64,000 nucleotides of DNA from a virus. Position 1 is the stretch's first letter; the number at the start of each line of letters is the position of its first letter. The position numbers and the translations under genes were made by a program. The stretch covers positions 1 through 64,000 of IMG/VR virus record IMGVR_UViG_3300036760_000689; one strand, 5' to 3'. Below the pieces are notes generated by a model. The model searched no databases. It was not told the origin of the DNA and worked only from the letters and a program-made list of their open reading frames with translations. Shown here one piece after another: positions 1 through 64,000 of the stretch.

Positions 1-837
1 GCCATCTCCATCAGTCGCTTCGCCCCCCCCCTCCTTGCGCTGCCATATCTCCAAAAACCTCGGACCCCTCATCCATAACTTATCCCTTCAACCCAGATCA
101 TAGAGTTTCTCCCTATACGCGAATATATACGTTATTCTTCGCGTGTCAAGCGAAAAAAGTTGTGGCGATTTTTTTTGCGGAACCGAAAATGTGGATTGGA
201 TCCTATAGAACCGAGGCTTCGCCTCGAAGGTCAATGGTCCACCCGGTCTCTCCCGCGCGAGTCCGTCCTCGCGCGCGTCGCCGCTTGCGTCTGGCCGAGC
301 GCCTAGCGCCCAGCGCCGCGCCCAGGATTCCACCTCGGGACCTTTCTCGCCGGCGCTGCGCTCTCGCGCTTGGCTCCTTCCTTTATATATGCACCCCGCC
401 GGCGGCCCTGCTGCCGATTCTCGCCTGCTCGAACTTGACAAATCACCCAAGTGTCAAGTCCAAGCCCTATCCCAAGTCGGCGCTTGCACTAATCCAGCCT
501 GCCTGAGTCCAGCTTTGCCGTCCGCTTGTAGACTGAAAGATTGCCCGTCTATGCCTCGCGTCTATGCATCGGCAGGGCGCTGGCAATTGGCGCGTTGCTC
601 TATGAATTCGAACACGAAAAAGGTCTCTTGCCTAAATCTGGGTGTGTTGGCGCGCTTGCGGTTGCGAGTCATGACATTGTGCGTATATAAGAACGAAGGC
701 GCGGGTTTGGAGAGGAAAGGGCTTGTGTAGTGGCTCAGGACGGGCGAACGGGCGAGGGTTGATATCTGAGTACCCGTTCATTTGGTGGGTTTGAGGGGAG
801 CGCGAGCTTTTGGGTGTGTACTGCTTTCCAGGCGGGA
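1..837. other. Non-coding left region without a convincing gene
   Basis: No open frame here has a ribosome binding site of the kind used by the neighbouring operon, and the overlapping frames on both strands look like chance. Visible structure: an inverted repeat with 7-base arms ACGCGAA (117-123) and TTCGCGT (138-144), a T-rich stretch near 170-176, a short hairpin CGAGGC-TTC-GCCTCG near 212-226, and a very GC-rich stretch at 240-380. It may be a regulatory or genome-end region, but its role is not shown. Confidence 0.4.
433..458. promoter_or_regulatory. Inverted repeat CTTGACA / TGTCAAG
   Basis: Two perfectly complementary 7-base arms (433-439 and 452-458) are separated by 12 bases. The left arm contains a TTGACA hexamer, but no -10 hexamer follows at 17 bases. 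It is a possible operator. The TGTCAAG half also occurs alone at about 145-151. Confidence 0.3.
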
Positions 838-1239
838 TTAGGTTGGTTTTGGGATGTGCTCTGCTTCTGCCCATTCGCTGTACGCTTTGAGTCTGTGTCT
901 TCGCATGTTGGCTCTTATCTCTCCGTTGGTGGCGATCCATAGGGCTGGGAAGTCTGGCCTATGCTTGTGACCGGCGCTTACCCAGGCCAGGTTGATGGTG
1001 AATGCGTTTCTCAGGGTAAGCTTGTGGCGGATGGTCTTGGGCATTGTTCTGGTCATAGCTCTTAGCCAGGCATTCATGGCTGTCGTCATGGCTTCATAGG
1101 CTGCGTTGGCTTCCTTCACTGTTCTGACTGCTCCAACGTCTACCATGATCTGGCACAGGTCCGCCTTGTTCGTGCGATGAGTTATGCCCATGATGTTCTG
1201 TTTGATGACCGGCGCTGTCCCTCTCTCTTTGTTTTCCAT
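838..1239 (-). CDS. Small basic protein, weakly HU/IHF-like
   Basis: 133 residues. The stretch from about residue 25 (NKADLCQIM...) followed by helices and a LTLRNAFTINLAW segment recalls the HU/IHF layout (N-terminal helices, then a strand with L-x-x-FG-like pattern), but the canonical GFGTF and the DNA-arm proline are not evident. The match is therefore weak. It reads away from the plus-strand early operon, with only 87 bases between its start and the TTGACA of that operon, so a regulatory or chromatin role would fit. No good ribosome binding site precedes ATG 1239. An internal ATG at residue 17 is an alternative start. Confidence 0.5.
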   Translation of the reverse strand: MENKERGTAPVIKQNIMGITHRTNKADLCQIMVDVGAVRTVKEANAAYEAMTTAMNAWLRAMTRTMPKTIRHKLTLRNAFTINLAWVSAGHKHRPDFPALWIATNGEIRANMRRHRLKAYSEWAEAEHIPKPT

Positions 1240-1247
1240 GGCTCTAG

Positions 1248-1260
1248 TCTAACCGTTGGA
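1248..1260. promoter_or_regulatory. Near-palindrome TCTAACCGTTGGA in divergent promoter region
   Basis: One mismatch from the 13-base palindrome TCCAACCGTTGGA found elsewhere in the window. It lies between the start of the leftward gene (1239) and the rightward promoter (1327). This is where an operator would be expected, although nothing shows binding directly. Confidence 0.4.
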
Positions 1261-1326
1261 CTGCCAGAACCATACAACTTTTTCGCGCGATCCTGTCATA
1301 TCGTCCCCATGTGGCAATAATTTATG

Positions 1327-1355
1327 TTGACAAGTGAACGGCATTCGTGTATATT
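1327..1355 (+). promoter_or_regulatory. Strong sigma-70-type promoter of the left operon
   Basis: Exact -35 TTGACA (1327-1332), 17-base spacer, and TATATT -10 (1350-1355). The predicted start of transcription is near 1362, about 165 bases upstream of the first gene with a good ribosome binding site (1529). It would drive the plus-strand run of small genes that follows. Confidence 0.8.
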
Positions 1356-1528
1356 TATCCCATGCCACACGCCACCAACACACAGACACAACCGCTTGCA
1401 ACCGCTACACTTATCCGCTTCGCCGGAGTGCTACGCACACTCGAAACCCTACGCTTACGCGCGTGCCAACGCTTGCAGTCGCAACACTTTACAACGACAC
1501 CTGTATGTTTTCTTGGGAGAGAGAAACC

Positions 1529-1684
1529 ATGCGTTACTATCTGCGTCAAGATTTCTTCTGCATCCTCTACGCTTACGATAGCTTGAGTGATCGTCTTATC
1601 GCGCAAGCTCTTGACATTCACAATCTTCTAAGCATGATTGAACGCTTGGGTTACACGCGCTGGGATCATCACTTGGTTACCTAG
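1529..1684 (+). CDS. Hypothetical 51-residue protein
   Basis: First gene after the promoter. The start at 1529 is chosen because GGGAGAGAGAAACC directly precedes this ATG, matching the ribosome binding site of the following genes. The frame is open further upstream, but without a binding site. Sequence begins MRYYLRQDFF. No domain is recognised. It is followed after 10 bases by the next gene, in the same operon. Confidence 0.6.
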   Translation: MRYYLRQDFFCILYAYDSLSDRLIAQALDIHNLLSMIERLGYTRWDHHLVT

Positions 1685-1694
1685 GAGAGAAACC

Positions 1695-1904
1695 ATGCGA
1701 AAACTATTCGACCGACCTATGTCTCACAAATACAAGGGATGCACCGTCTTCGCTTCGCGCGGCGTTCTTGGGCTTCCTCGTTATGTCCTTTGGCGTGGCC
1801 GCAATTTCGTCCGCATCGTTCAACCGAAGTTTCAGCACTTCGCTGAGCTGGTGATCGATTGGCGAAATAATCAAACTCTGCGTGACATGTACACAGATTC
1901 TTAG
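1695..1904 (+). CDS. Hypothetical 69-residue basic protein
   Basis: The start at 1695 follows AGGAGAGAAACC; an upstream in-frame ATG (1638) lies inside the previous gene and is rejected. The protein is rich in arginine and aromatic residues (segment LPRYVLWRGRNFVRIVQ). It has no recognisable family. The next gene starts 11 bases after its stop. Confidence 0.6.
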   Translation: MRKLFDRPMSHKYKGCTVFASRGVLGLPRYVLWRGRNFVRIVQPKFQHFAELVIDWRNNQTLRDMYTDS

Positions 1905-1914
1905 GAGAGAAATC

Positions 1915-2316
1915 ATGAGAGATCCAAAAGATCAATTGATTACCACCATGCGCCAATATCTCCTCCGTTGCGTCCCTATCATTCGCGCCGCCGATACGCC
2001 CTTCCGCGAAGGCGAATTACTCGCCGATGCTATCGAGGCTCTGTTTGAATCCGCGCCTTGCATCGTCTGCGGTGAGTCCGGCCCATTCCACGCGTCCCAT
2101 TGCATGGTCGGACCAGCTAACCCGCTTCATACTCTCACTACCCCTTGGATGCCTTGGACGGATGGCAACGCCTACCGTTATGAGAATGGCTTCCTTCGCA
2201 TGGCTCCGCTCACACCCGGCGGCCACATCATCACCGATGAAGTCGTTGACATGGCGACGCTGCCCTACGATCCTCCCGAGGATATTGTTGAAGCTCTGCG
2301 CCGCCTTGTTCGGTGA
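1915..2316 (+). CDS. Hypothetical 133-residue protein with CxxC
   Basis: The start at 1915 follows TTAGGAGAGAAATC. The N-terminal half is helical. The middle carries C-I-V-C and then HASHC, a possible metal site (about residues 49-62). The C-terminal half contains acidic and proline-rich turns ending in a helix. No family recognised. It is the last gene before the first double-hairpin intergenic gap. Confidence 0.65.
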   Translation: MRDPKDQLITTMRQYLLRCVPIIRAADTPFREGELLADAIEALFESAPCIVCGESGPFHASHCMVGPANPLHTLTTPWMPWTDGNAYRYENGFLRMAPLTPGGHIITDEVVDMATLPYDPPEDIVEALRRLVR

Positions 2317-2326
2317 TTCCCGATTC

Positions 2327-2369
2327 CGCCACACTCCCCCGAGCGTGGCGCTACCGCGAATCAACGCGG
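2327..2369 (+). other. Intergenic double hairpin 1
   Basis: Hairpin A pairs CGCCACACT (2327-2335) with AGCGTGGCG (2342-2350), with one mismatch. Hairpin B pairs CCGCG (2354-2358) with CGCGG (2365-2369) around AATCAA. Hairpin B ends 2 bases before the AGGAGAGA ribosome binding site of the gene at 2385. The same two-hairpin plan recurs in the next four gaps. Confidence 0.6.
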
Positions 2370-2384
2370 ATTAGGAGAGAGACC

Positions 2385-2558
2385 ATGAAGATTATCAACG
2401 TTGTCACTATCATCAGCGGACCCAAGGACTCCCGAGAATCATCGACCATCCGCATTATTCGCAACAACAAACTGACCTATCTGGGAGCCCAACGCATCGT
2501 GTCGCGCTCGTATCCTGGAGCAACAGTTGAACGCATTGAGACCTTCATTCAATCGTGA
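2385..2558 (+). CDS. Hypothetical 57-residue protein
   Basis: The start at 2385 follows AGGAGAGAGACC; the frame is open upstream from 2313, but that part is the intergenic hairpin region. Sequence begins MKIINVVTII and ends VERIETFIQS. The pattern suggests a small alpha/beta fold, with no family recognised. It lies between double hairpins 1 and 2. Confidence 0.6.
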   Translation: MKIINVVTIISGPKDSRESSTIRIIRNNKLTYLGAQRIVSRSYPGATVERIETFIQS

Positions 2559-2569
2559 TTCCCGAGGAC

Positions 2570-2620
2570 AAGCGCCCACAACGTCCAACCGTTGGACGCT
2601 TTCCCCGCGAATTAACGCGG
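2570..2620 (+). other. Intergenic double hairpin 2 with palindrome
   Basis: Hairpin A has outer arms AAGCG (2570-2574) and CGCTT (2597-2601) enclosing the palindrome TCCAACCGTTGGA (2584-2596). Hairpin B is CCGCG (2605-2609) / CGCGG (2616-2620) around AATTAA. A ribosome binding site (AAGGAGAGAACC) follows immediately. Confidence 0.6.
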
Positions 2621-2636
2621 AGAAGGAGAGAACCAA

Positions 2637-3056
2637 ATGACCGAGGAAAGCATCACTCCCAAACACGAAGAACCCGAAGTGAAACATTGCATCATGTGCG
2701 GCAAGGTCGCCAACACGTCTATTTGCTACGACGGCGAATACCATCCAGCTTGCAAGCTCTGCCGCGACCTGCGCGCAAAGGATGCGATGATGCAGGAGAT
2801 CGGCCCGAGTGTTCAGAAGCTCTTCGACCATGTGAACGGTCACTCTGGCCGCGCATCGTCCGAGGCTTTCATCCAGGCATTCCAAATGCAGCATCGCACC
2901 TCGCAGCAATCGTTCTTCAGTACCTTCATCGTTCCTTTGATCCTGCACGAAGCCGGGCTCAAGACTGGCTGGTATGATCTGAGGAACGAAGCGACCGTAA
3001 ACCTCTGCAAGCGCCTTGCCAGCGCGTGCAAGGATTCCCCCTTACCCTTGTACTGA
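2637..3056 (+). CDS. Hypothetical zinc-ribbon protein, 139 residues
   Basis: Starts after AAGGAGAGAACCAA. The N-terminal half has HCIMCGK (about residues 17-23) and later C-K-L-C (about 39-42), which is a two-CxxC zinc-ribbon arrangement. The rest is helical with no recognised domain. The zinc ribbon suggests nucleic-acid or protein binding, and the specific role is unknown. Similar small cysteine-paired proteins recur in this operon (5181, 5759, 6444, 6571, 6861, 7236). Confidence 0.7.
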   Translation: MTEESITPKHEEPEVKHCIMCGKVANTSICYDGEYHPACKLCRDLRAKDAMMQEIGPSVQKLFDHVNGHSGRASSEAFIQAFQMQHRTSQQSFFSTFIVPLILHEAGLKTGWYDLRNEATVNLCKRLASACKDSPLPLY

Positions 3057-3067
3057 TCCTGGAGCGC

Positions 3068-3119
3068 GCGGCATGTCTACCCGTTGGACATGCCGCAAGC
3101 CCTTGGATACAACCCAAGG
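3068..3119 (+). other. Intergenic double hairpin 3
   Basis: Hairpin A has perfect 10-base arms GCGGCATGTC (3068-3077) and GACATGCCGC (3087-3096). Hairpin B is CCTTGG (3101-3106) / CCAAGG (3114-3119). The stems differ in sequence from gaps 1, 2 and 4, but the layout and position relative to the following ribosome binding site are the same. The pairing, rather than the bases, is what is conserved. Confidence 0.6.
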
Positions 3120-3134
3120 AGAGGAGAGAGACCC

Positions 3135-3719
3135 ATGAAAGAACATCATTACGCCATCGGCCCAATTTGGGGACGTGGCAAAAGTATCACAGCGGCTAAG
3201 GATGATGCCGCCAACCAAGCCAGCGCCGCGCTATGCGGATCATTCGACGCCTTCTATGCCAGACATCAGAAATTCAGTCTGATCGTTTGGCGCTACCCGC
3301 AGACGGGCTGGACATATCGAATTGAGCAAGACAACCTGGACAGCGATTCTATAAGCAACCTCACAATGTGCTGCATGTCCGGAGATTCCCGCGAACAGTG
3401 CATTGCTAGCGCCCTAATGCATATGGCCCAACTTGCATGGTCCGGAGACGAATCAGAGACTTCCCCACTGTTGACCGGATTGCCAGGCAAGCAAGCGGAT
3501 TATACGTCTTGGGTACGCTGGCAGAAAGGTTATCGCATTGCCAAGCTGACAGGACTATCCGACAATGACGCCCATCAGCGTGCCATGGAATTCTATCAAG
3601 GTTCCTTATCCAATTGCACATGTTGCGATCCTGCCCTTGCAAATAGAATGGACCGCATCATTGCAGACCGAGATGCCGCCACAAAAGCGGAGGCTATTGT
3701 TGCCCGCGCAACAGCCTAA
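3135..3719 (+). CDS. Hypothetical 194-residue protein
   Basis: The start at 3135 follows AGGAGAGGAGAGAGACCC. No family is recognised. The N-terminal part (WGRGKSITAAKDDAANQA) has a GRGKS string that resembles a P-loop but lacks the rest of the motif. The C-terminal region has CTCC (about residue 165) and a long helix. It is in the operon between double hairpins 3 and 4. Confidence 0.65.
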   Translation: MKEHHYAIGPIWGRGKSITAAKDDAANQASAALCGSFDAFYARHQKFSLIVWRYPQTGWTYRIEQDNLDSDSISNLTMCCMSGDSREQCIASALMHMAQLAWSGDESETSPLLTGLPGKQADYTSWVRWQKGYRIAKLTGLSDNDAHQRAMEFYQGSLSNCTCCDPALANRMDRIIADRDAATKAEAIVARATA

Positions 3720-3736
3720 AGCATGATTCCCGACTC

Positions 3737-3783
3737 ACCGGCACAGGCTTAGGCTTGCGCCGGTCTGCCGCGAATTAACGCGG
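3737..3783 (+). other. Intergenic double hairpin 4
   Basis: Hairpin A pairs ACCGGC (3737-3742) with GCCGGT (3759-3764). Hairpin B is CCGCG (3768-3772) / CGCGG (3779-3783) around AATTAA, identical to hairpin B of gap 2. AAAAGGAGAGAAACC follows. Confidence 0.6.
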
Positions 3784-3798
3784 AAAAGGAGAGAAACC

Positions 3799-5100
3799 AT
3801 GAGCAAATGGAAATACACCGAACCAACGCCCAAGCGAGCGGCCATGAAAGCAGTGGAAGCCGCTATCGCCAAACTATCGAGACTCAATCGCCAATACACC
3901 GAGGTTACCGGCATCATCGGCAAGCCAGAGACCGAACAGCGGTTTACCTTCGAGGTTCTCATCGGCGGAGGCAACAAGTTTCAGCCCTTGATTGCAAACC
4001 TTGGCGGACTGTTTAACTGGGAAATCAACGCCAACAACATCGCCCAGGTTGCCGAGGCTTTCACCGCCGCTTATGAGGAATCCAAAGATCTAGTCGCCAT
4101 CAAGGACAAGCGTATCACCCAGGAAGCCGCCGACAAACAAGCCGCCGAACGTATCGCGCAGGATATCGAGCGAGACCAGAAAACCAACGACGCGTCCGCG
4201 CGAGCTTGCGCCAACGAAGCAATCATGAAGCAGATCACCCCTGCGAATGCAGCAGCCGTGATCCTAGCCGAACTGAATGAAGATCAGTGCGACATCCAAA
4301 CCGACTACTTCAGCCACAAGACCACGCGCACAGTCTTGATTGGCTTCCGGACTGGCAAGAAAGAGGATTTCCGCCAACTTCGCGCAGCCGCCGGCAGATT
4401 CGAGGAAACCAAGCACCTCGGCACAGGTTGCGACCGCTTCCACGTTAAGATTGTATTTGCCAATGCCATCGTCGATATCCAGGGTAATCAGTATCACGAG
4501 GGTTTCCCTTCTCATTGGCACAAAGAGGAAGAACGTGTTTTCTACACCCGCGCGGAGGCTGACGCTTACGTACTAGCACACAGCGCCTTGGAATCTATGG
4601 GCTTCGGCGAGCTTACAGCTACCTTCAGATTCCAAATCAATCAGTATTCCGTGGAACACCGCGAAAACTACAGCATGGGTTCCGGCAATTACCTGAAGGA
4701 CGGTCACACCGATTCTTCGGGTTGGCGTGTCTACTCCCGCGCTCTGCCCTTGGATCGCACCTTATTGGGCGATCCGAATCTTCAAATCTGCTGCGAGGCC
4801 TTAGCCGTTCCCACTCCCGAGCCAGTCTCTGAAGGTTATTCCGCTACGTCTCATTGGAACGGGGATGTGAAGGTATCTCGCAACATTGAGAAGGACGGGA
4901 TTGAAATCAGATTCAAAGTAAAGCCCAGCGCCGACGTTCTTTCACGCCTCAAGGGCATGGGCTACCGATGGTCGCCCTATTCCTCGTGCTGGTACTGCAA
5001 GCACTCGCCCCAGCGCCTGGCTGATGCTCTGCGCTTTGTCCAATCCCTAACAGGAACGGCCACGCAGGTCACAGGTAATGATGAGGTCGCTATCGGGTGA
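3799..5100 (+). CDS. Large-polyvalent-associated-domain-like protein, 433 residues
   Basis: Largest product of the left operon. Residues 1-100 are helical and the middle has a Gln/Ala-rich helix (about 105-145). The C-terminal segment (about 365-415: KPSADVLSRLKGMGYRWSPY followed by a CWYCKHSPQRLADAL pattern) resembles the short C-terminal modules common in plasmid and phage polyvalent proteins, in which a strand is followed by 'lkxxGfrWs...WyaxxtpeR'. This is a family-style resemblance, not a proven match. The role is unknown; such proteins usually accompany mobile-element establishment. The start follows AAAAGGAGAGAAACC. Confidence 0.7.
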   Translation: MSKWKYTEPTPKRAAMKAVEAAIAKLSRLNRQYTEVTGIIGKPETEQRFTFEVLIGGGNKFQPLIANLGGLFNWEINANNIAQVAEAFTAAYEESKDLVAIKDKRITQEAADKQAAERIAQDIERDQKTNDASARACANEAIMKQITPANAAAVILAELNEDQCDIQTDYFSHKTTRTVLIGFRTGKKEDFRQLRAAAGRFEETKHLGTGCDRFHVKIVFANAIVDIQGNQYHEGFPSHWHKEEERVFYTRAEADAYVLAHSALESMGFGELTATFRFQINQYSVEHRENYSMGSGNYLKDGHTDSSGWRVYSRALPLDRTLLGDPNLQICCEALAVPTPEPVSEGYSATSHWNGDVKVSRNIEKDGIEIRFKVKPSADVLSRLKGMGYRWSPYSSCWYCKHSPQRLADALRFVQSLTGTATQVTGNDEVAIG

Positions 5101-5111
5101 TCTTGGAGGAT

Positions 5112-5161
5112 AGCTGCCCAACCTCCAACCGTTGGACAGCTTCCCCTCGGATCATCCGAGG
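5112..5161 (+). other. Intergenic double hairpin 5 with palindrome
   Basis: Hairpin A is AGCTG (5112-5116) / CAGCT (5137-5141) enclosing TCCAACCGTTGGA (5124-5136). Hairpin B is the perfect stem CCTCGGAT (5145-5152) / ATCCGAGG (5154-5161) with a one-base centre. A GAGG-type binding site then leads to the gene at 5181. Confidence 0.6.
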
Positions 5162-5180
5162 CAGAGGAGGCAGAAAAACA

Positions 5181-5555
5181 ATGAAACACATATCTTGTCC
5201 CAACAATCCCAACCACATGAACTTTACGGCAACTGTGCGCGAGGTACACAAGTGGGCAGTGGATCAGCATGGCAACTACGTCAGTGACCTTGGATGCTTC
5301 GACACCAGCATACCCGATGAATTCGCTTGCTTGGAATGCGATATTCCAGCAGAGGTCACTGAAAGCAATGGCAAGGTTAATACTCGCTTTACCCCCGAAC
5401 AAAAGACCGCCATCCTGGTGGCCCTGCGTTACTATCAAGGACAATCCCAGAAACATCCCGAGATGGCAGAGCGTTTCCACCTACTTACCGAGACGGAACC
5501 CTTGTCACCTCGAGCCATTGACGAACTCTGCGCGACAGTCAGCTTCCAACCATGA
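5181..5555 (+). CDS. Hypothetical zinc-finger protein, 124 residues
   Basis: The start at 5181 follows GGCAGAGGAGGCAGAAAAACA. The N-terminal domain has C-x4-H followed by C-L-E-C near residue 51, a plausible zinc site. The sequence MKHISCPNNPNHMNFTATVR resembles the opening of small plasmid/phage proteins that start with a CP..P.H motif. The C-terminal half (from about 68) is helical. Function unknown. Confidence 0.65.
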   Translation: MKHISCPNNPNHMNFTATVREVHKWAVDQHGNYVSDLGCFDTSIPDEFACLECDIPAEVTESNGKVNTRFTPEQKTAILVALRYYQGQSQKHPEMAERFHLLTETEPLSPRAIDELCATVSFQP

Positions 5556-5758
5556 GCCTGGAGGACAAGCGCACAGTGATCGCTGCGCGCTTTCCCCTTG
5601 GCTTAGTCTAAGGAATGACGGTTACGGATTTGCTTGGTTGCCTTTGCAGGACTTCCGTCATGTCGTCACCGGAATAACGACAAACTAAAAAGTGCCTTGA
5701 AAGTGCAGTCCGCCGGCTGGGAGCGGATCCCAGCCCCTAACCTGGAGGAGTAATAACC
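5556..5758 (+). other. Gap with double hairpin 6 and no gene
   Basis: Contains hairpin A AAGCGC (5567-5572) / GCGCTT (5587-5592) and hairpin B CCTT / AAGG (5596-5613). Unlike the other gaps, it is followed only by a 20-codon frame from ATG 5615. It may be the remains of a deleted gene. The downstream part has no other visible feature until the GGAGGAG binding site at about 5742. Confidence 0.45.
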
Positions 5759-5980
5759 ATGAATGGACTACTACGGACCTGTTCGACGTGTCATCGCAGA
5801 ATTGCCGGAAACCATCCTTATCAGTTCTTTGGAAGTTTAGGGCCAGAACCAACTTACGCGTGCGGATCTTGCATCAAGAGAGCGTTATCCGTCATCAGCA
5901 TGTATCGCCGACATTACAAGATTCACGACGCGGATTCTGTAAGTTGTCTGCTGAACATGATGTGCGAAGAATCCGAATAA
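5759..5980 (+). CDS. Hypothetical zinc-ribbon protein, 73 residues
   Basis: Starts after CCTGGAGGAGTAATAACC. Two CxxC pairs (C-S-T-C near residue 8 and C-G-S-C near residue 35) form a likely zinc ribbon, followed by a helix with several basic residues. No family recognised. Confidence 0.65.
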   Translation: MNGLLRTCSTCHRRIAGNHPYQFFGSLGPEPTYACGSCIKRALSVISMYRRHYKIHDADSVSCLLNMMCEESE

Positions 5981-6051
5981 GGCAAAGCCATTTGCGGTAT
6001 TGACATCGGTATTATTTTCTGGTAACATAACGCAATGCCGTGGAGGAAACC

Positions 6052-6330
6052 GTGAAATATTTTGAAGGCATGATTACCATGCACAACGGACGCTATGAAC
6101 GATCATTTGGCGTCCGGCTATCCGCAAGCAACTGGAGCACAGCCGTCAAGGCGGCTATGGTGCTGGCCACAACGGCATTGAAAGATCATTTCAAAGCAAT
6201 GCGAATGAAAAAGAGGGTCCACATTGAGATGATCCATATGACTTTGGTTCAGTATAAACCGCCAACTGATGCCGCGACTGGATTGGCTGCAAAGGATCGG
6301 CTTCCTGGGCACGCTTGGCTTTCCAAATAA
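6052..6330 (+). CDS. Hypothetical 92-residue protein, GTG start
   Basis: GTG at 6052 is chosen because TGGAGGA (6041-6047) sits five bases upstream. The frame also contains an earlier GTG at 6040, which overlaps the binding site itself. The protein begins MKYFEGMITM. Its pattern of a beta strand pair followed by a long helix (NWSTAVKAAMVLATTALKDH) is compact, but no family is recognised. Confidence 0.6.
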   Translation: MKYFEGMITMHNGRYERSFGVRLSASNWSTAVKAAMVLATTALKDHFKAMRMKKRVHIEMIHMTLVQYKPPTDAATGLAAKDRLPGHAWLSK

Positions 6331-6443
6331 AGAGCTTTATGAGAAAAGTGATCCATCTAATGTATCCGCTATCATTGATAGCCCAAATCAAAAAAAATCG
6401 GTGGTGACAAGTGAGCGCATCCACTCGAACGGTTTGTTGAAAG

Positions 6444-6596
6444 ATGGATTATGATCGCTGGCACGTAACTGTCCCTCCACGCCTTGTCACATGTGCCACA
6501 TGTAAAAAATGGATGCAGTCGCACGGATATTCAGATCGCGTGCGCCAACGCAAGGAGATCTTTCATAACAATGCAACCAAACGATGCGGACCTTGA
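6444..6596 (+). CDS. Possible 50-residue CxxC protein
   Basis: A short frame starting MDYDRWHVTVPPRL, with C-A-T-C-K-K-W (about residues 17-23) and a later C at residue 48. It resembles the other small cysteine-paired proteins of the operon. It overlaps the next gene by 26 bases, which would suit translational coupling, but no clear ribosome binding site is seen before ATG 6444. Confidence 0.4.
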   Translation: MDYDRWHVTVPPRLVTCATCKKWMQSHGYSDRVRQRKEIFHNNATKRCGP

Positions 6597-6822
6597 ACGT
6601 AGCGGCCTAGAATGCCCGATTTGCAGTTCTGAATTATACGTTTGCAAGAACGCTACAGGATCGCCCGAACTTTGGCTCCATTGCCTTTGCTGTCTGCAAA
6701 TAGGGGCGAGGAGCGAGTTTGATAAGATGCGCCAATGCATCAAACATTGTTCTGATTCCCGCGAGGAATCCAATCGCCAATTGGCGCTCATATCCGAGCG
6801 AGATATTGATGCTTTAATCTGA
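6571..6822 (+). CDS. Hypothetical zinc-ribbon protein, 83 residues
   Basis: The frame is open from 6484, but ATG 6571 gives a protein starting MQPNDADLERSGLECPICSS. AAGGAG (6552-6557) precedes it at a long spacing of 13. C-P-I-C and C-L-C-C pairs make a zinc ribbon. The C-terminus is helical. It is the third in a row of such proteins. Confidence 0.55.
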   Translation: MQPNDADLERSGLECPICSSELYVCKNATGSPELWLHCLCCLQIGARSEFDKMRQCIKHCSDSREESNRQLALISERDIDALI

Positions 6823-6860
6823 ATTTGTTTTGGGTCACCGACAAGGTCTAAGGAGAGCCA

Positions 6861-7085
6861 ATGCACATCTGTCGGATTTGTCATCACTGGATGGGCAATG
6901 ATGTCATGCTCCAATATGCCCGCTGCCACTGGGTCCATTCAGAATGCGGGCTGAAAAAGTGGGGGGCGGCATTTTTTGGCCGCCTAGCGCTCTGGCAGTT
7001 AAAGCTAATCCCATTTCTCTACCTGGAGCAGTACCGCCTCCTGGAAGCATATGAAACCGAGTGCAGGAAAAGGGAAAAGGTCTAA
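6861..7085 (+). CDS. Hypothetical 74-residue cysteine-paired protein
   Basis: Starts after CTAAGGAGAGCCA. The N-terminus MHICRICHHW has a CxxC-H arrangement, and C and H recur near residues 22-29 (RCHWVHSEC). This is consistent with a RING-like or ribbon metal site. The C-terminal half is a helix rich in aromatic and charged residues. The stop lies within a near-copy of the dispersed palindrome (TCTAACGTTGGA, 7081-7092). Confidence 0.6.
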   Translation: MHICRICHHWMGNDVMLQYARCHWVHSECGLKKWGAAFFGRLALWQLKLIPFLYLEQYRLLEAYETECRKREKV

Positions 7086-7147
7086 CGTTGGATTCATGGT
7101 TGGCCAAACGCAACATCTCAGATTCTCTCCCTGAGTAGTTTGGCTAG

Positions 7148-7175
7148 GGGCGCGAAGGGGCGTACCTTCGCGCCC
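7148..7175 (+). terminator. Strong hairpin, probable terminator
   Basis: Perfect 11-base stem GGGCGCGAAGG (7148-7158) / CCTTCGCGCCC (7165-7175) with a six-base loop, followed by TTCTCTGGTT. The tail is only partly T-rich, so termination may be incomplete. It lies between the gene ending at 7085 and the one starting at 7236. Confidence 0.65.
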
Positions 7176-7235
7176 TTCTCTGGTTGCTAAAAAGAGGATG
7201 AAGAGTAGAGAAAACGGAGGAATAGGAGCCGCAGC

Positions 7236-7478
7236 ATGACAAAAGCAAGTACGAAACATGGAGCGACAACAGACGATCAAACGTATTTCCCGCTACTGAT
7301 TTGCGAGAAATGTTTCCCGATTGCGGGGCATACCACACGCCACAGGTTTGTTCGCTTTGAAAAACGCGGAGCACAGAATTATTCTCTTGGTGGCGACATC
7401 AAAAGGGTCTCAACGATTAGAGTCCACATTTGGGCTTGCAAATCGTGCGCAACGGAAAGGCGATGGGGCAGTGAATAG
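7236..7478 (+). CDS. Hypothetical 80-residue zinc-ribbon protein
   Basis: Starts after AGGAATAGGAGCCGCAGC. Two CxxC pairs, C-E-K-C (about residue 23) and C-K-S-C (about 69), flank a basic strand-rich centre (RHRFVRFEKRG). The layout is a zinc ribbon with a long insert. Function unknown. Confidence 0.6.
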   Translation: MTKASTKHGATTDDQTYFPLLICEKCFPIAGHTTRHRFVRFEKRGAQNYSLGGDIKRVSTIRVHIWACKSCATERRWGSE

Positions 7479-7503
7479 AAACAAATCCTGCTGAAGGTGA
7501 TTT

Positions 7504-7617
7504 GTGGCAATCAAAAGGAAAGCGCAAATTTGGCTTGATCTATGTTGCATGATAACTCTCATAGGTTTGATCGTTTGGGGCTTGATCCGATTGTTGATAA
7601 TTGCGTGCACGGGTTAA
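7504..7617 (+). CDS. Possible 37-residue membrane peptide
   Basis: GTG start at 7504 preceded by AAGGTG at five bases. The product has a basic N-terminus (MAIKRKAQIW) and one long hydrophobic segment (about residues 12-35), so it is a likely single-pass membrane peptide. Its stop shares the TTAA at 7614-7617 with the stop of the convergent gene at 7614-8198. Confidence 0.45.
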   Translation: MAIKRKAQIWLDLCCMITLIGLIVWGLIRLLIIACTG

Positions 7618-8198
7618 GCATCATCGTCCTGAATTGTATCCTCCTCGTCACGAATTTGCTCTTCGGGTTCCAAAGTTTCGGCTTCGATCAGTTGGGAATC
7701 ATCCTCCATATTTCGGAGGACCAAACGAATCAAATCCTCAGCGCTTCGAATGCCACTACCCGAACCTGCGGAGGGATTGCCAAAATTCTGTTGAATGGCA
7801 ATCATGGGTTCGGCTTTGGCAATCATGCCGGTGGCTTCCCTGAATTCCTTGAGAATTCCAGCCGGCGAGATTCCAGCAACAAGGAAACTTCTGGCATCGA
7901 TCTTAAGTGTCTCCTGGAGGAGTTTACGAAAGTCTTCCGATTGCTGCCGCTGAACCAGAATACGATTGCGGTCATTGTTGTGCTGGATGATGGTGCGGAC
8001 TGGCTGGCCCGACTGGACATGCATGATGTCCTTTTGCACCTCGAGGGGAGGAAGATCATAAAATATGCCGATCTCCTCTTCAGTGTAACCAGACATCCAG
8101 ACGTTATAGCACTTGTTGGCCCGTTCGTGATGCGGATAATCGAGAGCTTCCCCGGATGGGTCAAGCTTGATGATGTCATATCCAGGGACCTTTGCCAT
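7614..8198 (-). CDS. Acidic HTH-containing protein, possibly terminase-small-subunit-like
   Basis: 194 residues. Residues 30-65 (KCYNVWMSGYTEEEIGIFYD then an LPPLEVQKDI helix) read as a helix-turn-helix of the kind found in phage terminase small subunits and sigma-like regulators. A helical middle follows, and the C-terminus is very acidic (from about residue 165). I infer DNA binding; the terminase link is only a suggestion because no large subunit is in the window. There is no ribosome binding site. A TATAAT hexamer ends exactly seven bases before the ATG, so the transcript could be leaderless. Confidence 0.6.
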   Translation of the reverse strand: MAKVPGYDIIKLDPSGEALDYPHHERANKCYNVWMSGYTEEEIGIFYDLPPLEVQKDIMHVQSGQPVRTIIQHNNDRNRILVQRQQSEDFRKLLQETLKIDARSFLVAGISPAGILKEFREATGMIAKAEPMIAIQQNFGNPSAGSGSGIRSAEDLIRLVLRNMEDDSQLIEAETLEPEEQIRDEEDTIQDDDA

Positions 8199-8204
8199 GC
8201 GAAT

Positions 8205-8235
8205 ATTATAACCCAGAAAGGCGCTTCATGAGCAA
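8205..8235 (-). promoter_or_regulatory. Possible promoter giving a leaderless mRNA
   Basis: On the minus strand TATAAT (8210-8205) lies six bases before ATG 8198, which would place the transcription start on the A of the start codon. The best -35 candidate is TTGCTC at a long 19-base spacing, so the element is weak. Confidence 0.3.
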
Positions 8236-8812
8236 GCTTTTTCTTTCCGAGGCGAGAATCAACGAGTTGCTATCATTGGCAGAGCCATACGCGCGCGATA
8301 ATTGCCTTTTCCGGCTGGCACTATGCACTGGCCTGCGCGTAAGCGACCTCATAAAGCTGCGAATCTGCCAGGTTGTAGATACGGATGGTTTGCCAATTCG
8401 ATCTTTGCGCGTGAAGATGAAGAAAACGAAGAAATACATCGAAAGACCGCTGCGCGAGGATTGCAGGCAAGCCATTGCGAAATACGTGGCCGAACGGCAG
8501 GATCGGAACCCTTACCTATTCCGACCTGACTCCCACAATTCGAAGGCAAGCCTGCATCCGATAAGCCGACAGGCGGCGCACGGGATTTATCGGAAGTATC
8601 TCGAAAAAATGTATCCGTGGAGCGTCCTGCAAGGTACGGGATGCCATGTTACACGAAGATCCGTTGCCAAGATCATCAGCGACAAAGCCGGAAGGATCGA
8701 ACCAGCGACGCAATTTCTGGGGCATCGTTCGATTCAAACGACGATGCATTATATCGATATGGATCAATATGGCCAGAAGGCGGATGGAATCGTACAATCG
8801 CTTTCTTGGTAG
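8228..8812 (+). CDS. Minimal tyrosine recombinase / integrase
   Basis: 194 residues. The tyrosine recombinase catalytic set is visible: R in TGLRVSDLIKL (about residue 38), H-V-T-R-R (about 148), L-G-H-R (about 173) and the tyrosine in TTMHYID (about 183). The N-terminal SAM-like core-binding domain is absent: catalytic boxes begin near residue 35, whereas integrases are usually 300-400 residues. The enzyme would be expected to catalyse site-specific strand exchange, possibly resolution or integration. ATG 8228 is preceded by AAAGG. Its stop codon lies inside the first leader-like repeat of the array locus. Confidence 0.85.
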   Translation: MSKLFLSEARINELLSLAEPYARDNCLFRLALCTGLRVSDLIKLRICQVVDTDGLPIRSLRVKMKKTKKYIERPLREDCRQAIAKYVAERQDRNPYLFRPDSHNSKASLHPISRQAAHGIYRKYLEKMYPWSVLQGTGCHVTRRSVAKIISDKAGRIEPATQFLGHRSIQTTMHYIDMDQYGQKADGIVQSLSW

Positions 8813-8862
8813 CCACAAAGTAGCCACATACGCCGATAGTACTAAGAGCTAGGAGCGAACCA
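8806..8862 (+). repeat. Leader-like direct repeat, copy 1
   Basis: 57 bases that align without gaps to 9193-9249. The conserved core is TTGRTAGYCACA, then GTAGCCACA, then a repeat of type GAWAGTACY and, 18 bases on, AGCGAWCCA. The nine-base stretch between the two repeats (AGAGCTAGG) is not conserved, as expected of a spacer. It ends as a stub of 1.5 array units, after which the small gene 8885-9184 starts. Confidence 0.7.
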
Positions 8863-8884
8863 ATATTACCAAAGGAGCACGAGC

Positions 8885-9184
8885 ATGAACCGTAAACAAA
8901 TATGGCTAATGTGGATCGGGATGGGGATCGTCTGTATCATATTACTCTTCCCCCCCTGGAAGTTTGTGGCCACAACTGCTAATGGAGCAATCTACGAGCG
9001 ATCGGGTCCATATCGAGAGCTGGATGCCCCTCCCCTTCCTCCCTGGAATAACTGGCATGCATCAATTGACTGGGAAAGGATGTTTGGACCGCTACTGGTG
9101 GTCATATTGTTGGATGCCGCTGGCATGATAACATGTCGCAAACGGAAGGTGTCGAAGACGATAAAAGATCAGGGCCGGGTTTAA
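8885..9184 (+). CDS. Small two-segment membrane protein
   Basis: 99 residues with two hydrophobic segments: residues 7-25 (IWLMWIGMGIVCIILLFPPW) and about 71-83 (MFGPLLVVILLDAAGMI). The loop between them is proline- and aromatic-rich, and the C-terminus is basic. AAAGGAG (8871-8877) gives a good ribosome binding site. It sits between the two leader-like repeats and therefore inside the array locus. I do not recognise a family, and any link to the array system is by position only. Confidence 0.6.
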   Translation: MNRKQIWLMWIGMGIVCIILLFPPWKFVATTANGAIYERSGPYRELDAPPLPPWNNWHASIDWERMFGPLLVVILLDAAGMITCRKRKVSKTIKDQGRV

Positions 9185-9192
9185 CGGGTTCC

Positions 9193-9249
9193 TTGATAGT
9201 CACACTGTAGCCACACTCGGAGAAAGTACCAAATAAATAAAGCGATCCA
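9193..9249 (+). repeat. Leader-like direct repeat, copy 2, at the head of array 1
   Basis: Second copy of the 57-base element (first at 8806-8862). It carries the same TAGYCACA-GTAGCCACA core and runs directly into the 18-base-period array. The spacer position holds ATAAATAAA instead of AGAGCTAGG. The conservation of leader and repeats but not of spacer supports the division into repeats and spacers. Confidence 0.7.
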
Positions 9250-9680
9250 TGCCTCATGGGAGTGCCAATACGGAGGAGCGCGCCATGAAAACTGAGAGTG
9301 CCAAATAGCGAGAGCGAGTCACTGAAAGGGAAAGTATCAGCGAGCCATCGAACCAGAGCCTACAAGGGCGCCAAAATGGAAGAGTGAGCCAAAATACGAG
9401 CGGGTATCTGACGATCGGTGCGAACTAGGCAACTCGAAAGTATTAGATAGAAGGAATAACCCATCGGCGTTGATAGTATCAAAAGAAGAGAGTGAGCCGG
9501 CGAAGAGGAGAGCATCACTTGCATAGAGTGAGACAGATGCGCAGTGAGCATCAGCGAGGCAGATCGAGCCATAAAACAAGAAAGTATCAGGGAAGAAGAG
9601 TGAATCAAGGGCCGAGAATGCATCGGCAATGTGGAATGAACCACATCATTTGAATGAAACAAGCAATCGGAGTGAAACCC
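9221..9680 (+). repeat. TIGR-like guide array 1 (18-nt half-units, 36-nt units)
   Basis: Short degenerate repeats alternate between GARAGTRYCA and GAGYGARYCA. The final C of each repeat falls at 9230, 9248, 9266, 9284, 9302, 9320, 9338, 9354, then every 18 bases to 9660. By hand count 23 of 24 intervals are exactly 18 bases (one is 16). Each half-unit is about nine bases of repeat plus nine of unique spacer, giving about 12-13 units of 36 bases. The plan equals the tandem interspaced guide RNA arrays of TIGR-Tas systems, which are processed to 36-nt RNAs with two nine-base spacers. The strand is assumed from the adjoining tas gene. The array ends just before that gene's ribosome binding site. 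Confidence 0.85.
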
Positions 9681-9695
9681 AAAAAGGAGAAACAA

Positions 9696-10712
9696 ATGTC
9701 TGACGAAGAAACCAAGGAACCCAATCAAGAAGAGAAAAACAAGGACCAAGAGAAAATCTCAGACGAGGAACTCAAACGAAGAAAGAAAGAGAAAAGAGAA
9801 AAGGACCGAAAGATTCGAGAGGAGATTGCCGAGTCCATCAGTCGCGTGACAACGGATATGAATGAGGCGGCGAAACTGATGACTCATCAGGAAGTGCGCT
9901 ACCTGGTAGATCTTTATTATCAAGTTCAAGATTTCCGAATTCAGGCTGCCAGTCAAGTGAGATCAATGACCCAATCCAAGGAACCAATATCATTGCTTGG
10001 ATGGGTTTACAAGTGCATGGAGACCGTCGAGGATGAGATCCGCAACATGCTCGATATTTACTCCGATCATGAATCGACCGGAATGGGCAAATGGGCCAAA
10101 GCCCATTGGGGTATCGGACCTGTCATGTCTAGTGCCTTGCTGGCGCACATAAATCTGGAACCGTGGAAGTGCGTCCATGTCGATGCCAAGGGAAAGAATC
10201 GCTGCAAGCCCGAAGATCCACATGGTCCGGAATGCCATTACACCATTCTTCATACTGCGGGCCATATCTGGCGATTCGCCGGCCAGGATCCTACATGTAA
10301 GTGGGAAAAAGGCACAAAACGCCCATGGAACGCAAAGCTCAAGGTCCTATGCTGGAAACTGGGTGAAAGTTTCGTAAAGGTTTCGAACAAGGAGGATGAG
10401 CTTTACGGCCACCTCTACGCCCAGCGAAAGCTGGAATATCAGAAAAAGAACGATGAAGGAGGATTCAAAGCAACAGCCGAGGCCGCGTTGGAAGCCAAGA
10501 ATTACGGCAAGGACACTGATGCCTACAAGGCCTACAGCAAAGGCATACTGCCCCCGGCGCACATTCATGCCATGGCACGACGCTATGCCGTCAAGATCTT
10601 TCTTTCTCATTGGCATGCGGAAGCCTACCGGCGGAAATATGGAAAAGAACCTCCCAAGCCTTTTGCAATCGCGATTTTGGGGCACGCTCATGAAATCGAC
10701 CCGATCGAGTGA
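9696..10712 (+). CDS. tas: Tas-type (Nop-domain / IS110-related) protein without nuclease domain
   Basis: 338 residues from ATG 9696, which follows AAGGAG (9684-9689). An upstream in-frame ATG at 9654 lies in the array and is rejected. Residues 1-50 are highly charged, 50-135 form long helices, 138-152 (WGIGPVMSSALLAHI) are a helix-hairpin-helix, and HIWRFAGQDP near 189 plus a long helical tail follow. This core is often annotated as an IS110/IS116-type transposase. The N-terminal RuvC-like DEDD domain of IS110 is missing, and so are HNH or RuvC domains, leaving the RNA-binding Nop-like part. Flanking TIGR-like arrays on both sides make a Tas protein the best reading: an RNA-guided DNA-binding protein. 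The final codons GAG-TGA coincide with the first repeat of array 2. Confidence 0.8.
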   Translation: MSDEETKEPNQEEKNKDQEKISDEELKRRKKEKREKDRKIREEIAESISRVTTDMNEAAKLMTHQEVRYLVDLYYQVQDFRIQAASQVRSMTQSKEPISLLGWVYKCMETVEDEIRNMLDIYSDHESTGMGKWAKAHWGIGPVMSSALLAHINLEPWKCVHVDAKGKNRCKPEDPHGPECHYTILHTAGHIWRFAGQDPTCKWEKGTKRPWNAKLKVLCWKLGESFVKVSNKEDELYGHLYAQRKLEYQKKNDEGGFKATAEAALEAKNYGKDTDAYKAYSKGILPPAHIHAMARRYAVKIFLSHWHAEAYRRKYGKEPPKPFAIAILGHAHEIDPIE

Positions 10713-11837
10713 ACCACGATTTTGGTAAGTACCGATCGGACGGAGTGAACCAAAATGTCTGTAAATGCCATTGGATGGGAAAGTGCCATTATATCAGAGC
10801 GAATCAAATCGGATGAGAATACCAACGCGGCAGAATGATCCATGACCTTCGAGCGTCTCAAAAAAACAGTGCAAATCAAAGGAACAGAAAGTAACATCGC
10901 TAGGGAATGAGCCATGGAGCTTGAAGGTGCCAACAATGATAGCGCGCAGCAATGGAAGAGAAAGTGCCAAATCAGTAGAATGATCCATGCGATAGGAGCA
11001 TGAAACAATAAAGCGGAGTGAGTCAGGGAACAGAAGAGTGCCATGCAATCCGAACGAACTAGGCATTAGGAGAATGCCGTTATATCGAAGTGAGTCAGAG
11101 AAGGGAAGAGTGCCAAGGAACCCGAACGAACCAGGAATCGGGAGAGTGCCACAGAAGCTGAGTGAGTCAAGCGACCTGAGAGTGCGCCAGGAAAATCGAA
11201 CGTCTGCCAACATTAAAGAAAGGATCAAATGGAGAGAGCGAGCCAGATTAAGGGAATGCAACATCCCAAATGGGCGATTCATGACCCGAGAAGAAGATCT
11301 CAAAAAGTGAGAGAATCATGGGAAAAGAGAATTCCAGGACGCGAGAATGAACCGCAGCCCAAAAAAGTATCAAGCCTAGTAAATGAATCAAAATATCAGA
11401 GAATGCCAAGGCTACAGAATGAGCTAATGAAATAGAGAGCACCCTAGCCAGTGAGCGAGTCATAAATACGGAGGGTTGCAAGGGACCTGAGCGAGCCAAA
11501 ATCCCCGGAGGGTATCAACCGAGCAGAGCGAACCAGAAGCGGAGAGAGTGCCAAATTCGCTGAGTGAGCCAGAGGGCAAGAACATAATAACGACGATGAG
11601 CGAACCAGACGAAGCGAGGCTTCTATGGAATCAGATCGAGTCAGAGCGTGAGATGGTATCACGGATCAAGAACGAGCCACTCTGCGCGAGAGTACCAACC
11701 ATTGGGAGCGAGCCAGGAGCAGCGAAGGTTTCACACACGGAGAGCGATCCGCTAACAATGAGTCAAGATCGCCAGACGTCTCACAAGAAAGGAACGAGTC
11801 AAATTACCAGAGAGTATCAAACGGATGGGAGCGTCGA
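10707..11837 (+). repeat. TIGR-like guide array 2 (about 31 units of 36 nt)
   Basis: Continues the array design for 1.1 kb beginning inside the stop codon of tas. Repeat ends fall at 10715, 10733, 10751, 10769 and so on. By hand count about 63 half-repeats are present and about 54 of 62 intervals are exactly 18 bases. Irregular steps occur near 10950 (19), 11006 (20), 11188 and 11208 (20 each), 11301/11317 (21 then 16), 11516 (19) and 11764 (14). The two repeat types alternate, with a phase slip near 10769-10805 and irregular order at the right end. Spacers show no obvious repetition. No gene in either direction is credible here; long frames result from the periodicity. Confidence 0.85.
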
Positions 11838-11903
11838 ATTCGATTGACATTGAATTTGCACAGATCTATCCTGAATTCGGTCTGTGTGTAGCCCCACTGG
11901 GCA

Positions 11904-11965
11904 ATCCTCGGCGTGCGCCGAGGATGGGTTTCTCTCTTGAGGCCGGTTGTTCTCCACGACCGGCC
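11904..11965 (+). terminator. Two tandem hairpins closing array 2
   Basis: First stem ATCCTCGGCG (11904-11913) / CGCCGAGGAT (11916-11925) is perfect over ten bases and is followed by GGGTTTCTCTCTT. Second stem GGCCGGTTGT (11941-11950) / ACGACCGGCC (11956-11965) has ten pairs including one G-T. They lie 65-130 bases past the last array repeat and directly before the glycosyltransferase gene. They are plausible transcription stops for the array transcript or a structured 3' element. Confidence 0.6.
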
Positions 11966-11974
11966 CCTTCTATA

Positions 11975-12619
11975 ATGCCCGAAACCGTTGCCATTCTAAT
12001 ATGCACATATGGTGATCGCGCCAAATGGGATATCCTCGCCGCGCGCGCAGAAGCATCAGTGCAACGCCAAAGGCGTGCTCCTGACCGATTCATCAGATTT
12101 CACGGCAAAAACCTGCAGCATGCCCGAACATATGCCGTGGATTTGGTTAAGCCTACCGATTGGCTTTGCTTCTGCGATGCAGACGACGAGCTGGAAGAAG
12201 GCTACCTTGAGGCCATGATGAAAGGATCAGGCGATCTACGTTATCCGTCCGTGCGCTATGTGAGCGACAATGTTGTTAATCCTAGCTCCTATCCACCCCC
12301 CCAGGTACTTCCGAGGCGTCCTCTGCTGTGCGGAAACTTCATGGTGATCGGTACGCTGGTTCGGCGATCCCAGTTTCTTCGCGTAGGAGGTTTTGACGAT
12401 TATGAGGCATATGAGGACTGGGCACTGTGGATCAAATGCTGGATCGATGGCGCAAAAATCTCGCTGTGTAGGGACGCGATTTACCGAGCGCATATGACTC
12501 CTGGGGGCAGGAATATCGTCAAGGATCCGATGGAAATCTTCGAACGAATTCTGCGAGATATGAAACCAAGGGCCGTGGCAAAGGGGCTTATCAATGAATA
12601 CAGCAGCATCGGTCGGTGA
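11975..12619 (+). CDS. Family 2-like glycosyltransferase
   Basis: 214 residues from ATG 11975; the frame is open upstream, but conserved sequence begins at PETVAILICTYGDR, the usual GT-A N-terminal strand. A DADDE motif (about residue 72) is the nucleotide-sugar/metal DxD. GGFDDYEAYEDWALWIK (about 145-160) is the typical GT2 acceptor-side motif. Expected role: sugar transfer from a nucleotide-sugar to a glycan or protein. No ribosome binding site is visible before the ATG. It overlaps the next gene by 26 bases and is first in a glycan-modification cluster. Confidence 0.8.
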   Translation: MPETVAILICTYGDRAKWDILAARAEASVQRQRRAPDRFIRFHGKNLQHARTYAVDLVKPTDWLCFCDADDELEEGYLEAMMKGSGDLRYPSVRYVSDNVVNPSSYPPPQVLPRRPLLCGNFMVIGTLVRRSQFLRVGGFDDYEAYEDWALWIKCWIDGAKISLCRDAIYRAHMTPGGRNIVKDPMEIFERILRDMKPRAVAKGLINEYSSIGR

Positions 12620-13280
12620 CATTTACGATTATAAGTTCGCCGACGCAGTTACCGAAGATTCGAGAAAATCGGCCGCGCAAATCATTCCTTATCTCGTCGA
12701 TCAATATAGGCCCAAATCGATTGTTGACGTGGGTTGCTGTCAAGGCGTCTGGCTTGCAGAAGCAAAAGCATATGGCGTAAAATTCGTCCTGGGAATTGAT
12801 GGCCCTCACATCAGACGCGAGGCTTTGTGCATTGATGAATCGGAATTCTTGGCATCGGATTTTGAGTGCGATTTTCCAAAGACGCACATTATCTTCGACA
12901 TGGCGCTGTGTCTTGAAGTTGCCGAGCATCTTACCCCTGGGTGTGGGGATCGACTGGTAGAATGGCTTTGTTCTCACGCCAAGGTCATCGTGTGGTCGGC
13001 GGCGATTCCAGGGCAGGCTGGCGTAAACCATATCAATGAACAATGGCCATCCGTTTGGCTTCCAAAGTTTGGAAAATGGGGATTTTATCCGTCGCTTAAA
13101 ATTCGGGATCATTTCTGGTATGCGCCCTCGGTGAGTATGTGCATACGGCAGAATATCATGATCTATGCTTGTTATCGATCCCCAGACGACGGCAGACCGA
13201 TCGACATAGTTCATCCGCAAGTCTATCTTTTCAAGATATTTGGATGGAATTATGGTGGAAATGTTCCGAAGCAACCCTGA
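12594..13280 (+). CDS. SAM-dependent methyltransferase (class I)
   Basis: 228 residues. Motif I IVDVGCCQGVW (about residues 43-53) is the SAM-binding glycine loop, the acidic LGIDG follows at about 67, and LCLEVAEHL (about 105) is the post-motif II EVxEH of Methyltransf_23-type enzymes. Its place between glycosyltransferase genes suggests methylation of a sugar or small molecule. It overlaps both neighbours slightly. Confidence 0.8.
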   Translation: MNTAASVGDIYDYKFADAVTEDSRKSAAQIIPYLVDQYRPKSIVDVGCCQGVWLAEAKAYGVKFVLGIDGPHIRREALCIDESEFLASDFECDFPKTHIIFDMALCLEVAEHLTPGCGDRLVEWLCSHAKVIVWSAAIPGQAGVNHINEQWPSVWLPKFGKWGFYPSLKIRDHFWYAPSVSMCIRQNIMIYACYRSPDDGRPIDIVHPQVYLFKIFGWNYGGNVPKQP

Positions 13281-13785
13281 TTCTTCTTGTCCTGGCCTTG
13301 AAATACCTGGCTGGATGACCGAGGGAGAGATGCGCTGGCTGCACGAGCAAGCCAAAAGCATGGCGAGCGTGGTCGAGATCGGCTGCTTAGTCGGACGGAG
13401 TACGGCAGCGCTCTTGTCGGGCTGCGCGGGGCCGGTATATGCAGTGGATTCGTGGGAAGGTGACAATTCGTCGGCGCTGCAGCAGTTTCGATCCAACGTT
13501 GGACACTACAAGAACCTTCGCATCTTCCCGATGAGGTCGGAATACGCCGCCCAATTCATCGGCTGTGTGGACATGGTTTTCATCGACGGCGATCACACCG
13601 AACATGGGCTTCGAACAGACTTCTCTTGCTGGCTCGACAAAGCGCGAGTGCTAATCTGCGGCCACGATTACGGTCATCCCGACTATCCATACGTCAAGGA
13701 GACCGTGGATGAATTCTTTGTTGGCAAGGACGGAGATTACGGAGTTGTTGATGCACAGTCAATCTGGTATCTGTTTAAAGCATGA
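13252..13785 (+). CDS. SAM-dependent methyltransferase (Methyltransf_24-like)
   Basis: About 177 residues. VVEIGCLVGRSTAALL is motif I, VDSWEGD the acidic motif, and FIDGDHTEHGLRTDF (about residue 107) the characteristic IDGdHxyexvxxDl of class I methyltransferases often found in sugar cassettes. The start is uncertain (TTG 13240, ATG 13252 or ATG 13261). An exact copy of the dispersed palindrome TCCAACGTTGGA is at 13492-13503. Confidence 0.8.
   Translation: MVEMFRSNPDSSCPGLEIPGWMTEGEMRWLHEQAKSMASVVEIGCLVGRSTAALLSGCAGPVYAVDSWEGDNSSALQQFRSNVGHYKNLRIFPMRSEYAAQFIGCVDMVFIDGDHTEHGLRTDFSCWLDKARVLICGHDYGHPDYPYVKETVDEFFVGKDGDYGVVDAQSIWYLFKA
13492..13503. repeat. Palindrome TCCAACGTTGGA
   Basis: Exact 12-base copy inside the methyltransferase gene; see the finding on the dispersed palindrome. 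Confidence 0.6.
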
Positions 13786-15337
13786 CTTCGGAGTTGTAAT
13801 CCCGAATCATTACCCAGATGTTATTTTCCCACTTGTCCAATCGTTAAAACGGCTCGAACCCGATGCGAGGGTAATTGTTATCGCGGACGGCCACACCAAT
13901 AGCTACGGGTTCGAGATGATCCCTTATGAGGGGCCTTTCGTCTTTTCCAAGGCTGTCAATATGGGAATCAAGGCATTGGATAGTGCCGATGTAATTCTGC
14001 TAAACGATGATTGCGTGCTGCTTGAGGAATTCAGCCTCTCCAAGCTGGCCTATCTTGGAGAGATACATCAAGATATCGGAATCCTCAGTCCGTTAATCAG
14101 AGGATGCGTGGGCAATCCTCTTCAGCGATCTCACGAGCTGAAAACATATTGGAAGCCATTCAAAGTTATCCAGCACCAAGGTGGGGAAATGCCCATCTGC
14201 TTCCCATGTGTCTGGATTTCGAGGAGGCTTATTAACACGATCGGCCTCCTTGACGAATCGTTTACAGGCTACGGATTTGACGACAACAATTATTGCAATA
14301 GGACTAGGGCGGCCGGATTTCACACATCCGTTACTTCCTGGGTGACCGTACAGCACGGAGACGGCGGTCGAGAGTTGGGAGAGGGCAGAGGGAAAACCTG
14401 GAGTATAAGTTACGCGCGAAGAGACCGCGAAAGGAGAAAGCAATTGGAAACGATTTGTGGTAAAGAGGGCTGGCTTTTTCAAACCGCGGAAGATGTCTTT
14501 GAACGGCTAAAGACTCCTGCAACCGATCAAGACGGCGACAATTGGAGAATCGCGTCTGGATATCGCACTTCTGCGTGCCTGCAGTTTTCCGGAGCGCAAT
14601 ATCTCACTCTAATCGGCCCAGAAAAAGCGAGTGCATATGCCAGAATGCTTCCCGATGAAATACAACTCGCAAATCCTACAGTTGGAGAGACGATCGCCGA
14701 GCGTATCGGTGAGAGATGCTTATATCCTGGCAAACTACTTGCATGGCAGGCGAGCGATTTCCCTACGTATGGGCCGCACGAAAGTCACTGGAACGATTAC
14801 GGAGCTTATTGTGTATATAAGGCAATCATGGCGCGGTTGTCTTCACTGAGCGGAAGATCTCTTGCCATCATCGAAAATCCAGAATTTGCGATAAAACCTG
14901 GACAGGGCTATTGCGACTTAGGACCATCGACGGACAGGGTAACCTATATTCCCCAAAATTCCCAGGGCCGATGTATATTCGATAATCTGATCTGGAGCCG
15001 GGGCAACGTCAAGATATTGACCAATCGCGATGCTTCTCTTCCGAAATTGGTGCTCTTTCGGGATAGTTTTTCCAATACGCTCTTGCCTTTTCTCGCCGAA
15101 TCCTTCAGTCGGATTGTTGCCATTAGTTCTTGGCATCCGATGTTTGATTTAGTGGCCTCGGAAAAACCTGATTTCGTTATCTGTCAGGTTGCCGAAAGAT
15201 ACATCATTCCTTTCAGTTATGTGATGTTGCAGGATTTTGCGGAACTATGCAAGATGAGCGTGGCAACCGTCGCGGCAATACCGGGTGGAGCACCCGCAAT
15301 TTGCTCTGCAAATGACGGCTTGCGGCACCATATTTGA
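13751..15337 (+). CDS. Fusion of glycosyltransferase and AlgJ/AlgX-like acyltransferase domain
   Basis: 528 residues from ATG 13751 (GGAG at 13741-13744). The N-terminal 240 residues are GT2-like: FGVVIPNHYPD, LNDDC (about residue 85) as DxD variant, and a GLLDESFTGYGFDDNNYCNR acceptor motif. The C-terminal 250 residues contain ESHWNDYGAY (about 335) and VLFRDSFSNTLLPFL (about 430), the pattern of SGNH-like AlgJ/AlgX O-acetyltransferase domains. A single polypeptide could transfer a sugar and acetylate it, but this coupling is inference. The gene overlaps the previous one by 35 bases. Confidence 0.75.
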   Translation: MHSQSGICLKHDFGVVIPNHYPDVIFPLVQSLKRLEPDARVIVIADGHTNSYGFEMIPYEGPFVFSKAVNMGIKALDSADVILLNDDCVLLEEFSLSKLAYLGEIHQDIGILSPLIRGCVGNPLQRSHELKTYWKPFKVIQHQGGEMPICFPCVWISRRLINTIGLLDESFTGYGFDDNNYCNRTRAAGFHTSVTSWVTVQHGDGGRELGEGRGKTWSISYARRDRERRKQLETICGKEGWLFQTAEDVFERLKTPATDQDGDNWRIASGYRTSACLQFSGAQYLTLIGPEKASAYARMLPDEIQLANPTVGETIAERIGERCLYPGKLLAWQASDFPTYGPHESHWNDYGAYCVYKAIMARLSSLSGRSLAIIENPEFAIKPGQGYCDLGPSTDRVTYIPQNSQGRCIFDNLIWSRGNVKILTNRDASLPKLVLFRDSFSNTLLPFLAESFSRIVAISSWHPMFDLVASEKPDFVICQVAERYIIPFSYVMLQDFAELCKMSVATVAAIPGGAPAICSANDGLRHHI

Positions 15338-15348
15338 TTCCTAGCCAA

Positions 15349-16122
15349 ATGAAATATCTCTATCTGGTCGTCGAACAACTAAACGGGAAGATCCTCATCC
15401 CGGACATTCTGCCCAAGTTTGAATTTTCGTTTCATTCGCTCCGCCATCATGTGCCAGAATCCAAAGAACCAAGAGCTATCATCGTTTATAGCGTTGACCC
15501 GAGTGAAAGACTTAAAACGCTATGCTGGTTAGAATCCGCTGAATTGCGGATAATCGAACTATGCCGCAACTATCCAAACACCACGCCCAACTATGATTCG
15601 AAACTTAACATCCTGGTGGAAAAGATCGTTCTGCTGAGAGACTTTGATCCCGATAGGGAATGCGTTTACATGGATCTCGATACGGAGATAGTCGGAGATT
15701 TCTCGTCATTGCTGACCGACAAAGCGGCGCTCAACTGCACTGAATATCCCTTAGTATCTCCTCCAGCGAGAAACCTAGATAGGGTTCTTCCGTTTCTGCC
15801 GTATAAGAACTGGGATGTTCGCTGGAATCCAAACTACAAAATGTGCAACGCAGGCTTCGTATTTATTCCAAAGGCGATACGCAAGGACTTGTGCGTCAAG
15901 GCACTACACATTGTTGACTTTCTTAACAATGGGACATTTCCTGGCGTTGATCGCATCTGCAATGGATTAGACGAACAAATAGCCCTATCCATTGTTCTCC
16001 AGGATCGCTTTGGAGACACATTGATACAAGTTCCCCAATATATCAACCACTTCTGGCTGCAAAGCATTCTGAGGGCACAAGGAGAGGAACACATCAAATG
16101 GTGGCTAAAGTCTGCAGATTGA
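15349..16122 (+). CDS. Glycosyltransferase (GT8-like)
   Basis: 257 residues from ATG 15349; the frame is open from a TTG 15 bases upstream. YMDLDTEIVG (about residue 105) is the DxD motif typical of GT8 and related retaining enzymes, preceded by a KIVLLRDFD helix. YKMCNAGFVFIPKA (about 170) and a DEQIALS segment (about 213) fit the same fold. Its substrate is unknown. It overlaps the next gene by 25 bases. Confidence 0.75.
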   Translation: MKYLYLVVEQLNGKILIPDILPKFEFSFHSLRHHVPESKEPRAIIVYSVDPSERLKTLCWLESAELRIIELCRNYPNTTPNYDSKLNILVEKIVLLRDFDPDRECVYMDLDTEIVGDFSSLLTDKAALNCTEYPLVSPPARNLDRVLPFLPYKNWDVRWNPNYKMCNAGFVFIPKAIRKDLCVKALHIVDFLNNGTFPGVDRICNGLDEQIALSIVLQDRFGDTLIQVPQYINHFWLQSILRAQGEEHIKWWLKSAD

Positions 16123-16826
16123 TCTTCACTGACGGCCGCAAAGACTATCTCTCCCAGACTTTCAAGAGTTTCCAAGAGAAAATGATTGCTGACTTTGCCA
16201 CAACTTTTATCGTCGATGATTCTGGAGATCCAGGGACTTATGGAGAATGGCTTGAGAAAGAGTTCGGGCCATATGTGAGCGGAATATTTCACCATCCTCA
16301 GCGCCTGGGTTACTGTAGGAGCATAAAACTCTCCTGGTCTGGCCTGCCAGACGACTACACTCACATCATGCATCTGGAAGACGACTTCATTCTCGAGCGC
16401 GAGGTGCGCCTTGATGAGATCCTATACGTCCTTGATCACAATCCCAATCTTTGCCAGATCTGGCTGATGCGTCATCCTTGGTATGAGGTTGAAAAACAGG
16501 CTGGTAGCGTATATCTAAATCATGGATCCATCCGATGGAAGGAAGGATTTATGGAGGGTCCTGAATGGCAGAGGTTACGATGGACCGAAGAGAGAGGTCA
16601 GTATTGGACGAGCAACCCATGTGTCTATCCAAGGAAAATCGTGGACCTCGGATGGCCCGATCCCCCCCTTTGTGAGCAGGCTTTTCGAGCAAAACTCGGT
16701 AACCTTCGATCCGCCTTTTGGGGATCTGCCTGCGATCCACCCTATACGCGCCACATCGGAGCGCACACAGATAACAGATCGTTAACGATTCCAGTCGATA
16801 TGCGTGCGATGGTCAAGGGATTTTAG
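16098..16826 (+). CDS. Glycosyltransferase-like protein
   Basis: 242 residues. TFIVDDSGDPGTYGEW near the N-terminus and MHLEDDFILER (about residue 94) read as the GT-A nucleotide-sugar region and DxD-like motif. NPCVYPRKIVDLGWP is an acceptor-side motif seen in phage glycosyltransferases. GGAGAGG lies about ten bases before the ATG. Its stop overlaps the convergent gene at 16813 by 14 bases, marking the end of the plus-strand block. Confidence 0.7.
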   Translation: MVAKVCRLIFTDGRKDYLSQTFKSFQEKMIADFATTFIVDDSGDPGTYGEWLEKEFGPYVSGIFHHPQRLGYCRSIKLSWSGLPDDYTHIMHLEDDFILEREVRLDEILYVLDHNPNLCQIWLMRHPWYEVEKQAGSVYLNHGSIRWKEGFMEGPEWQRLRWTEERGQYWTSNPCVYPRKIVDLGWPDPPLCEQAFRAKLGNLRSAFWGSACDPPYTRHIGAHTDNRSLTIPVDMRAMVKGF

Positions 16827-17523
16827 GCAGAAGTTCTTTGCTGCCGCCATTACCATGAACGATTGCTGGCAGAACCCGGCCTTGCCAAAACCGGCCATCC
16901 TCATCCTTAGTAATCATCCCTGTATAGAAATTTTTATAAAGAGTCGCAAACAATCCCAGATGCTCGACATATCGTTTGTCATCCAGCCAAAGGTTGAAGA
17001 TCGGTTGATCATTAAATATGTGCGGAAGTTCGCGGGAACCCTCTTTGAGGAAGGCTATCATCTCTCTGGCTAAATAGCCTTTCATCGCCCAAGTGCCCAT
17101 GCAGCTGATGGGCCTCGTAAGCAACATGTCTAACTTTGGACTCTGGGCCTTTAGAATCGGTATCCAGACCCAATTCTCATCGAATCGTTCACCTTCGTAA
17201 GATATCAGAATGTTTAAACCTGCCTTATCAAGATCTGGGATGGGGGACTGGAAGATCACGTCAGACGTATCGGTGAAAATCCACCATCGGTTTTCGTCCA
17301 TAAGCTCCTTGGGGATGTAATTAAATCTGCGGAGGTTCCCCGGCCAGCTCCAGCCTGTATTGATTCGATGGACTTTCGATATGGGAAGTTCACGCTTGGG
17401 GATATATGGCTCGAAGTTCACGAACACCAGTTCGACGCTATCCTCGAGGTTCTTCAGGCTGGCGAGATAACGATCCACGCCCTCTACGTTTGAAGAAAGG
17501 CTGATGAGATAGGGTTTATCCAT
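16813..17523 (-). CDS. Glycosyltransferase-like protein
   Basis: 236 residues. The start at 17523 is chosen because AGAGGAAAC precedes it; the frame is open a further 44 codons upstream inside the neighbouring gene. WWIFTDTSDVIFQSP (about residue 80) contains a D-T-S-D motif like the DxD of nucleotide-sugar transferases, and DQPIFNLWL (about 185) resembles the DQ-x-x-N acceptor motif of GT8/GT77-type enzymes. Part of the glycan cluster, but transcribed from the opposite strand. Confidence 0.65.
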   Translation of the reverse strand: MDKPYLISLSSNVEGVDRYLASLKNLEDSVELVFVNFEPYIPKRELPISKVHRINTGWSWPGNLRRFNYIPKELMDENRWWIFTDTSDVIFQSPIPDLDKAGLNILISYEGERFDENWVWIPILKAQSPKLDMLLTRPISCMGTWAMKGYLAREMIAFLKEGSRELPHIFNDQPIFNLWLDDKRYVEHLGLFATLYKNFYTGMITKDEDGRFWQGRVLPAIVHGNGGSKELLPKIP

Positions 17524-18364
17524 TGTTTCCTCTAAAGATTGTATCAATGATGGCACGGTAACGGTGTTCGAGGGTGTGCGTGGATTCAATCCAACGTTGG
17601 ATCTCATGAACGTCGTGGGATCCCTTTCCCGCCAGGACTGCCTCGGTAAGTTCAATCATCTCATCAAGATCATGGTAGACCGTGACCCGTTGCGCCATTC
17701 CGTCGATCTTGTAAAGATCCTCGCAGGGATTGGTGACCAGCTCCGTACCGCACCCCATAACCTCGAAGTAGCGGAAATTGAGATCGTTGTCGTAGCAGGA
17801 ATTCATGGAAACCTTAGATCGGCGGACGATGTTGATCATTTCTATGCTGTTGACAACAAGGACCCGTTGCCCGAAGTGCTGTCTCAACTTGGCAATGCAG
17901 GCGAGCCGCTTCTTGAAATAGTGCTCAGGAGTCCACCGACAGACAAATGAAACCTCGAGATTTTTGGGACCATTGTTGATCTCGATCGGCCCACCACTCC
18001 AGCAAAGGGGCAGCCAATAGACTCGGTTATGGCCAAGGTCGGCCTTGGTAGCGGAAATAAAACGGGAAATAGCCAGGAAGATGTAATTAAAATTCATGGC
18101 ATAAGTCATTAGCGCCCTGTGGTTTACATGAGCATCGATCCACCAAAAGGCTTTCTTTACGTGGGGCATGGCCTGATAGAGCGGCTCATATCGGGCTATC
18201 CCGTCGTTCCATTCCCTTTCAATTATCAGGTCTGGCTGCCACCTTTCGAAGGCAGTAATGGCCTTGGGCCAACCGGCCTCCTTGATTTTGCAAATGTCGC
18301 TATGAAGGATTTCATGGCCGCGAAGTTCAGGAATGGCCAGATAAGACAGATTTATGATTCTCAT
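17516..18364 (-). CDS. Glycosyltransferase of the CgeB/GT4-like type
   Basis: 282 residues from ATG 18364 (GAGGAAGC upstream); the frame extends further upstream into the methyltransferase gene. The C-terminal part has NFRYFEVMGCGTELVTNP (about residue 205), the R-x-FEvmaCGtxlv signature of group 1 glycosyltransferases and CgeB-like proteins. AFWWIDAHVNH near 75 lies in the N-terminal Rossmann domain. It overlaps the next gene by eight bases and the upstream gene by four (ATGA). Confidence 0.75.
   Translation of the reverse strand: MRIINLSYLAIPELRGHEILHSDICKIKEAGWPKAITAFERWQPDLIIEREWNDGIARYEPLYQAMPHVKKAFWWIDAHVNHRALMTYAMNFNYIFLAISRFISATKADLGHNRVYWLPLCWSGGPIEINNGPKNLEVSFVCRWTPEHYFKKRLACIAKLRQHFGQRVLVVNSIEMINIVRRSKVSMNSCYDNDLNFRYFEVMGCGTELVTNPCEDLYKIDGMAQRVTVYHDLDEMIELTEAVLAGKGSHDVHEIQRWIESTHTLEHRYRAIIDTIFRGNNG
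17590..17601. repeat. Palindrome TCCAACGTTGGA
   Basis: Exact 12-base copy near the 3' end of the CgeB-like gene. Confidence 0.6.
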
Positions 18365-19464
18365 AACGCTTCCTCGTTCACCACCTTTGCAAATAGCGGA
18401 CCCTGAATTCGCTCGGCCGCAAGAGATTGATAGGCGAGGTCGGATCCGATGCCAATCCTGCCAAAACACCTCGCTACCATCTGGACTGTGCCTGTGCCGC
18501 AAAATGGGTCAAAGACCACATCCCCCGGTCGGCTTGCCGCAAGGATACATGTCTCTGGCAGTTTCGGTGGGAAGGTGGCAAAGTGAGATCCTTTGTAAGG
18601 GGTAGTATTGATTGTCCATACTGTGCGGATATTGCGTTTACCGTTGTCCTCTGGACGATCCATCATCATTGCCCCATGAGCCGGCTGGGCATCGGCATAT
18701 CTCTTTGAAAAATTTCCGCCGCGCTTTCTGCCTACGTTTGGATGCACCAGGAGATCTCGCTCTCCATCAAATTTGCTACCTTTCCAACTTGCGTTCCTGG
18801 TTAATCCTTGGCCATATGGAGATTTGATCTTGTCTGGAGCGTTCGATCCCGTGTAGGTTGCATTCTCTTTCACCGCCTCCTGATCCCAGTAATATCGTGC
18901 TGATTTTGTGAGCAAGAAAATATACTCATGGGACTTCGTCGGTCGGTCGGTGACACTCTCGGGCATGGGATTCGGCTTGCTCCATATGATATCGGAGCGC
19001 AGATACCATCCATCGGCTTGAAGTGCGAAGGCTACGCGCCAAGGGATGCCAATGAGATCCTTGGCTTTCAATCCCAGAATCGGCATCCGATTTGGCTGTG
19101 TCATATCAAACATTGCTGGCGAAGATCCGGGAGTGGGTTTACCGAAATGCCGTTTGAATCTCTCCCCTTGTTCTCCCCCTCCAGGACAATCGCCGACCTT
19201 TCCTGCCCCAGTCGCATAAGAATCTCCAAGATTCAGGAACAGGACGCCATCATCTCTCAGCACTCGCCAGACCTCTTGGAATACCTCTACAAGGTTCGAT
19301 ACGTACTCTTCAGGGGTTGGCTCAAGGCCGATCTGCCCTGCCACCTTGTAGTCCCTCAAGCCCCAATACGGAGGAGATGTCACAACACATTGAACAGACT
19401 CTGACCTTAATGGGATTTGTCTTGCATCGGCACGAATAAGCATCTGCGACGGCCCAGGAGACAC
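18361..19464 (-). CDS. Orphan DNA methyltransferase (beta class, m4C/m6A)
   Basis: 367 residues. Catalytic motif IV VVTSPPYWGLRDY (about residues 27-39) comes first and the SAM-binding motif DPFCGTGTVQMVARC (about 323-337) last, which is the beta-class order. TSPPYW is typical of N4-cytosine enzymes, though some N6-adenine enzymes share it. The central 90-250 region would be the target recognition domain. No restriction endonuclease is adjacent, so it most likely protects phage DNA or marks its own sites. It overlaps the downstream glycosyltransferase by ATGA. Confidence 0.85.
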   Translation of the reverse strand: MSPGPSQMLIRADARQIPLRSESVQCVVTSPPYWGLRDYKVAGQIGLEPTPEEYVSNLVEVFQEVWRVLRDDGVLFLNLGDSYATGAGKVGDCPGGGEQGERFKRHFGKPTPGSSPAMFDMTQPNRMPILGLKAKDLIGIPWRVAFALQADGWYLRSDIIWSKPNPMPESVTDRPTKSHEYIFLLTKSARYYWDQEAVKENATYTGSNAPDKIKSPYGQGLTRNASWKGSKFDGERDLLVHPNVGRKRGGNFSKRYADAQPAHGAMMMDRPEDNGKRNIRTVWTINTTPYKGSHFATFPPKLPETCILAASRPGDVVFDPFCGTGTVQMVARCFGRIGIGSDLAYQSLAAERIQGPLFAKVVNEEAL

Positions 19465-19480
19465 GATCTCGGGAGAGGCC

Positions 19481-19846
19481 TTACCTAACCCCTACCTTCT
19501 CGGCGATCGTCGATCCTTGCTTGGAAAATAGCCACGTAGGAGGCCTTTTATAGGATTTTAATGCAGGTCCCTGATCTGATTTGGGCCTGTGTCCCATGCG
19601 ATAACGCATCGCGGGACAAGTTTTGCTTTGGCATTCCTTAACCAATTTCTGGGACCCGTTCATGCAATAAAGGCAGTTCTTCCTGATAACGCTCAACTTC
19701 GATCTTCCTTTACCGAGACGATACGCATAAAATAGGCATGGGCCAGTAATCAGTGTATCCCCTTGGCAATTTCTGACTTCTTGTGCAAATCCTGAACAAC
19801 CAAGGCACATCAGTCTAATTGCCTTTCGCACGGTTATTTTTGCCAT
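19481..19846 (-). CDS. Cysteine-rich hypothetical phage protein
   Basis: 121 residues with eight or more cysteines: M-C-L-G-C (about residue 13), C27, C37, C-L-Y-C (about 58), C72, C77. MAKITVRKAIRLMCLGCSGF and a KNCLYCMNGS segment indicate two metal-binding clusters with a basic backbone. This type is seen beside replication genes of phages, but no function is known to me. GGAG eight bases upstream supports the start. It begins directly at the stop of the RusA-like gene. Confidence 0.65.
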   Translation of the reverse strand: MAKITVRKAIRLMCLGCSGFAQEVRNCQGDTLITGPCLFYAYRLGKGRSKLSVIRKNCLYCMNGSQKLVKECQSKTCPAMRYRMGHRPKSDQGPALKSYKRPPTWLFSKQGSTIAEKVGVR

Positions 19847-19847
19847 A

Positions 19848-20249
19848 TCATGGCTCCGGCAAAGGGGTTATCTCAAAACTGAATTCAGTGTTCTTCCGTT
19901 TTTCCTTGTGAATTCTCAGTTCCATGACCTGCCGATCGTTCTTTATCCGGCCCGAGAGCTGAATGCCATCGAGACACGCTTTTATGGCATCGGCATCGAG
20001 CCTATCTGAGATCCAAATATCGACCGCAACAGACTTTTCCGTGTCTTCGGTTAGGGACTGCAGAGCCATAAACCCAATGGCTCGTTCGACATCCTTGACC
20101 TTTTTTGATGGTCCAATCCAATAAAGCGGCTTCCGATACTGGGCCAGACCAGCGACGATATCCTTGATGGCATTCCAGAAGAACGGCGCAAAGTGGATTT
20201 CATAGGTATTAGCCTTGTTTGGCAACGGTAGCGGAACCGTAACCCTCAT
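19848..20249 (-). CDS. RusA-like Holliday junction resolvase
   Basis: 133 residues. The RusA signature is visible in the C-terminal half: SDRLDADAIKACLDGI (about 80-95) followed by IKNDRQVMELRIHKEK (about 101-116), matching the family pattern in which acidic residues of D-x-D and DD-x-x-V bind the metal. Here the second pair reads N-D. The enzyme would resolve branched DNA during phage recombination or before packaging. GGAGGTG precedes the ATG, and the start overlaps an upstream short frame by ATGA. Confidence 0.75.
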   Translation of the reverse strand: MRVTVPLPLPNKANTYEIHFAPFFWNAIKDIVAGLAQYRKPLYWIGPSKKVKDVERAIGFMALQSLTEDTEKSVAVDIWISDRLDADAIKACLDGIQLSGRIKNDRQVMELRIHKEKRKNTEFSFEITPLPEP

Positions 20250-20380
20250 TGTTTCACCTCCAAAACCATCATCAATCGCTTATCGATCCATTCAGTATAG
20301 GCCAGAAGAGGTCCAAGAGTCTCGTCATCGATCGTACCACCTTTCAGCCGAACCCTCGCTGTCCTGCCATAAGCTGGCAA
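20246..20380 (-). CDS. Possible short ORF between dnaB and the RusA-like gene
   Basis: A frame of 44 codons from TTG 20380 ends in TGA overlapping the ATG of the RusA-like gene (ATGA), the kind of junction used by co-translated genes. The peptide (TIDDETLGPLLAYTEWIDKR near its middle) is amphipathic and looks protein-like. It overlaps the 3' end of dnaB in another frame, and no ribosome binding site is evident, so it is tentative. Confidence 0.35.
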   Translation of the reverse strand: MPAYGRTARVRLKGGTIDDETLGPLLAYTEWIDKRLMMVLEVKQ

Positions 20381-21680
20381 ACTTTGTAAACTGGCCAATG
20401 AAAGCGAGAGCTACCTCTCCTGTCGGGCCGTTACGTTGTTTGGCAATGATTAACTGAGCCACGCCCGCATGATCTTCGCCTTCCATTTGGTGGATAAGGA
20501 GGGCAATATCACAATCCTGCTCCAATTGGCCGGATTGTCTCAGGTCCGAGAGTCGGGGAATTTCCTCTTTTCGCTTGTTTGGCGAACGGTTCAACTGGGC
20601 ACAAGCGATTATAGGAGTCTTCATGCTTCTCGCCATGAACTTTAAATGCATGGAGTTATAGGCTACCTTCTGTTCATCAGTCGCCTTATAAAGGTGCTTC
20701 GGAGATTGAAGGAGCTGAACATAATCAAGGAGAATGGCGTCCAACGGTTGGCGCAGGCGACGGATTCGCGCTCCGATATCATGGGCATGGATCCCGGTAC
20801 TGTCGTCAATCCATACCTTCCATTGACTCATGGTCCCGGCCGCACGCCCTAATTTCGCCCATTCATCTTTGTTGACAAACCCGGTCAGCAACTTCATCAA
20901 TGGAACCTCAGACACGATGCTAAATAGCCGCATCATAATCATTAAGCGCCCCATCTCGATCGAAAAGAACAAGATCGCCCTACCGTCTTTGGCCATGTTG
21001 GCAAGGATTCCAAGCAAAAGGGATGTCTTGCCCTGACCAGGACGAGATGCGATGATCATATAATCATCTGAGGCAATCCCGGCCGGAATAAGGCGGTCAA
21101 GTCCTTCAAATCCAAGGCTCAAACCCGTCCTGATATCTCTCTGTTTCAGATCAGCAATTCTCTCAACCTGTTGATAAGCCTCGCTCACCGCTGTTTCCAT
21201 CGAGATTGGCCCAACGGCAGGTTCCAAAGCTGCATGGGCCTTGTCTATGGCCGCGATCAGATCGCCAGAGATCTCCCTGAAGGATTCCTCAGCCTGATAT
21301 GACCTTGTCATTGATTCCATGGAGGCTTGGATCAATCTCCTGAGGGCTGCCTTTTCTCGAATGATTTCAACATATTGAGGTGCCAGACCATCCTTGAAAT
21401 GCGGCATGCCATCGGTAAGAGATGCAAGATATGCGGGACCTCCGCATTCCTCAATCTTGCCATCAGTTCGGAGTTGAGACAGAACGGTTATCATGTCTGG
21501 CGATCTGCCCTGGGCCTGGATGTCCTTGGCTGTCTTGAAGATCACGCGATGGGACTGAGAATATAAATCATCTGGCTCAAGATCAAAATCGATTCCGCCC
21601 TCTACAAGAACGACTGCCAGGATGATTCTCTCGACCTCAAGGTCATAAGGTAAAGTCTTTTCGAGGCTTATATCGCTCAT
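20325..21680 (-). CDS. dnaB: Replicative DNA helicase DnaB
   Basis: 451 residues, the usual length. The N-terminal domain (PYDLEVERIILAVVL, then EEcGGpaYLaSLTDGM) is the DnaB N-terminal fold. The Walker A is ASRPGQGKTSLLLG (about residue 212), with AILFFSIEM and DAILLDYVQLLQ (Walker B) after it and DLRQSGQLEQDCDIALLIHQ near 380. It unwinds the phage fork as a hexamer. The start overlaps the stop of the loader gene by four bases (ATGA), so the two are likely translated together. Confidence 0.95.
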   Translation of the reverse strand: MSDISLEKTLPYDLEVERIILAVVLVEGGIDFDLEPDDLYSQSHRVIFKTAKDIQAQGRSPDMITVLSQLRTDGKIEECGGPAYLASLTDGMPHFKDGLAPQYVEIIREKAALRRLIQASMESMTRSYQAEESFREISGDLIAAIDKAHAALEPAVGPISMETAVSEAYQQVERIADLKQRDIRTGLSLGFEGLDRLIPAGIASDDYMIIASRPGQGKTSLLLGILANMAKDGRAILFFSIEMGRLMIMMRLFSIVSEVPLMKLLTGFVNKDEWAKLGRAAGTMSQWKVWIDDSTGIHAHDIGARIRRLRQPLDAILLDYVQLLQSPKHLYKATDEQKVAYNSMHLKFMARSMKTPIIACAQLNRSPNKRKEEIPRLSDLRQSGQLEQDCDIALLIHQMEGEDHAGVAQLIIAKQRNGPTGEVALAFIGQFTKFASLWQDSEGSAERWYDR

Positions 21681-22522
21681 TCACCCTCCGATCTCATCTG
21701 AACCATCGTCGTAAGGCAGCGGATTCTTCGGGCAGAAGCTTCGCCAAATTGCTTGGCCCACTCCTCCAGCTCACAATTGCTGGCAACGGACAAGACGACC
21801 TGATCGGCATGCTCATAGCAGTAATCCAACAGACTAAACATCGTCCGTGCGGAGAAGTCTGATAGTGTAACGTTTTCGATCTCGTCAAGATACAGGTGCG
21901 TAGGACCTGAGCGAGTCGCTTCCAACTCAGTCTGCATAAAGATCATATCTTCCGGTTCTGCGGTATTGTCGGTCGCGCAGATCCGGGTAGCATCCATCCA
22001 TGAGTTTGCCTTCCGAAACAACAACCTTCTACCTGCATAGGCGGCTTCGATGGCCAAACAATACATTAGAAAGCTCTTGCCTACTCCGGTAGGACCCATG
22101 AAACAATATCCCTTCAAGGGATTCTCGGCTAGGGTCTCGATGATTTGGGCTTGATCGACTCGAAATAGACCGCGGTTCTCCACATAATCCGTCGGTTGGA
22201 CTTTCTCGGCGGGAAAATTGGCTGGAGGCCATCTCCGATAAGTTCTTCCTGGGCAGAGCCGTCTACCTTCAAGATTCTTACGGACGAAAGCCCCAGCCCT
22301 TTGGACAATCCTAGCGGCCCTCGCGACATAAAAGCATTCGCAGAGCGCGTAGCACCTATGCCCTGGACTTATTTCCTCCGGTACCAGAAGGTGTTTTTGG
22401 TCCTGGCAGGTCTGGCAGCCGATTTTCGGGGGGGGTAATGAGGGGTTTTCCTTTCGATTGCTTTCGATAAGTTTGTAGGTCTCCCTTACCACTGAGTCGA
22501 GCTTTTCTGGTTCCTGGTCCAT
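21677..22522 (-). CDS. DnaC-like helicase loader (AAA+ ATPase)
   Basis: 281 residues from ATG 22522; AAGGA lies eight bases upstream. An N-terminal cysteine cluster (CQTC near residue 36, then CYALCEC near 57) forms a zinc domain as in DnaC/DnaI-type loaders. The Walker A is CFMGPTGVGKSF (about 146), with Walker B HLYLDEIEN (about 215) and a sensor segment VVLSVASNCELEEWA. The protein would load DnaB at the origin. It overlaps the upstream initiator gene out of frame by 167 bases. Confidence 0.85.
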   Translation of the reverse strand: MDQEPEKLDSVVRETYKLIESNRKENPSLPPPKIGCQTCQDQKHLLVPEEISPGHRCYALCECFYVARAARIVQRAGAFVRKNLEGRRLCPGRTYRRWPPANFPAEKVQPTDYVENRGLFRVDQAQIIETLAENPLKGYCFMGPTGVGKSFLMYCLAIEAAYAGRRLLFRKANSWMDATRICATDNTAEPEDMIFMQTELEATRSGPTHLYLDEIENVTLSDFSARTMFSLLDYCYEHADQVVLSVASNCELEEWAKQFGEASARRIRCLTTMVQMRSEGE

Positions 22523-24362
22523 ATGCATTTTCCTTTTCAAAGCTATCGTTGTAGATTCCTCGGACAACCTGGTTAACGTGCTCAAGATCTTTTGATAGCC
22601 AGACAGGACTGATCTTTGGATAATGCTCCGGGTGGCACTGTCGCGCGATGTGGATCAGTTTTACCCAATGGCCTGCGGGACCGTCCGCATTGTCCGGGTA
22701 TTCATTGAGGTGCTTTAGAAGGTCTCCTACTCTTCCGTATTCTGGCACCTCCACTGCTGGCAACGGTCCTCTTTCCTTTTCCCAGACCTCGAAGAGGTCT
22801 TTTGGAGTGAGTTTTTTGGGTGCCGTCGGCTGCTTTTGCTTTGCTTCTTTCTTCTCTCTTTCTTCTTGATGTACTTCTTTCTTCTTGTTAAGTGGCTCGC
22901 CTTGTGGCTCAGCGATAGGCTCAGCTATTGGCTCGCCTTGTGGCTCAGCTATTGGCTCGCCACCTATGAGATCGGTTGTTACAGGCCGCGCTTGATATCT
23001 GTCGTAATTACAGAGACTTATAACCGAAAAACCTATGATGGGAGGCTCTGGTTTTATTGGCTCAGCTATTGGCTCGCTTTGTGGCTCAGCTATTGGCTCA
23101 GCTATTGGCTCGCTTTGTGGCTCACCGTTTTTCGCGTTTCGCAGGTTGGCCGTAACCGCCTTTTTTCTCAGAATAAATCTTCTGGAAATCTCTCCATTTT
23201 GTTCAAAGGAAAGGAGTAGTCTGTTCATCGATGGCCGACTTACCTTGAATTTCTGGGCGAGTTGCCTCTCCGTGCAGTCAGTCTCGCCACGTTGCAGAAC
23301 GATCGTCTGGCCGAATCTGCGAATCGTAGTCGGCTGTCTACAGGCGATCAGCATCAGATAGCAAAAAATCTTGAATGGCCAATGCCGGGGATCTTCAAAT
23401 GTCCAGTGGTCGAGGATTCTGCGGTGAAGTTTGATCCATCCTTGTTGACATCTTTCCTGTGGCAGCACCAAGTCGGCGAGAGCGCCATCGGGCATGAACC
23501 ATTCCCCACCGACTCTTAATCTGCAGAATCTTTTGTGGAAGGCTTTCTCGTCGCCGATGGTTCCCGCGATCTTATGCATCAGGACTAGCCTTCCAGGGGA
23601 TCCGGTCTGTAGGATCTTTATCCGTTGTTCTGGATCAACAGCCCAACCGATCTTAATCAGTCCACTTTGCTCATCTTGAACGAAATAAACCCATCCCTGC
23701 TGGAGCATGGCCTGTTTTTGGGGATTGATCCCTGGAAACTGATCCGCATGGTCCGAAGAAATCCAGATACCCAAACCTTGAGGTTCACTTAGATTGGGGA
23801 GGCATGACCTGCAATGTCCATACTTGCCGATCGGAAAGTCTTCCCCTGAGGAATACCAATCGATGCCAAAACCTGTTCCTGAGCATTCCTGGCAATCAGG
23901 TTTACAGCGAGCATCTGGTTGAAATTGGCGATGGAAAAGCTGTGTTAATTCTTTGGTTATAGGGGAGGCTGCGTCCTTGTCGTTGCAGATCCCGGAGGAA
24001 TCCGAAGCCTTTCCTGGCATAGCCTCGGAACGGGGAACGCCCCCGCCTCCTGCCTCCCCATCATCCAAGGATGCCAGTATAAATTCTTCTGGCATGGAAG
24101 GCAACACGGTAAAAACGTAGCCAATGGTATCCGCTTTGGCCAGAATGGCAGCGCCAATGGCACAGGCAAGGGAGTAAGCCGAACCTCGCTGGTCCCAGAG
24201 TCCCTTAAATGTATCTTCTTCATTGCCCTTCGTCGTCCAATGCCTATCCTTAAATAGCTTGATCGCAGCACTTTGCAACGAAGTGCGACCTAATACCTTC
24301 TCTGAGTCACCGCATCCCGACGCTTCTTTCCATGCCTCAAAACAGTCCTGGTTCGAGGGCAT
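22356..24362 (-). CDS. Replication initiator with inserted GIY-YIG-like domain
   Basis: 668 residues. Residues 150-200 hold CxxC pairs (CKPDCQEC, then CRSC) of a zinc domain. Residues 222-290 (GWVYFVQDEQSGLIKIGWAV ... GEWF) are a T5orf172/MUG113-like GIY-YIG fold. Residues 310-400 (GWIKLHRRILDHW, then TERQLAQKFKVSRPSMNRLL) are a winged helix like phage O and DnaD-type initiators. Residues 411-434 and 466-490 are EPIAEPQSE repeats encoded by 12-bp iterons. The C-terminus is basic. The role is probably origin recognition and loader recruitment; the GIY-YIG module is unusual in an initiator. Confidence 0.75.
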   Translation of the reverse strand: MPSNQDCFEAWKEASGCGDSEKVLGRTSLQSAAIKLFKDRHWTTKGNEEDTFKGLWDQRGSAYSLACAIGAAILAKADTIGYVFTVLPSMPEEFILASLDDGEAGGGGVPRSEAMPGKASDSSGICNDKDAASPITKELTQLFHRQFQPDARCKPDCQECSGTGFGIDWYSSGEDFPIGKYGHCRSCLPNLSEPQGLGIWISSDHADQFPGINPQKQAMLQQGWVYFVQDEQSGLIKIGWAVDPEQRIKILQTGSPGRLVLMHKIAGTIGDEKAFHKRFCRLRVGGEWFMPDGALADLVLPQERCQQGWIKLHRRILDHWTFEDPRHWPFKIFCYLMLIACRQPTTIRRFGQTIVLQRGETDCTERQLAQKFKVSRPSMNRLLLSFEQNGEISRRFILRKKAVTANLRNAKNGEPQSEPIAEPIAEPQSEPIAEPIKPEPPIIGFSVISLCNYDRYQARPVTTDLIGGEPIAEPQGEPIAEPIAEPQGEPLNKKKEVHQEEREKKEAKQKQPTAPKKLTPKDLFEVWEKERGPLPAVEVPEYGRVGDLLKHLNEYPDNADGPAGHWVKLIHIARQCHPEHYPKISPVWLSKDLEHVNQVVRGIYNDSFEKENAYGPGTRKARLSGKGDLQTYRKQSKGKPLITPPENRLPDLPGPKTPSGTGGNKSRA
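22893..23129. repeat. Two clusters of 12-bp iterons: candidate replication origin
   Basis: Six tandem 12-base units (TGGCTCAGCTAT and TGGCTCGCYTTG types) at 22893-22964 and six more at 23058-23129, separated by 93 bases. They lie inside the initiator gene and encode Glu-Pro-Ile-Ala repeats. The arrangement mirrors lambda, whose origin lies within gene O as iterons. Origin function is inferred from iterons plus location. Confidence 0.6.
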
Positions 24363-24383
24363 GCCGACAACTCCGATCTGTGA

Positions 24384-24635
24384 TTATTTCCAGTAGCTGG
24401 ATTTACTCTTTGCCACGTTGTTTTTTTGATCGTGGCACTCTGGACACAATGCTTGAGCATTAGCCCATTCATCTCCACCGCCTTGGGACCTCTTCCGTTT
24501 GTGATCCCTTGTGAGTGGCCCTACCCTACCACACTTGGCGCAACGCCATCCTTGGCTTTCAAACAGTTTCTGTTTTTGCGCTCGGTACGCTTTCGGACTT
24601 AGCTTCAGTTTCTTTGGTTTCCATTGGGGTTCCAC
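24384..24635 (-). CDS. HNH endonuclease (small, free-standing)
   Basis: 83 residues. CAKCG (about residue 32), TRDHKRKRSQGG (about 42) and NAQALCPECHDQKNN (about 59) form a complete HNH/zinc module of the McrA type. The N-terminus is basic. It could be a phage packaging-type or homing endonuclease. It overlaps the 3' end of the gene at 24559 by 77 bases. Confidence 0.85.
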   Translation of the reverse strand: MEPQWKPKKLKLSPKAYRAQKQKLFESQGWRCAKCGRVGPLTRDHKRKRSQGGGDEWANAQALCPECHDQKNNVAKSKSSYWK

Positions 24636-25404
24636 GATTCTTGTCTACTCCTGCCGCGATGGTGCCGATAAGGCGATCAACAACCTGCGCTTCAGAAAAA
24701 TCCAACTGTTCTACGAATCCCTTGATCGTGGTCAGGATGAATTGATTCTTGCCCATTACGTGTCCACTGCCATCCTCCGCGAACTGCGAGAGAAAGTTGG
24801 CGCAGACCAGAACAAATAGAAATCCCAATCCGCGATCTGAGCCGACCAGTTTTGTCATTGTCTCAAAAGTGCGATTGATCGTGATGATGTCGTCGCCGAA
24901 GATCCTGAACGATATGAAATGATCCTCGACCTTTGGGTCGGGCTTCGGCTGGCTTTTGCTTCCATCCCCGGTGTCGTCCGTCAGAAAAGATCTGACGCGA
25001 CGGCGGAAGGTATCCTTATCGTCCTCTTGAGCATGCAGAAACCAATTCTCAGGGATAAGGCCGCAATGCCTTTGCACGCGCACCAGATCCTCGCATTTGC
25101 TCCGGCCTAAATTTTCAAGAAGTTCTCTTGGATAGTTGGCGAGGTGCTCGCCGATGCCGATAAGGGCGTAATAATTTGCTCGGGACTGCGGGAAGATGTC
25201 GCGGATGTATTCCTCTTCGCTTTTATAGCCACGAAGGGTCCAGTAAGCTCCGCGTTTGGCCTCAACGAGCAATGCCGCCAGCCGCATTAGTCCCTTCTCA
25301 TATTTGGCTGACGTTTCCCGTTGCCATTTTACTAGCTTGTCGATTGCTATGAGGACTGATAGCGCGACTTCATTGACAATCTGAATCTCCTCTTGCATGG
25401 GCAT
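24559..25404 (-). CDS. Hypothetical 281-residue helical protein
   Basis: N-terminal two-thirds are helical with a possible helix-turn-helix (YKSEEEYIRDIFPQSRANYY, about residues 60-80) like that of ParB-related or phage DNA-binding proteins. The region around 165-230 is a separate fold, and the last 40 residues are low-complexity with many charged residues. It sits in the replication block between SSB and the initiator. I do not recognise the family. Confidence 0.65.
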   Translation of the reverse strand: MPMQEEIQIVNEVALSVLIAIDKLVKWQRETSAKYEKGLMRLAALLVEAKRGAYWTLRGYKSEEEYIRDIFPQSRANYYALIGIGEHLANYPRELLENLGRSKCEDLVRVQRHCGLIPENWFLHAQEDDKDTFRRRVRSFLTDDTGDGSKSQPKPDPKVEDHFISFRIFGDDIITINRTFETMTKLVGSDRGLGFLFVLVCANFLSQFAEDGSGHVMGKNQFILTTIKGFVEQLDFSEAQVVDRLIGTIAAGVDKNRGTPMETKETEAKSESVPSAKTETV

Positions 25405-25654
25405 CTCTCAAAATCTTCAGACTAGGAAGGTCTAGTGGCGTCCCACATTTTACCCTTTCTAGAGCACCCCGTTGCAACAAAAATCCGAAGATTGGATCGC
25501 CCACCAATCCGTGAGCTTTCCAACGCAAAAGGGAAAGTCGCGCTGCGGATGGATCAATGCCTAATGTTTTGCACACGATAGGAAGCGGTGACTGCGTGAT
25601 TCCAAAAAGAACCGCTTTAGCCGAAGCGCGTGTTTTCTTCCGTATTTTGGGCAT
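25370..25654 (-). CDS. Hypothetical 94-residue basic protein
   Basis: The start at 25654 (MPKIRKKTRASAKAVL) is chosen because the longer frame reads antiparallel codons through the 3' part of the SSB gene. It contains a probable helix-turn-helix (LPIVCKTLGIDPSAARLSLL, about residues 25-45) and is strongly basic. It may bind DNA. It overlaps the next gene by 35 bases. Confidence 0.5.
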   Translation of the reverse strand: MPKIRKKTRASAKAVLFGITQSPLPIVCKTLGIDPSAARLSLLRWKAHGLVGDPIFGFLLQRGALERVKCGTPLDLPSLKILRDAHARGDSDCQ

Positions 25655-25721
25655 CAAATAATCCCGTTCAGCACGGCGCAGAAGGCTGATCGTAATCCTG
25701 AGCGTACTGAGATCAATATGA

Positions 25722-26126
25722 TTAAAATGGGATATCGTCGTCAGTAATGCTTGCTGTGCTAGACTCTGGGACTGCTGCTGGGGCCGGCTGCGGTTCATCG
25801 ACCACTTCCTTGCGATCAGACCAATTGATTTTGTAGACGGCGATATCGATCGAGTATCGGGGACTCCCATCTCTGCCCGTGTATTGGCGAAGATCAACAT
25901 CGCCAAGGACGTCTACTTGCATCCCCTTATGCAGATATTGTTGACAGAGTTCGGCCGTCTTGTCAAATGCTGTAGCCCTTATCCAGGTGCAATATTCCAC
26001 CTCACCGTGCTTGCTGTTGATGGCAATATTGAACTTGCAGATTTTTGTGCCGCTTTGCGTAACCTTGAGATCTGGATCTCTTCCCAAGTTGCCGATGATG
26101 TTACCGAAAAATCTACCCTGTGCCAT
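25722..26126 (-). CDS. ssb: Single-stranded DNA-binding protein
   Basis: 134 residues. An OB fold is recognisable: GNIIGNLGRDPDLKVTQSG, then KFNIAINSK, and WIRATAFDKTAELCQQYLHK. The acidic tail ends in DDDIPF, the conserved tip through which SSBs recruit partner proteins. The protein would coat single strands at the phage fork and in SbcCD/annealing reactions. It is close behind sbcC in the same direction. Confidence 0.95.
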   Translation of the reverse strand: MAQGRFFGNIIGNLGRDPDLKVTQSGTKICKFNIAINSKHGEVEYCTWIRATAFDKTAELCQQYLHKGMQVDVLGDVDLRQYTGRDGSPRYSIDIAVYKINWSDRKEVVDEPQPAPAAVPESSTASITDDDIPF

Positions 26127-26134
26127 GGTTTCTC

Positions 26135-29100
26135 CTATCCGACCGTGACGCAGCCGTCCTCAATTCGAATCTGCGAATCGGCGAGATCCACTACCCTTGA
26201 TTGATGAGCGATAAAAAACAATTTGGAAAAATGCCCGACCTGTCGCGCACGACGGAGCATAGTGATGTACCGGATGGCATTTTCATCGTCCAGAGCACCG
26301 CTTACTTCGTCCCGCCAGATCGAAGCCCATCCAACGTTAGATTTCTGCCGATTGTAGAGGGCAGTGGCCAGGGCGGCAGCTTCGCTGACAATCGTTCTCT
26401 CACCTCCAGAGAGATCATCAACGCTGCCCTCTCTGTTTTTTTCGGCATCATAGACGTACAGATCAAAATCATCTGTAACGCCCCCTGTGGCCGTGGGCCG
26501 TTGCGTCACAAACTTGATTGAAAACCTTGGTCCGAAGCACGAATATAGGAGTTCCTTGTTGGCGATGTCGCTTACCGCCGGCCCTGCGGCCGCGATCTCT
26601 AAGCTCTGGATTTCCATCTTCCCAAATGCCTTTGCGAGGAAATTCCAGTTCCTATGGTCCTGAAAAGTTTTCTGAAGGTGGGGCCTTATCTCCTGACTCT
26701 TCTTGTGAGCTTCCAGAATCTCATTCAGGATCGTTTCCGCGCGAGTCAGCTCATTTTGAGCAACCTCAAGATTGGTCCGCCTATTTTCCAGATGATTCTC
26801 TGCCTCCTGCATGGATATCTGGGCGCGACGGGCCTCATCTTCTGCCGCCTTGGCACTTCGAAATTCTTGGGAAGTCTTCTCGAGGCTATTGGCCACCAGT
26901 GCAGAATCCGCTTCCCAGTTCATTATTCGATTTTTGATCTGGCCCATCTGCCCTTCCGCTACTTCTGCTGCGACTTTCCGGACGGTAAGGCCATGCAAAG
27001 AATCGGCCATCTTTTTCAATTCCGCCTCTTGTTTGTTTCGCTCCTTTGCCGTCTCTTCACCTTCCGCAACAGCAAAAGAAATATTCTCAATATCCACGTT
27101 CACAAGAGATAGGTCCATTTGGAATCCAGCCAAAGCCTGTTTCACTTCACCAATCTTAGTTTCTGCCGCTTCCGCTTTAGCTAGTGCATCGCGATCCCTT
27201 TCCATCATAGCAACCCTGCGTTCCAATTCCGAAATGGCTAGGGTGGTCTTACGTATTTCCGATTCAATGACGTGTTGACCTTGAGGGTCTGGCCTTCGGA
27301 GTTGTTTCATCTGTTGATCGCATGCGAGCATCCGGGATTGCGCCACATCAATATCACCAGAAATCTCATCAATAGAATCTCTACCTTTGATGGCGTTTGC
27401 CAAAAATTGACACGAAACATATTCCCCTTCCCCGTGACAGGGGACAACATTGATGATGAGCGAATCTCGTTGTGCTCGTTGGAGGGTGATCGTATTGACC
27501 GCCCTAATCTTTTCGCTCTCCGCCCTAGTCTTTTCAATCATCAACGTTTGCTCGGCATATTCTTTTATCATTCGCTGATATGTAGCCAACTCCTGCTGGG
27601 AGCGCGCGAGTTCCCCGCGTAAAGCTTGAATGTTCCGTCTTCCCTCCTCCAATCCTTGAGCCATATCCCTCAACTTCGGCGCTGAATCCGCCATTTCCTT
27701 GAGTTTGACTATCAGATCCTCACTCGTAACGATATCCTCATCGAGTCTTTTATGACGATGTTTGAGGGAGAGCAAGGTATTTTTGGCCGCGTTTGCAACG
27801 GCCATCTTGTTTGCCAGACTGGCGATCTGCTCCTTGGTGGCGATTATCTCACCTTCAGAAAACGCAATCAGATCTCCGAGCATGGGTAGTTGCGAGACAA
27901 TTAATTCCGCATCCGACAATACTTTCCTCTCGGTTGCGATATCGGTCTTCAACTTTGCAGATCTAGAAGAAAGCAGATTCATTTGCTGGGTGATTACAGG
28001 AAGAATAGCTGCTTTATTCTTCAGCGCCGAATAAATCGATTGGACATCTTTGTAATCGGCCTCGGCGTGAATAACTTCTTGTCGCAGATTATCGCGGCTG
28101 TTGTGGAGCGTCTCAACATCGGGGACCATTTTCGAGGCGGTAACCTGAAGCATTTCATGTTGTCCGGTAAGCCGTTGCATTTCAAACTGGCTGGCGTCGG
28201 CATGTTTTCCAGCCAAATCCGAAATCTTTTGAAGGCGATTCAATCCCAGCATGCTTATGAAAAGGGCCTTGCGATCAGCTTTCTCCAGTTCGATGAATGA
28301 TCCCCTTTTATTCTGGGATCCGAAGGAGGATGCCAGCACCATCTTAGAACTGCCGAAGAGTGTCTGCATGATCTCATCGAATGGTCCCGTATTGCCATCC
28401 TCACCGCCTATGGGTTTACCATCTTTGTAGAGGTATACCTTCATTGATCGCTTTTCGGCATTGATCTGGAGAACAGATAGATAATGATCGGTTCCCTGGT
28501 CGAATGCGAAACTGATTTTGGCATCCTTGCCCCGACAGTATTTATAGATGCTGGCCTCGCGGTAGGGGAAGTATCGATAAAAACTGGCGAACATGCTTTC
28601 GACGAACATCGTCTTTCCGCTATTCGACACAACAACTCCATTTGCGATGAAGTTGTGGCTCCCTGGAACCTCCATGTCGAACGTTTCTTCTTGGCCACAC
28701 TCGTCAATGCTGATTACTTTGTGATTGAACTGCTGCACTGTATGAGAATCTTGTCTATCTCTTATGGGCAGTCCAAATCTTCGCAGCCAATTGCGCACAC
28801 ATGTATCAGTACAACCAAACCGAGATGCGATCTGAGGCGCACTCAATCGATCCGTGAGATACATCTGCTCAAGCTGCGACTTTTCCGCCCATGGCCGATC
28901 CTGTTTATGCCAATAGTTCTCCTGCCCCCTGATCCTTATACTTTCTGACAGTGACCGACGAGGGATAGAGAACCACTCAAGCCAATAACCTATTGTATGG
29001 TCGCTCACTCCCAGAGCATCCGCTATTTGCACTGTACTTAAACGCTCAATACAGTACATTTGAGTGAGCAATTCTTTGTTGGCCCACGGTTGGTCTTGGG

Positions 29101-29896
29101 CATCCCAGTATTTTCTGAGTCCCAATTTGTGCGCCGCCTTGATTGCTGGATCAGAATGGCTTGCCCGTGATCCGGCACTGATCGCCGCCTTAACATCCTC
29201 ACTGTGTCGTTTTCCGAGCATCCCTCTTGGATGGATCTCGTAATGCGGCGGACGAAGCCTTCCGTGCAAGGCCCCGTGATCAACACTTAACATTCTAGCG
29301 ATGTTGAGAGGATCATTATTGAGTGGGTCGAGGTCGATATGATGGGGATCCTCGTTGTCCAACAATGGACTGCCGGAGGTGAACGCGGCAACCATTCGGT
29401 GTTCGCCTTCAAGGTTTCTATCTTGATGTACAATGGCAGCATACTTGCCATCCCTTATCCTTCGCGTCAGAGGCATGATTCGATCTCCTGGCCGCAACTC
29501 TCCAAGAGGTCGCCATGTGCCGTCAATGAGCATGATCAGGTGTTCTTTCGTTCCTATTAACTCTGCGGGAGGAGCAAAGCGACCTTTGGGCCTGGTGAAT
29601 CGCACCCTGAATACATCTTTGATCCCCGTACTCCAAACCTGCGATGCATGATTGAGAATAGTTTTCCTTGATTCTCTGTCATGCGAATAAACCAAAGGTC
29701 TCGTTCCGACCAATTCCTTGATTGGAATTCCGTGGGGGTGAAGAGTCAGGTTTCTCGGAACATCAATCATCGTGTCACCCACGAGACATCCATTCCGTCC
29801 AACGATGGCCACGACATCCCCCCCTACGGAATCAAAAGAGAAATCCACATCTTCGAATGGTCCGATCTGTTTGAGCCGAATCGAGCGGGGTATCAT
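26135..29896 (-). CDS. sbcC: SbcC/Rad50-like ATPase interrupted by an intein
   Basis: 1253 residues as encoded, 864 after splicing. The N-terminal AIVGRNG P-loop half is cut at residue 36 and resumes with SGKTMFVESMF after a 389-residue intein. Long coiled coils follow, with a zinc-hook-like PCHGEGEYVSC near the centre. The C-terminal lobe has the ABC signature DLSGGERT and Walker B WRDEVSGALD. With SbcD it would form a Mre11-Rad50-type nuclease for DNA ends and hairpins. Without splicing the ATPase cannot bind ATP, so activity depends on the intein. Confidence 0.95.
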   Translation of the reverse strand: MIPRSIRLKQIGPFEDVDFSFDSVGGDVVAIVGRNGCLVGDTMIDVPRNLTLHPHGIPIKELVGTRPLVYSHDRESRKTILNHASQVWSTGIKDVFRVRFTRPKGRFAPPAELIGTKEHLIMLIDGTWRPLGELRPGDRIMPLTRRIRDGKYAAIVHQDRNLEGEHRMVAAFTSGSPLLDNEDPHHIDLDPLNNDPLNIARMLSVDHGALHGRLRPPHYEIHPRGMLGKRHSEDVKAAISAGSRASHSDPAIKAAHKLGLRKYWDAQDQPWANKELLTQMYCIERLSTVQIADALGVSDHTIGYWLEWFSIPRRSLSESIRIRGQENYWHKQDRPWAEKSQLEQMYLTDRLSAPQIASRFGCTDTCVRNWLRRFGLPIRDRQDSHTVQQFNHKVISIDECGQEETFDMEVPGSHNFIANGVVVSNSGKTMFVESMFASFYRYFPYREASIYKYCRGKDAKISFAFDQGTDHYLSVLQINAEKRSMKVYLYKDGKPIGGEDGNTGPFDEIMQTLFGSSKMVLASSFGSQNKRGSFIELEKADRKALFISMLGLNRLQKISDLAGKHADASQFEMQRLTGQHEMLQVTASKMVPDVETLHNSRDNLRQEVIHAEADYKDVQSIYSALKNKAAILPVITQQMNLLSSRSAKLKTDIATERKVLSDAELIVSQLPMLGDLIAFSEGEIIATKEQIASLANKMAVANAAKNTLLSLKHRHKRLDEDIVTSEDLIVKLKEMADSAPKLRDMAQGLEEGRRNIQALRGELARSQQELATYQRMIKEYAEQTLMIEKTRAESEKIRAVNTITLQRAQRDSLIINVVPCHGEGEYVSCQFLANAIKGRDSIDEISGDIDVAQSRMLACDQQMKQLRRPDPQGQHVIESEIRKTTLAISELERRVAMMERDRDALAKAEAAETKIGEVKQALAGFQMDLSLVNVDIENISFAVAEGEETAKERNKQEAELKKMADSLHGLTVRKVAAEVAEGQMGQIKNRIMNWEADSALVANSLEKTSQEFRSAKAAEDEARRAQISMQEAENHLENRRTNLEVAQNELTRAETILNEILEAHKKSQEIRPHLQKTFQDHRNWNFLAKAFGKMEIQSLEIAAAGPAVSDIANKELLYSCFGPRFSIKFVTQRPTATGGVTDDFDLYVYDAEKNREGSVDDLSGGERTIVSEAAALATALYNRQKSNVGWASIWRDEVSGALDDENAIRYITMLRRARQVGHFSKLFFIAHQSRVVDLADSQIRIEDGCVTVG
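28622..29788 (-). mobile_element. Intein with HNH-type homing endonuclease in the SbcC P-loop
   Basis: 389 residues. It begins with Cys (CLVGDTMIDVP), has a KEHLIMLIDGTW block B-like region, and ends HNFIANGVVVSN followed by the +1 serine of SGKT. The endonuclease insert has an HNH core (DPHHIDLDPLNNDPLN about residues 147-162, HGALHGR) and two roughly 65-residue repeats, each with a helix-turn-helix (AQIADALGVSDHTIGYWL-like and AQIASRFGCTD-like). Insertion between GRNG and SGKT matches the known preference of inteins for conserved P-loops. Confidence 0.92.
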
Positions 29897-29905
29897 GTTT
29901 CCTCC

Positions 29906-31042
29906 TTAGATCAGATTGCCAGAAACGAGTTCATCTTCGACTTGTCCGAGTTTTTCCAGCATGTCGCGTTGCGTGTCTTCGTCCGGACCGCCCTTGGCCT
30001 GCCATAATGCTTTCAGTTTGTCTGCCGAGGACTGGGCCTTGGCGATCTCCACGGCGATCGCCGCATCCTTCGGAATAATCTGGTGGTTTACTTTCACCTC
30101 CAACGCCCCCAGCGTGTAGAAATCCTTTTCGAGTGAGGCGTCGATCGCTTTGGCGTTTTCGCCTTCCGGGACGGTGTAGATAATCCGCACCCGCGCGCCA
30201 GGTATCCGCGCGCGATACTCTGGATCGTCATAGGTCATCCCATCGGCGATACCCAGATACTCCCCATTCAGCGTGTAGCGGTCGATAGTTTTTAGGCGGA
30301 TCCATTCCACCCCGGCAGTTTTGGTGTCGAGGATTGAGAAATATTTCTCCGGAGTCTCCCCGTAGTCGAGGGCACACACCGATCCGTTATAGAAGAAGAG
30401 CGGATTGTCGAATACCTGTTGAAGGTGGATATGCCCAAGGATGCCAGCGAAGAATCCCGCCTCGGGGAGGTCGTATTGCCCGAAGGTTACGCCCTCCCCG
30501 ATCAGCCTCTGGTGATTTTGCGCTCTCGCTCCAGAGATCAAAAGGTGACCTACCAAAATGTGCTGATCGACATCTGTGATGAGTTGTACGGCATTCTTCA
30601 GGTATTGCAAGGCCAGCGCGCTCACCGTTGCATCGGCCTGTTCAGTGGAGGCTTCGAGGTTCTGTTTCACCCAGCGCGCCTTGGTAATCCATGGCAGCGA
30701 GTGGATGGCTACCGCGTCACGGCCAAAAACCCTGACGTTCGGCAATTCGTCCACCATCACGAGATTTTTCGTTTTCAGTTTCTCAAGGATCCTGAGGTCG
30801 CCTGGCGCATCGTGGTTCCCTTTGACGATCAGAACGGGGGCCGACTCGGCAAGGAATTGAATGGATTCGGCGGCTGGATTGCGCCCCTCCGGATCACTTG
30901 CTCTTTCGTAAACGTCTCCGGTGATCGTGATCAAGTCAACCGCATGTTCTCCGGCTTTCGCTTTTATTTGGCGGAGCGACTGAACAATATCTTCGTCATA
31001 TCCCCCGCAGAAGTGGAAATCTCCTGTGCTCAAAATCAGCAT
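29906..31042 (-). CDS. sbcD: SbcD/Mre11-like exonuclease
   Basis: 378 residues. All metallophosphoesterase motifs are visible: GDFHF (about residue 7), TGDVYE (about 41), GNHDAPG (about 75), VGHLLISG (about 165) and GHIHLQ (about 202). The C-terminal domain is extended and acidic. AGGAGAAACGGT precedes the ATG. It is directly upstream of sbcC (nine-base gap) and overlaps the HNH gene by seven bases. Confidence 0.92.
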   Translation of the reverse strand: MLILSTGDFHFCGGYDEDIVQSLRQIKAKAGEHAVDLITITGDVYERASDPEGRNPAAESIQFLAESAPVLIVKGNHDAPGDLRILEKLKTKNLVMVDELPNVRVFGRDAVAIHSLPWITKARWVKQNLEASTEQADATVSALALQYLKNAVQLITDVDQHILVGHLLISGARAQNHQRLIGEGVTFGQYDLPEAGFFAGILGHIHLQQVFDNPLFFYNGSVCALDYGETPEKYFSILDTKTAGVEWIRLKTIDRYTLNGEYLGIADGMTYDDPEYRARIPGARVRIIYTVPEGENAKAIDASLEKDFYTLGALEVKVNHQIIPKDAAIAVEIAKAQSSADKLKALWQAKGGPDEDTQRDMLEKLGQVEDELVSGNLI

Positions 31043-31434
31043 ACCGTTTCTCCTTTCTTGTGAGGACAGATCCCATATAAACCGATTGCTTGATTGCAGT
31101 TAAAGCACAGAAGTCGATATTTGTCTGGACTATATCCTTCTTTCATTATGCTGAGGTAATATCCAGTGCTACTTAAAGCAGATTGCTTTCTGTGTTTATT
31201 ACCGCCGCCGCCAATATGATCTATGGACAAAAATTCATAAATACTTTCTCCACAACAAGTGCATTTGCTTCCATATATTGCGATTATCCGCTCTCTTAGT
31301 GTTTTACGGTAGTCGCATTGCATCTTGTTGTATTTTTCTCTATTTTTTAGACGCCAAATACGATGGTAGGCATCTCTTTCCGATTTATGGTCACGATAAT
31401 ACCTCTTGAGATAAGAACTGCGATCGCATTCCAT
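31036..31434 (-). CDS. Free-standing HNH homing endonuclease
   Basis: 132 residues. N-terminal 50 residues are basic and aromatic (DNA-binding). C-T-C-C-G (about residue 61), SIDHIGGGGNKHRK (about 71) and CFNCNQAIGLYG (about 112) form the HNH with zinc cysteines. It is wedged between sbcD and the gene below, with overlap at both ends (TAATG at its start). This suggests an insertion tuned to the operon. Confidence 0.88.
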   Translation of the reverse strand: MECDRSSYLKRYYRDHKSERDAYHRIWRLKNREKYNKMQCDYRKTLRERIIAIYGSKCTCCGESIYEFLSIDHIGGGGNKHRKQSALSSTGYYLSIMKEGYSPDKYRLLCFNCNQAIGLYGICPHKKGETVC

Positions 31435-31595
31435 TAGCGAACGTCAAAGTAAAGGTTTTTACAACATGGGTAAATGTCAGTGTTTGTGTTGATTCTAGTG
31501 ACTCCGGATCCGAGGTTATAAAGCCTGTAGCCGATCCCTTTGCCAGTCAACCGAACGATTAGAACCTGCATAGCTGGCCTGATTGCCGTCGTCAC
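31434..31595 (-). CDS. Possible 53-residue protein
   Basis: Reads from GTG 31595 (AGGA nine bases upstream) or ATG 31571 to TAA at 31436-31434, overlapping the ATG of the HNH gene as TAATG. The peptide has a GKGIGYRLYNLGSG centre and two cysteines near the end. The tight stop-start overlap is the main support. No family recognised. Confidence 0.5.
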   Translation of the reverse strand: MTTAIRPAMQVLIVRLTGKGIGYRLYNLGSGVTRINTNTDIYPCCKNLYFDVR

Positions 31596-31687
31596 GTCTA
31601 CGGATCCTGTCTTCTAATGTCCATCCAAAATAGAATTGATCCAGTTAGGATTTATCCTTATCGCCATGGGCTAGGTCTTTTCTTGTG

Positions 31688-33811
31688 TCAAACTGGGTTA
31701 TGGTCTGGATACTCGTTGAGGCGCTTTTCGATGGCCTCAAGTTCCTCGTCCCTTAATGCAACTAGAGGCAACTTGTTTGGCGAATGCTCGAATCGGCTTT
31801 TGCCGAGCTTCTTAAGATACAGTGCTTCGATTCGAACGATCATTGCCTCTCGCGTATCTGGCGCGGACGGAGGCAGATCATCATCATCATCATCAAAGGG
31901 CGGAGGTTCTGGCACGGAAACCCCGGTAGCATCCATCGGTGGTTCAATCACCAATGGGCGCGGAACAACCTCTGGGATCTGAGCGGGGGCCGAATAACTG
32001 GGAGCTATGCCAAGAGCCTGATCATACATCTCCGAAGTTACTCCAGTTTGCTTCATGATGACGAGCTTCCTGATAAAAGGATCGTTCATGTTCAAGGGAG
32101 CTGGAATCGTCTTCAAGATAACAAACGGCTTGGCTAAATCCTGGAGGCGGAAACCAGACTGAATCCCGAGCAGGGTCCGGCGAACCCTGTTCATAGCCTT
32201 GGTATTGCCGGTGATACAAATCTGGCCATCCAAGCGCATGACCCAGGTTTCATAGAGGGTCGTTGGACACCAAACCGGCTCAGGACTTCCGAGGGGCGAG
32301 ATTTCCAAGCCGCCGATAGCAATGTTTGGCCTTCTCCACAGGGTTTGTTCTACAACAACGCGCTCGCGTTCAGGACCCAAACCATACCCTTCCAGCGCAG
32401 CTAAGATCTGAAAGGCATCGAGTACAGGGCCGCGTTTCTGCGTAAACACCCAGCAGTTCCCGTGCCGAGTCCCGTCGCCCATGAGCATTGCCTCAAGCAT
32501 GGCCTTGCGCGCCGGGGCGCTAAGGGCAGTGGCAAGCCGAGGGAGGTCAGCCTTCCCTTCAATACCGGCTCTAGCAAATAGCGATCGCCAGTATGCAGCG
32601 TGAAGACAGAATTGCACCCCCCGATGTGTGGCATAAGTCTTTCCCGTAGGGAAAGTCCTTAAGTTGGCCCCAGAAACAGACTCGCTATAGCTCCCGAGAG
32701 GTAGGAGGCTGCGGATGGCATCGGCATTCGGTCCTTCTACCTGCGTAATGTGAGCACGCATAAATGGTTCGTACGGGCCGTAGCGCATGCCATTGTGAAC
32801 AGAATGGGTCATCGTCTCTCGCACGCATCCCTCTGTCACAATCCATCCCAGGATCGCAGCATCGACTGGGGAAAGCGGATGATCCCCAGTCGGACCAGGA
32901 GCTGCTGTCACTATGCGCTTTAGGGCACGCGAGGCACCAAGCAAGTCTGATGCCTTGACGAGAGCAATCCGACTATTCTTATTCCTAACTCCAAACCGCG
33001 ATCGTACCACCCATGAATGGTTCGGGGTGCAGATGGTCGAGAAACCTCGTCGTTCGAGCCTTACGGTATCAACTCGTTCGAAGACACTAATATTCTCCAA
33101 TGGGGTCCACAAACAGCGATCGCTCCCGCAGTCATAGGCAAGTACGGACTCTCCGAGCGAGAGAGACGAATAACGCTTCCACCCATGCTTGGTCAATATT
33201 TCCGCTCGGATAGGCACGCATTCCGCTAGGGCTACGATATTCTGCCGCGAGCGGACGAGTTCAAGATCCTTGAGTTTCTTTGCCTGCGGAGTCCCGTCAT
33301 TGAGATCCAGTTCATAGGTCTGTTCTGAGTTGCGGATCGTGCCATCGATATCCTCAATTTCAGCACGGGCCGTCGTTTTGGCATGGAGAGGATCATAACG
33401 GGTGGTTCTGGTCTGGGGATCCATGCCCGCTGGTACCAAGCCAGATTGAATTTTCCAATTCGTCAAACCGGCCAAGGCATCAAGACGCTGAAGACCGATT
33501 TTGGTGAGCGCCAGTTTGCCGGTTTCTTTCACATCGTAGACCTCACCTTCGACGTATTCCTTGCCATCATCGGTTTTTTTGGTGGAGATTGAGGCAATCC
33601 GAAGGACAGGGATCCGGCCAGCATATGCTATCAACTGGGGGTCTAGGTTGGTCCTCGCCATGGGAGTCAAGACGTGCGCCTTGTCTCTCAACGAGACGAT
33701 CTGTTGCTGTACCTTCTGGATTTCTTGGAAAATGCTGTTGAGGTTGGTAACCTGGATGGCTACCGTCTCTGGTGGAATTAACGCTAACTGTTGGCTCTTT
33801 TGATCTTGCAT
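31688..33811 (-). CDS. Recombination/annealing-type protein interrupted by an intein
   Basis: 707 residues as encoded, 368 after removal of a 339-residue intein. The mature sequence joins NIVALAE to TKAMNRVRRTLLGI. This AE-T-K-A-x-N-R-x-x-R string resembles the conserved region of Rad52/ERF-type single-strand annealing proteins, and DLAKPFVILKTIP follows. The C-terminus is proline- and aspartate-rich (FDDDDDDLPPS). The annealing role is inference; inteins favour essential DNA-metabolism proteins, which agrees. It is the first gene of the recombination/replication operon, with AGGAGG before the ATG and a strong promoter upstream. Confidence 0.7.
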   Translation of the reverse strand: MQDQKSQQLALIPPETVAIQVTNLNSIFQEIQKVQQQIVSLRDKAHVLTPMARTNLDPQLIAYAGRIPVLRIASISTKKTDDGKEYVEGEVYDVKETGKLALTKIGLQRLDALAGLTNWKIQSGLVPAGMDPQTRTTRYDPLHAKTTARAEIEDIDGTIRNSEQTYELDLNDGTPQAKKLKDLELVRSRQNIVALAECVPIRAEILTKHGWKRYSSLSLGESVLAYDCGSDRCLWTPLENISVFERVDTVRLERRGFSTICTPNHSWVVRSRFGVRNKNSRIALVKASDLLGASRALKRIVTAAPGPTGDHPLSPVDAAILGWIVTEGCVRETMTHSVHNGMRYGPYEPFMRAHITQVEGPNADAIRSLLPLGSYSESVSGANLRTFPTGKTYATHRGVQFCLHAAYWRSLFARAGIEGKADLPRLATALSAPARKAMLEAMLMGDGTRHGNCWVFTQKRGPVLDAFQILAALEGYGLGPERERVVVEQTLWRRPNIAIGGLEISPLGSPEPVWCPTTLYETWVMRLDGQICITGNTKAMNRVRRTLLGIQSGFRLQDLAKPFVILKTIPAPLNMNDPFIRKLVIMKQTGVTSEMYDQALGIAPSYSAPAQIPEVVPRPLVIEPPMDATGVSVPEPPPFDDDDDDLPPSAPDTREAMIVRIEALYLKKLGKSRFEHSPNKLPLVALRDEELEAIEKRLNEYPDHNPV
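32204..33220 (-). mobile_element. Intein with LAGLIDADG-type endonuclease
   Basis: 339 residues. Block A starts CVPIRAEILT with SLGESVLAYD. CTPNHSWVVRS (about residue 64) is block B. LGWIVTEGCV (about 124) and AMLEAMLMGDGT (about 240) are the two LAGLIDADG-like motifs. TTLYETWVMRLD-GQICITGN is the C-terminal block, with Gly instead of the usual penultimate His, followed by +1 Thr. The class differs from the SbcC intein (HNH), so the two were acquired separately. Confidence 0.88.
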
Positions 33812-33874
33812 ATGCCCTCCTAAGGCATCAAGGTTGACCTATTCGTAGTCGGCGGAGGGCCGAAACGATGTTGT

Positions 33875-33904
33875 TTTATAGCATGTGGAAATTCTTTTTG
33901 TCAA
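33875..33904 (-). promoter_or_regulatory. Strong sigma-70-type promoter for the replication block
   Basis: On the minus strand TTGACA (33904-33899), an 18-base spacer, and TATAAA (33880-33875). Transcription would start near 33868 and read through the intein-containing gene, SbcD, SbcC, SSB and the replication genes. It lies just downstream of the terminator that closes the structural block. Confidence 0.8.
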
Positions 33905-33929
33905 CAACCAAATCGGCCGAACAACAAAA

Positions 33930-33954
33930 GGGCTGGAGCGGGGTGCTCCAGCCC
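33930..33954 (-). terminator. Rho-independent terminator of the structural/lysis operon
   Basis: Perfect 10-base stem GGGCTGGAGC / GCTCCAGCCC with a five-base loop. Reading on the minus strand it is followed by TTTTGTTGTT. It ends leftward transcription from the lysis region and separates it from the promoter at 33875-33904. Confidence 0.85.
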
Positions 33955-34015
33955 TCCTGACAAGTTGAATGCCCTCTGAAAATCATAGGCCGATCAGGTC
34001 AGCAACGGCCAAGCC

Positions 34016-34044
34016 GTTTCAATCCACGCCCGCGCGCGGGCGAC
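34016..34044 (-). CRISPR. Solitary type I-C-like CRISPR repeat
   Basis: On the minus strand 29 bases start GTCGCCCGCG and end GTGGATTGAAAC, with the internal palindrome CGCCCGCGCGCGGGCG able to form the crRNA hairpin. Type I-C repeats have the same opening GTCGC, a GC stem and the closing GCGTGGATTGAAAC, usually in 32 bases. No second repeat, spacer or cas gene is near. It lies in the transcribed strand of the late operon, is followed by another hairpin (AACGGC-CAA-GCCGTT) and then the terminator. The 3' end of a small frame overlaps it. Confidence 0.7.
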
Positions 34045-34129
34045 TACTTACGGGTTGTCCCAGAAGAATCATCGTGGAAGCGAATAGAGCCAGCAGAATC
34101 ATCAAAACCGTCACTGCGATTCTGAGCAT
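34019..34129 (-). CDS. Possible 36-residue membrane/signal peptide protein
   Basis: ATG 34129 with GGAGT upstream. The product begins MLRIAVTVLMILLALFAS, a hydrophobic stretch, then ends in PVSSRPRAGVD. Its 3' third is read through the CRISPR-like repeat and its stop lies in the TTGAAAC tail. It may be a small lysis-associated peptide or a chance frame; the hydrophobic N-terminus and binding site favour a gene. Confidence 0.45.
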   Translation of the reverse strand: MLRIAVTVLMILLALFASTMILLGQPVSSRPRAGVD

Positions 34130-34197
34130 GCACGTACTCCTTTCGCTTGTTGCGTTTATTTCAATTTACATTGGTATGCAACAGACTGAGATCAATG

Positions 34198-34299
34198 TCA
34201 ACCGCTTTTTTTCAGCAAGATAACGCCCTGGGCGACAAGAAATATTCCGACGACCAAACCGCCGATAAAAGCCAACAGCGCACATAGAACGTATCCCAT
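34198..34299 (-). CDS. 33-residue membrane peptide
   Basis: ATG 34299 preceded by GAGGTGAATC. One long hydrophobic segment (YVLCALLAFIGGLVVGIFL) and a basic tail LLKKSG. Single-pass membrane peptides of this size are common beside holin genes, and this one directly follows the holin gene. Confidence 0.55.
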   Translation of the reverse strand: MGYVLCALLAFIGGLVVGIFLVAQGVILLKKSG

Positions 34300-34322
34300 G
34301 ATTCACCTCACGAAAAGAGGAA

Positions 34323-34796
34323 CTACTTTTTATTCCATTGGAATCCACTTTTGTCCAGTGACCTGAATCCGGCATATCCTAAATAGCCGCTACCAAAAAG
34401 CCAATATGCCTCTGAAGGAATATTCAAGGGGACCAGAGTGGTTGCCCCGCGAATCATCTCGATCACTGGAAGGATGATGAAATTGAAGGTGATCACGGCA
34501 TACATGATGTAAAGAAATGTAGGGCGAGAGCGGGAAACAAACTTGTCGCCGCTTTTTGCTTCTGCCTGAATATTAGCGGAAGCTGCTTCCGTTTCTTTTG
34601 CTTGGAGGTCAGCAAGATGCTGCTCCATTTCGAGTTGCATTTTCTGCAACTCGAAGGCGTTTTGATCCAATGCTTCCTGGATCTTTGCCTTCTCTGTGGG
34701 ACTCACCTTGATACGATCGAGGATCCCAAGGACAAGATCTTTAATCCCGCCTCCGCCGCCAGTGATGGCAGAGATAATACCTCCGAATGCTCCCAT
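34323..34796 (-). CDS. Holin of the three-transmembrane type
   Basis: 157 residues. Residues 35-80 are an amphipathic helix (ALDQNAFELQKMQLEMEQHL), SRSRPTFLYIMYAVITFNFI (about 88-108) is the first strong membrane segment, and a second follows near 130-145. The arrangement resembles the GTA-type 3TM holins. It would permeabilise the inner membrane so the lysozyme (34818-35249) reaches the wall. Confidence 0.8.
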   Translation of the reverse strand: MGAFGGIISAITGGGGGIKDLVLGILDRIKVSPTEKAKIQEALDQNAFELQKMQLEMEQHLADLQAKETEAASANIQAEAKSGDKFVSRSRPTFLYIMYAVITFNFIILPVIEMIRGATTLVPLNIPSEAYWLFGSGYLGYAGFRSLDKSGFQWNKK

Positions 34797-34817
34797 GCCG
34801 TTCTCCTTCGCTTGGCT

Positions 34818-35249
34818 CTATCTTACACCCGTTTTCATTTCCTCCGCAAGTCTTGTCGCCCGGACTCCGACCTGCGTTGCCCAGGTGGAATTTAGCATCT
34901 CTATTGCCGCTATGCTATATTCCTTATTCTGGATCGCCCTTAGCGTGCGTTCGAATTTTAATAGGCCATAAATCCCCAAGTTGAAGCACATGTTGGCCAA
35001 TACCGATTGGCGTACAAGGTCGAGATCATTAAACCAAGGAAGAGCTTGGGTAAGCTGGCCAATGACCTCGGCCACATCGTTGGATAACCGCAGTTCTGCC
35101 TCGGCCAAACGTATAGGGCAAATCTGAATTGCCCAACCGTAACCGATGGTCAGATTCCCTGTAGAATCCATGTAGGTTTTACCCCGAAACCCCTCGTCAA
35201 CTTTCAATGCTTCTTTGGTCAATTGTATAAGGGCAACTATATCCATCAT
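34818..35249 (-). CDS. Endolysin, T4-type lysozyme (GH24)
   Basis: 143 residues. The catalytic triad of T4 lysozyme is present with identical spacing: E19 (DEGFRGKTY), D28 and T34 (DSTGNLTIGYG), compared with E11, D20, T26 in T4. The C-terminal half has the helical lysozyme fold (QSVLANMCFNLG). It cleaves the peptidoglycan glycan strand. There is no signal peptide, so the holin must export it. AGGAGG precedes two adjacent ATGs (35249 and 35246). Confidence 0.92.
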   Translation of the reverse strand: MMDIVALIQLTKEALKVDEGFRGKTYMDSTGNLTIGYGWAIQICPIRLAEAELRLSNDVAEVIGQLTQALPWFNDLDLVRQSVLANMCFNLGIYGLLKFERTLRAIQNKEYSIAAIEMLNSTWATQVGVRATRLAEEMKTGVR

Positions 35250-35256
35250 TTGCCTC

Positions 35257-35640
35257 CTATGGTTTTCCTCGCCAGAGTTTTATCAAATCGCTCAAATGCT
35301 CAAGCAGGAGCAAAGCTATAGCACCGGCAACGACCATAATGTAAGGTTTTATTTCCGTCCACCATTTTGTCGAGGTTTGCTTTATGGCATCTGAGGTTGC
35401 AGCCGCCAGTCGGACATCAATCTCCAACTCATTGATTTTAGACTTCGCTGGACAATCGGTTGCATGACTGACCAGCGCTAATTCCGAAGCCCTCAATCCT
35501 TCGAAAAGTTCACCGATATGACCGTTCGCCTTGTCAAAACGTTTGTTAAGTCCTTCGACAGATTCGACAATGCTTTCAACCTTGGTTTCCAACCGGGTCA
35601 CCCCGCCCAACATCGTATCGTGAAATTGCTGAGTGTCCAT
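35257..35640 (-). CDS. Coiled-coil protein with C-terminal membrane anchor
   Basis: 127 residues: an N-terminal coiled coil (residues 10-55, RLETKVESIVESVEGLNKRF), a linker, and a membrane segment PYIMVVAGAIALLLLEHL (about 98-115) before a short basic tail. It resembles XhlA-like or spanin-adjacent lysis accessory proteins. Placement between the giant protein and lysozyme supports a lysis role. Confidence 0.6.
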   Translation of the reverse strand: MDTQQFHDTMLGGVTRLETKVESIVESVEGLNKRFDKANGHIGELFEGLRASELALVSHATDCPAKSKINELEIDVRLAAATSDAIKQTSTKWWTEIKPYIMVVAGAIALLLLEHLSDLIKLWRGKP

Positions 35641-35676
35641 CTTTTCTCCTCTTCGGTATCCCCTGAGTGCCGTCGT

Positions 35677-38600
35677 TTACTCGGGCGGTTCGGGCAATCG
35701 TAATGGCGACTCCCCAGTCGGGGGAGGCATCATCCTTCTAACCTTTGTCGCTTTATATTCCTGAAGCGTCTTTTTGGCAATCGCATTCATCTGAGCCTGT
35801 TTGGTTCTGATGAAGGTGTCGATTTGCGTCTTGGTGTATTTCGGATTCTTTTGCATCGCATCGATCTGTTTCTGGTAGGCCGTCAATATCCTTGCACAGC
35901 CGGCAAACTTAGGTGCAAAAAAAGCATTGGGATAGAGTTGGGAAGCTTCCGCATAGGACATGCCCTTTTTCATCTGGTAATCGCGGACCCGTTTATCTCG
36001 CGTAACTTCCGCGTTGGCAATAAAGAAATCCGCCACCTCAGCTCCCGCACCCCTCTTTGCTTCACGACTTTGGGCTTGTTCTTTGAGTTGCAAACGCTCA
36101 GGTCTTCGTTCCTCCTCTGTATGGCCATATCCAGTACTCTCGTTGATGACCCTTCCGGCCAACCGTCCAACCGTTGGATCTATTTGCGTTAATATTTGGT
36201 AAAAGCTCTTATTGCTTATATCGTAGGTTTGGAAATTGCCAAGACCCAACTGGTTCAACGAGAACAGTACGAGTTTGCCCGCCATGGCCGGTTTGTCTCC
36301 CGCTTCATATACATCGCGCGGAAAAATGGGCATACCGCGATAGGTATCTGGCGGGTTCTGGCCTGCCAACGCTCGACCCACGGTGATCGGAATCTGGATC
36401 CAGGGAGTGGGCGATGGCAATTGCGACACAACATGATTATATATGTTTGTCAGCATTTCCGGATCGTCTTTGGCATATCCATCCATCAGTTCGTTTATGA
36501 TCCCCCAAAGCATCCTGCATCCTTCGTCCAAGGGTACTTGAAAGCTGATCGCTTCCCCTAACCTGTTCAGGCCGAACAGAACGTTGAGATACATCCGCTT
36601 TTTATAACCCGTGATGCCGTCCCAGGCCCACTTGATCTTTTTGCCCCAATAGGGACCAAAGATCTTGACGGCGTAATATCCGAAAATCAAGTTCGCCGCT
36701 ATCAGCACGCTCAGGACTTTCATCGTTCTGTGGAAGAATCCCGATCTGGTTACGGGATCAGCGATAAGATTAATCTCGCTGTGCCATCCCTGGATGAACA
36801 TAGTCGGAAACGCGAGGAGCCGGTTGAATGTCTGTCCCCAACTTCCCTTGCGATACCATGCCGGGGTCCCTGTGTTGCGCCGCATGTTCATGCCAAGTCT
36901 TGGCCCGGTTTCCCCTGCGGCCACCCGGACTTGATGGCCACTAACCTTACCCAAGGTTTCCGCGAACTCTGCGACGTAGGCAAGTCCGCCCAAAACATTC
37001 TTGGCCCCACGGTACATCCTTATCGTAGCGCGCTTATCCAACGTCCCGTTTGGCCTGTAGATTCCTGCGCGCTTCATTGTTAGATTGAAGGCGTCATGCT
37101 CATATTCGGTCTCGGGGGCTTCCAACGTCGGAGCTGATATTTCGTCGTTTCTGATCATCTCACGCAAGAGTGGATCCCCGTGATTCTTCATGTGCCGATA
37201 TACATGAATGAAGGAGCGCCTGTAGGCATCGAGGAGATAAGTAAAATCTCCAGCCCCCCATTCACGCCAGAGCTTCTGAAGCATATTCCCGGGAAGAAGC
37301 TCAAAAGGCAACGCCCTGAAATTTTTCACAAAGTCCCTGACTGGATTGCCAAACGCACCGAAGGACAAGTTGTAAAGAATAATGACCTTCCACCAGAGTT
37401 TGTGAACCAGATTCATCCACTGCGCCCAATCCTGTAGGGCCTCAGCGTTCGGATGATTGATCCCATCGGCCAGGTACTTATCCACCCAATATCCCTGTCG
37501 CCTGCCATCCTCCATCATCTCAACGATGTCAAATCCCTCAACGGCCTTACCATTGGCATCCACGGGGCGTTCCCAAGTTACTGCGATGTCGGTAGGATGC
37601 TGTCGTTTGGCCTTATAGATTTCATCTGGCCAGAATTGTTTCCAATTTTCGATAAATGACCGGCGCGCACCATAGACGACTATCATTTTGATAAGGGCAA
37701 ACCGCATTTTGAGATCAGATAGAATCGGGTTTTCAAAGGCCCCCGTATAGCCGATCTGGGCCTTTACTGTCGGGCTGACGTATTGATCGATATATTTTTC
37801 GGCCACGAATTTGACGTAGTTGTACTTGTCCTCCTCGAACTTTTTACGCGCTCGCTCTGGATAAATCTGGAGATCGAATCCTTTTTCCACGAGTTCCCAG
37901 GTAATGTCCTCATAGGCATGAGCAGCTTGTTCCAGAGCTGCGAATTTTTCGGGACCAATCCGCTCCTGGAATCGGTCCAATGTTTCTGCCGCAAATTCTC
38001 CACCAACAATTTTGGGATTGGCCACATCCGCGCGCCCGGTCGCAGTTCTGTGGAGATACATGTAGAGACCCAAGACGATGTGTGGCCCATAATGCTCCGC
38101 CGTCAGATCCTGGTAGATCGTGCCAGCAATACTGGGCAAGTCCGACGCCTTGAAACCCAAATCCTCGATCGTGATTCCGGCCTTCTCGATGATTTCCTGC
38201 ATTATCTCGCGGTTGACCCTATCGGCGAATTCCCATGTTCTGTTGGCAATGTTGAACGGGAGCGCATCGTATTTGATCTCGGGATTGTCTTTGTCGTCGA
38301 TGGCAGTGGGTTTATACTTCAGCAACCCCTCAATGTGTTTGTCGAGCATCCATAAGCGATAGACGAGTTTGCCCTTGACGCTTCCTATGAATCCCTGGCC
38401 CTTTAGTGGTTCTTTCAACTCCACAGCCGCAGATGATCTTTCCGCATCTACCAACATACCGAGCGTTCTGACCAGCCGATCGTCCAACTTTTCTTCCGTA
38501 GCTCCCGCCATCATTGCCCGGAGCTTGAGGTACTCCGTTTTCACATCTGGCTTGGTATCCATGTGGGCATGGAACTCCCGATAAAACTTTGGCGCATACT

Positions 38601-41600
38601 TGCGCGCCGTGCCTGGGGAATTCAGCAGGGCGGACACAAAATCCGCATATAATTCCTGGGATTGTCGCCGCAACCTTATGTATCCAGGTCTAGCCTTCGT
38701 AAGGTCGTAAGGATGCCAGTATTCGCTGAGGAAGATGAGTTCCTTCCTGAGTTCCTTGGCTTTGGCCATCACCCCCGGCATAGTATTTTTCAGATAGGTG
38801 CTGAGAGTCGTGAGCCGACCTAGGAGATTACCACGCTTGAGCGTTGCGGTCGGCACCCAATCAACAAGGTGACCGATTTCATGAGCGAGTACGCGCGCTA
38901 AAACCTCTCTATTTCCCGGTTCGAATAATTCAGGGCGCAACTCGATATGTTCCTTCATCCGCTCGCCTACGAAGCGGCCGTAGCTTGTTCTCAGTCTCGT
39001 GCTTAATTTGATTGCTTCCTTTACTCCGTGTTGTGATGCGATCTGGATCAGATCATCGGCAAGATTCATCAGTTCCGGAGCTTGGATCCTGCCCCAAGCT
39101 TCAATCTCAAAGATATCGACGCTCCTATTGTCGTATGGAAGGATCCGAAACCGCCTCGTTCCATCGTTAATGATCCAACCTAATGTCCCCTTTGTGATCT
39201 TCGCCGCCGAGGAGAGATCAATATCGCTATTGGCTTTCATGTCATCAGTAATCGAGGTGGGAATGGTCCCGGAGGACATTGCCGTTTTGTCGGCTTGCGT
39301 CACAGCGCTTGTGAAGAGATAGGACGGTCCCAGTTCTTCCTCACGCGTCCATATCGGCATTTCCCTTTTTTTATACTCCGCAATTTCCGGGGGTTCTGGA
39401 AGTGGCGTATAAAGCGGATCCGCCAAGGGGCCGCTGACCAATTGGGGATCGGGATGCCCTTCAAATGCAGGCATATCGGCGACCTCGGGTTGTGCCGCGC
39501 CAGCATCCACAACCTCCTGTGCGACAGGAGTTCTCTTCTTCTTTCTTCTTCTGCCGACATTGATAATGTACGACGAGGCCAAGAAGGATCTCTTGCCTCC
39601 TGCACCATATCTGTTCGCAATTTCTGGACGTGTAGCTTCTAGGTCTTCAACAAGTCGTCCTGCGAGTTTTGCTTCTTCGTAAATGCCGATATAGAGGGTG
39701 GCCTTTTCCCGTTCTGCATGAAGGAGATCCCTGCGTGCGGCGATTGCCTTGCGTTTGTCCTCGGCCTCAGGGTTATAGTCTGGATGTTCCTTCATGAGCT
39801 GGGCAAGGTGCTCCTGGTGGGATTGCATCCTTCTGCGATCCCAATCCGACCCATAACCCTTGGCAATGTCATCCTCGAGTTCCTTGATGCGTTCCTGCCT
39901 ATTTTTGATGTCGTCTTCCATCACCTTCAGGTGGTGGAGAACTCTTTCCTCGACCTGATCTATTGCCTCAAGTTCGCCATCGACCGAATGAACGGCATGT
40001 TTGGCCCGATAGTAATCCAAGGTTGCCTGCGGGATGGCTGCGGCATCGGCCAATTGCCGGAAGTTTCTGCCATCCTCGTCGAAGTCAAGCATTTCATCCG
40101 CGTTCCCTCGATATACCTCTTTGATCCATACATCCTTGCCAGCAATGGTATCGTAGAGCTTGGCATCCGACGTTCCCCTTACCAAATAACGATGGATGCG
40201 AATGCTTTCGTTCCTATTCCCTTGCCGTAAGCCGCGCCCGTCCGCTTGTTCAAGTGCAGAACCTGTCCACGGGACATCGAAATGATGGACCTGAGTAGTA
40301 TCAGTTTGAAGGTTCATGCCCTCACCCATGGATTGCCTCGAACCGATCAGGAATCGGATTTTTCCCTCCGCGTTGGCCTGCTGAATTTTGAACTTGGCAT
40401 TGGCTCCGCTGTTAATCTGCCCATTGACGATGGCAATCTGACTTTCGGGAACACCAGAATCCATCAACTTCTGTTTGAAATGTTTGTGGATATTGACCAA
40501 CTCCACAAAATGCTTGGAATTCTGTTCCTTTTGCACACTATCTTCGTCGTCACCCTCTTCAATCTTTCCCTCTTCGGTATCTACCGGCTCCTCCAGATAA
40601 CCGCCACGATAAAGATCACAGAAGATAAGTTGAGTGTTCTCTCCGGTATCACCAGCGAGCACTTCTTTAACCACAGCCTCTAACTTCGAACCGGGACCCC
40701 CAAAGGAAGCAGCATACTTCCTGGGATCGAAGATCGCGGGATCTGCCGCTAGTTTTCGCGCGAGAGTCAGGACAGAGAGGTGATTGATACCTTCGGCAGC
40801 CGCCTGCTGCAGGTGATCGTTGACGTATTCTTGCAACCATGCGATGTAGCCAGCGCACTCCGTCACTGCGTCAGTTGGATCCAAAACATGGTCAATATAG
40901 ATTCCTTCGGGACGGGGGATCTTGAGATCTTCAATCGTTCGGAAATCAACATAGCGCCGGAAGATGGCTCTCAACTCGGTCAGATTCTTATATCCTGCCC
41001 AGACCGTCTTAGCCTTAGGCACTCCGGTTGCGGTCTGGACCTCACGCGTTTCAATCCGCCCGAATTGCCCCATGAAATCGCCAGCGTTCAGGATTCCCCG
41101 ACTCGTCCACTCTTCCGGTGCCACATAACCCATCATGGCGTAGATCTCAGAAGGATGATTCGGGGTCGGTGTGGCAGTGAGCATCCAAACATTCTGACCT
41201 TTTCGACCGCCCCTGCGCTCATGGATGTAGCGGGTCTTATATTGCATGTCAGCGGCACGTTGCGACCACTTTCCTGCACGCACGTAATCCGACATGTCAC
41301 CGTAATCCTTTGGAGTATTTTTGAATCGATGAGCCTCATCCACGATGATGGCGTCGGAACCAAGATCCTCGAAAAAGATTGTGTTAGTTCTTTTCATCTG
41401 CTGCAATTTCGCGAGTTTCTCTTCGTATTTCAGGATTTGATTCTGAATTTGGGTCTCGGTACGCTTATCCTTTTTTACCTGGACGGCCCGGAGACGATCT
41501 TCGAGTTTGCGGATATCTTCTTGAATGTATTCCTCAGACTTGCGTAGCGGGATCTCCTTCATACCTTCATGAGTTATCAAGATGAAATCGGCATCGGTTA

Positions 41601-44600
41601 CCGCTGCCCGTTGCAGCATCTTGTAGCGATTGGTGGCGTCCAAGCCAGAGAGGTCAATAATGGTGGCGTCTGGTAGCGCCTGATTGATTTCATATGCCCA
41701 ATTTTTCACCACCGCAGCCGGGACAGTAAGAATTGGCTTGCGCACCTTGTTGCGTTGTTTCAGGTGTTCTACCAGTAGGATGGCGGTCAAGGTTTTCCCG
41801 CCTCCTACACCATATGCAACGATTCCGCTACCGATGTGTGCTGCGCGCCCCACGCCTTGCCACTGATGCGCTTGAATCTTCAAGGGACTTCCCTTGAACA
41901 TCGTGCTCAGACCGTTAATGTCGAGTTGTTTATCGGAATAAAACCGTTCTCGAAAGGAACGATAACCTCGGTTATATTTCGGGATCACCCTATCAAACAG
42001 GCTGATATGCTGAAGACTCCAATCACGGAACATTTGAGCAAGAACGGCGTATGCCTTCTCGCCGTCTTCGTCGTAGATGGTTTTGGTTATTATCTCGCCC
42101 TTCGGATTTACCTCCCCGGTCGGCACTTCCTTCCTCACCCGGATATGCCGCATATAATTTTCGATTTGCTGGAAGTCTAGCCTGAAATCTTTTTCAATCG
42201 GCCTCGTTTTTTCCAGGCCAATCTCATCCTGATATTTTTCCGTTGACGGGATTCGTATATTCAGTTTCGCAGATGCTCTATCCGCCTCTAATGCCCAAAC
42301 CATCCTTCCGCGATCGCCATCCCAGACCTTTTCGGCACGGATGCGCCCGGGAGTGAGTTCCGCAAGCCAGTGCTGAATGACCCGATCCTCGATATATGCG
42401 GAGAAAGGATCGCTTCGGCGGATTATTTCATCGGCCTGCGCCTGTTCTGGAAGCACCGCCTTGAGCCTTATGAGCTGATCCGAAAGCGCGGTGAGGACGT
42501 TTGCCGCGCGGTTCCTTACTTCTGGCGTTTTTTGTCCCTCTGGTATCTGGTCGAGGCGGTTCTGAATATCGCCTGCCATCTGGGCAGTCTGATCGATCTT
42601 AGGCCAAATGGAACCATACAAATACTCCTCGTTGACCTCCATGATCGGCTTACCATCCTGATCCAGAGCGGCAATGCTGAAGTCTGGATGGCCCACGAGA
42701 TCTTCGGGCTTCATGGTTCCCTGATATCTCTGGGCAACCTCAGACCAGTTCATCTCTCCGGTGGTTTCGTAGACAAATTTTGCTGTGTCAACGAGATCTT
42801 CCTTGTTGTAATCCCGCACCTCTGGGGGTGGAACGTAGATGGAATTATTGGTAAAGATATCGCCGGGACTGCCATCAACATTGGTCAACGCTGCTAGTTT
42901 CCATATCCTGGGATCGGCAAACGGGAAAGGAGCACTCTGCGGTCCTCCACCGAGATATCTCCATAGGGTTTTATCTTTGGTTGGATCGCCGCTGGGATTG
43001 TCCTTTGGGGTGGCGTAAGTTCTTTTGTAGGCATCCAAGAGTGGTCTTACTTGCGCGCGGAGTTTGTCCGCCCCAGCGATATCATTGTCTCTGAGAGCGG
43101 TGAAAAGGTCATCCGCGAATTCGACTAGCCTCAATCCTTTGCGGACTCTCTCATGGGTTTTGCCCTCACGAGGCATTTCCGTGGCATGGAGGATAAAGCC
43201 GTCCTTGCTGGCATATCCGAACTTCTCTTTCTCTTCATCCCAGACAACCGTTCCGATTTTCATCCCCTGTGGGCGGTTGCCGAGGATTTCCCGATCTGCG
43301 GCCTCTTCCGTTGCGATCTTGGCGGCCTGCGTCTCCTTTGGGATATAGCGAATATCATCAGTCAGAGCATGCGCAATAGCTTGCAGGTATCTATCCTGAT
43401 CGGGAATCTTTTTCCCCCCTGGTCCTTCCTTCTGGAAAGGCCGCACACCCATCATCGTTGGATGCTGGACATTGTATCCAGCCTCGAGTGTCCCCCATAC
43501 CTTTTCGGGATGCTTCATATAGTAGGTCGAGACTTTCGCTCCAATGCCGCTTTCCTCTGGATCCAGAGCGTAGATGAACTCGTCCTGATACATGTTGTCC
43601 GTCCACGATTCCATTTCCTCTGGAGTTCTTTTCCTGAGAAAAATGATGTCGGTCGAACCTTCGTACTGGGTATTTTTGCTGAACTCACCGCCCGGAGTCC
43701 GGTAGGCACCAAGAAATTCAGCCCTCTTATTTATCTCCTTGCGAGGTTTCTCATTGCCCGTTTTGTCCATCGTCCCGATGCCGGTAATGAACATGACAAC
43801 GCCATTGGGCCGTGTCATGTCGAGAGATTTCACAAAGAAAAAATCGTGCATTTGGTGGATATCTTCGTATTCTTTTGCTTCATCTCTATAGCGGCAAGCG
43901 CCACGCGCCGCATTGAAGGGAACATTCGAAGAGAAGACATCAATATCCTTCCTTGGCGGATATTCCTCGAAATGAAGGTCCGAGATTTTTACATCGGGGA
44001 ACAAGAGCCGAGATACCTGGACGGCAAGCGGATCGATTTCCGTAGCAAAGATCTTGGAGTCCGCAGGGGCGAACCCCGAACTGCAATTACCAATACCATG
44101 GGCTGGATCCATGATGGTAAGATTGTCCATGGGGAAACCCATAGCACGGAGTTTATCCCACAAGAACACGGCCATCCGATACGAGGTGTAATGCTCGTAC
44201 AAGGTACCCCGTTCTTTGACCATGGCCGACAGGCCCCCGCTCCCAGTGTATTGACGCAGAAGGTTCTTCTCTTCATCTGTGAGTGGATCCCCTGGTTGCT
44301 TCGACTCCACGAGTTGGCGAACCTTCTCGTTAATCTCTATGCGCTGTCCGCGCGTAAGAACTACAGGAGGTCTCCCTCTGAATGTATATCGGGCGTCGCG
44401 TTGCGCTGACTCAAGATCTGCTGCCGGAGTTGTTCCTTTAACTCCTGGCTCGGTGGAAAGTTCAGCAGTAGGTCGTGGCTCAGGTCGCTCAGCAGGTTCG
44501 CCACCCCGCACCGCTCTACCACCTCCTTCGGCAAGCGGTCGATAATCTCCCGCGCCGCCTCGTCCGCCGCGTAAATCCTCGACATCTCCGTAACGTGCTC

Positions 44601-47600
44601 CATAAATGCCTCCGACCCCGCCTTCATAATCCTTGTTGCCTGTGACCGCCTCCCAGACATCTGGGAATAACGGTTCGAGATCTTCGCCCAGACCCTCGGC
44701 GATATCCTCCATATCGCGGTACAAGGTCGCATGCCATACGGCCTTATCAGCGACTCCGGTATTGTAATAGTCATCGCCTAGAGCTGTCATGGCGTCGAAG
44801 ATATCCGGGTCTGTCCGCAATTGCTCTCTTGTCGGCCCCTTGATCTCGATGCCCTCGACAGCCATCTCGGCGACCTCCGCCGCCCGCTTGCTGATTTTCT
44901 TGCGAATGATATCCCGCGCGCGCTTTGCCTTTTCGGATTGACTCTGAGGCACTGCCTCTGGTTCTGGAGGAAGTAATGGTCCGCCGCTGAGATTTGAGAG
45001 GGGATGCTCCGCCCCGAAGGTCGGCGGAGGCGCTTCGGGAGGAATCAGTTCCGTCTTATAACCTGCCCTCGTCGGGATAATCCTCGCCTTCGTCCATTGG
45101 ACTTCTGGAGGACCTTCGAGCGGAGGAGGCTCGAAAGTCACTTTTCCACCTAATGGTGTGATGTCCTTCAGACTGTATCCAGTCGCTTCTGCCAGCTCGT
45201 TTGCGATTTCCCACGCCTGTATGCCCTTTCTCATCTGACCCACGGAGGAAAGATATTTGGATGCATCGGAATAAAAGCGTGCAAGATCCAGGGCCTCATC
45301 CGGGTTGACGCTGAGAATCCCAACGGTCTGACTATTATCGACAGTGGCGGTTTTGAATTTGCCGGGATTTCTTCTCAGAAGATCTTCTCCGGTGTCCTTT
45401 TGACCTGTCGTTCGCAGTTTGATGCGGATCTGGGGCGCTTCTGGTTCAATCTCGGGAGGCGGTGACGGCAAAACCTCGCCACTGGCTGCACGTTTGAGAT
45501 CCCGCGCGTTATCGGCAAACTTCGCCAAAGAAGGGCTGCCGCTTTCGGGAATACCTTTCAGGTCTCTGATTTGAATGATCCTAATCCTGATCTGGGCAAT
45601 GCTCCAGTCCGCCTTACCGCCCAGGGTTTGCTTGATCTCATCGGCCAACCGTGGAAGCGATTTGCCATCGAGCAAGCCTTCGATGATAGGTTCCGCAATG
45701 TCGAGATTGATGGCCTGCTGGAGAAAGGATTCGGCCATTCTCTGTTTCGCAGGTGTAAGGACCGTATTGGGCAGATCGGCTGCATAACTGAAGAGTTGGA
45801 TGGGAGCTTTGCCTTCGGGCGCAAGCGGTGGTTCCAACGTTGGACTTATTTCCTCGCCCTCACGCGGACGGGCTAAGCCAATATATAGGTTGCCATTTTC
45901 ATCTTCTACAAACTTCGATAAATCCTCTCCGGGCAACGGTCGGGGACCATCATAACCGCCAAGAACCAAGTGTCCTGCACGTGCCAGTCGAAACACAGCA
46001 GCATCGAACACCCCTCGTGTCATGGTCGGAAACTGCTTTCGGACTTCATCTACCGCGACAAAGTTCCCCAGTCTTGTCTCTGTCTCCCATTCCGCATCCG
46101 CCATGCCCTTAAGGAAAGCATTTTCCTCTCCGGGGACAGGTTCCAGAGGCGGAATCTCTGCCTCGGCAGCCGCAGGCAACACTTCCTCAGGCGGTTCTGC
46201 CAACGTCATAGATACCAGTCTTCGTTCCAGCTTCCTGTCGGGGAGTCGCGGTGGGCGACCCGACTCGGAAATTCGCATGACATCCTTGGCCCAGCGTCCC
46301 ACAGATCTGCCATCGGGCATCCTTATCGTGAGACGTTGCCTACCCTGGAAATCAGCGATATTGGTGATCCTACCGATACCAAGATCGACATCGGCATCTG
46401 TGAAGATGTCACTCTCAGTGAAGATATTGTTTTTAGGTTCATTCTTGGCCAGAATGCTCTGTGCTTGTTCTGGTCGAAGGCGGCCGATGATATTGTCGCT
46501 ATAATCCAATCCGCGCAACTTATCTTCCTGGTCTCGAGTGATCACAAATGCCGCCAAAGGTTGCGGCGTAGGTTCTTGAGCTTTCTCGATTTCTTCGGCT
46601 GCAACAGCAAATTTGGCGCGGGTGTCCTTCAACTCATCGGCGATCTTTTCTCCCGGCTTGACCGCGAACGTCGATCCAGTTTGCGTGTCAGTATAAAGGA
46701 AGAATACGGTATTGCCTTGTAGATCTTGCTGTGGGCCGTTATAGACGACGCCTTCTGGAAGTTCTTCCATCTCATGAGGCGCTGCCACCTTGCCGATATC
46801 CTCGGGTCTAGGCAATGGTTCTGGCTGAGGAGCCACTGGAATCGGCGGTTTAATTGGTAACTCCGTTGGCGGAATTTCGGTCACTGTCGGAAGCATCCCT
46901 AGCGGTGCCTCGGGCGCTGCCGCCGCGACCTCGGGTTCAACTGTTTTGCCGGAAAATTCATTGGCCCTGCGCGCGGCATCTGTCAGATCTTCTGGGGTAA
47001 TCCCAGCGACAATCTGTTTGCGTTCTTGACCGCTCATATCGGCAAAACCTACGGTCATTTCGGAAGGTGTCATGGCGCGCCCATATTTGGCCTGAAACGC
47101 GCGCGCGATTGACGGAATGTGGAATCCGGCGATCTGGAGAAATGTTATGAAACCATCTTCACCAGCAGCAGAAAGTCGTGTTGCGAGATTTCCGGGGGTC
47201 TCCACCGCTGTAATGCCAGCCGCCGCCAGACCATAGGATACCGCGCTCTGGAGAGCCGTTCCGATTGAGGTGCGATGCGTTTCGTTCGCGTAATCCTCGA
47301 TAAACTTCTTGAACTGTTCATATTCTGGATAACGCGCGCGGGCCATATCACGAATGGTGTCCACAACCGAAAAGCGAAAGGCATTGGGATCCACCATGCC
47401 CCTATTAACGGCATCGCCGACCCACGCACGCGCTACCGCCTGCGCCGCGAGCAAATCCTCTTTTGTGGCCGTAGTAGGATCAAGGAGCGTGCCAGACCAT
47501 CCCGCCCTGGATGCCGCCAACAACTCCGCTTGTATCTTGATGGTTTCGGCTTCCTCTTTGTTAGCGACCGTCGCCATCCCGCGAAGTAATTGCGATATCT

Positions 47601-49266
47601 TTGGATCCGTGATATCCATTTTGAAGGTTTGGGCAAGATTCCTGATTCCCGGTGCATATTTCAGAACTTCGCCACCGACGCCGAAGGCAACTGCCCTTGC
47701 GATAGCATTGGGGACACTTTCCCCTCTTCCGAGCGCCGTAATAGTTCCGGCTGTAGCCAAAGCCAAACTATTCTCTGCCCCGGCGATTCCTCGAACGGCC
47801 CAGGATAATTTGTTGGGATTTTCCAGTCCCCATAGGAGTGTCTTTTCGAAGTTGGGATTTTTTAGGGCCTGTTGGGCCAAAACCTTGACGGCTAACTTTG
47901 CCGATGTCTGATCAACTTCCTTAATGGCTTTCACGGCTTCGATGGCTTTCTTGGCCGCTGGCAATACACGGAGCCGTTCAAGCCAATTGGCCACAACAGG
48001 AATCTGCCCGATCTTGCCGGATATCCCGATCATTTCGGCCATGGTACCGCCGCCAAGAAATGCCATACTGCCAAGGAATCCTGGAACGCCAGCAACCATT
48101 CGTACCAGTTCCTCGCCCTTATATTCTTCGGGTTGGAATTTGCCGATGTTGTAAGCCCAAGCATTGCCAAAACTTTCGATCGCAGAGACGTAGATTTTTT
48201 CCGCCAGGGAAGGTTGGCCATAACCTTCGGGGACCTCCCCATAGCGCATCGCCGCCGCTTGCTCTGGGGGTAACGCGCTGATGAAGGGGCCTTTGGCAGT
48301 CTTCATCCGATCCATCATGGCGCGAAGGTCTTTATCTACAGGAGCGCCAGCAACTTTGATAGCGCCGATCTCTTGACCCAGGGTAATCAGATCACCCAGA
48401 GCCTTTATCTTCGGGCCGGCCTCACCAATGACCGATCTGATTTTGGTGACTCTCGAGTTATATTCGTTCACATCCTCTCTGTTGGTTGTATCAGGTCCAC
48501 CCGGCCACCTATCTTTGATTTCGGCGGAGAGAAGATCGATATCCTGTCTATGGACTCCAATTTCCCTTGAGAGTCGGTCGATATCTCCGCCGACTTCCCT
48601 TTGTTCGGGCGGTTTCCCAACCTTTGTACTCGGCACTGGCATGGGTGGCTGTTTATTCAGCCAATCCTGAAATGATTCCCGTTTCTCGAACTGAGGGACC
48701 GCAGGATATTTTAGCCGTTCGGAAATCTCAGGAGGCGGAGCAAGTGGGGCTGAAACAGCAGGTGCGACTTGGGGAGTTGGTTCAGGAGGCGGAGCGAATG
48801 TGGCTGGAATGCCTGGACCAGAAGGAACAACGGCACGCATTCTCTGAGTCGGGGAAACAAATGCTCCTGTAATCAGGTCTTCCGTCTGTCTGACTTTCTG
48901 CTTTGTCCAGTTCAACAGGTCATCTAACCACCAAGTTTCCTTCGTCTCAGGTGTGTTCTTGAAATAGTCGTTCCACGTCCCCTTATCGACATTCAGTTCA
49001 TTATCCTGGCCTTCTTTGGGGGCATTGGCGAACTCTGGCGACACCTTGTTCAGAATATATCTGCGGGTTTCCATGTCTAACTGATGGAACCAATCCTGAG
49101 TTAGCACATCCTTGGGTTTGATCGAGGCCCAATCTGGTTGAGACACCTTGGCCTTTGGAGGCGCGACTGGCGTCTTCGGAGGGACAGGTGGTTTCGGTTC
49201 TTGATCCTGCGATCCTTCATTATCAGGAGGAAGAGGCAGAGGTTGGTCGAACAGATTTGCGGCCAT
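35677..49266 (-). CDS. Giant polyvalent protein: N6-MTase, SNF2 helicase, metallopeptidase, LPD38-like
   Basis: 4529 residues. In order: a proline-rich N-terminus (to about 220); helical regions; linkers rich in Pro/Glu (about 780-1500); an N6-adenine methyltransferase domain (IMDPAHGIGN about 1720, motif IV FSSNVPF about 1775); an SNF2 helicase (GVGGGKT about 2487, DEAHRFKN, and SRQSMGEGMNL with QADGRGLRQG); coiled coil; a zinc peptidase LAHEIGHLVDW (about 3462); then an LPD38-like C-terminal part with NPVRDFVKNF (about 3975). Such proteins are delivered with the DNA and counter host defences, like P1 DarB. Methylation of incoming DNA is inferred. The ATG follows GAGGAATC. Confidence 0.92.
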   Translation of the reverse strand: MAANLFDQPLPLPPDNEGSQDQEPKPPVPPKTPVAPPKAKVSQPDWASIKPKDVLTQDWFHQLDMETRRYILNKVSPEFANAPKEGQDNELNVDKGTWNDYFKNTPETKETWWLDDLLNWTKQKVRQTEDLITGAFVSPTQRMRAVVPSGPGIPATFAPPPEPTPQVAPAVSAPLAPPPEISERLKYPAVPQFEKRESFQDWLNKQPPMPVPSTKVGKPPEQREVGGDIDRLSREIGVHRQDIDLLSAEIKDRWPGGPDTTNREDVNEYNSRVTKIRSVIGEAGPKIKALGDLITLGQEIGAIKVAGAPVDKDLRAMMDRMKTAKGPFISALPPEQAAAMRYGEVPEGYGQPSLAEKIYVSAIESFGNAWAYNIGKFQPEEYKGEELVRMVAGVPGFLGSMAFLGGGTMAEMIGISGKIGQIPVVANWLERLRVLPAAKKAIEAVKAIKEVDQTSAKLAVKVLAQQALKNPNFEKTLLWGLENPNKLSWAVRGIAGAENSLALATAGTITALGRGESVPNAIARAVAFGVGGEVLKYAPGIRNLAQTFKMDITDPKISQLLRGMATVANKEEAETIKIQAELLAASRAGWSGTLLDPTTATKEDLLAAQAVARAWVGDAVNRGMVDPNAFRFSVVDTIRDMARARYPEYEQFKKFIEDYANETHRTSIGTALQSAVSYGLAAAGITAVETPGNLATRLSAAGEDGFITFLQIAGFHIPSIARAFQAKYGRAMTPSEMTVGFADMSGQERKQIVAGITPEDLTDAARRANEFSGKTVEPEVAAAAPEAPLGMLPTVTEIPPTELPIKPPIPVAPQPEPLPRPEDIGKVAAPHEMEELPEGVVYNGPQQDLQGNTVFFLYTDTQTGSTFAVKPGEKIADELKDTRAKFAVAAEEIEKAQEPTPQPLAAFVITRDQEDKLRGLDYSDNIIGRLRPEQAQSILAKNEPKNNIFTESDIFTDADVDLGIGRITNIADFQGRQRLTIRMPDGRSVGRWAKDVMRISESGRPPRLPDRKLERRLVSMTLAEPPEEVLPAAAEAEIPPLEPVPGEENAFLKGMADAEWETETRLGNFVAVDEVRKQFPTMTRGVFDAAVFRLARAGHLVLGGYDGPRPLPGEDLSKFVEDENGNLYIGLARPREGEEISPTLEPPLAPEGKAPIQLFSYAADLPNTVLTPAKQRMAESFLQQAINLDIAEPIIEGLLDGKSLPRLADEIKQTLGGKADWSIAQIRIRIIQIRDLKGIPESGSPSLAKFADNARDLKRAASGEVLPSPPPEIEPEAPQIRIKLRTTGQKDTGEDLLRRNPGKFKTATVDNSQTVGILSVNPDEALDLARFYSDASKYLSSVGQMRKGIQAWEIANELAEATGYSLKDITPLGGKVTFEPPPLEGPPEVQWTKARIIPTRAGYKTELIPPEAPPPTFGAEHPLSNLSGGPLLPPEPEAVPQSQSEKAKRARDIIRKKISKRAAEVAEMAVEGIEIKGPTREQLRTDPDIFDAMTALGDDYYNTGVADKAVWHATLYRDMEDIAEGLGEDLEPLFPDVWEAVTGNKDYEGGVGGIYGARYGDVEDLRGGRGGAGDYRPLAEGGGRAVRGGEPAERPEPRPTAELSTEPGVKGTTPAADLESAQRDARYTFRGRPPVVLTRGQRIEINEKVRQLVESKQPGDPLTDEEKNLLRQYTGSGGLSAMVKERGTLYEHYTSYRMAVFLWDKLRAMGFPMDNLTIMDPAHGIGNCSSGFAPADSKIFATEIDPLAVQVSRLLFPDVKISDLHFEEYPPRKDIDVFSSNVPFNAARGACRYRDEAKEYEDIHQMHDFFFVKSLDMTRPNGVVMFITGIGTMDKTGNEKPRKEINKRAEFLGAYRTPGGEFSKNTQYEGSTDIIFLRKRTPEEMESWTDNMYQDEFIYALDPEESGIGAKVSTYYMKHPEKVWGTLEAGYNVQHPTMMGVRPFQKEGPGGKKIPDQDRYLQAIAHALTDDIRYIPKETQAAKIATEEAADREILGNRPQGMKIGTVVWDEEKEKFGYASKDGFILHATEMPREGKTHERVRKGLRLVEFADDLFTALRDNDIAGADKLRAQVRPLLDAYKRTYATPKDNPSGDPTKDKTLWRYLGGGPQSAPFPFADPRIWKLAALTNVDGSPGDIFTNNSIYVPPPEVRDYNKEDLVDTAKFVYETTGEMNWSEVAQRYQGTMKPEDLVGHPDFSIAALDQDGKPIMEVNEEYLYGSIWPKIDQTAQMAGDIQNRLDQIPEGQKTPEVRNRAANVLTALSDQLIRLKAVLPEQAQADEIIRRSDPFSAYIEDRVIQHWLAELTPGRIRAEKVWDGDRGRMVWALEADRASAKLNIRIPSTEKYQDEIGLEKTRPIEKDFRLDFQQIENYMRHIRVRKEVPTGEVNPKGEIITKTIYDEDGEKAYAVLAQMFRDWSLQHISLFDRVIPKYNRGYRSFRERFYSDKQLDINGLSTMFKGSPLKIQAHQWQGVGRAAHIGSGIVAYGVGGGKTLTAILLVEHLKQRNKVRKPILTVPAAVVKNWAYEINQALPDATIIDLSGLDATNRYKMLQRAAVTDADFILITHEGMKEIPLRKSEEYIQEDIRKLEDRLRAVQVKKDKRTETQIQNQILKYEEKLAKLQQMKRTNTIFFEDLGSDAIIVDEAHRFKNTPKDYGDMSDYVRAGKWSQRAADMQYKTRYIHERRGGRKGQNVWMLTATPTPNHPSEIYAMMGYVAPEEWTSRGILNAGDFMGQFGRIETREVQTATGVPKAKTVWAGYKNLTELRAIFRRYVDFRTIEDLKIPRPEGIYIDHVLDPTDAVTECAGYIAWLQEYVNDHLQQAAAEGINHLSVLTLARKLAADPAIFDPRKYAASFGGPGSKLEAVVKEVLAGDTGENTQLIFCDLYRGGYLEEPVDTEEGKIEEGDDEDSVQKEQNSKHFVELVNIHKHFKQKLMDSGVPESQIAIVNGQINSGANAKFKIQQANAEGKIRFLIGSRQSMGEGMNLQTDTTQVHHFDVPWTGSALEQADGRGLRQGNRNESIRIHRYLVRGTSDAKLYDTIAGKDVWIKEVYRGNADEMLDFDEDGRNFRQLADAAAIPQATLDYYRAKHAVHSVDGELEAIDQVEERVLHHLKVMEDDIKNRQERIKELEDDIAKGYGSDWDRRRMQSHQEHLAQLMKEHPDYNPEAEDKRKAIAARRDLLHAEREKATLYIGIYEEAKLAGRLVEDLEATRPEIANRYGAGGKRSFLASSYIINVGRRRKKKRTPVAQEVVDAGAAQPEVADMPAFEGHPDPQLVSGPLADPLYTPLPEPPEIAEYKKREMPIWTREEELGPSYLFTSAVTQADKTAMSSGTIPTSITDDMKANSDIDLSSAAKITKGTLGWIINDGTRRFRILPYDNRSVDIFEIEAWGRIQAPELMNLADDLIQIASQHGVKEAIKLSTRLRTSYGRFVGERMKEHIELRPELFEPGNREVLARVLAHEIGHLVDWVPTATLKRGNLLGRLTTLSTYLKNTMPGVMAKAKELRKELIFLSEYWHPYDLTKARPGYIRLRRQSQELYADFVSALLNSPGTARKYAPKFYREFHAHMDTKPDVKTEYLKLRAMMAGATEEKLDDRLVRTLGMLVDAERSSAAVELKEPLKGQGFIGSVKGKLVYRLWMLDKHIEGLLKYKPTAIDDKDNPEIKYDALPFNIANRTWEFADRVNREIMQEIIEKAGITIEDLGFKASDLPSIAGTIYQDLTAEHYGPHIVLGLYMYLHRTATGRADVANPKIVGGEFAAETLDRFQERIGPEKFAALEQAAHAYEDITWELVEKGFDLQIYPERARKKFEEDKYNYVKFVAEKYIDQYVSPTVKAQIGYTGAFENPILSDLKMRFALIKMIVVYGARRSFIENWKQFWPDEIYKAKRQHPTDIAVTWERPVDANGKAVEGFDIVEMMEDGRRQGYWVDKYLADGINHPNAEALQDWAQWMNLVHKLWWKVIILYNLSFGAFGNPVRDFVKNFRALPFELLPGNMLQKLWREWGAGDFTYLLDAYRRSFIHVYRHMKNHGDPLLREMIRNDEISAPTLEAPETEYEHDAFNLTMKRAGIYRPNGTLDKRATIRMYRGAKNVLGGLAYVAEFAETLGKVSGHQVRVAAGETGPRLGMNMRRNTGTPAWYRKGSWGQTFNRLLAFPTMFIQGWHSEINLIADPVTRSGFFHRTMKVLSVLIAANLIFGYYAVKIFGPYWGKKIKWAWDGITGYKKRMYLNVLFGLNRLGEAISFQVPLDEGCRMLWGIINELMDGYAKDDPEMLTNIYNHVVSQLPSPTPWIQIPITVGRALAGQNPPDTYRGMPIFPRDVYEAGDKPAMAGKLVLFSLNQLGLGNFQTYDISNKSFYQILTQIDPTVGRLAGRVINESTGYGHTEEERRPERLQLKEQAQSREAKRGAGAEVADFFIANAEVTRDKRVRDYQMKKGMSYAEASQLYPNAFFAPKFAGCARILTAYQKQIDAMQKNPKYTKTQIDTFIRTKQAQMNAIAKKTLQEYKATKVRRMMPPPTGESPLRLPEPPE
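36166..36178. repeat. Palindrome TCCAACCGTTGGA
   Basis: Exact 13-base copy inside the 3' part of the giant gene. Confidence 0.6.
45833..45844. repeat. Palindrome TCCAACGTTGGA
   Basis: Exact 12-base copy inside the giant gene. Confidence 0.6.
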
Positions 49267-49273
49267 TGATTCC

Positions 49274-50872
49274 TCAACGTTTAATATACTGCGGCTCAGG
49301 ACCGGGTGCCGGTATCCCTCCTCGTCCTGCCGCCTGGGGCAGATTGGTTTTAATAGCGTCGATCGCTTTTTCCTCAGAAGTTATCTCTGGGGATCCAGCC
49401 CTACGGATCGCCTGAACAGTTTCCCATGAAACTCCTACGTAATCCTCAACATAGCGCATCATCCATGAGTTGACTTCTCTCGCATTCCTAGTCTTGGTTA
49501 TACCATCTTGATCAAGTTGCACCGGAACCATCTGCATCGCAAAGGTCTGCGCCGCCTGCATGATTTTGGCCGCATCCTGTTTTGTCAGTTTTCCGCTTTG
49601 GGCCGCAGTCTTCAAATCCATGGCCTGCTGCCTCGATTCGGAGAGCAATCGAGCATTCGTAACTTCTTGCTGCCTGAGCATCCTGCTGGCCGTCAGATCA
49701 TCGACATAACTCTTATCGGCGACAACTCGGGCTTGGTCATAATTCTCGATCTTTTTACCATTGATTGTCTGACCGATAAGCGCGATCGCCTGTTGCTCAT
49801 AGGTAGTCGGTTCGATCTCATCCCTCGTTCCAATCTCGGCACCCGTTTCGGTATCATAAGCCGCTTTATAGCGTAATCCAGTCCTTGGATCTCGGCCAGT
49901 AATGTTGATGAGTTTGCCAGGTCTGTCCTGAATCGGTTTCCCATAGCGAAGGAACGAATAGATTTCGTTGTAATAGTTCCTGTCCTTAGTTTTAGTTTCC
50001 TGGGCATCTGGAGTCGCAGCCCAATCTTCGGCCCGCTTCTTGTACCACTCCTCATTAGCGGTCTGATCCGCTTGTTTTTGCGCGGATTCGGCCTTGATTC
50101 TCGCCTCCTGAATTTGGATTGTGCTCCCAGTCTGCTTGGCAGTATCGTAATCGGTCATGGCGCGATGCAAAGCAAACTGTGCTCGTTGGTTGGGACTCAG
50201 ACCTGTCAGATCAGGTTGGGCCTGAGGAGCAACGCCAGGGATTCCAACAGGTGCCGCAGCAGCAGCACGGAACTGAAAACGAGATACAGGAAATGCCCCC
50301 GGAGCTTGGGGTTGCGCCTGTGGAGTCATAAACTGCCCCCCCTGAACCGTCGTTGGGCTAATCGGGATCGTTGGCGGCGGAGGTTGAGCAGGAGGCGGGG
50401 TCACGAATCTTCCACCCTCCACAGTTGTCGGAGGTAAGGCCGCTGCAGGATATGTACCGGCGATTCCCATCAGGGAACCTTGAGGCGCAGTCTGAATTGC
50501 TCCAGTTGGGGGAGCGGCCATCCCCTCTTGAGGTCTTTGACCTGGGGTCCCTGTCGCAACAGCCATGTCCGCCGCCTGCGTCATTGATTTATCCTGCGTC
50601 CCTTTTCCGCCCGGACTGATCAGTTTGCTCACAAGGTTCCATAGGCCAGTCTTCTGCGTTCGAATCTTTTCGGCCTGATTCATCAAATCGACCGCGCGTT
50701 CATGAAACATTTGCTGAAAGTGGGGATCCGTCTCATTGCCGGCCTGAGTGGAAAATTTGATCGACATGTCCTGCAATTGGCGCACTTGTTCGATCTTCTG
50801 TTGATGGGCTTGATTCGATGCCTGGACATAGCCCTTGAGAAATTCCCCAAAGATTCCTGCCGCCTGATACAT
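49274..50872 (-). CDS. Probable internal virion protein, 532 residues
   Basis: N-terminal 100 residues are helical (IFGEFLKGYVQASNQAHQQK). Residues 100-235 are low-complexity Pro/Gln/Ala/Thr with repeated GG-x-F-M/V-T-PPAQP-like blocks (about 150-190). The rest is helical with charged residues. Its position directly upstream of the giant polyvalent gene (seven-base gap) and its composition suggest a structural or ejected protein. Family not recognised. Confidence 0.65.
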   Translation of the reverse strand: MYQAAGIFGEFLKGYVQASNQAHQQKIEQVRQLQDMSIKFSTQAGNETDPHFQQMFHERAVDLMNQAEKIRTQKTGLWNLVSKLISPGGKGTQDKSMTQAADMAVATGTPGQRPQEGMAAPPTGAIQTAPQGSLMGIAGTYPAAALPPTTVEGGRFVTPPPAQPPPPTIPISPTTVQGGQFMTPQAQPQAPGAFPVSRFQFRAAAAAPVGIPGVAPQAQPDLTGLSPNQRAQFALHRAMTDYDTAKQTGSTIQIQEARIKAESAQKQADQTANEEWYKKRAEDWAATPDAQETKTKDRNYYNEIYSFLRYGKPIQDRPGKLINITGRDPRTGLRYKAAYDTETGAEIGTRDEIEPTTYEQQAIALIGQTINGKKIENYDQARVVADKSYVDDLTASRMLRQQEVTNARLLSESRQQAMDLKTAAQSGKLTKQDAAKIMQAAQTFAMQMVPVQLDQDGITKTRNAREVNSWMMRYVEDYVGVSWETVQAIRRAGSPEITSEEKAIDAIKTNLPQAAGRGGIPAPGPEPQYIKR

Positions 50873-50888
50873 GATTCCTCCTAACGAT

Positions 50889-51467
50889 CTAGTCGATGCG
50901 TTTGGGGTGTTCCTTCATCTCGAATCGTTTAATCCAATTGCAGTTGGCACAAAGCAATTGATATTTGTTCGGTACACCGCTGAGAACATCCCGGCATATC
51001 GGCCAAACGCCCCATCCGAGTTTCTTTTTCTCGGCTACACCGCCGCCGTTTATGTGATCTATTTGCAGTACCCGCTTATCCTCTATTCCGCACTTGGCGC
51101 ACCGATTACCCAAAAACTTCAGGGCGGCATCCCTTAGTTGATCTGACACCCTTCTGTGGTTAGCACGTTTCCGAGATTTAAACTCTTCACTGTAATAGGA
51201 ATTATTGCATTTCTTGCATGCTGGACTTAATCCATCGCTCGCGGACCTCCTACCAAAAAATTCATGTTTTGGCTTACATTCATGGCATCGACAGCAGGTT
51301 TTGCTTCCGGTCCTGTCAATGATCGAGTTCCGAATCGTATTCTCCTCTAATATCTTGGAGGTCCTATATTTGCGGCATTCCGTGCAAACATTTCTCAACT
51401 TCCCAGTATCGCTTCTAGTCGCAAATTCGTCGCTGGATTTATCTTGTTTACACTTTTTGCAAACCAT
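50889..51467 (-). CDS. Free-standing HNH endonuclease with zinc knuckles
   Basis: 192 residues from ATG 51467 (AGGTG five bases upstream). Four CxxC pairs arranged in two knuckles (CKKCKQDKSSDEF and CCRCHECKPKHEFF) are followed by CKKC. The HNH core is CAKCGIEDKRVLQIDHINGG (about 130-150) and CANCNWIKRF (about 178). It is a typical phage homing endonuclease inserted between structural genes. Confidence 0.88.
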   Translation of the reverse strand: MVCKKCKQDKSSDEFATRSDTGKLRNVCTECRKYRTSKILEENTIRNSIIDRTGSKTCCRCHECKPKHEFFGRRSASDGLSPACKKCNNSYYSEEFKSRKRANHRRVSDQLRDAALKFLGNRCAKCGIEDKRVLQIDHINGGGVAEKKKLGWGVWPICRDVLSGVPNKYQLLCANCNWIKRFEMKEHPKRID

Positions 51468-51471
51468 CACA

Positions 51472-51837
51472 TCACCTGTTTCGCATGCGCCTGCTTCCAT
51501 TCCGTGAGGACTTCCTGACTTTATCCAATTTGCGGAGTATCTCTGCCGGAATTATTATTTCGTTTTTATGCAGCATATAGATCCCAGTCTTCTTGATCCT
51601 TCCGCCCTTACGAAAGCTGGCAAAAGCGCCGAATTCGCCAGCGTTGGGAACTCCGCCGACATTTTCCGTGTCAGTCGATGGGCCACCACGATTTGCGAGT
51701 CTTTGCGTTTCGGCCTTCTGAGTGACCTGCCGAATGGATTCCTTGAGTGTCCTCTGTTTTTGCGCCTGTTTCGCCGGGAAATATATCGAAGAAAATCCCT
51801 TCATCAGATTCCCAAACGCGTTAGTCGTTGCCATCAT
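51472..51837 (-). CDS. Small structural-type protein
   Basis: 121 residues, start either ATG 51837 or 51834. The central region is Gln/Arg-rich. Residues 76-99 (FRKGGRIKKTGIYMLHKNEI) resemble the 'GG...tG.y.lHknE.iiPa' motif found in small virion proteins of environmental phages. The C-terminus is very basic. Its start overlaps the stop of the upstream gene. Confidence 0.6.
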   Translation of the reverse strand: MMATTNAFGNLMKGFSSIYFPAKQAQKQRTLKESIRQVTQKAETQRLANRGGPSTDTENVGGVPNAGEFGAFASFRKGGRIKKTGIYMLHKNEIIIPAEILRKLDKVRKSSRNGSRRMRNR

Positions 51838-52367
51838 TTACCCTTCATCGCCATGAATCCACCAGCCATGGATCCGAGACCGCCTGCCAAACTACCCCAT
51901 GCCCCAGCTTGCGATGCCGATAACTGAGCATATGCCTGACCCGCTTGCCCATATCCGCCTTGCGCCTGTCCATAGGCTCCGATGCCGGCCTGCGTGCCGC
52001 CGCTTCCCATTGCAGCAAGACGCGCCAAAGCTTCGGATACTCCCCCAGAATAGATACCAGTCTTCGTTCCAGCTTCCTGAAGGTTGATATCCCTCATGGT
52101 CACATCCCTCAACCCACCAGGTGCCATCTCCTGAGCTTGTTTCCGCTGGAGATAGTACTGTTGAGTTGCGGCGTTGATGGAAGGAGCCATGGAACGTTGG
52201 AGATCCGCACCTTTGCCCGTTGCCATGGCCATATAAGCATCCTGGGCTGTTTGGCGAGCTGGGGCAGCTTCCTGTTCCAAACCTTTACCAAGAGTAAAGG
52301 TCTGCTGAGCGATATCCATCATCTGTTTAGTGGCGACATCGGCCTGTTTTGCGGCTCCCTTGCCCAT
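51834..52367 (-). CDS. Gly/Ala/Gln-rich structural protein
   Basis: 177 residues. The first 110 residues are helical and Ala/Gln-rich. The C-terminal 60 residues are Gly/Ala/Gln/Tyr-rich (GAYGQAQGGYGQAGQAYAQL), a low-complexity tail typical of tail-tip or internal virion proteins. Function not known. It lies in the late operon between endonuclease insertions. Confidence 0.6.
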   Translation of the reverse strand: MGKGAAKQADVATKQMMDIAQQTFTLGKGLEQEAAPARQTAQDAYMAMATGKGADLQRSMAPSINAATQQYYLQRKQAQEMAPGGLRDVTMRDINLQEAGTKTGIYSGGVSEALARLAAMGSGGTQAGIGAYGQAQGGYGQAGQAYAQLSASQAGAWGSLAGGLGSMAGGFMAMKGK

Positions 52368-52383
52368 CGTAACTCCTTTGCCG

Positions 52384-53007
52384 TCAATAGTTTACGGCCA
52401 CTCCTCGATAGTCAGTTGCAGATTGATGTTTCCTGGCGTTACACGATTGACACAATGGCTGGATGTTGGAAATATCACTTAATCCGCCCCGGATAACGGG
52501 AATTATATGATCGATCACAAGTTTGATTTCAGGTTCGCATCGTTTACAGCATAAGCACATATGTTGATATTTGCTTTTCAATGCTTCCCACTCTTCTAAG
52601 GTGAAGGATCCGCGTGCCGTTGTCTTGCACGCCCTACGATTCGCCTCATACACGGCAAGTTTGCTCTTATTGTTTTGCTTCCATACCTTGATTGAGGCAT
52701 ACGCTTTGTCCAGATTTTCGCGCTGCCATTTTGCGTTGGCTTCCCTTTTCTGTTCTCGGTGTCTTTCCCTATATTTTCTTTTCTGCTCCCTGTACTTTTG
52801 GGGATTGTCCTTCCGCCATTGCCTTGCCAATTCGTTCAAGTGCGCTCTGTGTTCCTTGCTGTATTTCTTGACCTTAGCTGATAACTCCGCGATGTGATTC
52901 AGACGATAGTTTTTGAATTCCGCCCCACCGCAAGTTCTGCATGTATTCCTGTACCTTCTAAACTGATCATCCGGTAGAGTCTGCAGGCATCCGTGGCATT
53001 GCTTCAT
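52384..53007 (-). CDS. Free-standing HNH endonuclease
   Basis: 207 residues. An N-terminal zinc knuckle (CHGC ... CRTCGG), a long basic helix (residues 40-115, rich in [20 protein letters not shown]), and a C-terminal HNH (CLCCKRCEP about residue 150, [12 protein letters not shown] about 165, [14 protein letters not shown] about 182). The helix probably contacts DNA. Second such gene within 2 kb. Confidence 0.88.
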
Positions 53008-53013
53008 CGCAAT

Positions 53014-53604
53014 CTATTGTCCTCTGAGTTGGCGGTGTTCCTCTTTCGTCATCATCACGATCGTCGAATTGCTGACGATCCCATGGATTGTGGTGTATTT
53101 GGGAATCGTCGCAACATGCGTGAATCCAATCCTTTTGACGAATAACTTGGCCGCGATATTTTCTTCTGGGGTTTCCCCGATTATCAGATCAACATTGAGC
53201 CGATTAAACCAATAATCCAAGACGATCTCGGAGAACTGATCGGTATAAGATGGTTTCTGATAATCTTTGAAAAATACAAAAGATCCGAGCGCCCGTGTCC
53301 AATCGCCTTTGCAAGTCGTAATATCGGCAAGCCAAGCCATACCAGCGATTTCCACGATTTCATCACCATTGACGATCGAAAAGATAGCCAGTAGAGTCTT
53401 ACCGGAATTGAAAAAGACGAGGTAATCAAACAAGCTCATATCAGGATTTTCATGGAATACCGTGTCCCATAAGTCCTCTGAATGGAGCTTTTTATAAAGC
53501 ATGATGAGCGTTTCGACCGTGAACACACCTGTCCTTGGATCGTAAGGCAACGCTGCCAAGTTTCCTCTGACAAACTCAAAATCCTTAACGGCTGTAGTTT
53601 CCAT
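53014..53604 (-). CDS. GNAT-like acetyltransferase
   Basis: 196 residues from ATG 53604, preceded by AAGGA at five bases; the frame is open nine codons further. YLVFFNSGKTLLAIFSIVNG, AGMAWLADITT and NLIIGETPEENIAAKLFVKRIGF-like segments give the GNAT strand order, with the acetyl-CoA loop replaced by a short variant. Related phage proteins sit among structural genes. Substrate unknown. Confidence 0.6.
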   Translation of the reverse strand: METTAVKDFEFVRGNLAALPYDPRTGVFTVETLIMLYKKLHSEDLWDTVFHENPDMSLFDYLVFFNSGKTLLAIFSIVNGDEIVEIAGMAWLADITTCKGDWTRALGSFVFFKDYQKPSYTDQFSEIVLDYWFNRLNVDLIIGETPEENIAAKLFVKRIGFTHVATIPKYTTIHGIVSNSTIVMMTKEEHRQLRGQ

Positions 53605-53646
53605 AGAATCCTTCCATCCCGACTTTATCACAGCTTCGTCAATCCC

Positions 53647-54024
53647 CTATCCGATATAAGCCCCCATATCACCAGCAAAGACTGGTATCCGAGCATTCGT
53701 GAATTTATCAATCGTATAAAAAACCACCATGGTATTTGCGCCGCCTTCCCAAAACTGAAGAACGGTATCGGGGGCGGATGGCAGATTGACCTCCATCAGA
53801 ACTCGGGGAGTATCCTCCCGATGATAGAAAATCGGTTTTGGAATCGCTGTCTGGGGATGTATCGCCTGAGATTCATAGTATTGAAAATCGGCAGTATTTG
53901 CCAGCGACCAGCAATCCGATAACACAGTATCTGGGGTAGACGGAAGATTGACATTTGCCTGCCATAGATGCAGGCCAAGATTTATCTGCTGAAGAAACCA
54001 TTGAATGCTACGAACAACCATCAT
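53647..54024 (-). CDS. Hypothetical 125-residue beta-rich protein
   Basis: Two copies of the segment VNLPSTPDTVL (about residues 25 and 79, the second VNLPSAPDTVL) point to an internal duplication of a roughly 54-residue unit. It is rich in aromatic residues. It may be a small tail or decoration protein. It overlaps the next gene by four bases. Confidence 0.55.
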   Translation of the reverse strand: MMVVRSIQWFLQQINLGLHLWQANVNLPSTPDTVLSDCWSLANTADFQYYESQAIHPQTAIPKPIFYHREDTPRVLMEVNLPSAPDTVLQFWEGGANTMVVFYTIDKFTNARIPVFAGDMGAYIG

Positions 54025-54899
54025 CCCACCCTATAAGCAATCTTATGGTATAGGTAGCCTCCCGCTACTGGACAAGCAACCTGGAAGATTCCAGTCGTGC
54101 CTAAGTCGATGGGGATTGTCACTCGGGATCGGTTGGGAAATATCTGTCCATAATAATTAGGATAGGGTGCATAGATATGCTGATATCCTCGACCGGCCCA
54201 AGTTCTGGTGTTTGCGCCTGTCGCGGTACACCAATATTCAACTGGCACAAAACGGCAATAGCCACCCGGGGTGGATTGACCGTCGCATGAAGAACCTAAA
54301 CCCTGAGGTCCACCACATCGTGAGGTGTTTACAGGCGTGACATTATCTATCATCCAAGCGGAGGCGGAATCATTGTATGACAAAGAATCCGCAGTGGTTC
54401 TTGACCCTTGGCCATAAACATAATGCGTGTTTTGCGTCTGGGCTTCGGGAGTAAAATCGGTGATGCCCGCCTTGAAGAATTCGGGCAACTGAGTACCAAA
54501 GTAGAACTCGATGCAAAAATGATACTGGCCAGAAAATACCCAGACATCCCAAGCCGCGCCTGCTGGCGCATTTACTCTTACATTCCAAGCGGGGGTGGTT
54601 CCTGTCACGGGACTCGCGTTTTGATCTGTGAGCGCCATCGACATTTTGAGGTCGCTCGATCCAGCAATATCCGTGAACACCATTTTAAAAAATCGTCCAT
54701 CCGCATCGTGCGGCGATTCAGCCGTAACCGTGGGAGGAGTGCCATCTCTATTATCCGTCAGAGTCCAGGCAGGAGTCTGACCGCTCAAGGCATTATAGAT
54801 GACGGACAGCCCATGCGTGTCGCCAGCCGTGCCAAGCATATCAACTACGGCGGCGGCGTGATAGACATGATAACTAGAATTCAAAAACATCGGTACAGC
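54021..54899 (-). CDS. Structural protein A of a paralogous pair
   Basis: 292 residues from ATG 54899. Beta-rich with aromatic and Gly clusters. The C-terminal segment IPIDLGTTGIFQVACPV matches VPIDTGVTGVFRVTGPP at the end of the neighbouring gene (54905-55735), so the two are paralogs that have diverged. Tail-associated function is likely from position but not shown. Confidence 0.6.
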   Translation of the reverse strand, partial: AVPMFLNSSYHVYHAAAVVDMLGTAGDTHGLSVIYNALSGQTPAWTLTDNRDGTPPTVTAESPHDADGRFFKMVFTDIAGSSDLKMSMALTDQNASPVTGTTPAWNVRVNAPAGAAWDVWVFSGQYHFCIEFYFGTQLPEFFKAGITDFTPEAQTQNTHYVYGQGSRTTADSLSYNDSASAWMIDNVTPVNTSRCGGPQGLGSSCDGQSTPGGYCRFVPVEYWCTATGANTRTWAGRGYQHIYAPYPNYYGQIFPNRSRVTIPIDLGTTGIFQVACPVAGGYLYHKIAYRVG

Positions 54900-54904
54900 C
54901 ATGA

Positions 54905-55735
54905 CTAACTCTTTCTCCAACACATTTTTCTAATATCCTGGAGGGGTGGGCCAGTTACTCTAAACACTCCAGTTACGCCGGTGTCAATCGGGACGGTAAG
55001 TTCGGCATTAAACGCTTGGAGGCTATCCACCCATAAGACGTTTGGCAACTTGCCAAACACGAGATCATAATTCTGAAACGTGATCGGAATGAACAACAAC
55101 GCACCGCTCTGGGTTGTTAAAGAGCTAGGGGTTGTAAAGGGATATCCTACGCAATACCAAGCGTACGAAGGAGTTATATTGTAAGCAAGGCTGCCATATA
55201 CTTTATTCATCCAATGGGCTTCATTACTATAATCATATGATGAATGAACATTGGCATTGGTATATGGACCTCCAGCGCATAACCAGACTGGGGGATTGGT
55301 AATTTCTGGGTAGGGATCCACCTCACAGCACCACCATGTTTGCGGAACCGCCTGTTGGGCATTGATACACACATAGGGTCTGTTTTTGCCGCAATAAGTG
55401 CTTACGTCGGAGCCGCCACCTGCAACGTTGAGGTTTTGGCTGGTTTCATTGTTGATCTGAAGACCATATCCATCCTTGGCGACGATATTTAATTGAGTGG
55501 CGGCGGCCCTAGTGAATTGGACTGTGAAATAATGCGTTGCCCCGTAATCCCCAACTGGAGACTTGTAGGTCGTGGGCGTCTGCGTCTTACCCCCCACAGT
55601 GCAGGTCCAACCGAGGGTTGTCACAAGATCATCATATAGATCGTCAATGATATCTTGGACGTCGGTTATGCCGGCATGGAGCCTATAGGTGTAATCGATG
55701 TTGAGCGTTCCAGCCAGAAAACTTGGGATGGCCAT
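54905..55735 (-). CDS. Structural protein B of a paralogous pair
   Basis: 276 residues. It opens MAIPSFLAGTLNIDYTYRLH and ends VPIDTGVTGVFRVTGPPLQD plus a basic tail, alignable with the C-terminus of the gene before it. The two lie head-to-tail with a five-base gap. Both are rich in Tyr, Gly and Cys. Presumably minor tail or baseplate-associated proteins. Confidence 0.6.
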   Translation of the reverse strand: MAIPSFLAGTLNIDYTYRLHAGITDVQDIIDDLYDDLVTTLGWTCTVGGKTQTPTTYKSPVGDYGATHYFTVQFTRAAATQLNIVAKDGYGLQINNETSQNLNVAGGGSDVSTYCGKNRPYVCINAQQAVPQTWWCCEVDPYPEITNPPVWLCAGGPYTNANVHSSYDYSNEAHWMNKVYGSLAYNITPSYAWYCVGYPFTTPSSLTTQSGALLFIPITFQNYDLVFGKLPNVLWVDSLQAFNAELTVPIDTGVTGVFRVTGPPLQDIRKMCWRKS

Positions 55736-55849
55736 TATAAGACCGTTGCCTTTCTGCGTTTCCAGAGTAAAGAGTGGGTTTCGCTCATTTTTCTAATCGT
55801 CTCTTCCGAATGATGGCGGCCAATCCAATTTCTATTGCCGATTGGGGTA

Positions 55850-57037
55850 TTAGGCATATTCTTTCATAAAACCCGTTATGACGAACCGGTCAAGAACGGC
55901 GTTATAGATCGCTCCCAGCATATCCGTTTTCCCAGGTCCAGTACTCAGGGTGATGTCGGGCATGTTTTGTGGAACGCTGAATTTGGTATCCAAAGTTAGC
56001 GTCCGATTTCCTGTAGCATCCTGGGTAAACTCCCAAATGATACGCTGACCATCTACTCCATTGGTTGGATTCCCAAGAATGCGGTTGGCCCCCAATGTTA
56101 CTCTGAAATGATTTCCTGCGGATCCATCGGTGGCCAATGGAGAAGCATCACTCATGGCAACGACCGTAGGAAGAATTGAACCTGTCGTGGCCTTTACTTG
56201 TCCCTGGACCTCCAGGGTATAAGTTGGCGCTCCCGTCGTTGCGATACCGATCTTGTTTGAGGACTCTTTGATAACTGAATCGCCGATCGTGCCGGCGGCA
56301 GTGAACTTTGGTATGTTACCTGCTGTGCCGCTGCCACCAACCTTACCGTTGAATGTTGACCAATCGCCAGATGACAGGTAACCGCTTTGACCGGCACCAC
56401 CCTGTTTAACCTGAATGCTTGTGCCGCCCCCGACCACCGCGCCAGTGCCCCCTGAGACGGTCAGAACAGAGGACGTGGCCTCAGTCAGGTTGCCAAAACC
56501 GAGGGCATTCTGCTTGCCATTGAATGTGGCCCAATCAGTGGAAGACAGGTATCCATCCACTGCGGCAGTGGCCTTGGTGATCGAGAGTGTCAGATCACTG
56601 CCGAGGTTTCCTCCACCTGACAATGGCGAATTGCTGGAGACTTGTCTGATAGCGGGAACAAAACCAGTATGTAATGCTTGGGCATAGTCCAAATGCGACA
56701 ACAACGCATGATCGGTTACCCCGCCACCTCCATTGGTTGGGATAGGCAATGGCGTTTTTCCTTTTGATTTTAGGAGATCAAGATAGATGTTTCCCGCCTC
56801 AACTGAGGACAGATAACTTTTTGTAACATAATCCGTCGCAGTCAAGTTTTTTTGCAACGGCCCCCCAGTGATCGCATGCGCGGTCATCTGGATCGGACTG
56901 TAGAACTTTACCGGACCTTCCTCACCATGGATGTTTTTAATGATGTTGAAGATCTGTCTGAGGACGAAATTCAACTTTTCCCATTGCTGGGCCTCGGGTG
57001 ATTTCCGATTGTAATCGACCTGATAAAACTCTGACAT
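55850..57037 (-). CDS. Tail fibre / collar-type protein
   Basis: 395 residues. The middle carries the tail-fibre motifs SGGGNLGSDLTLSI, GYLSSTDWATFNGKQ and, about 60 residues on, GYLSSGDWSTFNGKV, characteristic of phage receptor-binding fibres. Glycine-rich linkers flank them. The C-terminal 120 residues have a beta-rich fold that may be the receptor-contacting tip. Its start abuts the giant tail gene. Confidence 0.8.
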   Translation of the reverse strand: MSEFYQVDYNRKSPEAQQWEKLNFVLRQIFNIIKNIHGEEGPVKFYSPIQMTAHAITGGPLQKNLTATDYVTKSYLSSVEAGNIYLDLLKSKGKTPLPIPTNGGGGVTDHALLSHLDYAQALHTGFVPAIRQVSSNSPLSGGGNLGSDLTLSITKATAAVDGYLSSTDWATFNGKQNALGFGNLTEATSSVLTVSGGTGAVVGGGTSIQVKQGGAGQSGYLSSGDWSTFNGKVGGSGTAGNIPKFTAAGTIGDSVIKESSNKIGIATTGAPTYTLEVQGQVKATTGSILPTVVAMSDASPLATDGSAGNHFRVTLGANRILGNPTNGVDGQRIIWEFTQDATGNRTLTLDTKFSVPQNMPDITLSTGPGKTDMLGAIYNAVLDRFVITGFMKEYA

Positions 57038-57045
57038 TTCGTCTC

Positions 57046-60000
57046 TCAGTATGTCTGCGGTGGTGCCATCTTCTCCCTGCGATAACCATCTTCCATATTC
57101 AGATCTTTCAACTCAATCTCGCTCTTATCCCAGAAAATGCCGAAGGCGCTAGTGGAACTGAAGATGAGGCGGAACAGTTTGCCTTTTTTCGCGCTGGTCA
57201 GATCAATTTTTCTCTTCGAGAAGGATGGATCTGGACTGGGATTGGCTAGGATATTACCAGAATGCCTCAAAATGTTGTCGATCCAGATCTCGAAATTCAC
57301 ATCAGCGTTGGGATTGGTCATCGACAACCATAGTCGTCTAAGAATCTTGTAGCGATCATAATTGAAGATCTGAGTCCAAGTATCAGCCAATGTCACATCT
57401 GGTGGAAGTTTATCAATCACATAGTTGACGGAATAATTCCTCATAATTTTTGCGCTGAAGGTAACCCTGGCGAGTTTCCCGATGGTATCTTTGGCCAAAC
57501 TGAAAGTGGACAGCAAACGGCCAGCATGCGAGAAAGTAAATGTTTGGGCCGTCACAACACCATCAAGCCAGAAGGTCAAAGTAGCTGGCTGACCACCTGT
57601 ATCGGCTTGGACGACGACCTCTTTCCAGAGTTTTTTGTAGGGCCACTCTTCAATCACCCATGGCATCTCGATGATCGTTTCCTCGATGCTATCCTCAAAA
57701 TATTTGAACTCGTGTTCGTAAATTGTGAACGGAAAGCCTGAGGTAGCGGTAATCCGCATGATTTTCCCGATCGTGTCGATCGGCAAGGAGAACACCACGC
57801 GCGAACGAGCGGACGTGGCCAGGGTAAAAGTATCTGGTAGACTATAACCATCAACCCAGACTGTTATGGTGACGTTATGTCCCCCGGTGTCGCCTTCCAG
57901 GATCACATCCCTCAGACGTTTTTGGTTCGAAATGCCTTGATCTGTCCATGGAGATTCATGCCGATATTCCTGAAAAGGTTCTGGAATGGCTTCCACCCAT
58001 GCTTTCCAAAACCGCATCTGAGATCCAGTCTCTGATCTCAAGATGACCCGCCAGAGGATACCAACCGTATCTGGTTCAAAACTGAAGGAATATTGGTCGC
58101 GCCCCAGATCCGAAATATATGTGGGAATCGTCGTGACTGAACGGTTATCCACCTGAGTGTCAATTATGATCCCACCTGGGCCGAGGTTGTTTACCTCCAC
58201 AAGAAGTTTTCGGAATCGTTTTCTTTGGTTGGGCGCGCCCTCGTTGCTCCACGGAGTTTCGATGACCGTATTCTCAATCGAATCATCAAAATGGGCGAAG
58301 TCACTTCCATAGATCGTAAATCTCTGATTGGCTACTGCCGTAATTCTTGTGATTTTGCCAATCAGATCCACGGGCAAGGAGTAAACAACTCTTTCCCTAT
58401 AAGGTGTGTTGAGGATAAAGGTATCAGGTAGCGCAGCGCCGTCAACCCACGCCGTGACTATGACATCGTCGCCCGTCGTATCCGCCTCGATAATCAGATC
58501 TCTGAGACGTTTCTCCTGGTCGGTGCCATTATTCGCCCATGGGGATTCATACCGCCATTCGTGGAAAGGTTCTGGAATGGCTTCCACCCATGCCCTCCAG
58601 AATCTCATTTGGGATCCTGGTTCTGATCTCAAAATCACTCTCCACAGAATTCCCACGGTGTCGGGGTCAAAACTAAAGACATATTCGCTCCGGCCCAGAG
58701 CGGTGATGGTATCTGGGGTCGTCAATACCGTTGCATTATCAATCTGGGCTTCAACGGTCACCGCTCCCGGCCCGAGATTGTTGACCTCCACCATGAGTTT
58801 TCTAAAACGCTTTTTCTGGTTAGGCGCGCCCTCATCACTCCAGGGCATCTCGATGATCGTGTTTTCGATGGCGTCGGCGAAATGCGCGAACTCATGGACG
58901 TAGATCGTAAACCAATATCCCGATGTTGCCGTTATTCGTGTGATCTTTCCGATCAAATCCACGGGCAACGAGAAAACCACTTTCTGCCTGTCTGGGGTAT
59001 TCAGAAGAAATGTGTCTGGAAGGGCGCTACCATCGACCCAGACTGTTATGGTGACGTTGTGACTCCGTGTGTCCGCCTCAATTACCAAATCTCTGAGACG
59101 CTTCTCATTGTCCGTTCCATTGTTGGTCCACGGGGATTCAAATCGTCTTTGTTCGAAAGGTTCTGGGATCGCTTCAACCCAAGCGCGCCAAAAACGCATA
59201 ACGGATCCAGAATCAGAGGTAAGAATCACCCTCCAGAGGATACCTACGCTGTCAGGTTCAAAACTAAAAGTATACTCAGATCTGCCCAGTGCGGTAATTC
59301 GTGTGGGGGTCGTTGTCATCGAGGCATTGTCAATCTGAGCATTGACGGTGATGCCACCTGGACCGAGATTGTTCACTTCCACGATTAAATTTCGGAATCT
59401 CTTTTTTTGATTGGGCGCACCCTGATCGTTCCATGGCGTCTCGATAATCGTATCCTGAATCGAGTCATCGAAATGGATAATATCGTGACCATAGATGGTG
59501 AATCTGTGGTCGCCTATCGCGGTAATCCTTGTGATTTTCCCTATAGTATCCACAGGCAGGGAAAAACACACTCGCGATCTTACCTTTGTATTTACGGTAT
59601 AGGCGTCAGGCAGAGCCGCACCATCCACCCATGGAGTAACAACAACATCGTCCCCAACAGTATCCGCCTCAATTACCAGATCTCTGAGACGTTTCTCCTG
59701 GTCGGTGCCATTGTTCGCCCATGGGGATTCATACCGCCATTCCTGAAGAGGTTCGGGAAGAGCCTCTACCCAGGCACGATAGAATCTGAATGTTGACCCA
59801 GGATCATTGACCGTAATCAACGCACGCCACAAAATTCCGACGGTATCTGGCTCGAAACTGAAGACATATTCCGTCCTGCCATGCTCGGAAACATTGATTC
59901 CCGTCGAAGTGATGCTAACCGATGCGTTGTCCACCTGGGCATCGACGGTCAAACCGCTAGGACCAACATTGTCGGCTTCCACGATCATCTTACGATAACG

Positions 60001-63000
60001 CTTCCTTTGATTTGGTGCGCCTTCATCGCTCCAGGAGGTTTGGATGTTTTCGATTTCAGGTGGTTCGGGAATGACCTTGAAATCGTGACTCCATATCTTT
60101 ACGAGGGCATCACCAGAGGGGATAAACTTGAGGCGTATCAGTCTGCCACGGAGATCAGGATCCATCGCCCGGAATATCTGGTGGCGACCATTGGCGACGA
60201 TATCCGTGAATGTTTGCGCTATTTGGCCATCCACCTGAACTTCGAGGGACGCCAGCGTTTTTCCGAATGTGTCCAACTCCAACCATAATTCGCGAAGGAA
60301 TTTGGAACCAGGATTGCCGTAGTCACTCCAGTCTGTGACGAAAGTTCTGTGGGCTTGAGGCTCAAGTAGGATCCGATGGGCGATCTTATAAAGTCGAGTC
60401 GCTGCTATCGAGGAAGCAGATGTGGTTGCAATGATTCGGATCTGGCAACGAACAGCCAGTTTGCTTTCGCCTTCTCCGCGCAGGACTGGCAGAATGACTC
60501 GCTCGCGACCTGCCGTTTGCACCACGCCAATGGGATCATACATGGCATCATCAAATGCGGCTTCAAACAAAACAGGAACGCCTTGCGTATCAACATCGAG
60601 AACAAAATCGATGAATCGCTTTTCCTGATCCGGGGCACCAAGGTCATAGTCCTTGGTATCCACAGCCCAGTAGATCCCCAGATAACCTTCCTGGCAGTGA
60701 TCGGCATAACCCATCTCTAATTGCATTGGCCATGCGCCACTGTAACGATAATCGGTTGGATCTTCGCTTGGTTCGATCGCATCATCCGATGAGACTATCG
60801 TGCCTCCAATCAGGATGTTGTTCTCAGGTTCGGTGAAGTAGCAGTACGCTCCATATAGATAGTAATGCCACCGTTCATAGATCGTGTCCCAGACGAGTAT
60901 ACGATTATTCTTGATCTCGATGTTCTGGTTGGCAGGATAGGAGAAGTAGACCTTTGAATCCCAGAAACCCATGCAACATTCTGTTTCCCTGCCGATCGAT
61001 ATCGGATCAATGTCATTCAATCGTTGGCCAAAAAATACTTGATTGATCGGTTCGGAGATTTTTCGCCCAGATGGAAATTCATAAACCCCATCGTAGGCAT
61101 GCATATAAAGAGATCGCAGGCCGCGAATGATCCCGAATTTGCTCTTCAGACCCTGGTTTACCGGGGTCGTAACCGCACGATAAGCGCCTCCGCTCCCAAT
61201 GACCCGATAAACCCTTGTAAGAGTAAAGACGAAGAGTTCGGCGTCATTTTCCATAACGCGTTGGATCTGTTCGGAGCCGGTACCTACATAGATATAGTTC
61301 CCAGCCGGAAAATGTTCAACTCGCACGGCTTTGGAAAATCGCAAGCGATTAGGTGGCTCAGGGATCAGCAGTCCGTCGTCACTGGTATAATAACCGCCCC
61401 AGGTCCACAAACGATCATCGTATAGCTCAATGCCCGATACCGCATTCATCGGTAGTTGATTATCTACTTCCAATGGTTGGCCAAGAAGTGCATCTGCTTG
61501 ATCGTCCGTAACGACAGGAGATGTTCCTGCCACATAGGGAATCTCGATATCTACCAACTGAAATTGGGTGACCGTTCCCCCCATGCGATAAAGACGGACG
61601 AAATCTGGATTGGCCTTGGGAGGTGTGGTTGATGGTAACGTCGGAATCGTGAGTGTATAGGAATCATACTGCGCACCAGGTGCGGGAACCGCGACCGCTG
61701 GGGAATAATCACTCTCCGTATTTGTTTTGGAATTATAGAAGGTATAGGCCCACTGATAATCCCAACCGAATAATTGTCCCGTGGTCAGCAGAACACAGTT
61801 GTCAAATTCCAGATTCAGGGTCTTGCCTCCCTTGGCGACGGCGATCATAGAACAATCAATTCGGATTGCGGTTACAGTCGTCCAGTTTAGATCAGGGGCT
61901 GTGAGGGCATCCCTGCCGACCCTCTTGAATTCCTCTTGATTTATCCGTTGCCTTATCCAGACACCGGCACTGGGTGGCAAAACCGTCGGTTCTCCAGTGT
62001 TATCTCTCGGATCACCGAATGTCGGATTTTCTGGATCCCACACCAACCCATATTTGTTGGCAAGCAATCCGCGAATATAGATTGGGTCCAACGTTGGAAG
62101 ATCAGAAGGATAAGCATCTAAGAATCCGTTGTTTCTTAGATATGTCAGCAGTTCGGCCCCCTGGTCACGGTCATATAGGACCTTGCCGAAAATGATATCC
62201 AAAACGCTTTCTGGCGTCGAACCAGTATATGTGATCGTTCTGCCACCCGATCCTCCGATGGTAGCAGCTTGAAATGATGAAGGCACGAAAGCCCGTTCAT
62301 AACGGGTTTGGAAGGTTATATCGCCAGCAATGTGGGACAATCCAAATGAGATTACAAATTGCGAAAGATTCAGAGACGCTTCCTCGTCAGTGAACTTAAC
62401 CCACAATTCAATGGTTTTGTCTGCAGTAATGCCGAGATTGGCCACTACAGGATATCCGCCAACAGTGATGGCTTTCTTTATGCTCCCCGTAGCCCCGTCC
62501 CCAGTTGTGATCACCTTGAGGGCATTTGTGGAAATTATCTCTGTTGGCGGGGTGGAAGCGGCAACTGTGGCATTATCCAGAGTCCATGATCCTGCGGTTT
62601 CGAAATCTTCGATATTTTGGGTGACCTCGCCAGTGTTTGCGCTGACAGTCATTTCGTGCGTGGGTCTTGGAATGCCAATCCTTGTCGCCGAAGTTGCGCC
62701 GCCCGAATGTTTGATGAACGCGGTACCATCCGTCATGAAACTATATGGTTTAATTTCTCTCCCGATCAACGTATAAGATGCAAACAAAGCACGAGGATCG
62801 GGTTCCGCTGAAAGATTGCTGCCTCCGATAACGGCCTGAAAGTGAGTGTGCTGATTGAGGGGCCAGATCAAATCGCTCTCTGGATCTTCCACGGGGGCCA
62901 CGTAAAGTTTTCCGCCAGCGATGCAATATCTCCACTGGTATCCATTCATGTCCTTGAGATAGAAAATTGAATAGGGGGCTGACGGCAAACCATCATTCAA

Positions 63001-63162
63001 TCGATCGAATCCCTTCCTGACTGAGATTGAATTTTCTCGGTCTGTAATGACATTGATCAGGGCCTTATAGCCAGTGATTGGCAGTTCATCTGGGACAGTC
63101 CTCAATACTATTCCGGTATTAGCGAACGTGATGGCCACACTACGAATGTCTTGTGTGCTCAT
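57046..63162 (-). CDS. 2038-residue tail/baseplate-like protein with tandem 197-residue repeats
   Basis: The N-terminal half (to about residue 1040) is beta-rich and ends in a region resembling other phage tail proteins (ESDLIWPLNQHTHFQAVIGG near residue 100). From about 1040 to 1835 there are four tandem modules of about 197 residues, each opening with PWS-x-EGAPNQKKRFR and containing FSFEPDTVGILWR and AWVEAIPEPF. The last 200 residues are unique. Module identity is high enough to suggest recent duplication. The role is structural, perhaps a long fibre or spike; family not recognised. Confidence 0.75.
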   Translation of the reverse strand: MSTQDIRSVAITFANTGIVLRTVPDELPITGYKALINVITDRENSISVRKGFDRLNDGLPSAPYSIFYLKDMNGYQWRYCIAGGKLYVAPVEDPESDLIWPLNQHTHFQAVIGGSNLSAEPDPRALFASYTLIGREIKPYSFMTDGTAFIKHSGGATSATRIGIPRPTHEMTVSANTGEVTQNIEDFETAGSWTLDNATVAASTPPTEIISTNALKVITTGDGATGSIKKAITVGGYPVVANLGITADKTIELWVKFTDEEASLNLSQFVISFGLSHIAGDITFQTRYERAFVPSSFQAATIGGSGGRTITYTGSTPESVLDIIFGKVLYDRDQGAELLTYLRNNGFLDAYPSDLPTLDPIYIRGLLANKYGLVWDPENPTFGDPRDNTGEPTVLPPSAGVWIRQRINQEEFKRVGRDALTAPDLNWTTVTAIRIDCSMIAVAKGGKTLNLEFDNCVLLTTGQLFGWDYQWAYTFYNSKTNTESDYSPAVAVPAPGAQYDSYTLTIPTLPSTTPPKANPDFVRLYRMGGTVTQFQLVDIEIPYVAGTSPVVTDDQADALLGQPLEVDNQLPMNAVSGIELYDDRLWTWGGYYTSDDGLLIPEPPNRLRFSKAVRVEHFPAGNYIYVGTGSEQIQRVMENDAELFVFTLTRVYRVIGSGGAYRAVTTPVNQGLKSKFGIIRGLRSLYMHAYDGVYEFPSGRKISEPINQVFFGQRLNDIDPISIGRETECCMGFWDSKVYFSYPANQNIEIKNNRILVWDTIYERWHYYLYGAYCYFTEPENNILIGGTIVSSDDAIEPSEDPTDYRYSGAWPMQLEMGYADHCQEGYLGIYWAVDTKDYDLGAPDQEKRFIDFVLDVDTQGVPVLFEAAFDDAMYDPIGVVQTAGRERVILPVLRGEGESKLAVRCQIRIIATTSASSIAATRLYKIAHRILLEPQAHRTFVTDWSDYGNPGSKFLRELWLELDTFGKTLASLEVQVDGQIAQTFTDIVANGRHQIFRAMDPDLRGRLIRLKFIPSGDALVKIWSHDFKVIPEPPEIENIQTSWSDEGAPNQRKRYRKMIVEADNVGPSGLTVDAQVDNASVSITSTGINVSEHGRTEYVFSFEPDTVGILWRALITVNDPGSTFRFYRAWVEALPEPLQEWRYESPWANNGTDQEKRLRDLVIEADTVGDDVVVTPWVDGAALPDAYTVNTKVRSRVCFSLPVDTIGKITRITAIGDHRFTIYGHDIIHFDDSIQDTIIETPWNDQGAPNQKKRFRNLIVEVNNLGPGGITVNAQIDNASMTTTPTRITALGRSEYTFSFEPDSVGILWRVILTSDSGSVMRFWRAWVEAIPEPFEQRRFESPWTNNGTDNEKRLRDLVIEADTRSHNVTITVWVDGSALPDTFLLNTPDRQKVVFSLPVDLIGKITRITATSGYWFTIYVHEFAHFADAIENTIIEMPWSDEGAPNQKKRFRKLMVEVNNLGPGAVTVEAQIDNATVLTTPDTITALGRSEYVFSFDPDTVGILWRVILRSEPGSQMRFWRAWVEAIPEPFHEWRYESPWANNGTDQEKRLRDLIIEADTTGDDVIVTAWVDGAALPDTFILNTPYRERVVYSLPVDLIGKITRITAVANQRFTIYGSDFAHFDDSIENTVIETPWSNEGAPNQRKRFRKLLVEVNNLGPGGIIIDTQVDNRSVTTIPTYISDLGRDQYSFSFEPDTVGILWRVILRSETGSQMRFWKAWVEAIPEPFQEYRHESPWTDQGISNQKRLRDVILEGDTGGHNVTITVWVDGYSLPDTFTLATSARSRVVFSLPIDTIGKIMRITATSGFPFTIYEHEFKYFEDSIEETIIEMPWVIEEWPYKKLWKEVVVQADTGGQPATLTFWLDGVVTAQTFTFSHAGRLLSTFSLAKDTIGKLARVTFSAKIMRNYSVNYVIDKLPPDVTLADTWTQIFNYDRYKILRRLWLSMTNPNADVNFEIWIDNILRHSGNILANPSPDPSFSKRKIDLTSAKKGKLFRLIFSSTSAFGIFWDKSEIELKDLNMEDGYRREKMAPPQTY
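57660..60040 (-). repeat. Four tandem about-591-bp repeats in the tail gene
   Basis: Equivalent landmark sequences (the CTCCA...TCTCGAT-type junction encoding the PWS..EGAPN opening) lie at about 60028, 59433, 58840, 58248 and 57658. Spacing is close to 591-595 bases. Copies are not identical, differing at many third positions. Confidence 0.75.
62087..62098. repeat. Palindrome TCCAACGTTGGA
   Basis: Exact 12-base copy inside the large tail gene. Confidence 0.6.
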
Positions 63163-63740
63163 ATGTTAGTCTCTTTGGGCCGCCGCCATCGTTCGGCGAT
63201 CATCTGGCGACAGTGTTCAATGTTTTCCGGCCTTTTGGATCGTATTGACTGTTCTCGCTTCCAGTCCTCGGTGTGTTTTGGATGTGATTTCCCAAGATTG
63301 GACATCCGTATCTCTTCGATTACTTTCGATGAATGCTTATATCCTTTCCTCATTCTCGCTGCTTTCGATGCGATGCTACTTCTCAGATCTGGAGACATAC
63401 GACATTTTGCCGCTCGTAATTTGGCGCGATGATCATCGCTGAATCGATGTCCAGTCGTCCCCTCGCCTCCGTTGGTTGCGTTTACGAGATTGACCCCAGA
63501 TTGTCTGAAGCCCAGGATCCATGCCTGTTCGGAATCGATGCGGCACCTATCGGCAATGACATCAAGAATTTCAATGAGCGGTTTCAGACCCCGCCGATAC
63601 ACCGATTGGATCCAGTTACACCGATGATTGTCTCTCTTGTCATTCCGATGTTCCCTCAGACGTTTGGCAACCGATCCGGTCACACCGACATAGCGCGCCT
63701 CTCTTGTAATAGGATCACGAAGAAGATAGACCGTTTGCAT
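63159..63740 (-). CDS. GIY-YIG homing endonuclease
   Basis: 193 residues. The N-terminal GIY-YIG domain has VYLLRDPITREARYVGVTGS (GIY/YIG halves as V-Y-L and Y-V-G) with R27 region RLREHRND, and the catalytic E in EQAWILGF (about residue 72). NGGEGTTGHRFSDDHRAKLR marks NUMOD3 motifs, followed by a basic helix. It lies between structural genes with only one base before the next, a typical homing insertion. Confidence 0.88.
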   Translation of the reverse strand: MQTVYLLRDPITREARYVGVTGSVAKRLREHRNDKRDNHRCNWIQSVYRRGLKPLIEILDVIADRCRIDSEQAWILGFRQSGVNLVNATNGGEGTTGHRFSDDHRAKLRAAKCRMSPDLRSSIASKAARMRKGYKHSSKVIEEIRMSNLGKSHPKHTEDWKREQSIRSKRPENIEHCRQMIAERWRRPKETNI

Positions 63741-63741
63741 T

Positions 63742-64000
63742 TTATCTTCCAGGCACCACGTTAGTTTCTGTCCCCATTGTCAGTCGTTTGGCCAAGGAAA
63801 CTCCCATCAAATATCTCTGGTGGGCATAATTACTCCGCGCGACATCTTGGTTGTCCCCATCCTTGCCCAAAGCCAGAGAAAGCACCTCCCATCGAATAAA
63901 TGGTTCCCAGACAACATCCACCGATGTCGTCGTCTCATGTGATTCCGAAACAAAGAATGGCAATGGCGCAACCCTGTCGGTATCGCCATAACGCATAGGA
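63742..64000 (-). CDS. Structural gene, partial (runs off the window)
   Basis: The frame ends at 63742 and continues to the window end, so the 84 visible residues are probably the C-terminus of a larger protein. An ATG at 63996 may be internal. The visible part (MRYGDTDRVAPLPFFVSESH...) has no recognised motif. GIY-YIG insertion follows immediately downstream. Confidence 0.5.
   Translation of the reverse strand, partial: PMRYGDTDRVAPLPFFVSESHETTTSVDVVWEPFIRWEVLSLALGKDGDNQDVARSNYAHQRYLMGVSLAKRLTMGTETNVVPGR

What the first reader, a model, noticed from the sequence alone, without database searches (positions are those of the whole stretch)
34016..34044. Solitary CRISPR repeat that may act as an RNA anti-CRISPR
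A type I-C-like repeat (opening GTCGCCCGCG, closing GTGGATTGAAAC, GC stem) stands alone with no second repeat, spacer array or cas gene. It lies in the transcribed strand between lysis genes and a strong terminator and is followed by a hairpin. Established knowledge: phages carry solitary repeat units whose RNAs mimic crRNA repeats and sequester Cas proteins (Racr RNAs). The 29-base length is shorter than the usual 32 of type I-C, so Cas5/Cas7 recognition is uncertain.
Basis: partly seen in the sequence, partly recalled or inferred. Interest (0 to 1): 0.75.

Follow-up and report, generated by a model that had tools for sequence, protein, structure and literature searches.

The report
Solitary CRISPR repeat in a phage
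A bacterial virus carries one lone, shortened copy of a type I-C CRISPR repeat behind its cell-lysis genes, probably an RNA decoy against the host's CRISPR defence, and its sister copies in other phages carry traces suggesting that such lone repeats can be picked up at the very spot the host was targeting.

Summary
A 29-nt type I-C-like repeat (GTCGCCCGCGCGCGGGCGTGGATTGAAAC) lies on the minus strand at 34016-34044. It is the only copy in the 110-kb phage record, which gave no Cas1 or Cas5d hit.

It belongs to a real family. An exhaustive IMG/VR scan for the 29-nt form found 18 contigs, all solitary; the reversed pattern found none. Their inner stem covaries. Among about 85,000 bacterial genomes, repeats with this stem number 532 array copies, all 32-35 nt; every 29-nt copy is solitary. 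So 29 nt is not a truncated array repeat but a solitary-only, short-loop form.

Best reading: a solitary repeat unit acting like an RNA anti-CRISPR (Racr) against a type I-C host. Expression, host and activity are untested.

New in sister loci: in about 8% of solitary I-C repeats, a 4-15-nt prefix of the downstream sequence also stands just before the repeat, preceded by a PAM-like TTC/TTT/CTY. This suggests capture by recombination with the host array at the targeted protospacer. It did not recur in a small second set, and the window's copy lacks it.

The parts
34016..34044 (-). solitary 29-nt type I-C-like CRISPR repeat (stem CGCCCG/CGGGCG, loop CGCG, handle TGGATTGAAAC)
   Evidence: family
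34019..34129 (-). 36-aa ORF MLRIAVTVLMILLALFASTMILLGQPVSSRPRAGVD with AGGAG ribosome-binding site; one predicted membrane helix by eye; its last codons and TGA stop lie inside the repeat
   Evidence: and reading
34004..34018 (-). small hairpin AACGGC-TTG-GCCGTT that takes up the last three bases of the repeat's 3' handle
33979..34015 (-). 37 nt after the repeat (position of a spacer); no second copy or target in the phage and no upstream prefix copy
33926..33956 (-). intrinsic-terminator-like GC hairpin with TTTT, probable 3' end of the transcript
   Evidence: not listed by the scan, which wants five T
34198..34299 (-). 33-aa ORF MGYVLCALLAFIGGLVVGIFLVAQGVILLKKSG, small membrane peptide in the lysis region
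   Evidence: reading
34323..34796 (-). holin (GTA_holin_3TM PF11351; PHROG 3427)
34818..35249 (-). endolysin (Phage_lysozyme PF00959)

Best explanation
The feature is a solitary repeat unit (SRU) made from a type I-C CRISPR repeat. Late read-through of the lysis operon would transcribe it between the 36-aa ORF and the terminator hairpin. In a host with a type I-C system, Cas5d would bind and cut the hairpin as it does pre-crRNA repeats and be held, perhaps with Cas7, on RNAs that carry no useful guide, lowering the amount of working Cascade (Racr-like decoy). Shown: the sequence, its solitary state, its orientation, and membership in a recurrent 29-nt solitary-only structural family. Inferred: transcription, Cas5d binding, inhibition and a type I-C host.
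For: Exact I-C features, only copy in 110 kb. 18 of 18 IMG/VR stretches with the 29-nt form are solitary; control 0. Inner stem maintained by compensatory change: 94% of cells paired against 80% in shuffles, 14 double-changed cells against 4.1, 0/500 shuffles as high. The 29-nt form is absent from arrays of the same stem in about 85,000 genomes: 0 of 532 array copies, 5 of 10 solitary copies. Sense orientation with both neighbours in 25 solitary viral units, antisense to both in 7. A type I-C SRU (RacrIC1) inhibits I-C in the laboratory and is cotranscribed with an upstream gene (PMC10651486).
Against: Host and its CRISPR type unknown; no transcription data; no promoter nearby. Translation of the 36-aa ORF would run a ribosome through the hairpin. 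A slipped hairpin that masks the Cas5d side is as stable alone as the canonical one (-11.3 against -11.0 kcal/mol). Cas5d recognition of a 6-bp stem with 4-nt loop is untested. No relative of this phage was found to show conservation at this locus.
Confidence: 0.55

Rival explanations
1. Escape scar: the repeat was copied into the phage from the host array by recombination at a targeted protospacer. It replaced the PAM with the repeat's 3' end, so the site looks like the host's own array. It need not act as an RNA at all.
For: In 112 distinct solitary I-C repeats, the sequence after the repeat repeats a prefix (k>=7) just before it in 5 cases against 0.07 expected. PAM TTC immediately precedes the upstream copy in 5 units (k>=4) against 0.14 expected, and TTC/TTT/CTC/CTT in 9 of 9 against 0.34, 0/1000 shuffles. 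TTC and TTT are I-C PAMs in Neisseria lactamica (PMC10865793). L234 has TTC + 34 nt + repeat + the same 34 nt.
Against: The window's copy has no such prefix. A second set (repeats ending GAAAT, 26 units) had none with k>=4 (1.0 expected by chance); at the first set's rate about 2 would be expected, so it is underpowered but not a replication. Stem covariation and the short loop imply later selection on the RNA structure.
Confidence: 0.15
2. A neutral relic: a captured CRISPR repeat that is decaying in a 3' untranslated region or was co-opted as the tail of the 36-aa ORF.
For: Overlap with the ORF; no host match; unknown expression.
Against: The 29-nt family keeps an invariant frame and a covarying stem across unrelated phages.
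Confidence: 0.18
3. A dispersed bacterial element. In a few termite-gut Accumulibacter/Azoarcus genomes the same 29-nt motif ends a roughly 115-bp dispersed element; the phage picked up its end.
For: These repeats differ from the window's mainly in the 4-nt loop.
Against: The window lacks the element's conserved 85 nt upstream and its AT after the repeat; only 2 of 200 family genomes carry the motif; other phages carry 29-nt units with unrelated stems.
Confidence: 0.06
4. A one-repeat mini-array whose downstream 33-37 nt serves as a guide against another phage or the host.
For: The codirectional sequence after the repeat sits where a spacer would be.
Against: No second repeat to define a spacer; the downstream 37 nt has no target in the phage. 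Targets elsewhere were not searched.
Confidence: 0.04

Closest known systems
Solitary repeat units / RNA anti-CRISPRs (Racrs), in particular RacrIC1 (PMC10651486)
   Same: Single type I-C-like repeat in a phage, no cas genes found, codirectional with and just downstream of a short ORF, no second repeat within 100 bp.
   Different: 29 nt with a 4-nt loop and 6-bp stem instead of about 32-33 nt; no acr gene recognised; host unknown; activity untested. The length of RacrIC1 itself could not be read here.
Type I-C CRISPR array repeats (Cas5d substrates)
   Same: GTCGC start, GC hairpin, GCGTGGATTGAAAC end.
   Different: Array copies with this stem are 32-35 nt (532 copies); the 29-nt form was never seen in an array.
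Virus-borne mini-CRISPR arrays (PMC6858448)
   Same: Leaderless CRISPR repeat in a virus.
   Different: Mini-arrays have a spacer between two repeats; here only one repeat.

Membership tests
Solitary repeat unit (SRU), SRUFinder definition (PMC10651486) | no full or partial repeat in the 100 bp flanks | tested here: met
Solitary repeat unit (SRU), SRUFinder definition (PMC10651486) | at least 90% identity over at least 90% of a known CRISPR repeat | tested here: inconclusive
   The 29 nt align to 32-nt array repeats apart from the loop, with a 3-nt gap; their repeat database was not at hand, so the bit-score rule could not be applied
Solitary repeat unit (SRU), SRUFinder definition (PMC10651486) | intergenic | tested here: inconclusive
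   Outside sense-strand ORFs of 50 aa or more, but its 5' part is the end of a 36-aa ORF
RNA anti-CRISPR (Racr) | transcribed small RNA | not testable with these tools
   no expression data; a terminator-like hairpin downstream and codirectional lysis genes only make it plausible
RNA anti-CRISPR (Racr) | matches the CRISPR subtype of the host | not testable with these tools
   host unknown; no relatives; none of 688 spacer-like I-C sequences matched the phage convincingly
RNA anti-CRISPR (Racr) | binds Cas proteins and blocks interference | not testable with these tools
   needs bench work
Type I-C CRISPR array repeat | array length of about 32-33 nt | tested here: not met
   29 nt; arrays with this stem 32-35 nt only; viral arrays 30 nt or longer
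Type I-C CRISPR array repeat | GTCGC...GCGTGGATTGAAAC ends and hairpin | tested here: met
Mini-CRISPR array | two or more repeats around a spacer | tested here: not met

The most novel reading that the evidence does not exclude
Phage solitary I-C repeats arise when the phage repairs or recombines a targeted protospacer with the host's own CRISPR array, copying the repeat in front of the protospacer. That one step swaps the PAM for the array's 'self' flank, giving escape from that spacer, and also yields a decoy RNA, which later shrinks to a solitary-only 29-nt form. The window's unit would be an old member whose capture scar has faded.
Probability: 0.3. Interest if true: 0.85.

Novelty: new variant of a known kind. 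Interest (0 to 1): 0.55.

Why it matters
Racrs are a recent class of anti-CRISPR. A solitary-only, short-loop form of the I-C repeat would give a sequence signature that separates decoys from array repeats; searches that start from array repeats would tend to miss it (inference). The PAM-prefix signature in sister loci, if it replicates, would answer where solitary repeats come from and describe an escape route in which a phage makes its target look like the host's own array.

Tried and rejected
Rfam: no hit. Exact 29-mer in IMG/VR: none apart from the window. DNA similarity of 33820-34160 to known phages: only chance 20-mers. Neighbour proteins for synteny: lysozyme relatives only distant, 36-52% identity; SbcD none; DnaB under 35% identity to known phages. 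Isolated phages with similar repeats: none convincing for the window's form. Spacer-like sequences from I-C arrays in hand against the 110-kb phage: best 15 nt exact or 19 nt with one mismatch, chance level. TTC counted alone by distance upstream of repeats was not enriched; only TTC followed by the matching prefix was. L167 first looked like a capture scar but is a two-repeat mini-array and was set aside.

Full report
Observation. Read 5'->3' on the minus strand it is GTCGCCCGCGCGCGGGCGTGGATTGAAAC, 29 nt. No other copy of GCGTGGATTGAAAC with up to one mismatch exists in the 110,116-bp virus record that holds the window. Cas5d and Cas1 profiles find nothing in the record. Upstream on the same strand lie a lysozyme and a holin; downstream lie a small hairpin that uses the last three bases of the repeat and a 10-12-bp GC hairpin followed by TTTT.

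More than chance. Scanning all 2.9 million IMG/VR contigs for GTCGC-N10-GCGTGGATTGAAAC gave 18 stretches, each with a single match; the same pattern reversed gave none. The ten free bases are not random: positions 6-8 pair with 13-15 in nearly all sequences, by different base pairs (CG, UA, GC, AU, UG). On 17 distinct sequences 94% of cells pair against 80% in shuffles, and 14 cells carry changes on both sides against 4.1 (0/500 shuffles). So this is an RNA hairpin family, not a set of chance matches. The three outer pairs are fixed by the search pattern and say nothing.

The length question. In viral contigs, repeats with I-C ends of 26-29 nt are always solitary, while arrays start at 30 nt and are mostly 32, 33 or 36 nt (the sample is biased towards 29 because that length had its own exhaustive scan). 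In 84,980 bacterial and archaeal genomes, repeats with the window's own stem (GTCGCCCGC...CGGGCGTGGATTGAAAC) occur as 532 array copies, all 32, 33 or 35 nt, and 10 solitary copies, of which five are 29 nt. The 29-nt form is thus a solitary-only variant with a 6-bp stem and a 4-nt loop, against 7 bp and 5 nt for the 32-mers folded here.

Context of the family. Among solitary viral units lying outside long ORFs and with a gene on both sides, 25 are in the sense direction of both neighbours and 7 are antisense to both, as expected if they are cotranscribed; the gene calls behind this count are crude (ORFs of 100 aa or more). L002/L003 carry two 32-nt units 3.7 kb apart, one directly behind a terminase-like gene; L004 carries one behind a gene that reads like a single-strand-binding protein.

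A capture signature in sister loci. While looking for target duplications I found that several solitary repeats are preceded by a copy of the first few bases that follow them. Testing all 112 distinct solitary units (gap to the repeat at most 5 nt), prefixes of 7 nt or more occur in 5 units against 0.07 expected from re-paired flanks, and 4 or more in 9 against 3.2. The three bases before the upstream copy are TTC in L198, L093, L230, L175 and L188, TTT in L146 and L216, CTT in L156 and CTC in L177: 9 of 9 are YTY. TTC with k>=4 is seen 5 times against 0.14 expected, and TTC/TTT/CTC/CTT 9 times against 0.34, with 0 of 1000 shuffles as high. TTC and TTT are the I-C PAMs reported for N. lactamica, 5' of a 35-bp protospacer (PMC10865793). 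The order PAM - prefix - [repeat] - full protospacer is what one would get if the phage copied repeat plus spacer from the host array into its own targeted protospacer. Afterwards the protospacer is flanked by the repeat instead of a PAM, like the array itself. L234 shows TTC + 34 nt + repeat + G + the same 34 nt, a full spacer length. Caveats: the test was devised on these data; an independent set of 26 solitary repeats ending GAAAT had no prefix of 4 nt or more, with 1.0 expected by chance and about 2 at the first set's rate; TTC alone near repeats is not enriched; and the window's own repeat shows no prefix or PAM, so for it the origin is not shown. I found no description of such a signature in the Racr paper or reviews consulted, but the library lacks most subscription journals.

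Mechanism. In type I-C systems Cas5d cuts the repeat, leaving an 11-nt 5' handle, and one Cas5d stays on the 3' hairpin (PMC5965380). RacrIF1 shows that a solitary repeat can trap Cas6f and Cas7f in a dead subcomplex, and RacrIC1, cotranscribed with the acr gene in front of it, inhibits a I-C system (PMC10651486). By analogy, the window's RNA, made by read-through of the lysis operon, would tie up Cas5d/Cas7. The steps from transcription onward are inference. Against it: a slipped hairpin is as stable as the canonical one; a ribosome on the 36-aa ORF would traverse the hairpin; the host is unknown and the phage has no close relatives in the collections searched.

Bacterial look-alikes. In termite-gut Accumulibacter/Azoarcus genomes (termite gut inferred from sample names, not tested) the 29-nt repeat, with variable loop, ends a roughly 115-bp dispersed element (TTCATCAGAAACTAACTCCGGTTGGAAACC...), 6-8 copies per genome, nearly always followed by AT. 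Only 2 of 200 genomes of that family carry it, and one of three has a cas5d. The window does not share the upstream part. What these elements do is open.

Verdict. It is a new, short-loop variant of a known kind (solitary repeat units). The most novel lead is the PAM-prefix signature in sister loci.

Noticed in passing
L146, L156, L198, L216, L093, L230, L175, L188, L234: Solitary I-C repeats flanked by PAM (TTC/TTT/CTT) + prefix of the downstream sequence, as if inserted at a protospacer by recombination with a host array.
   Followed up: partly
L086, L087, L109, L114, L124, L090, L125-L127, L132, L133, L137-L144: About 115-bp dispersed element in betaproteobacterial MAGs (probably termite gut) ending in a 29-nt I-C-like repeat plus AT, 6-8 copies per genome; possibly a non-autonomous mobile element.
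   Followed up: partly
L002 588-619 and 4266-4297 (same phage L003): Phage with two solitary 32-nt I-C repeats 3.7 kb apart, one between terminase-like and portal-like genes.
   Followed up: partly
window 31688-33811 and 26135-29896, minus strand: The 707-aa ORF and the SbcC-like ORF each appear to hold an intein (the latter in its Walker A motif, ending VVVSN|SGKT), read by eye.
   Followed up: no
window 35677-49266, minus strand: A single 4529-aa ORF with methyltransferase-, helicase- and peptidase-like stretches by eye (polyvalent protein).
   Followed up: no
L145 around 4177-4205: The GATTGAAAC end of the repeat is tandemly duplicated directly after it and 21 bp of flank is repeated upstream.
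   Followed up: no
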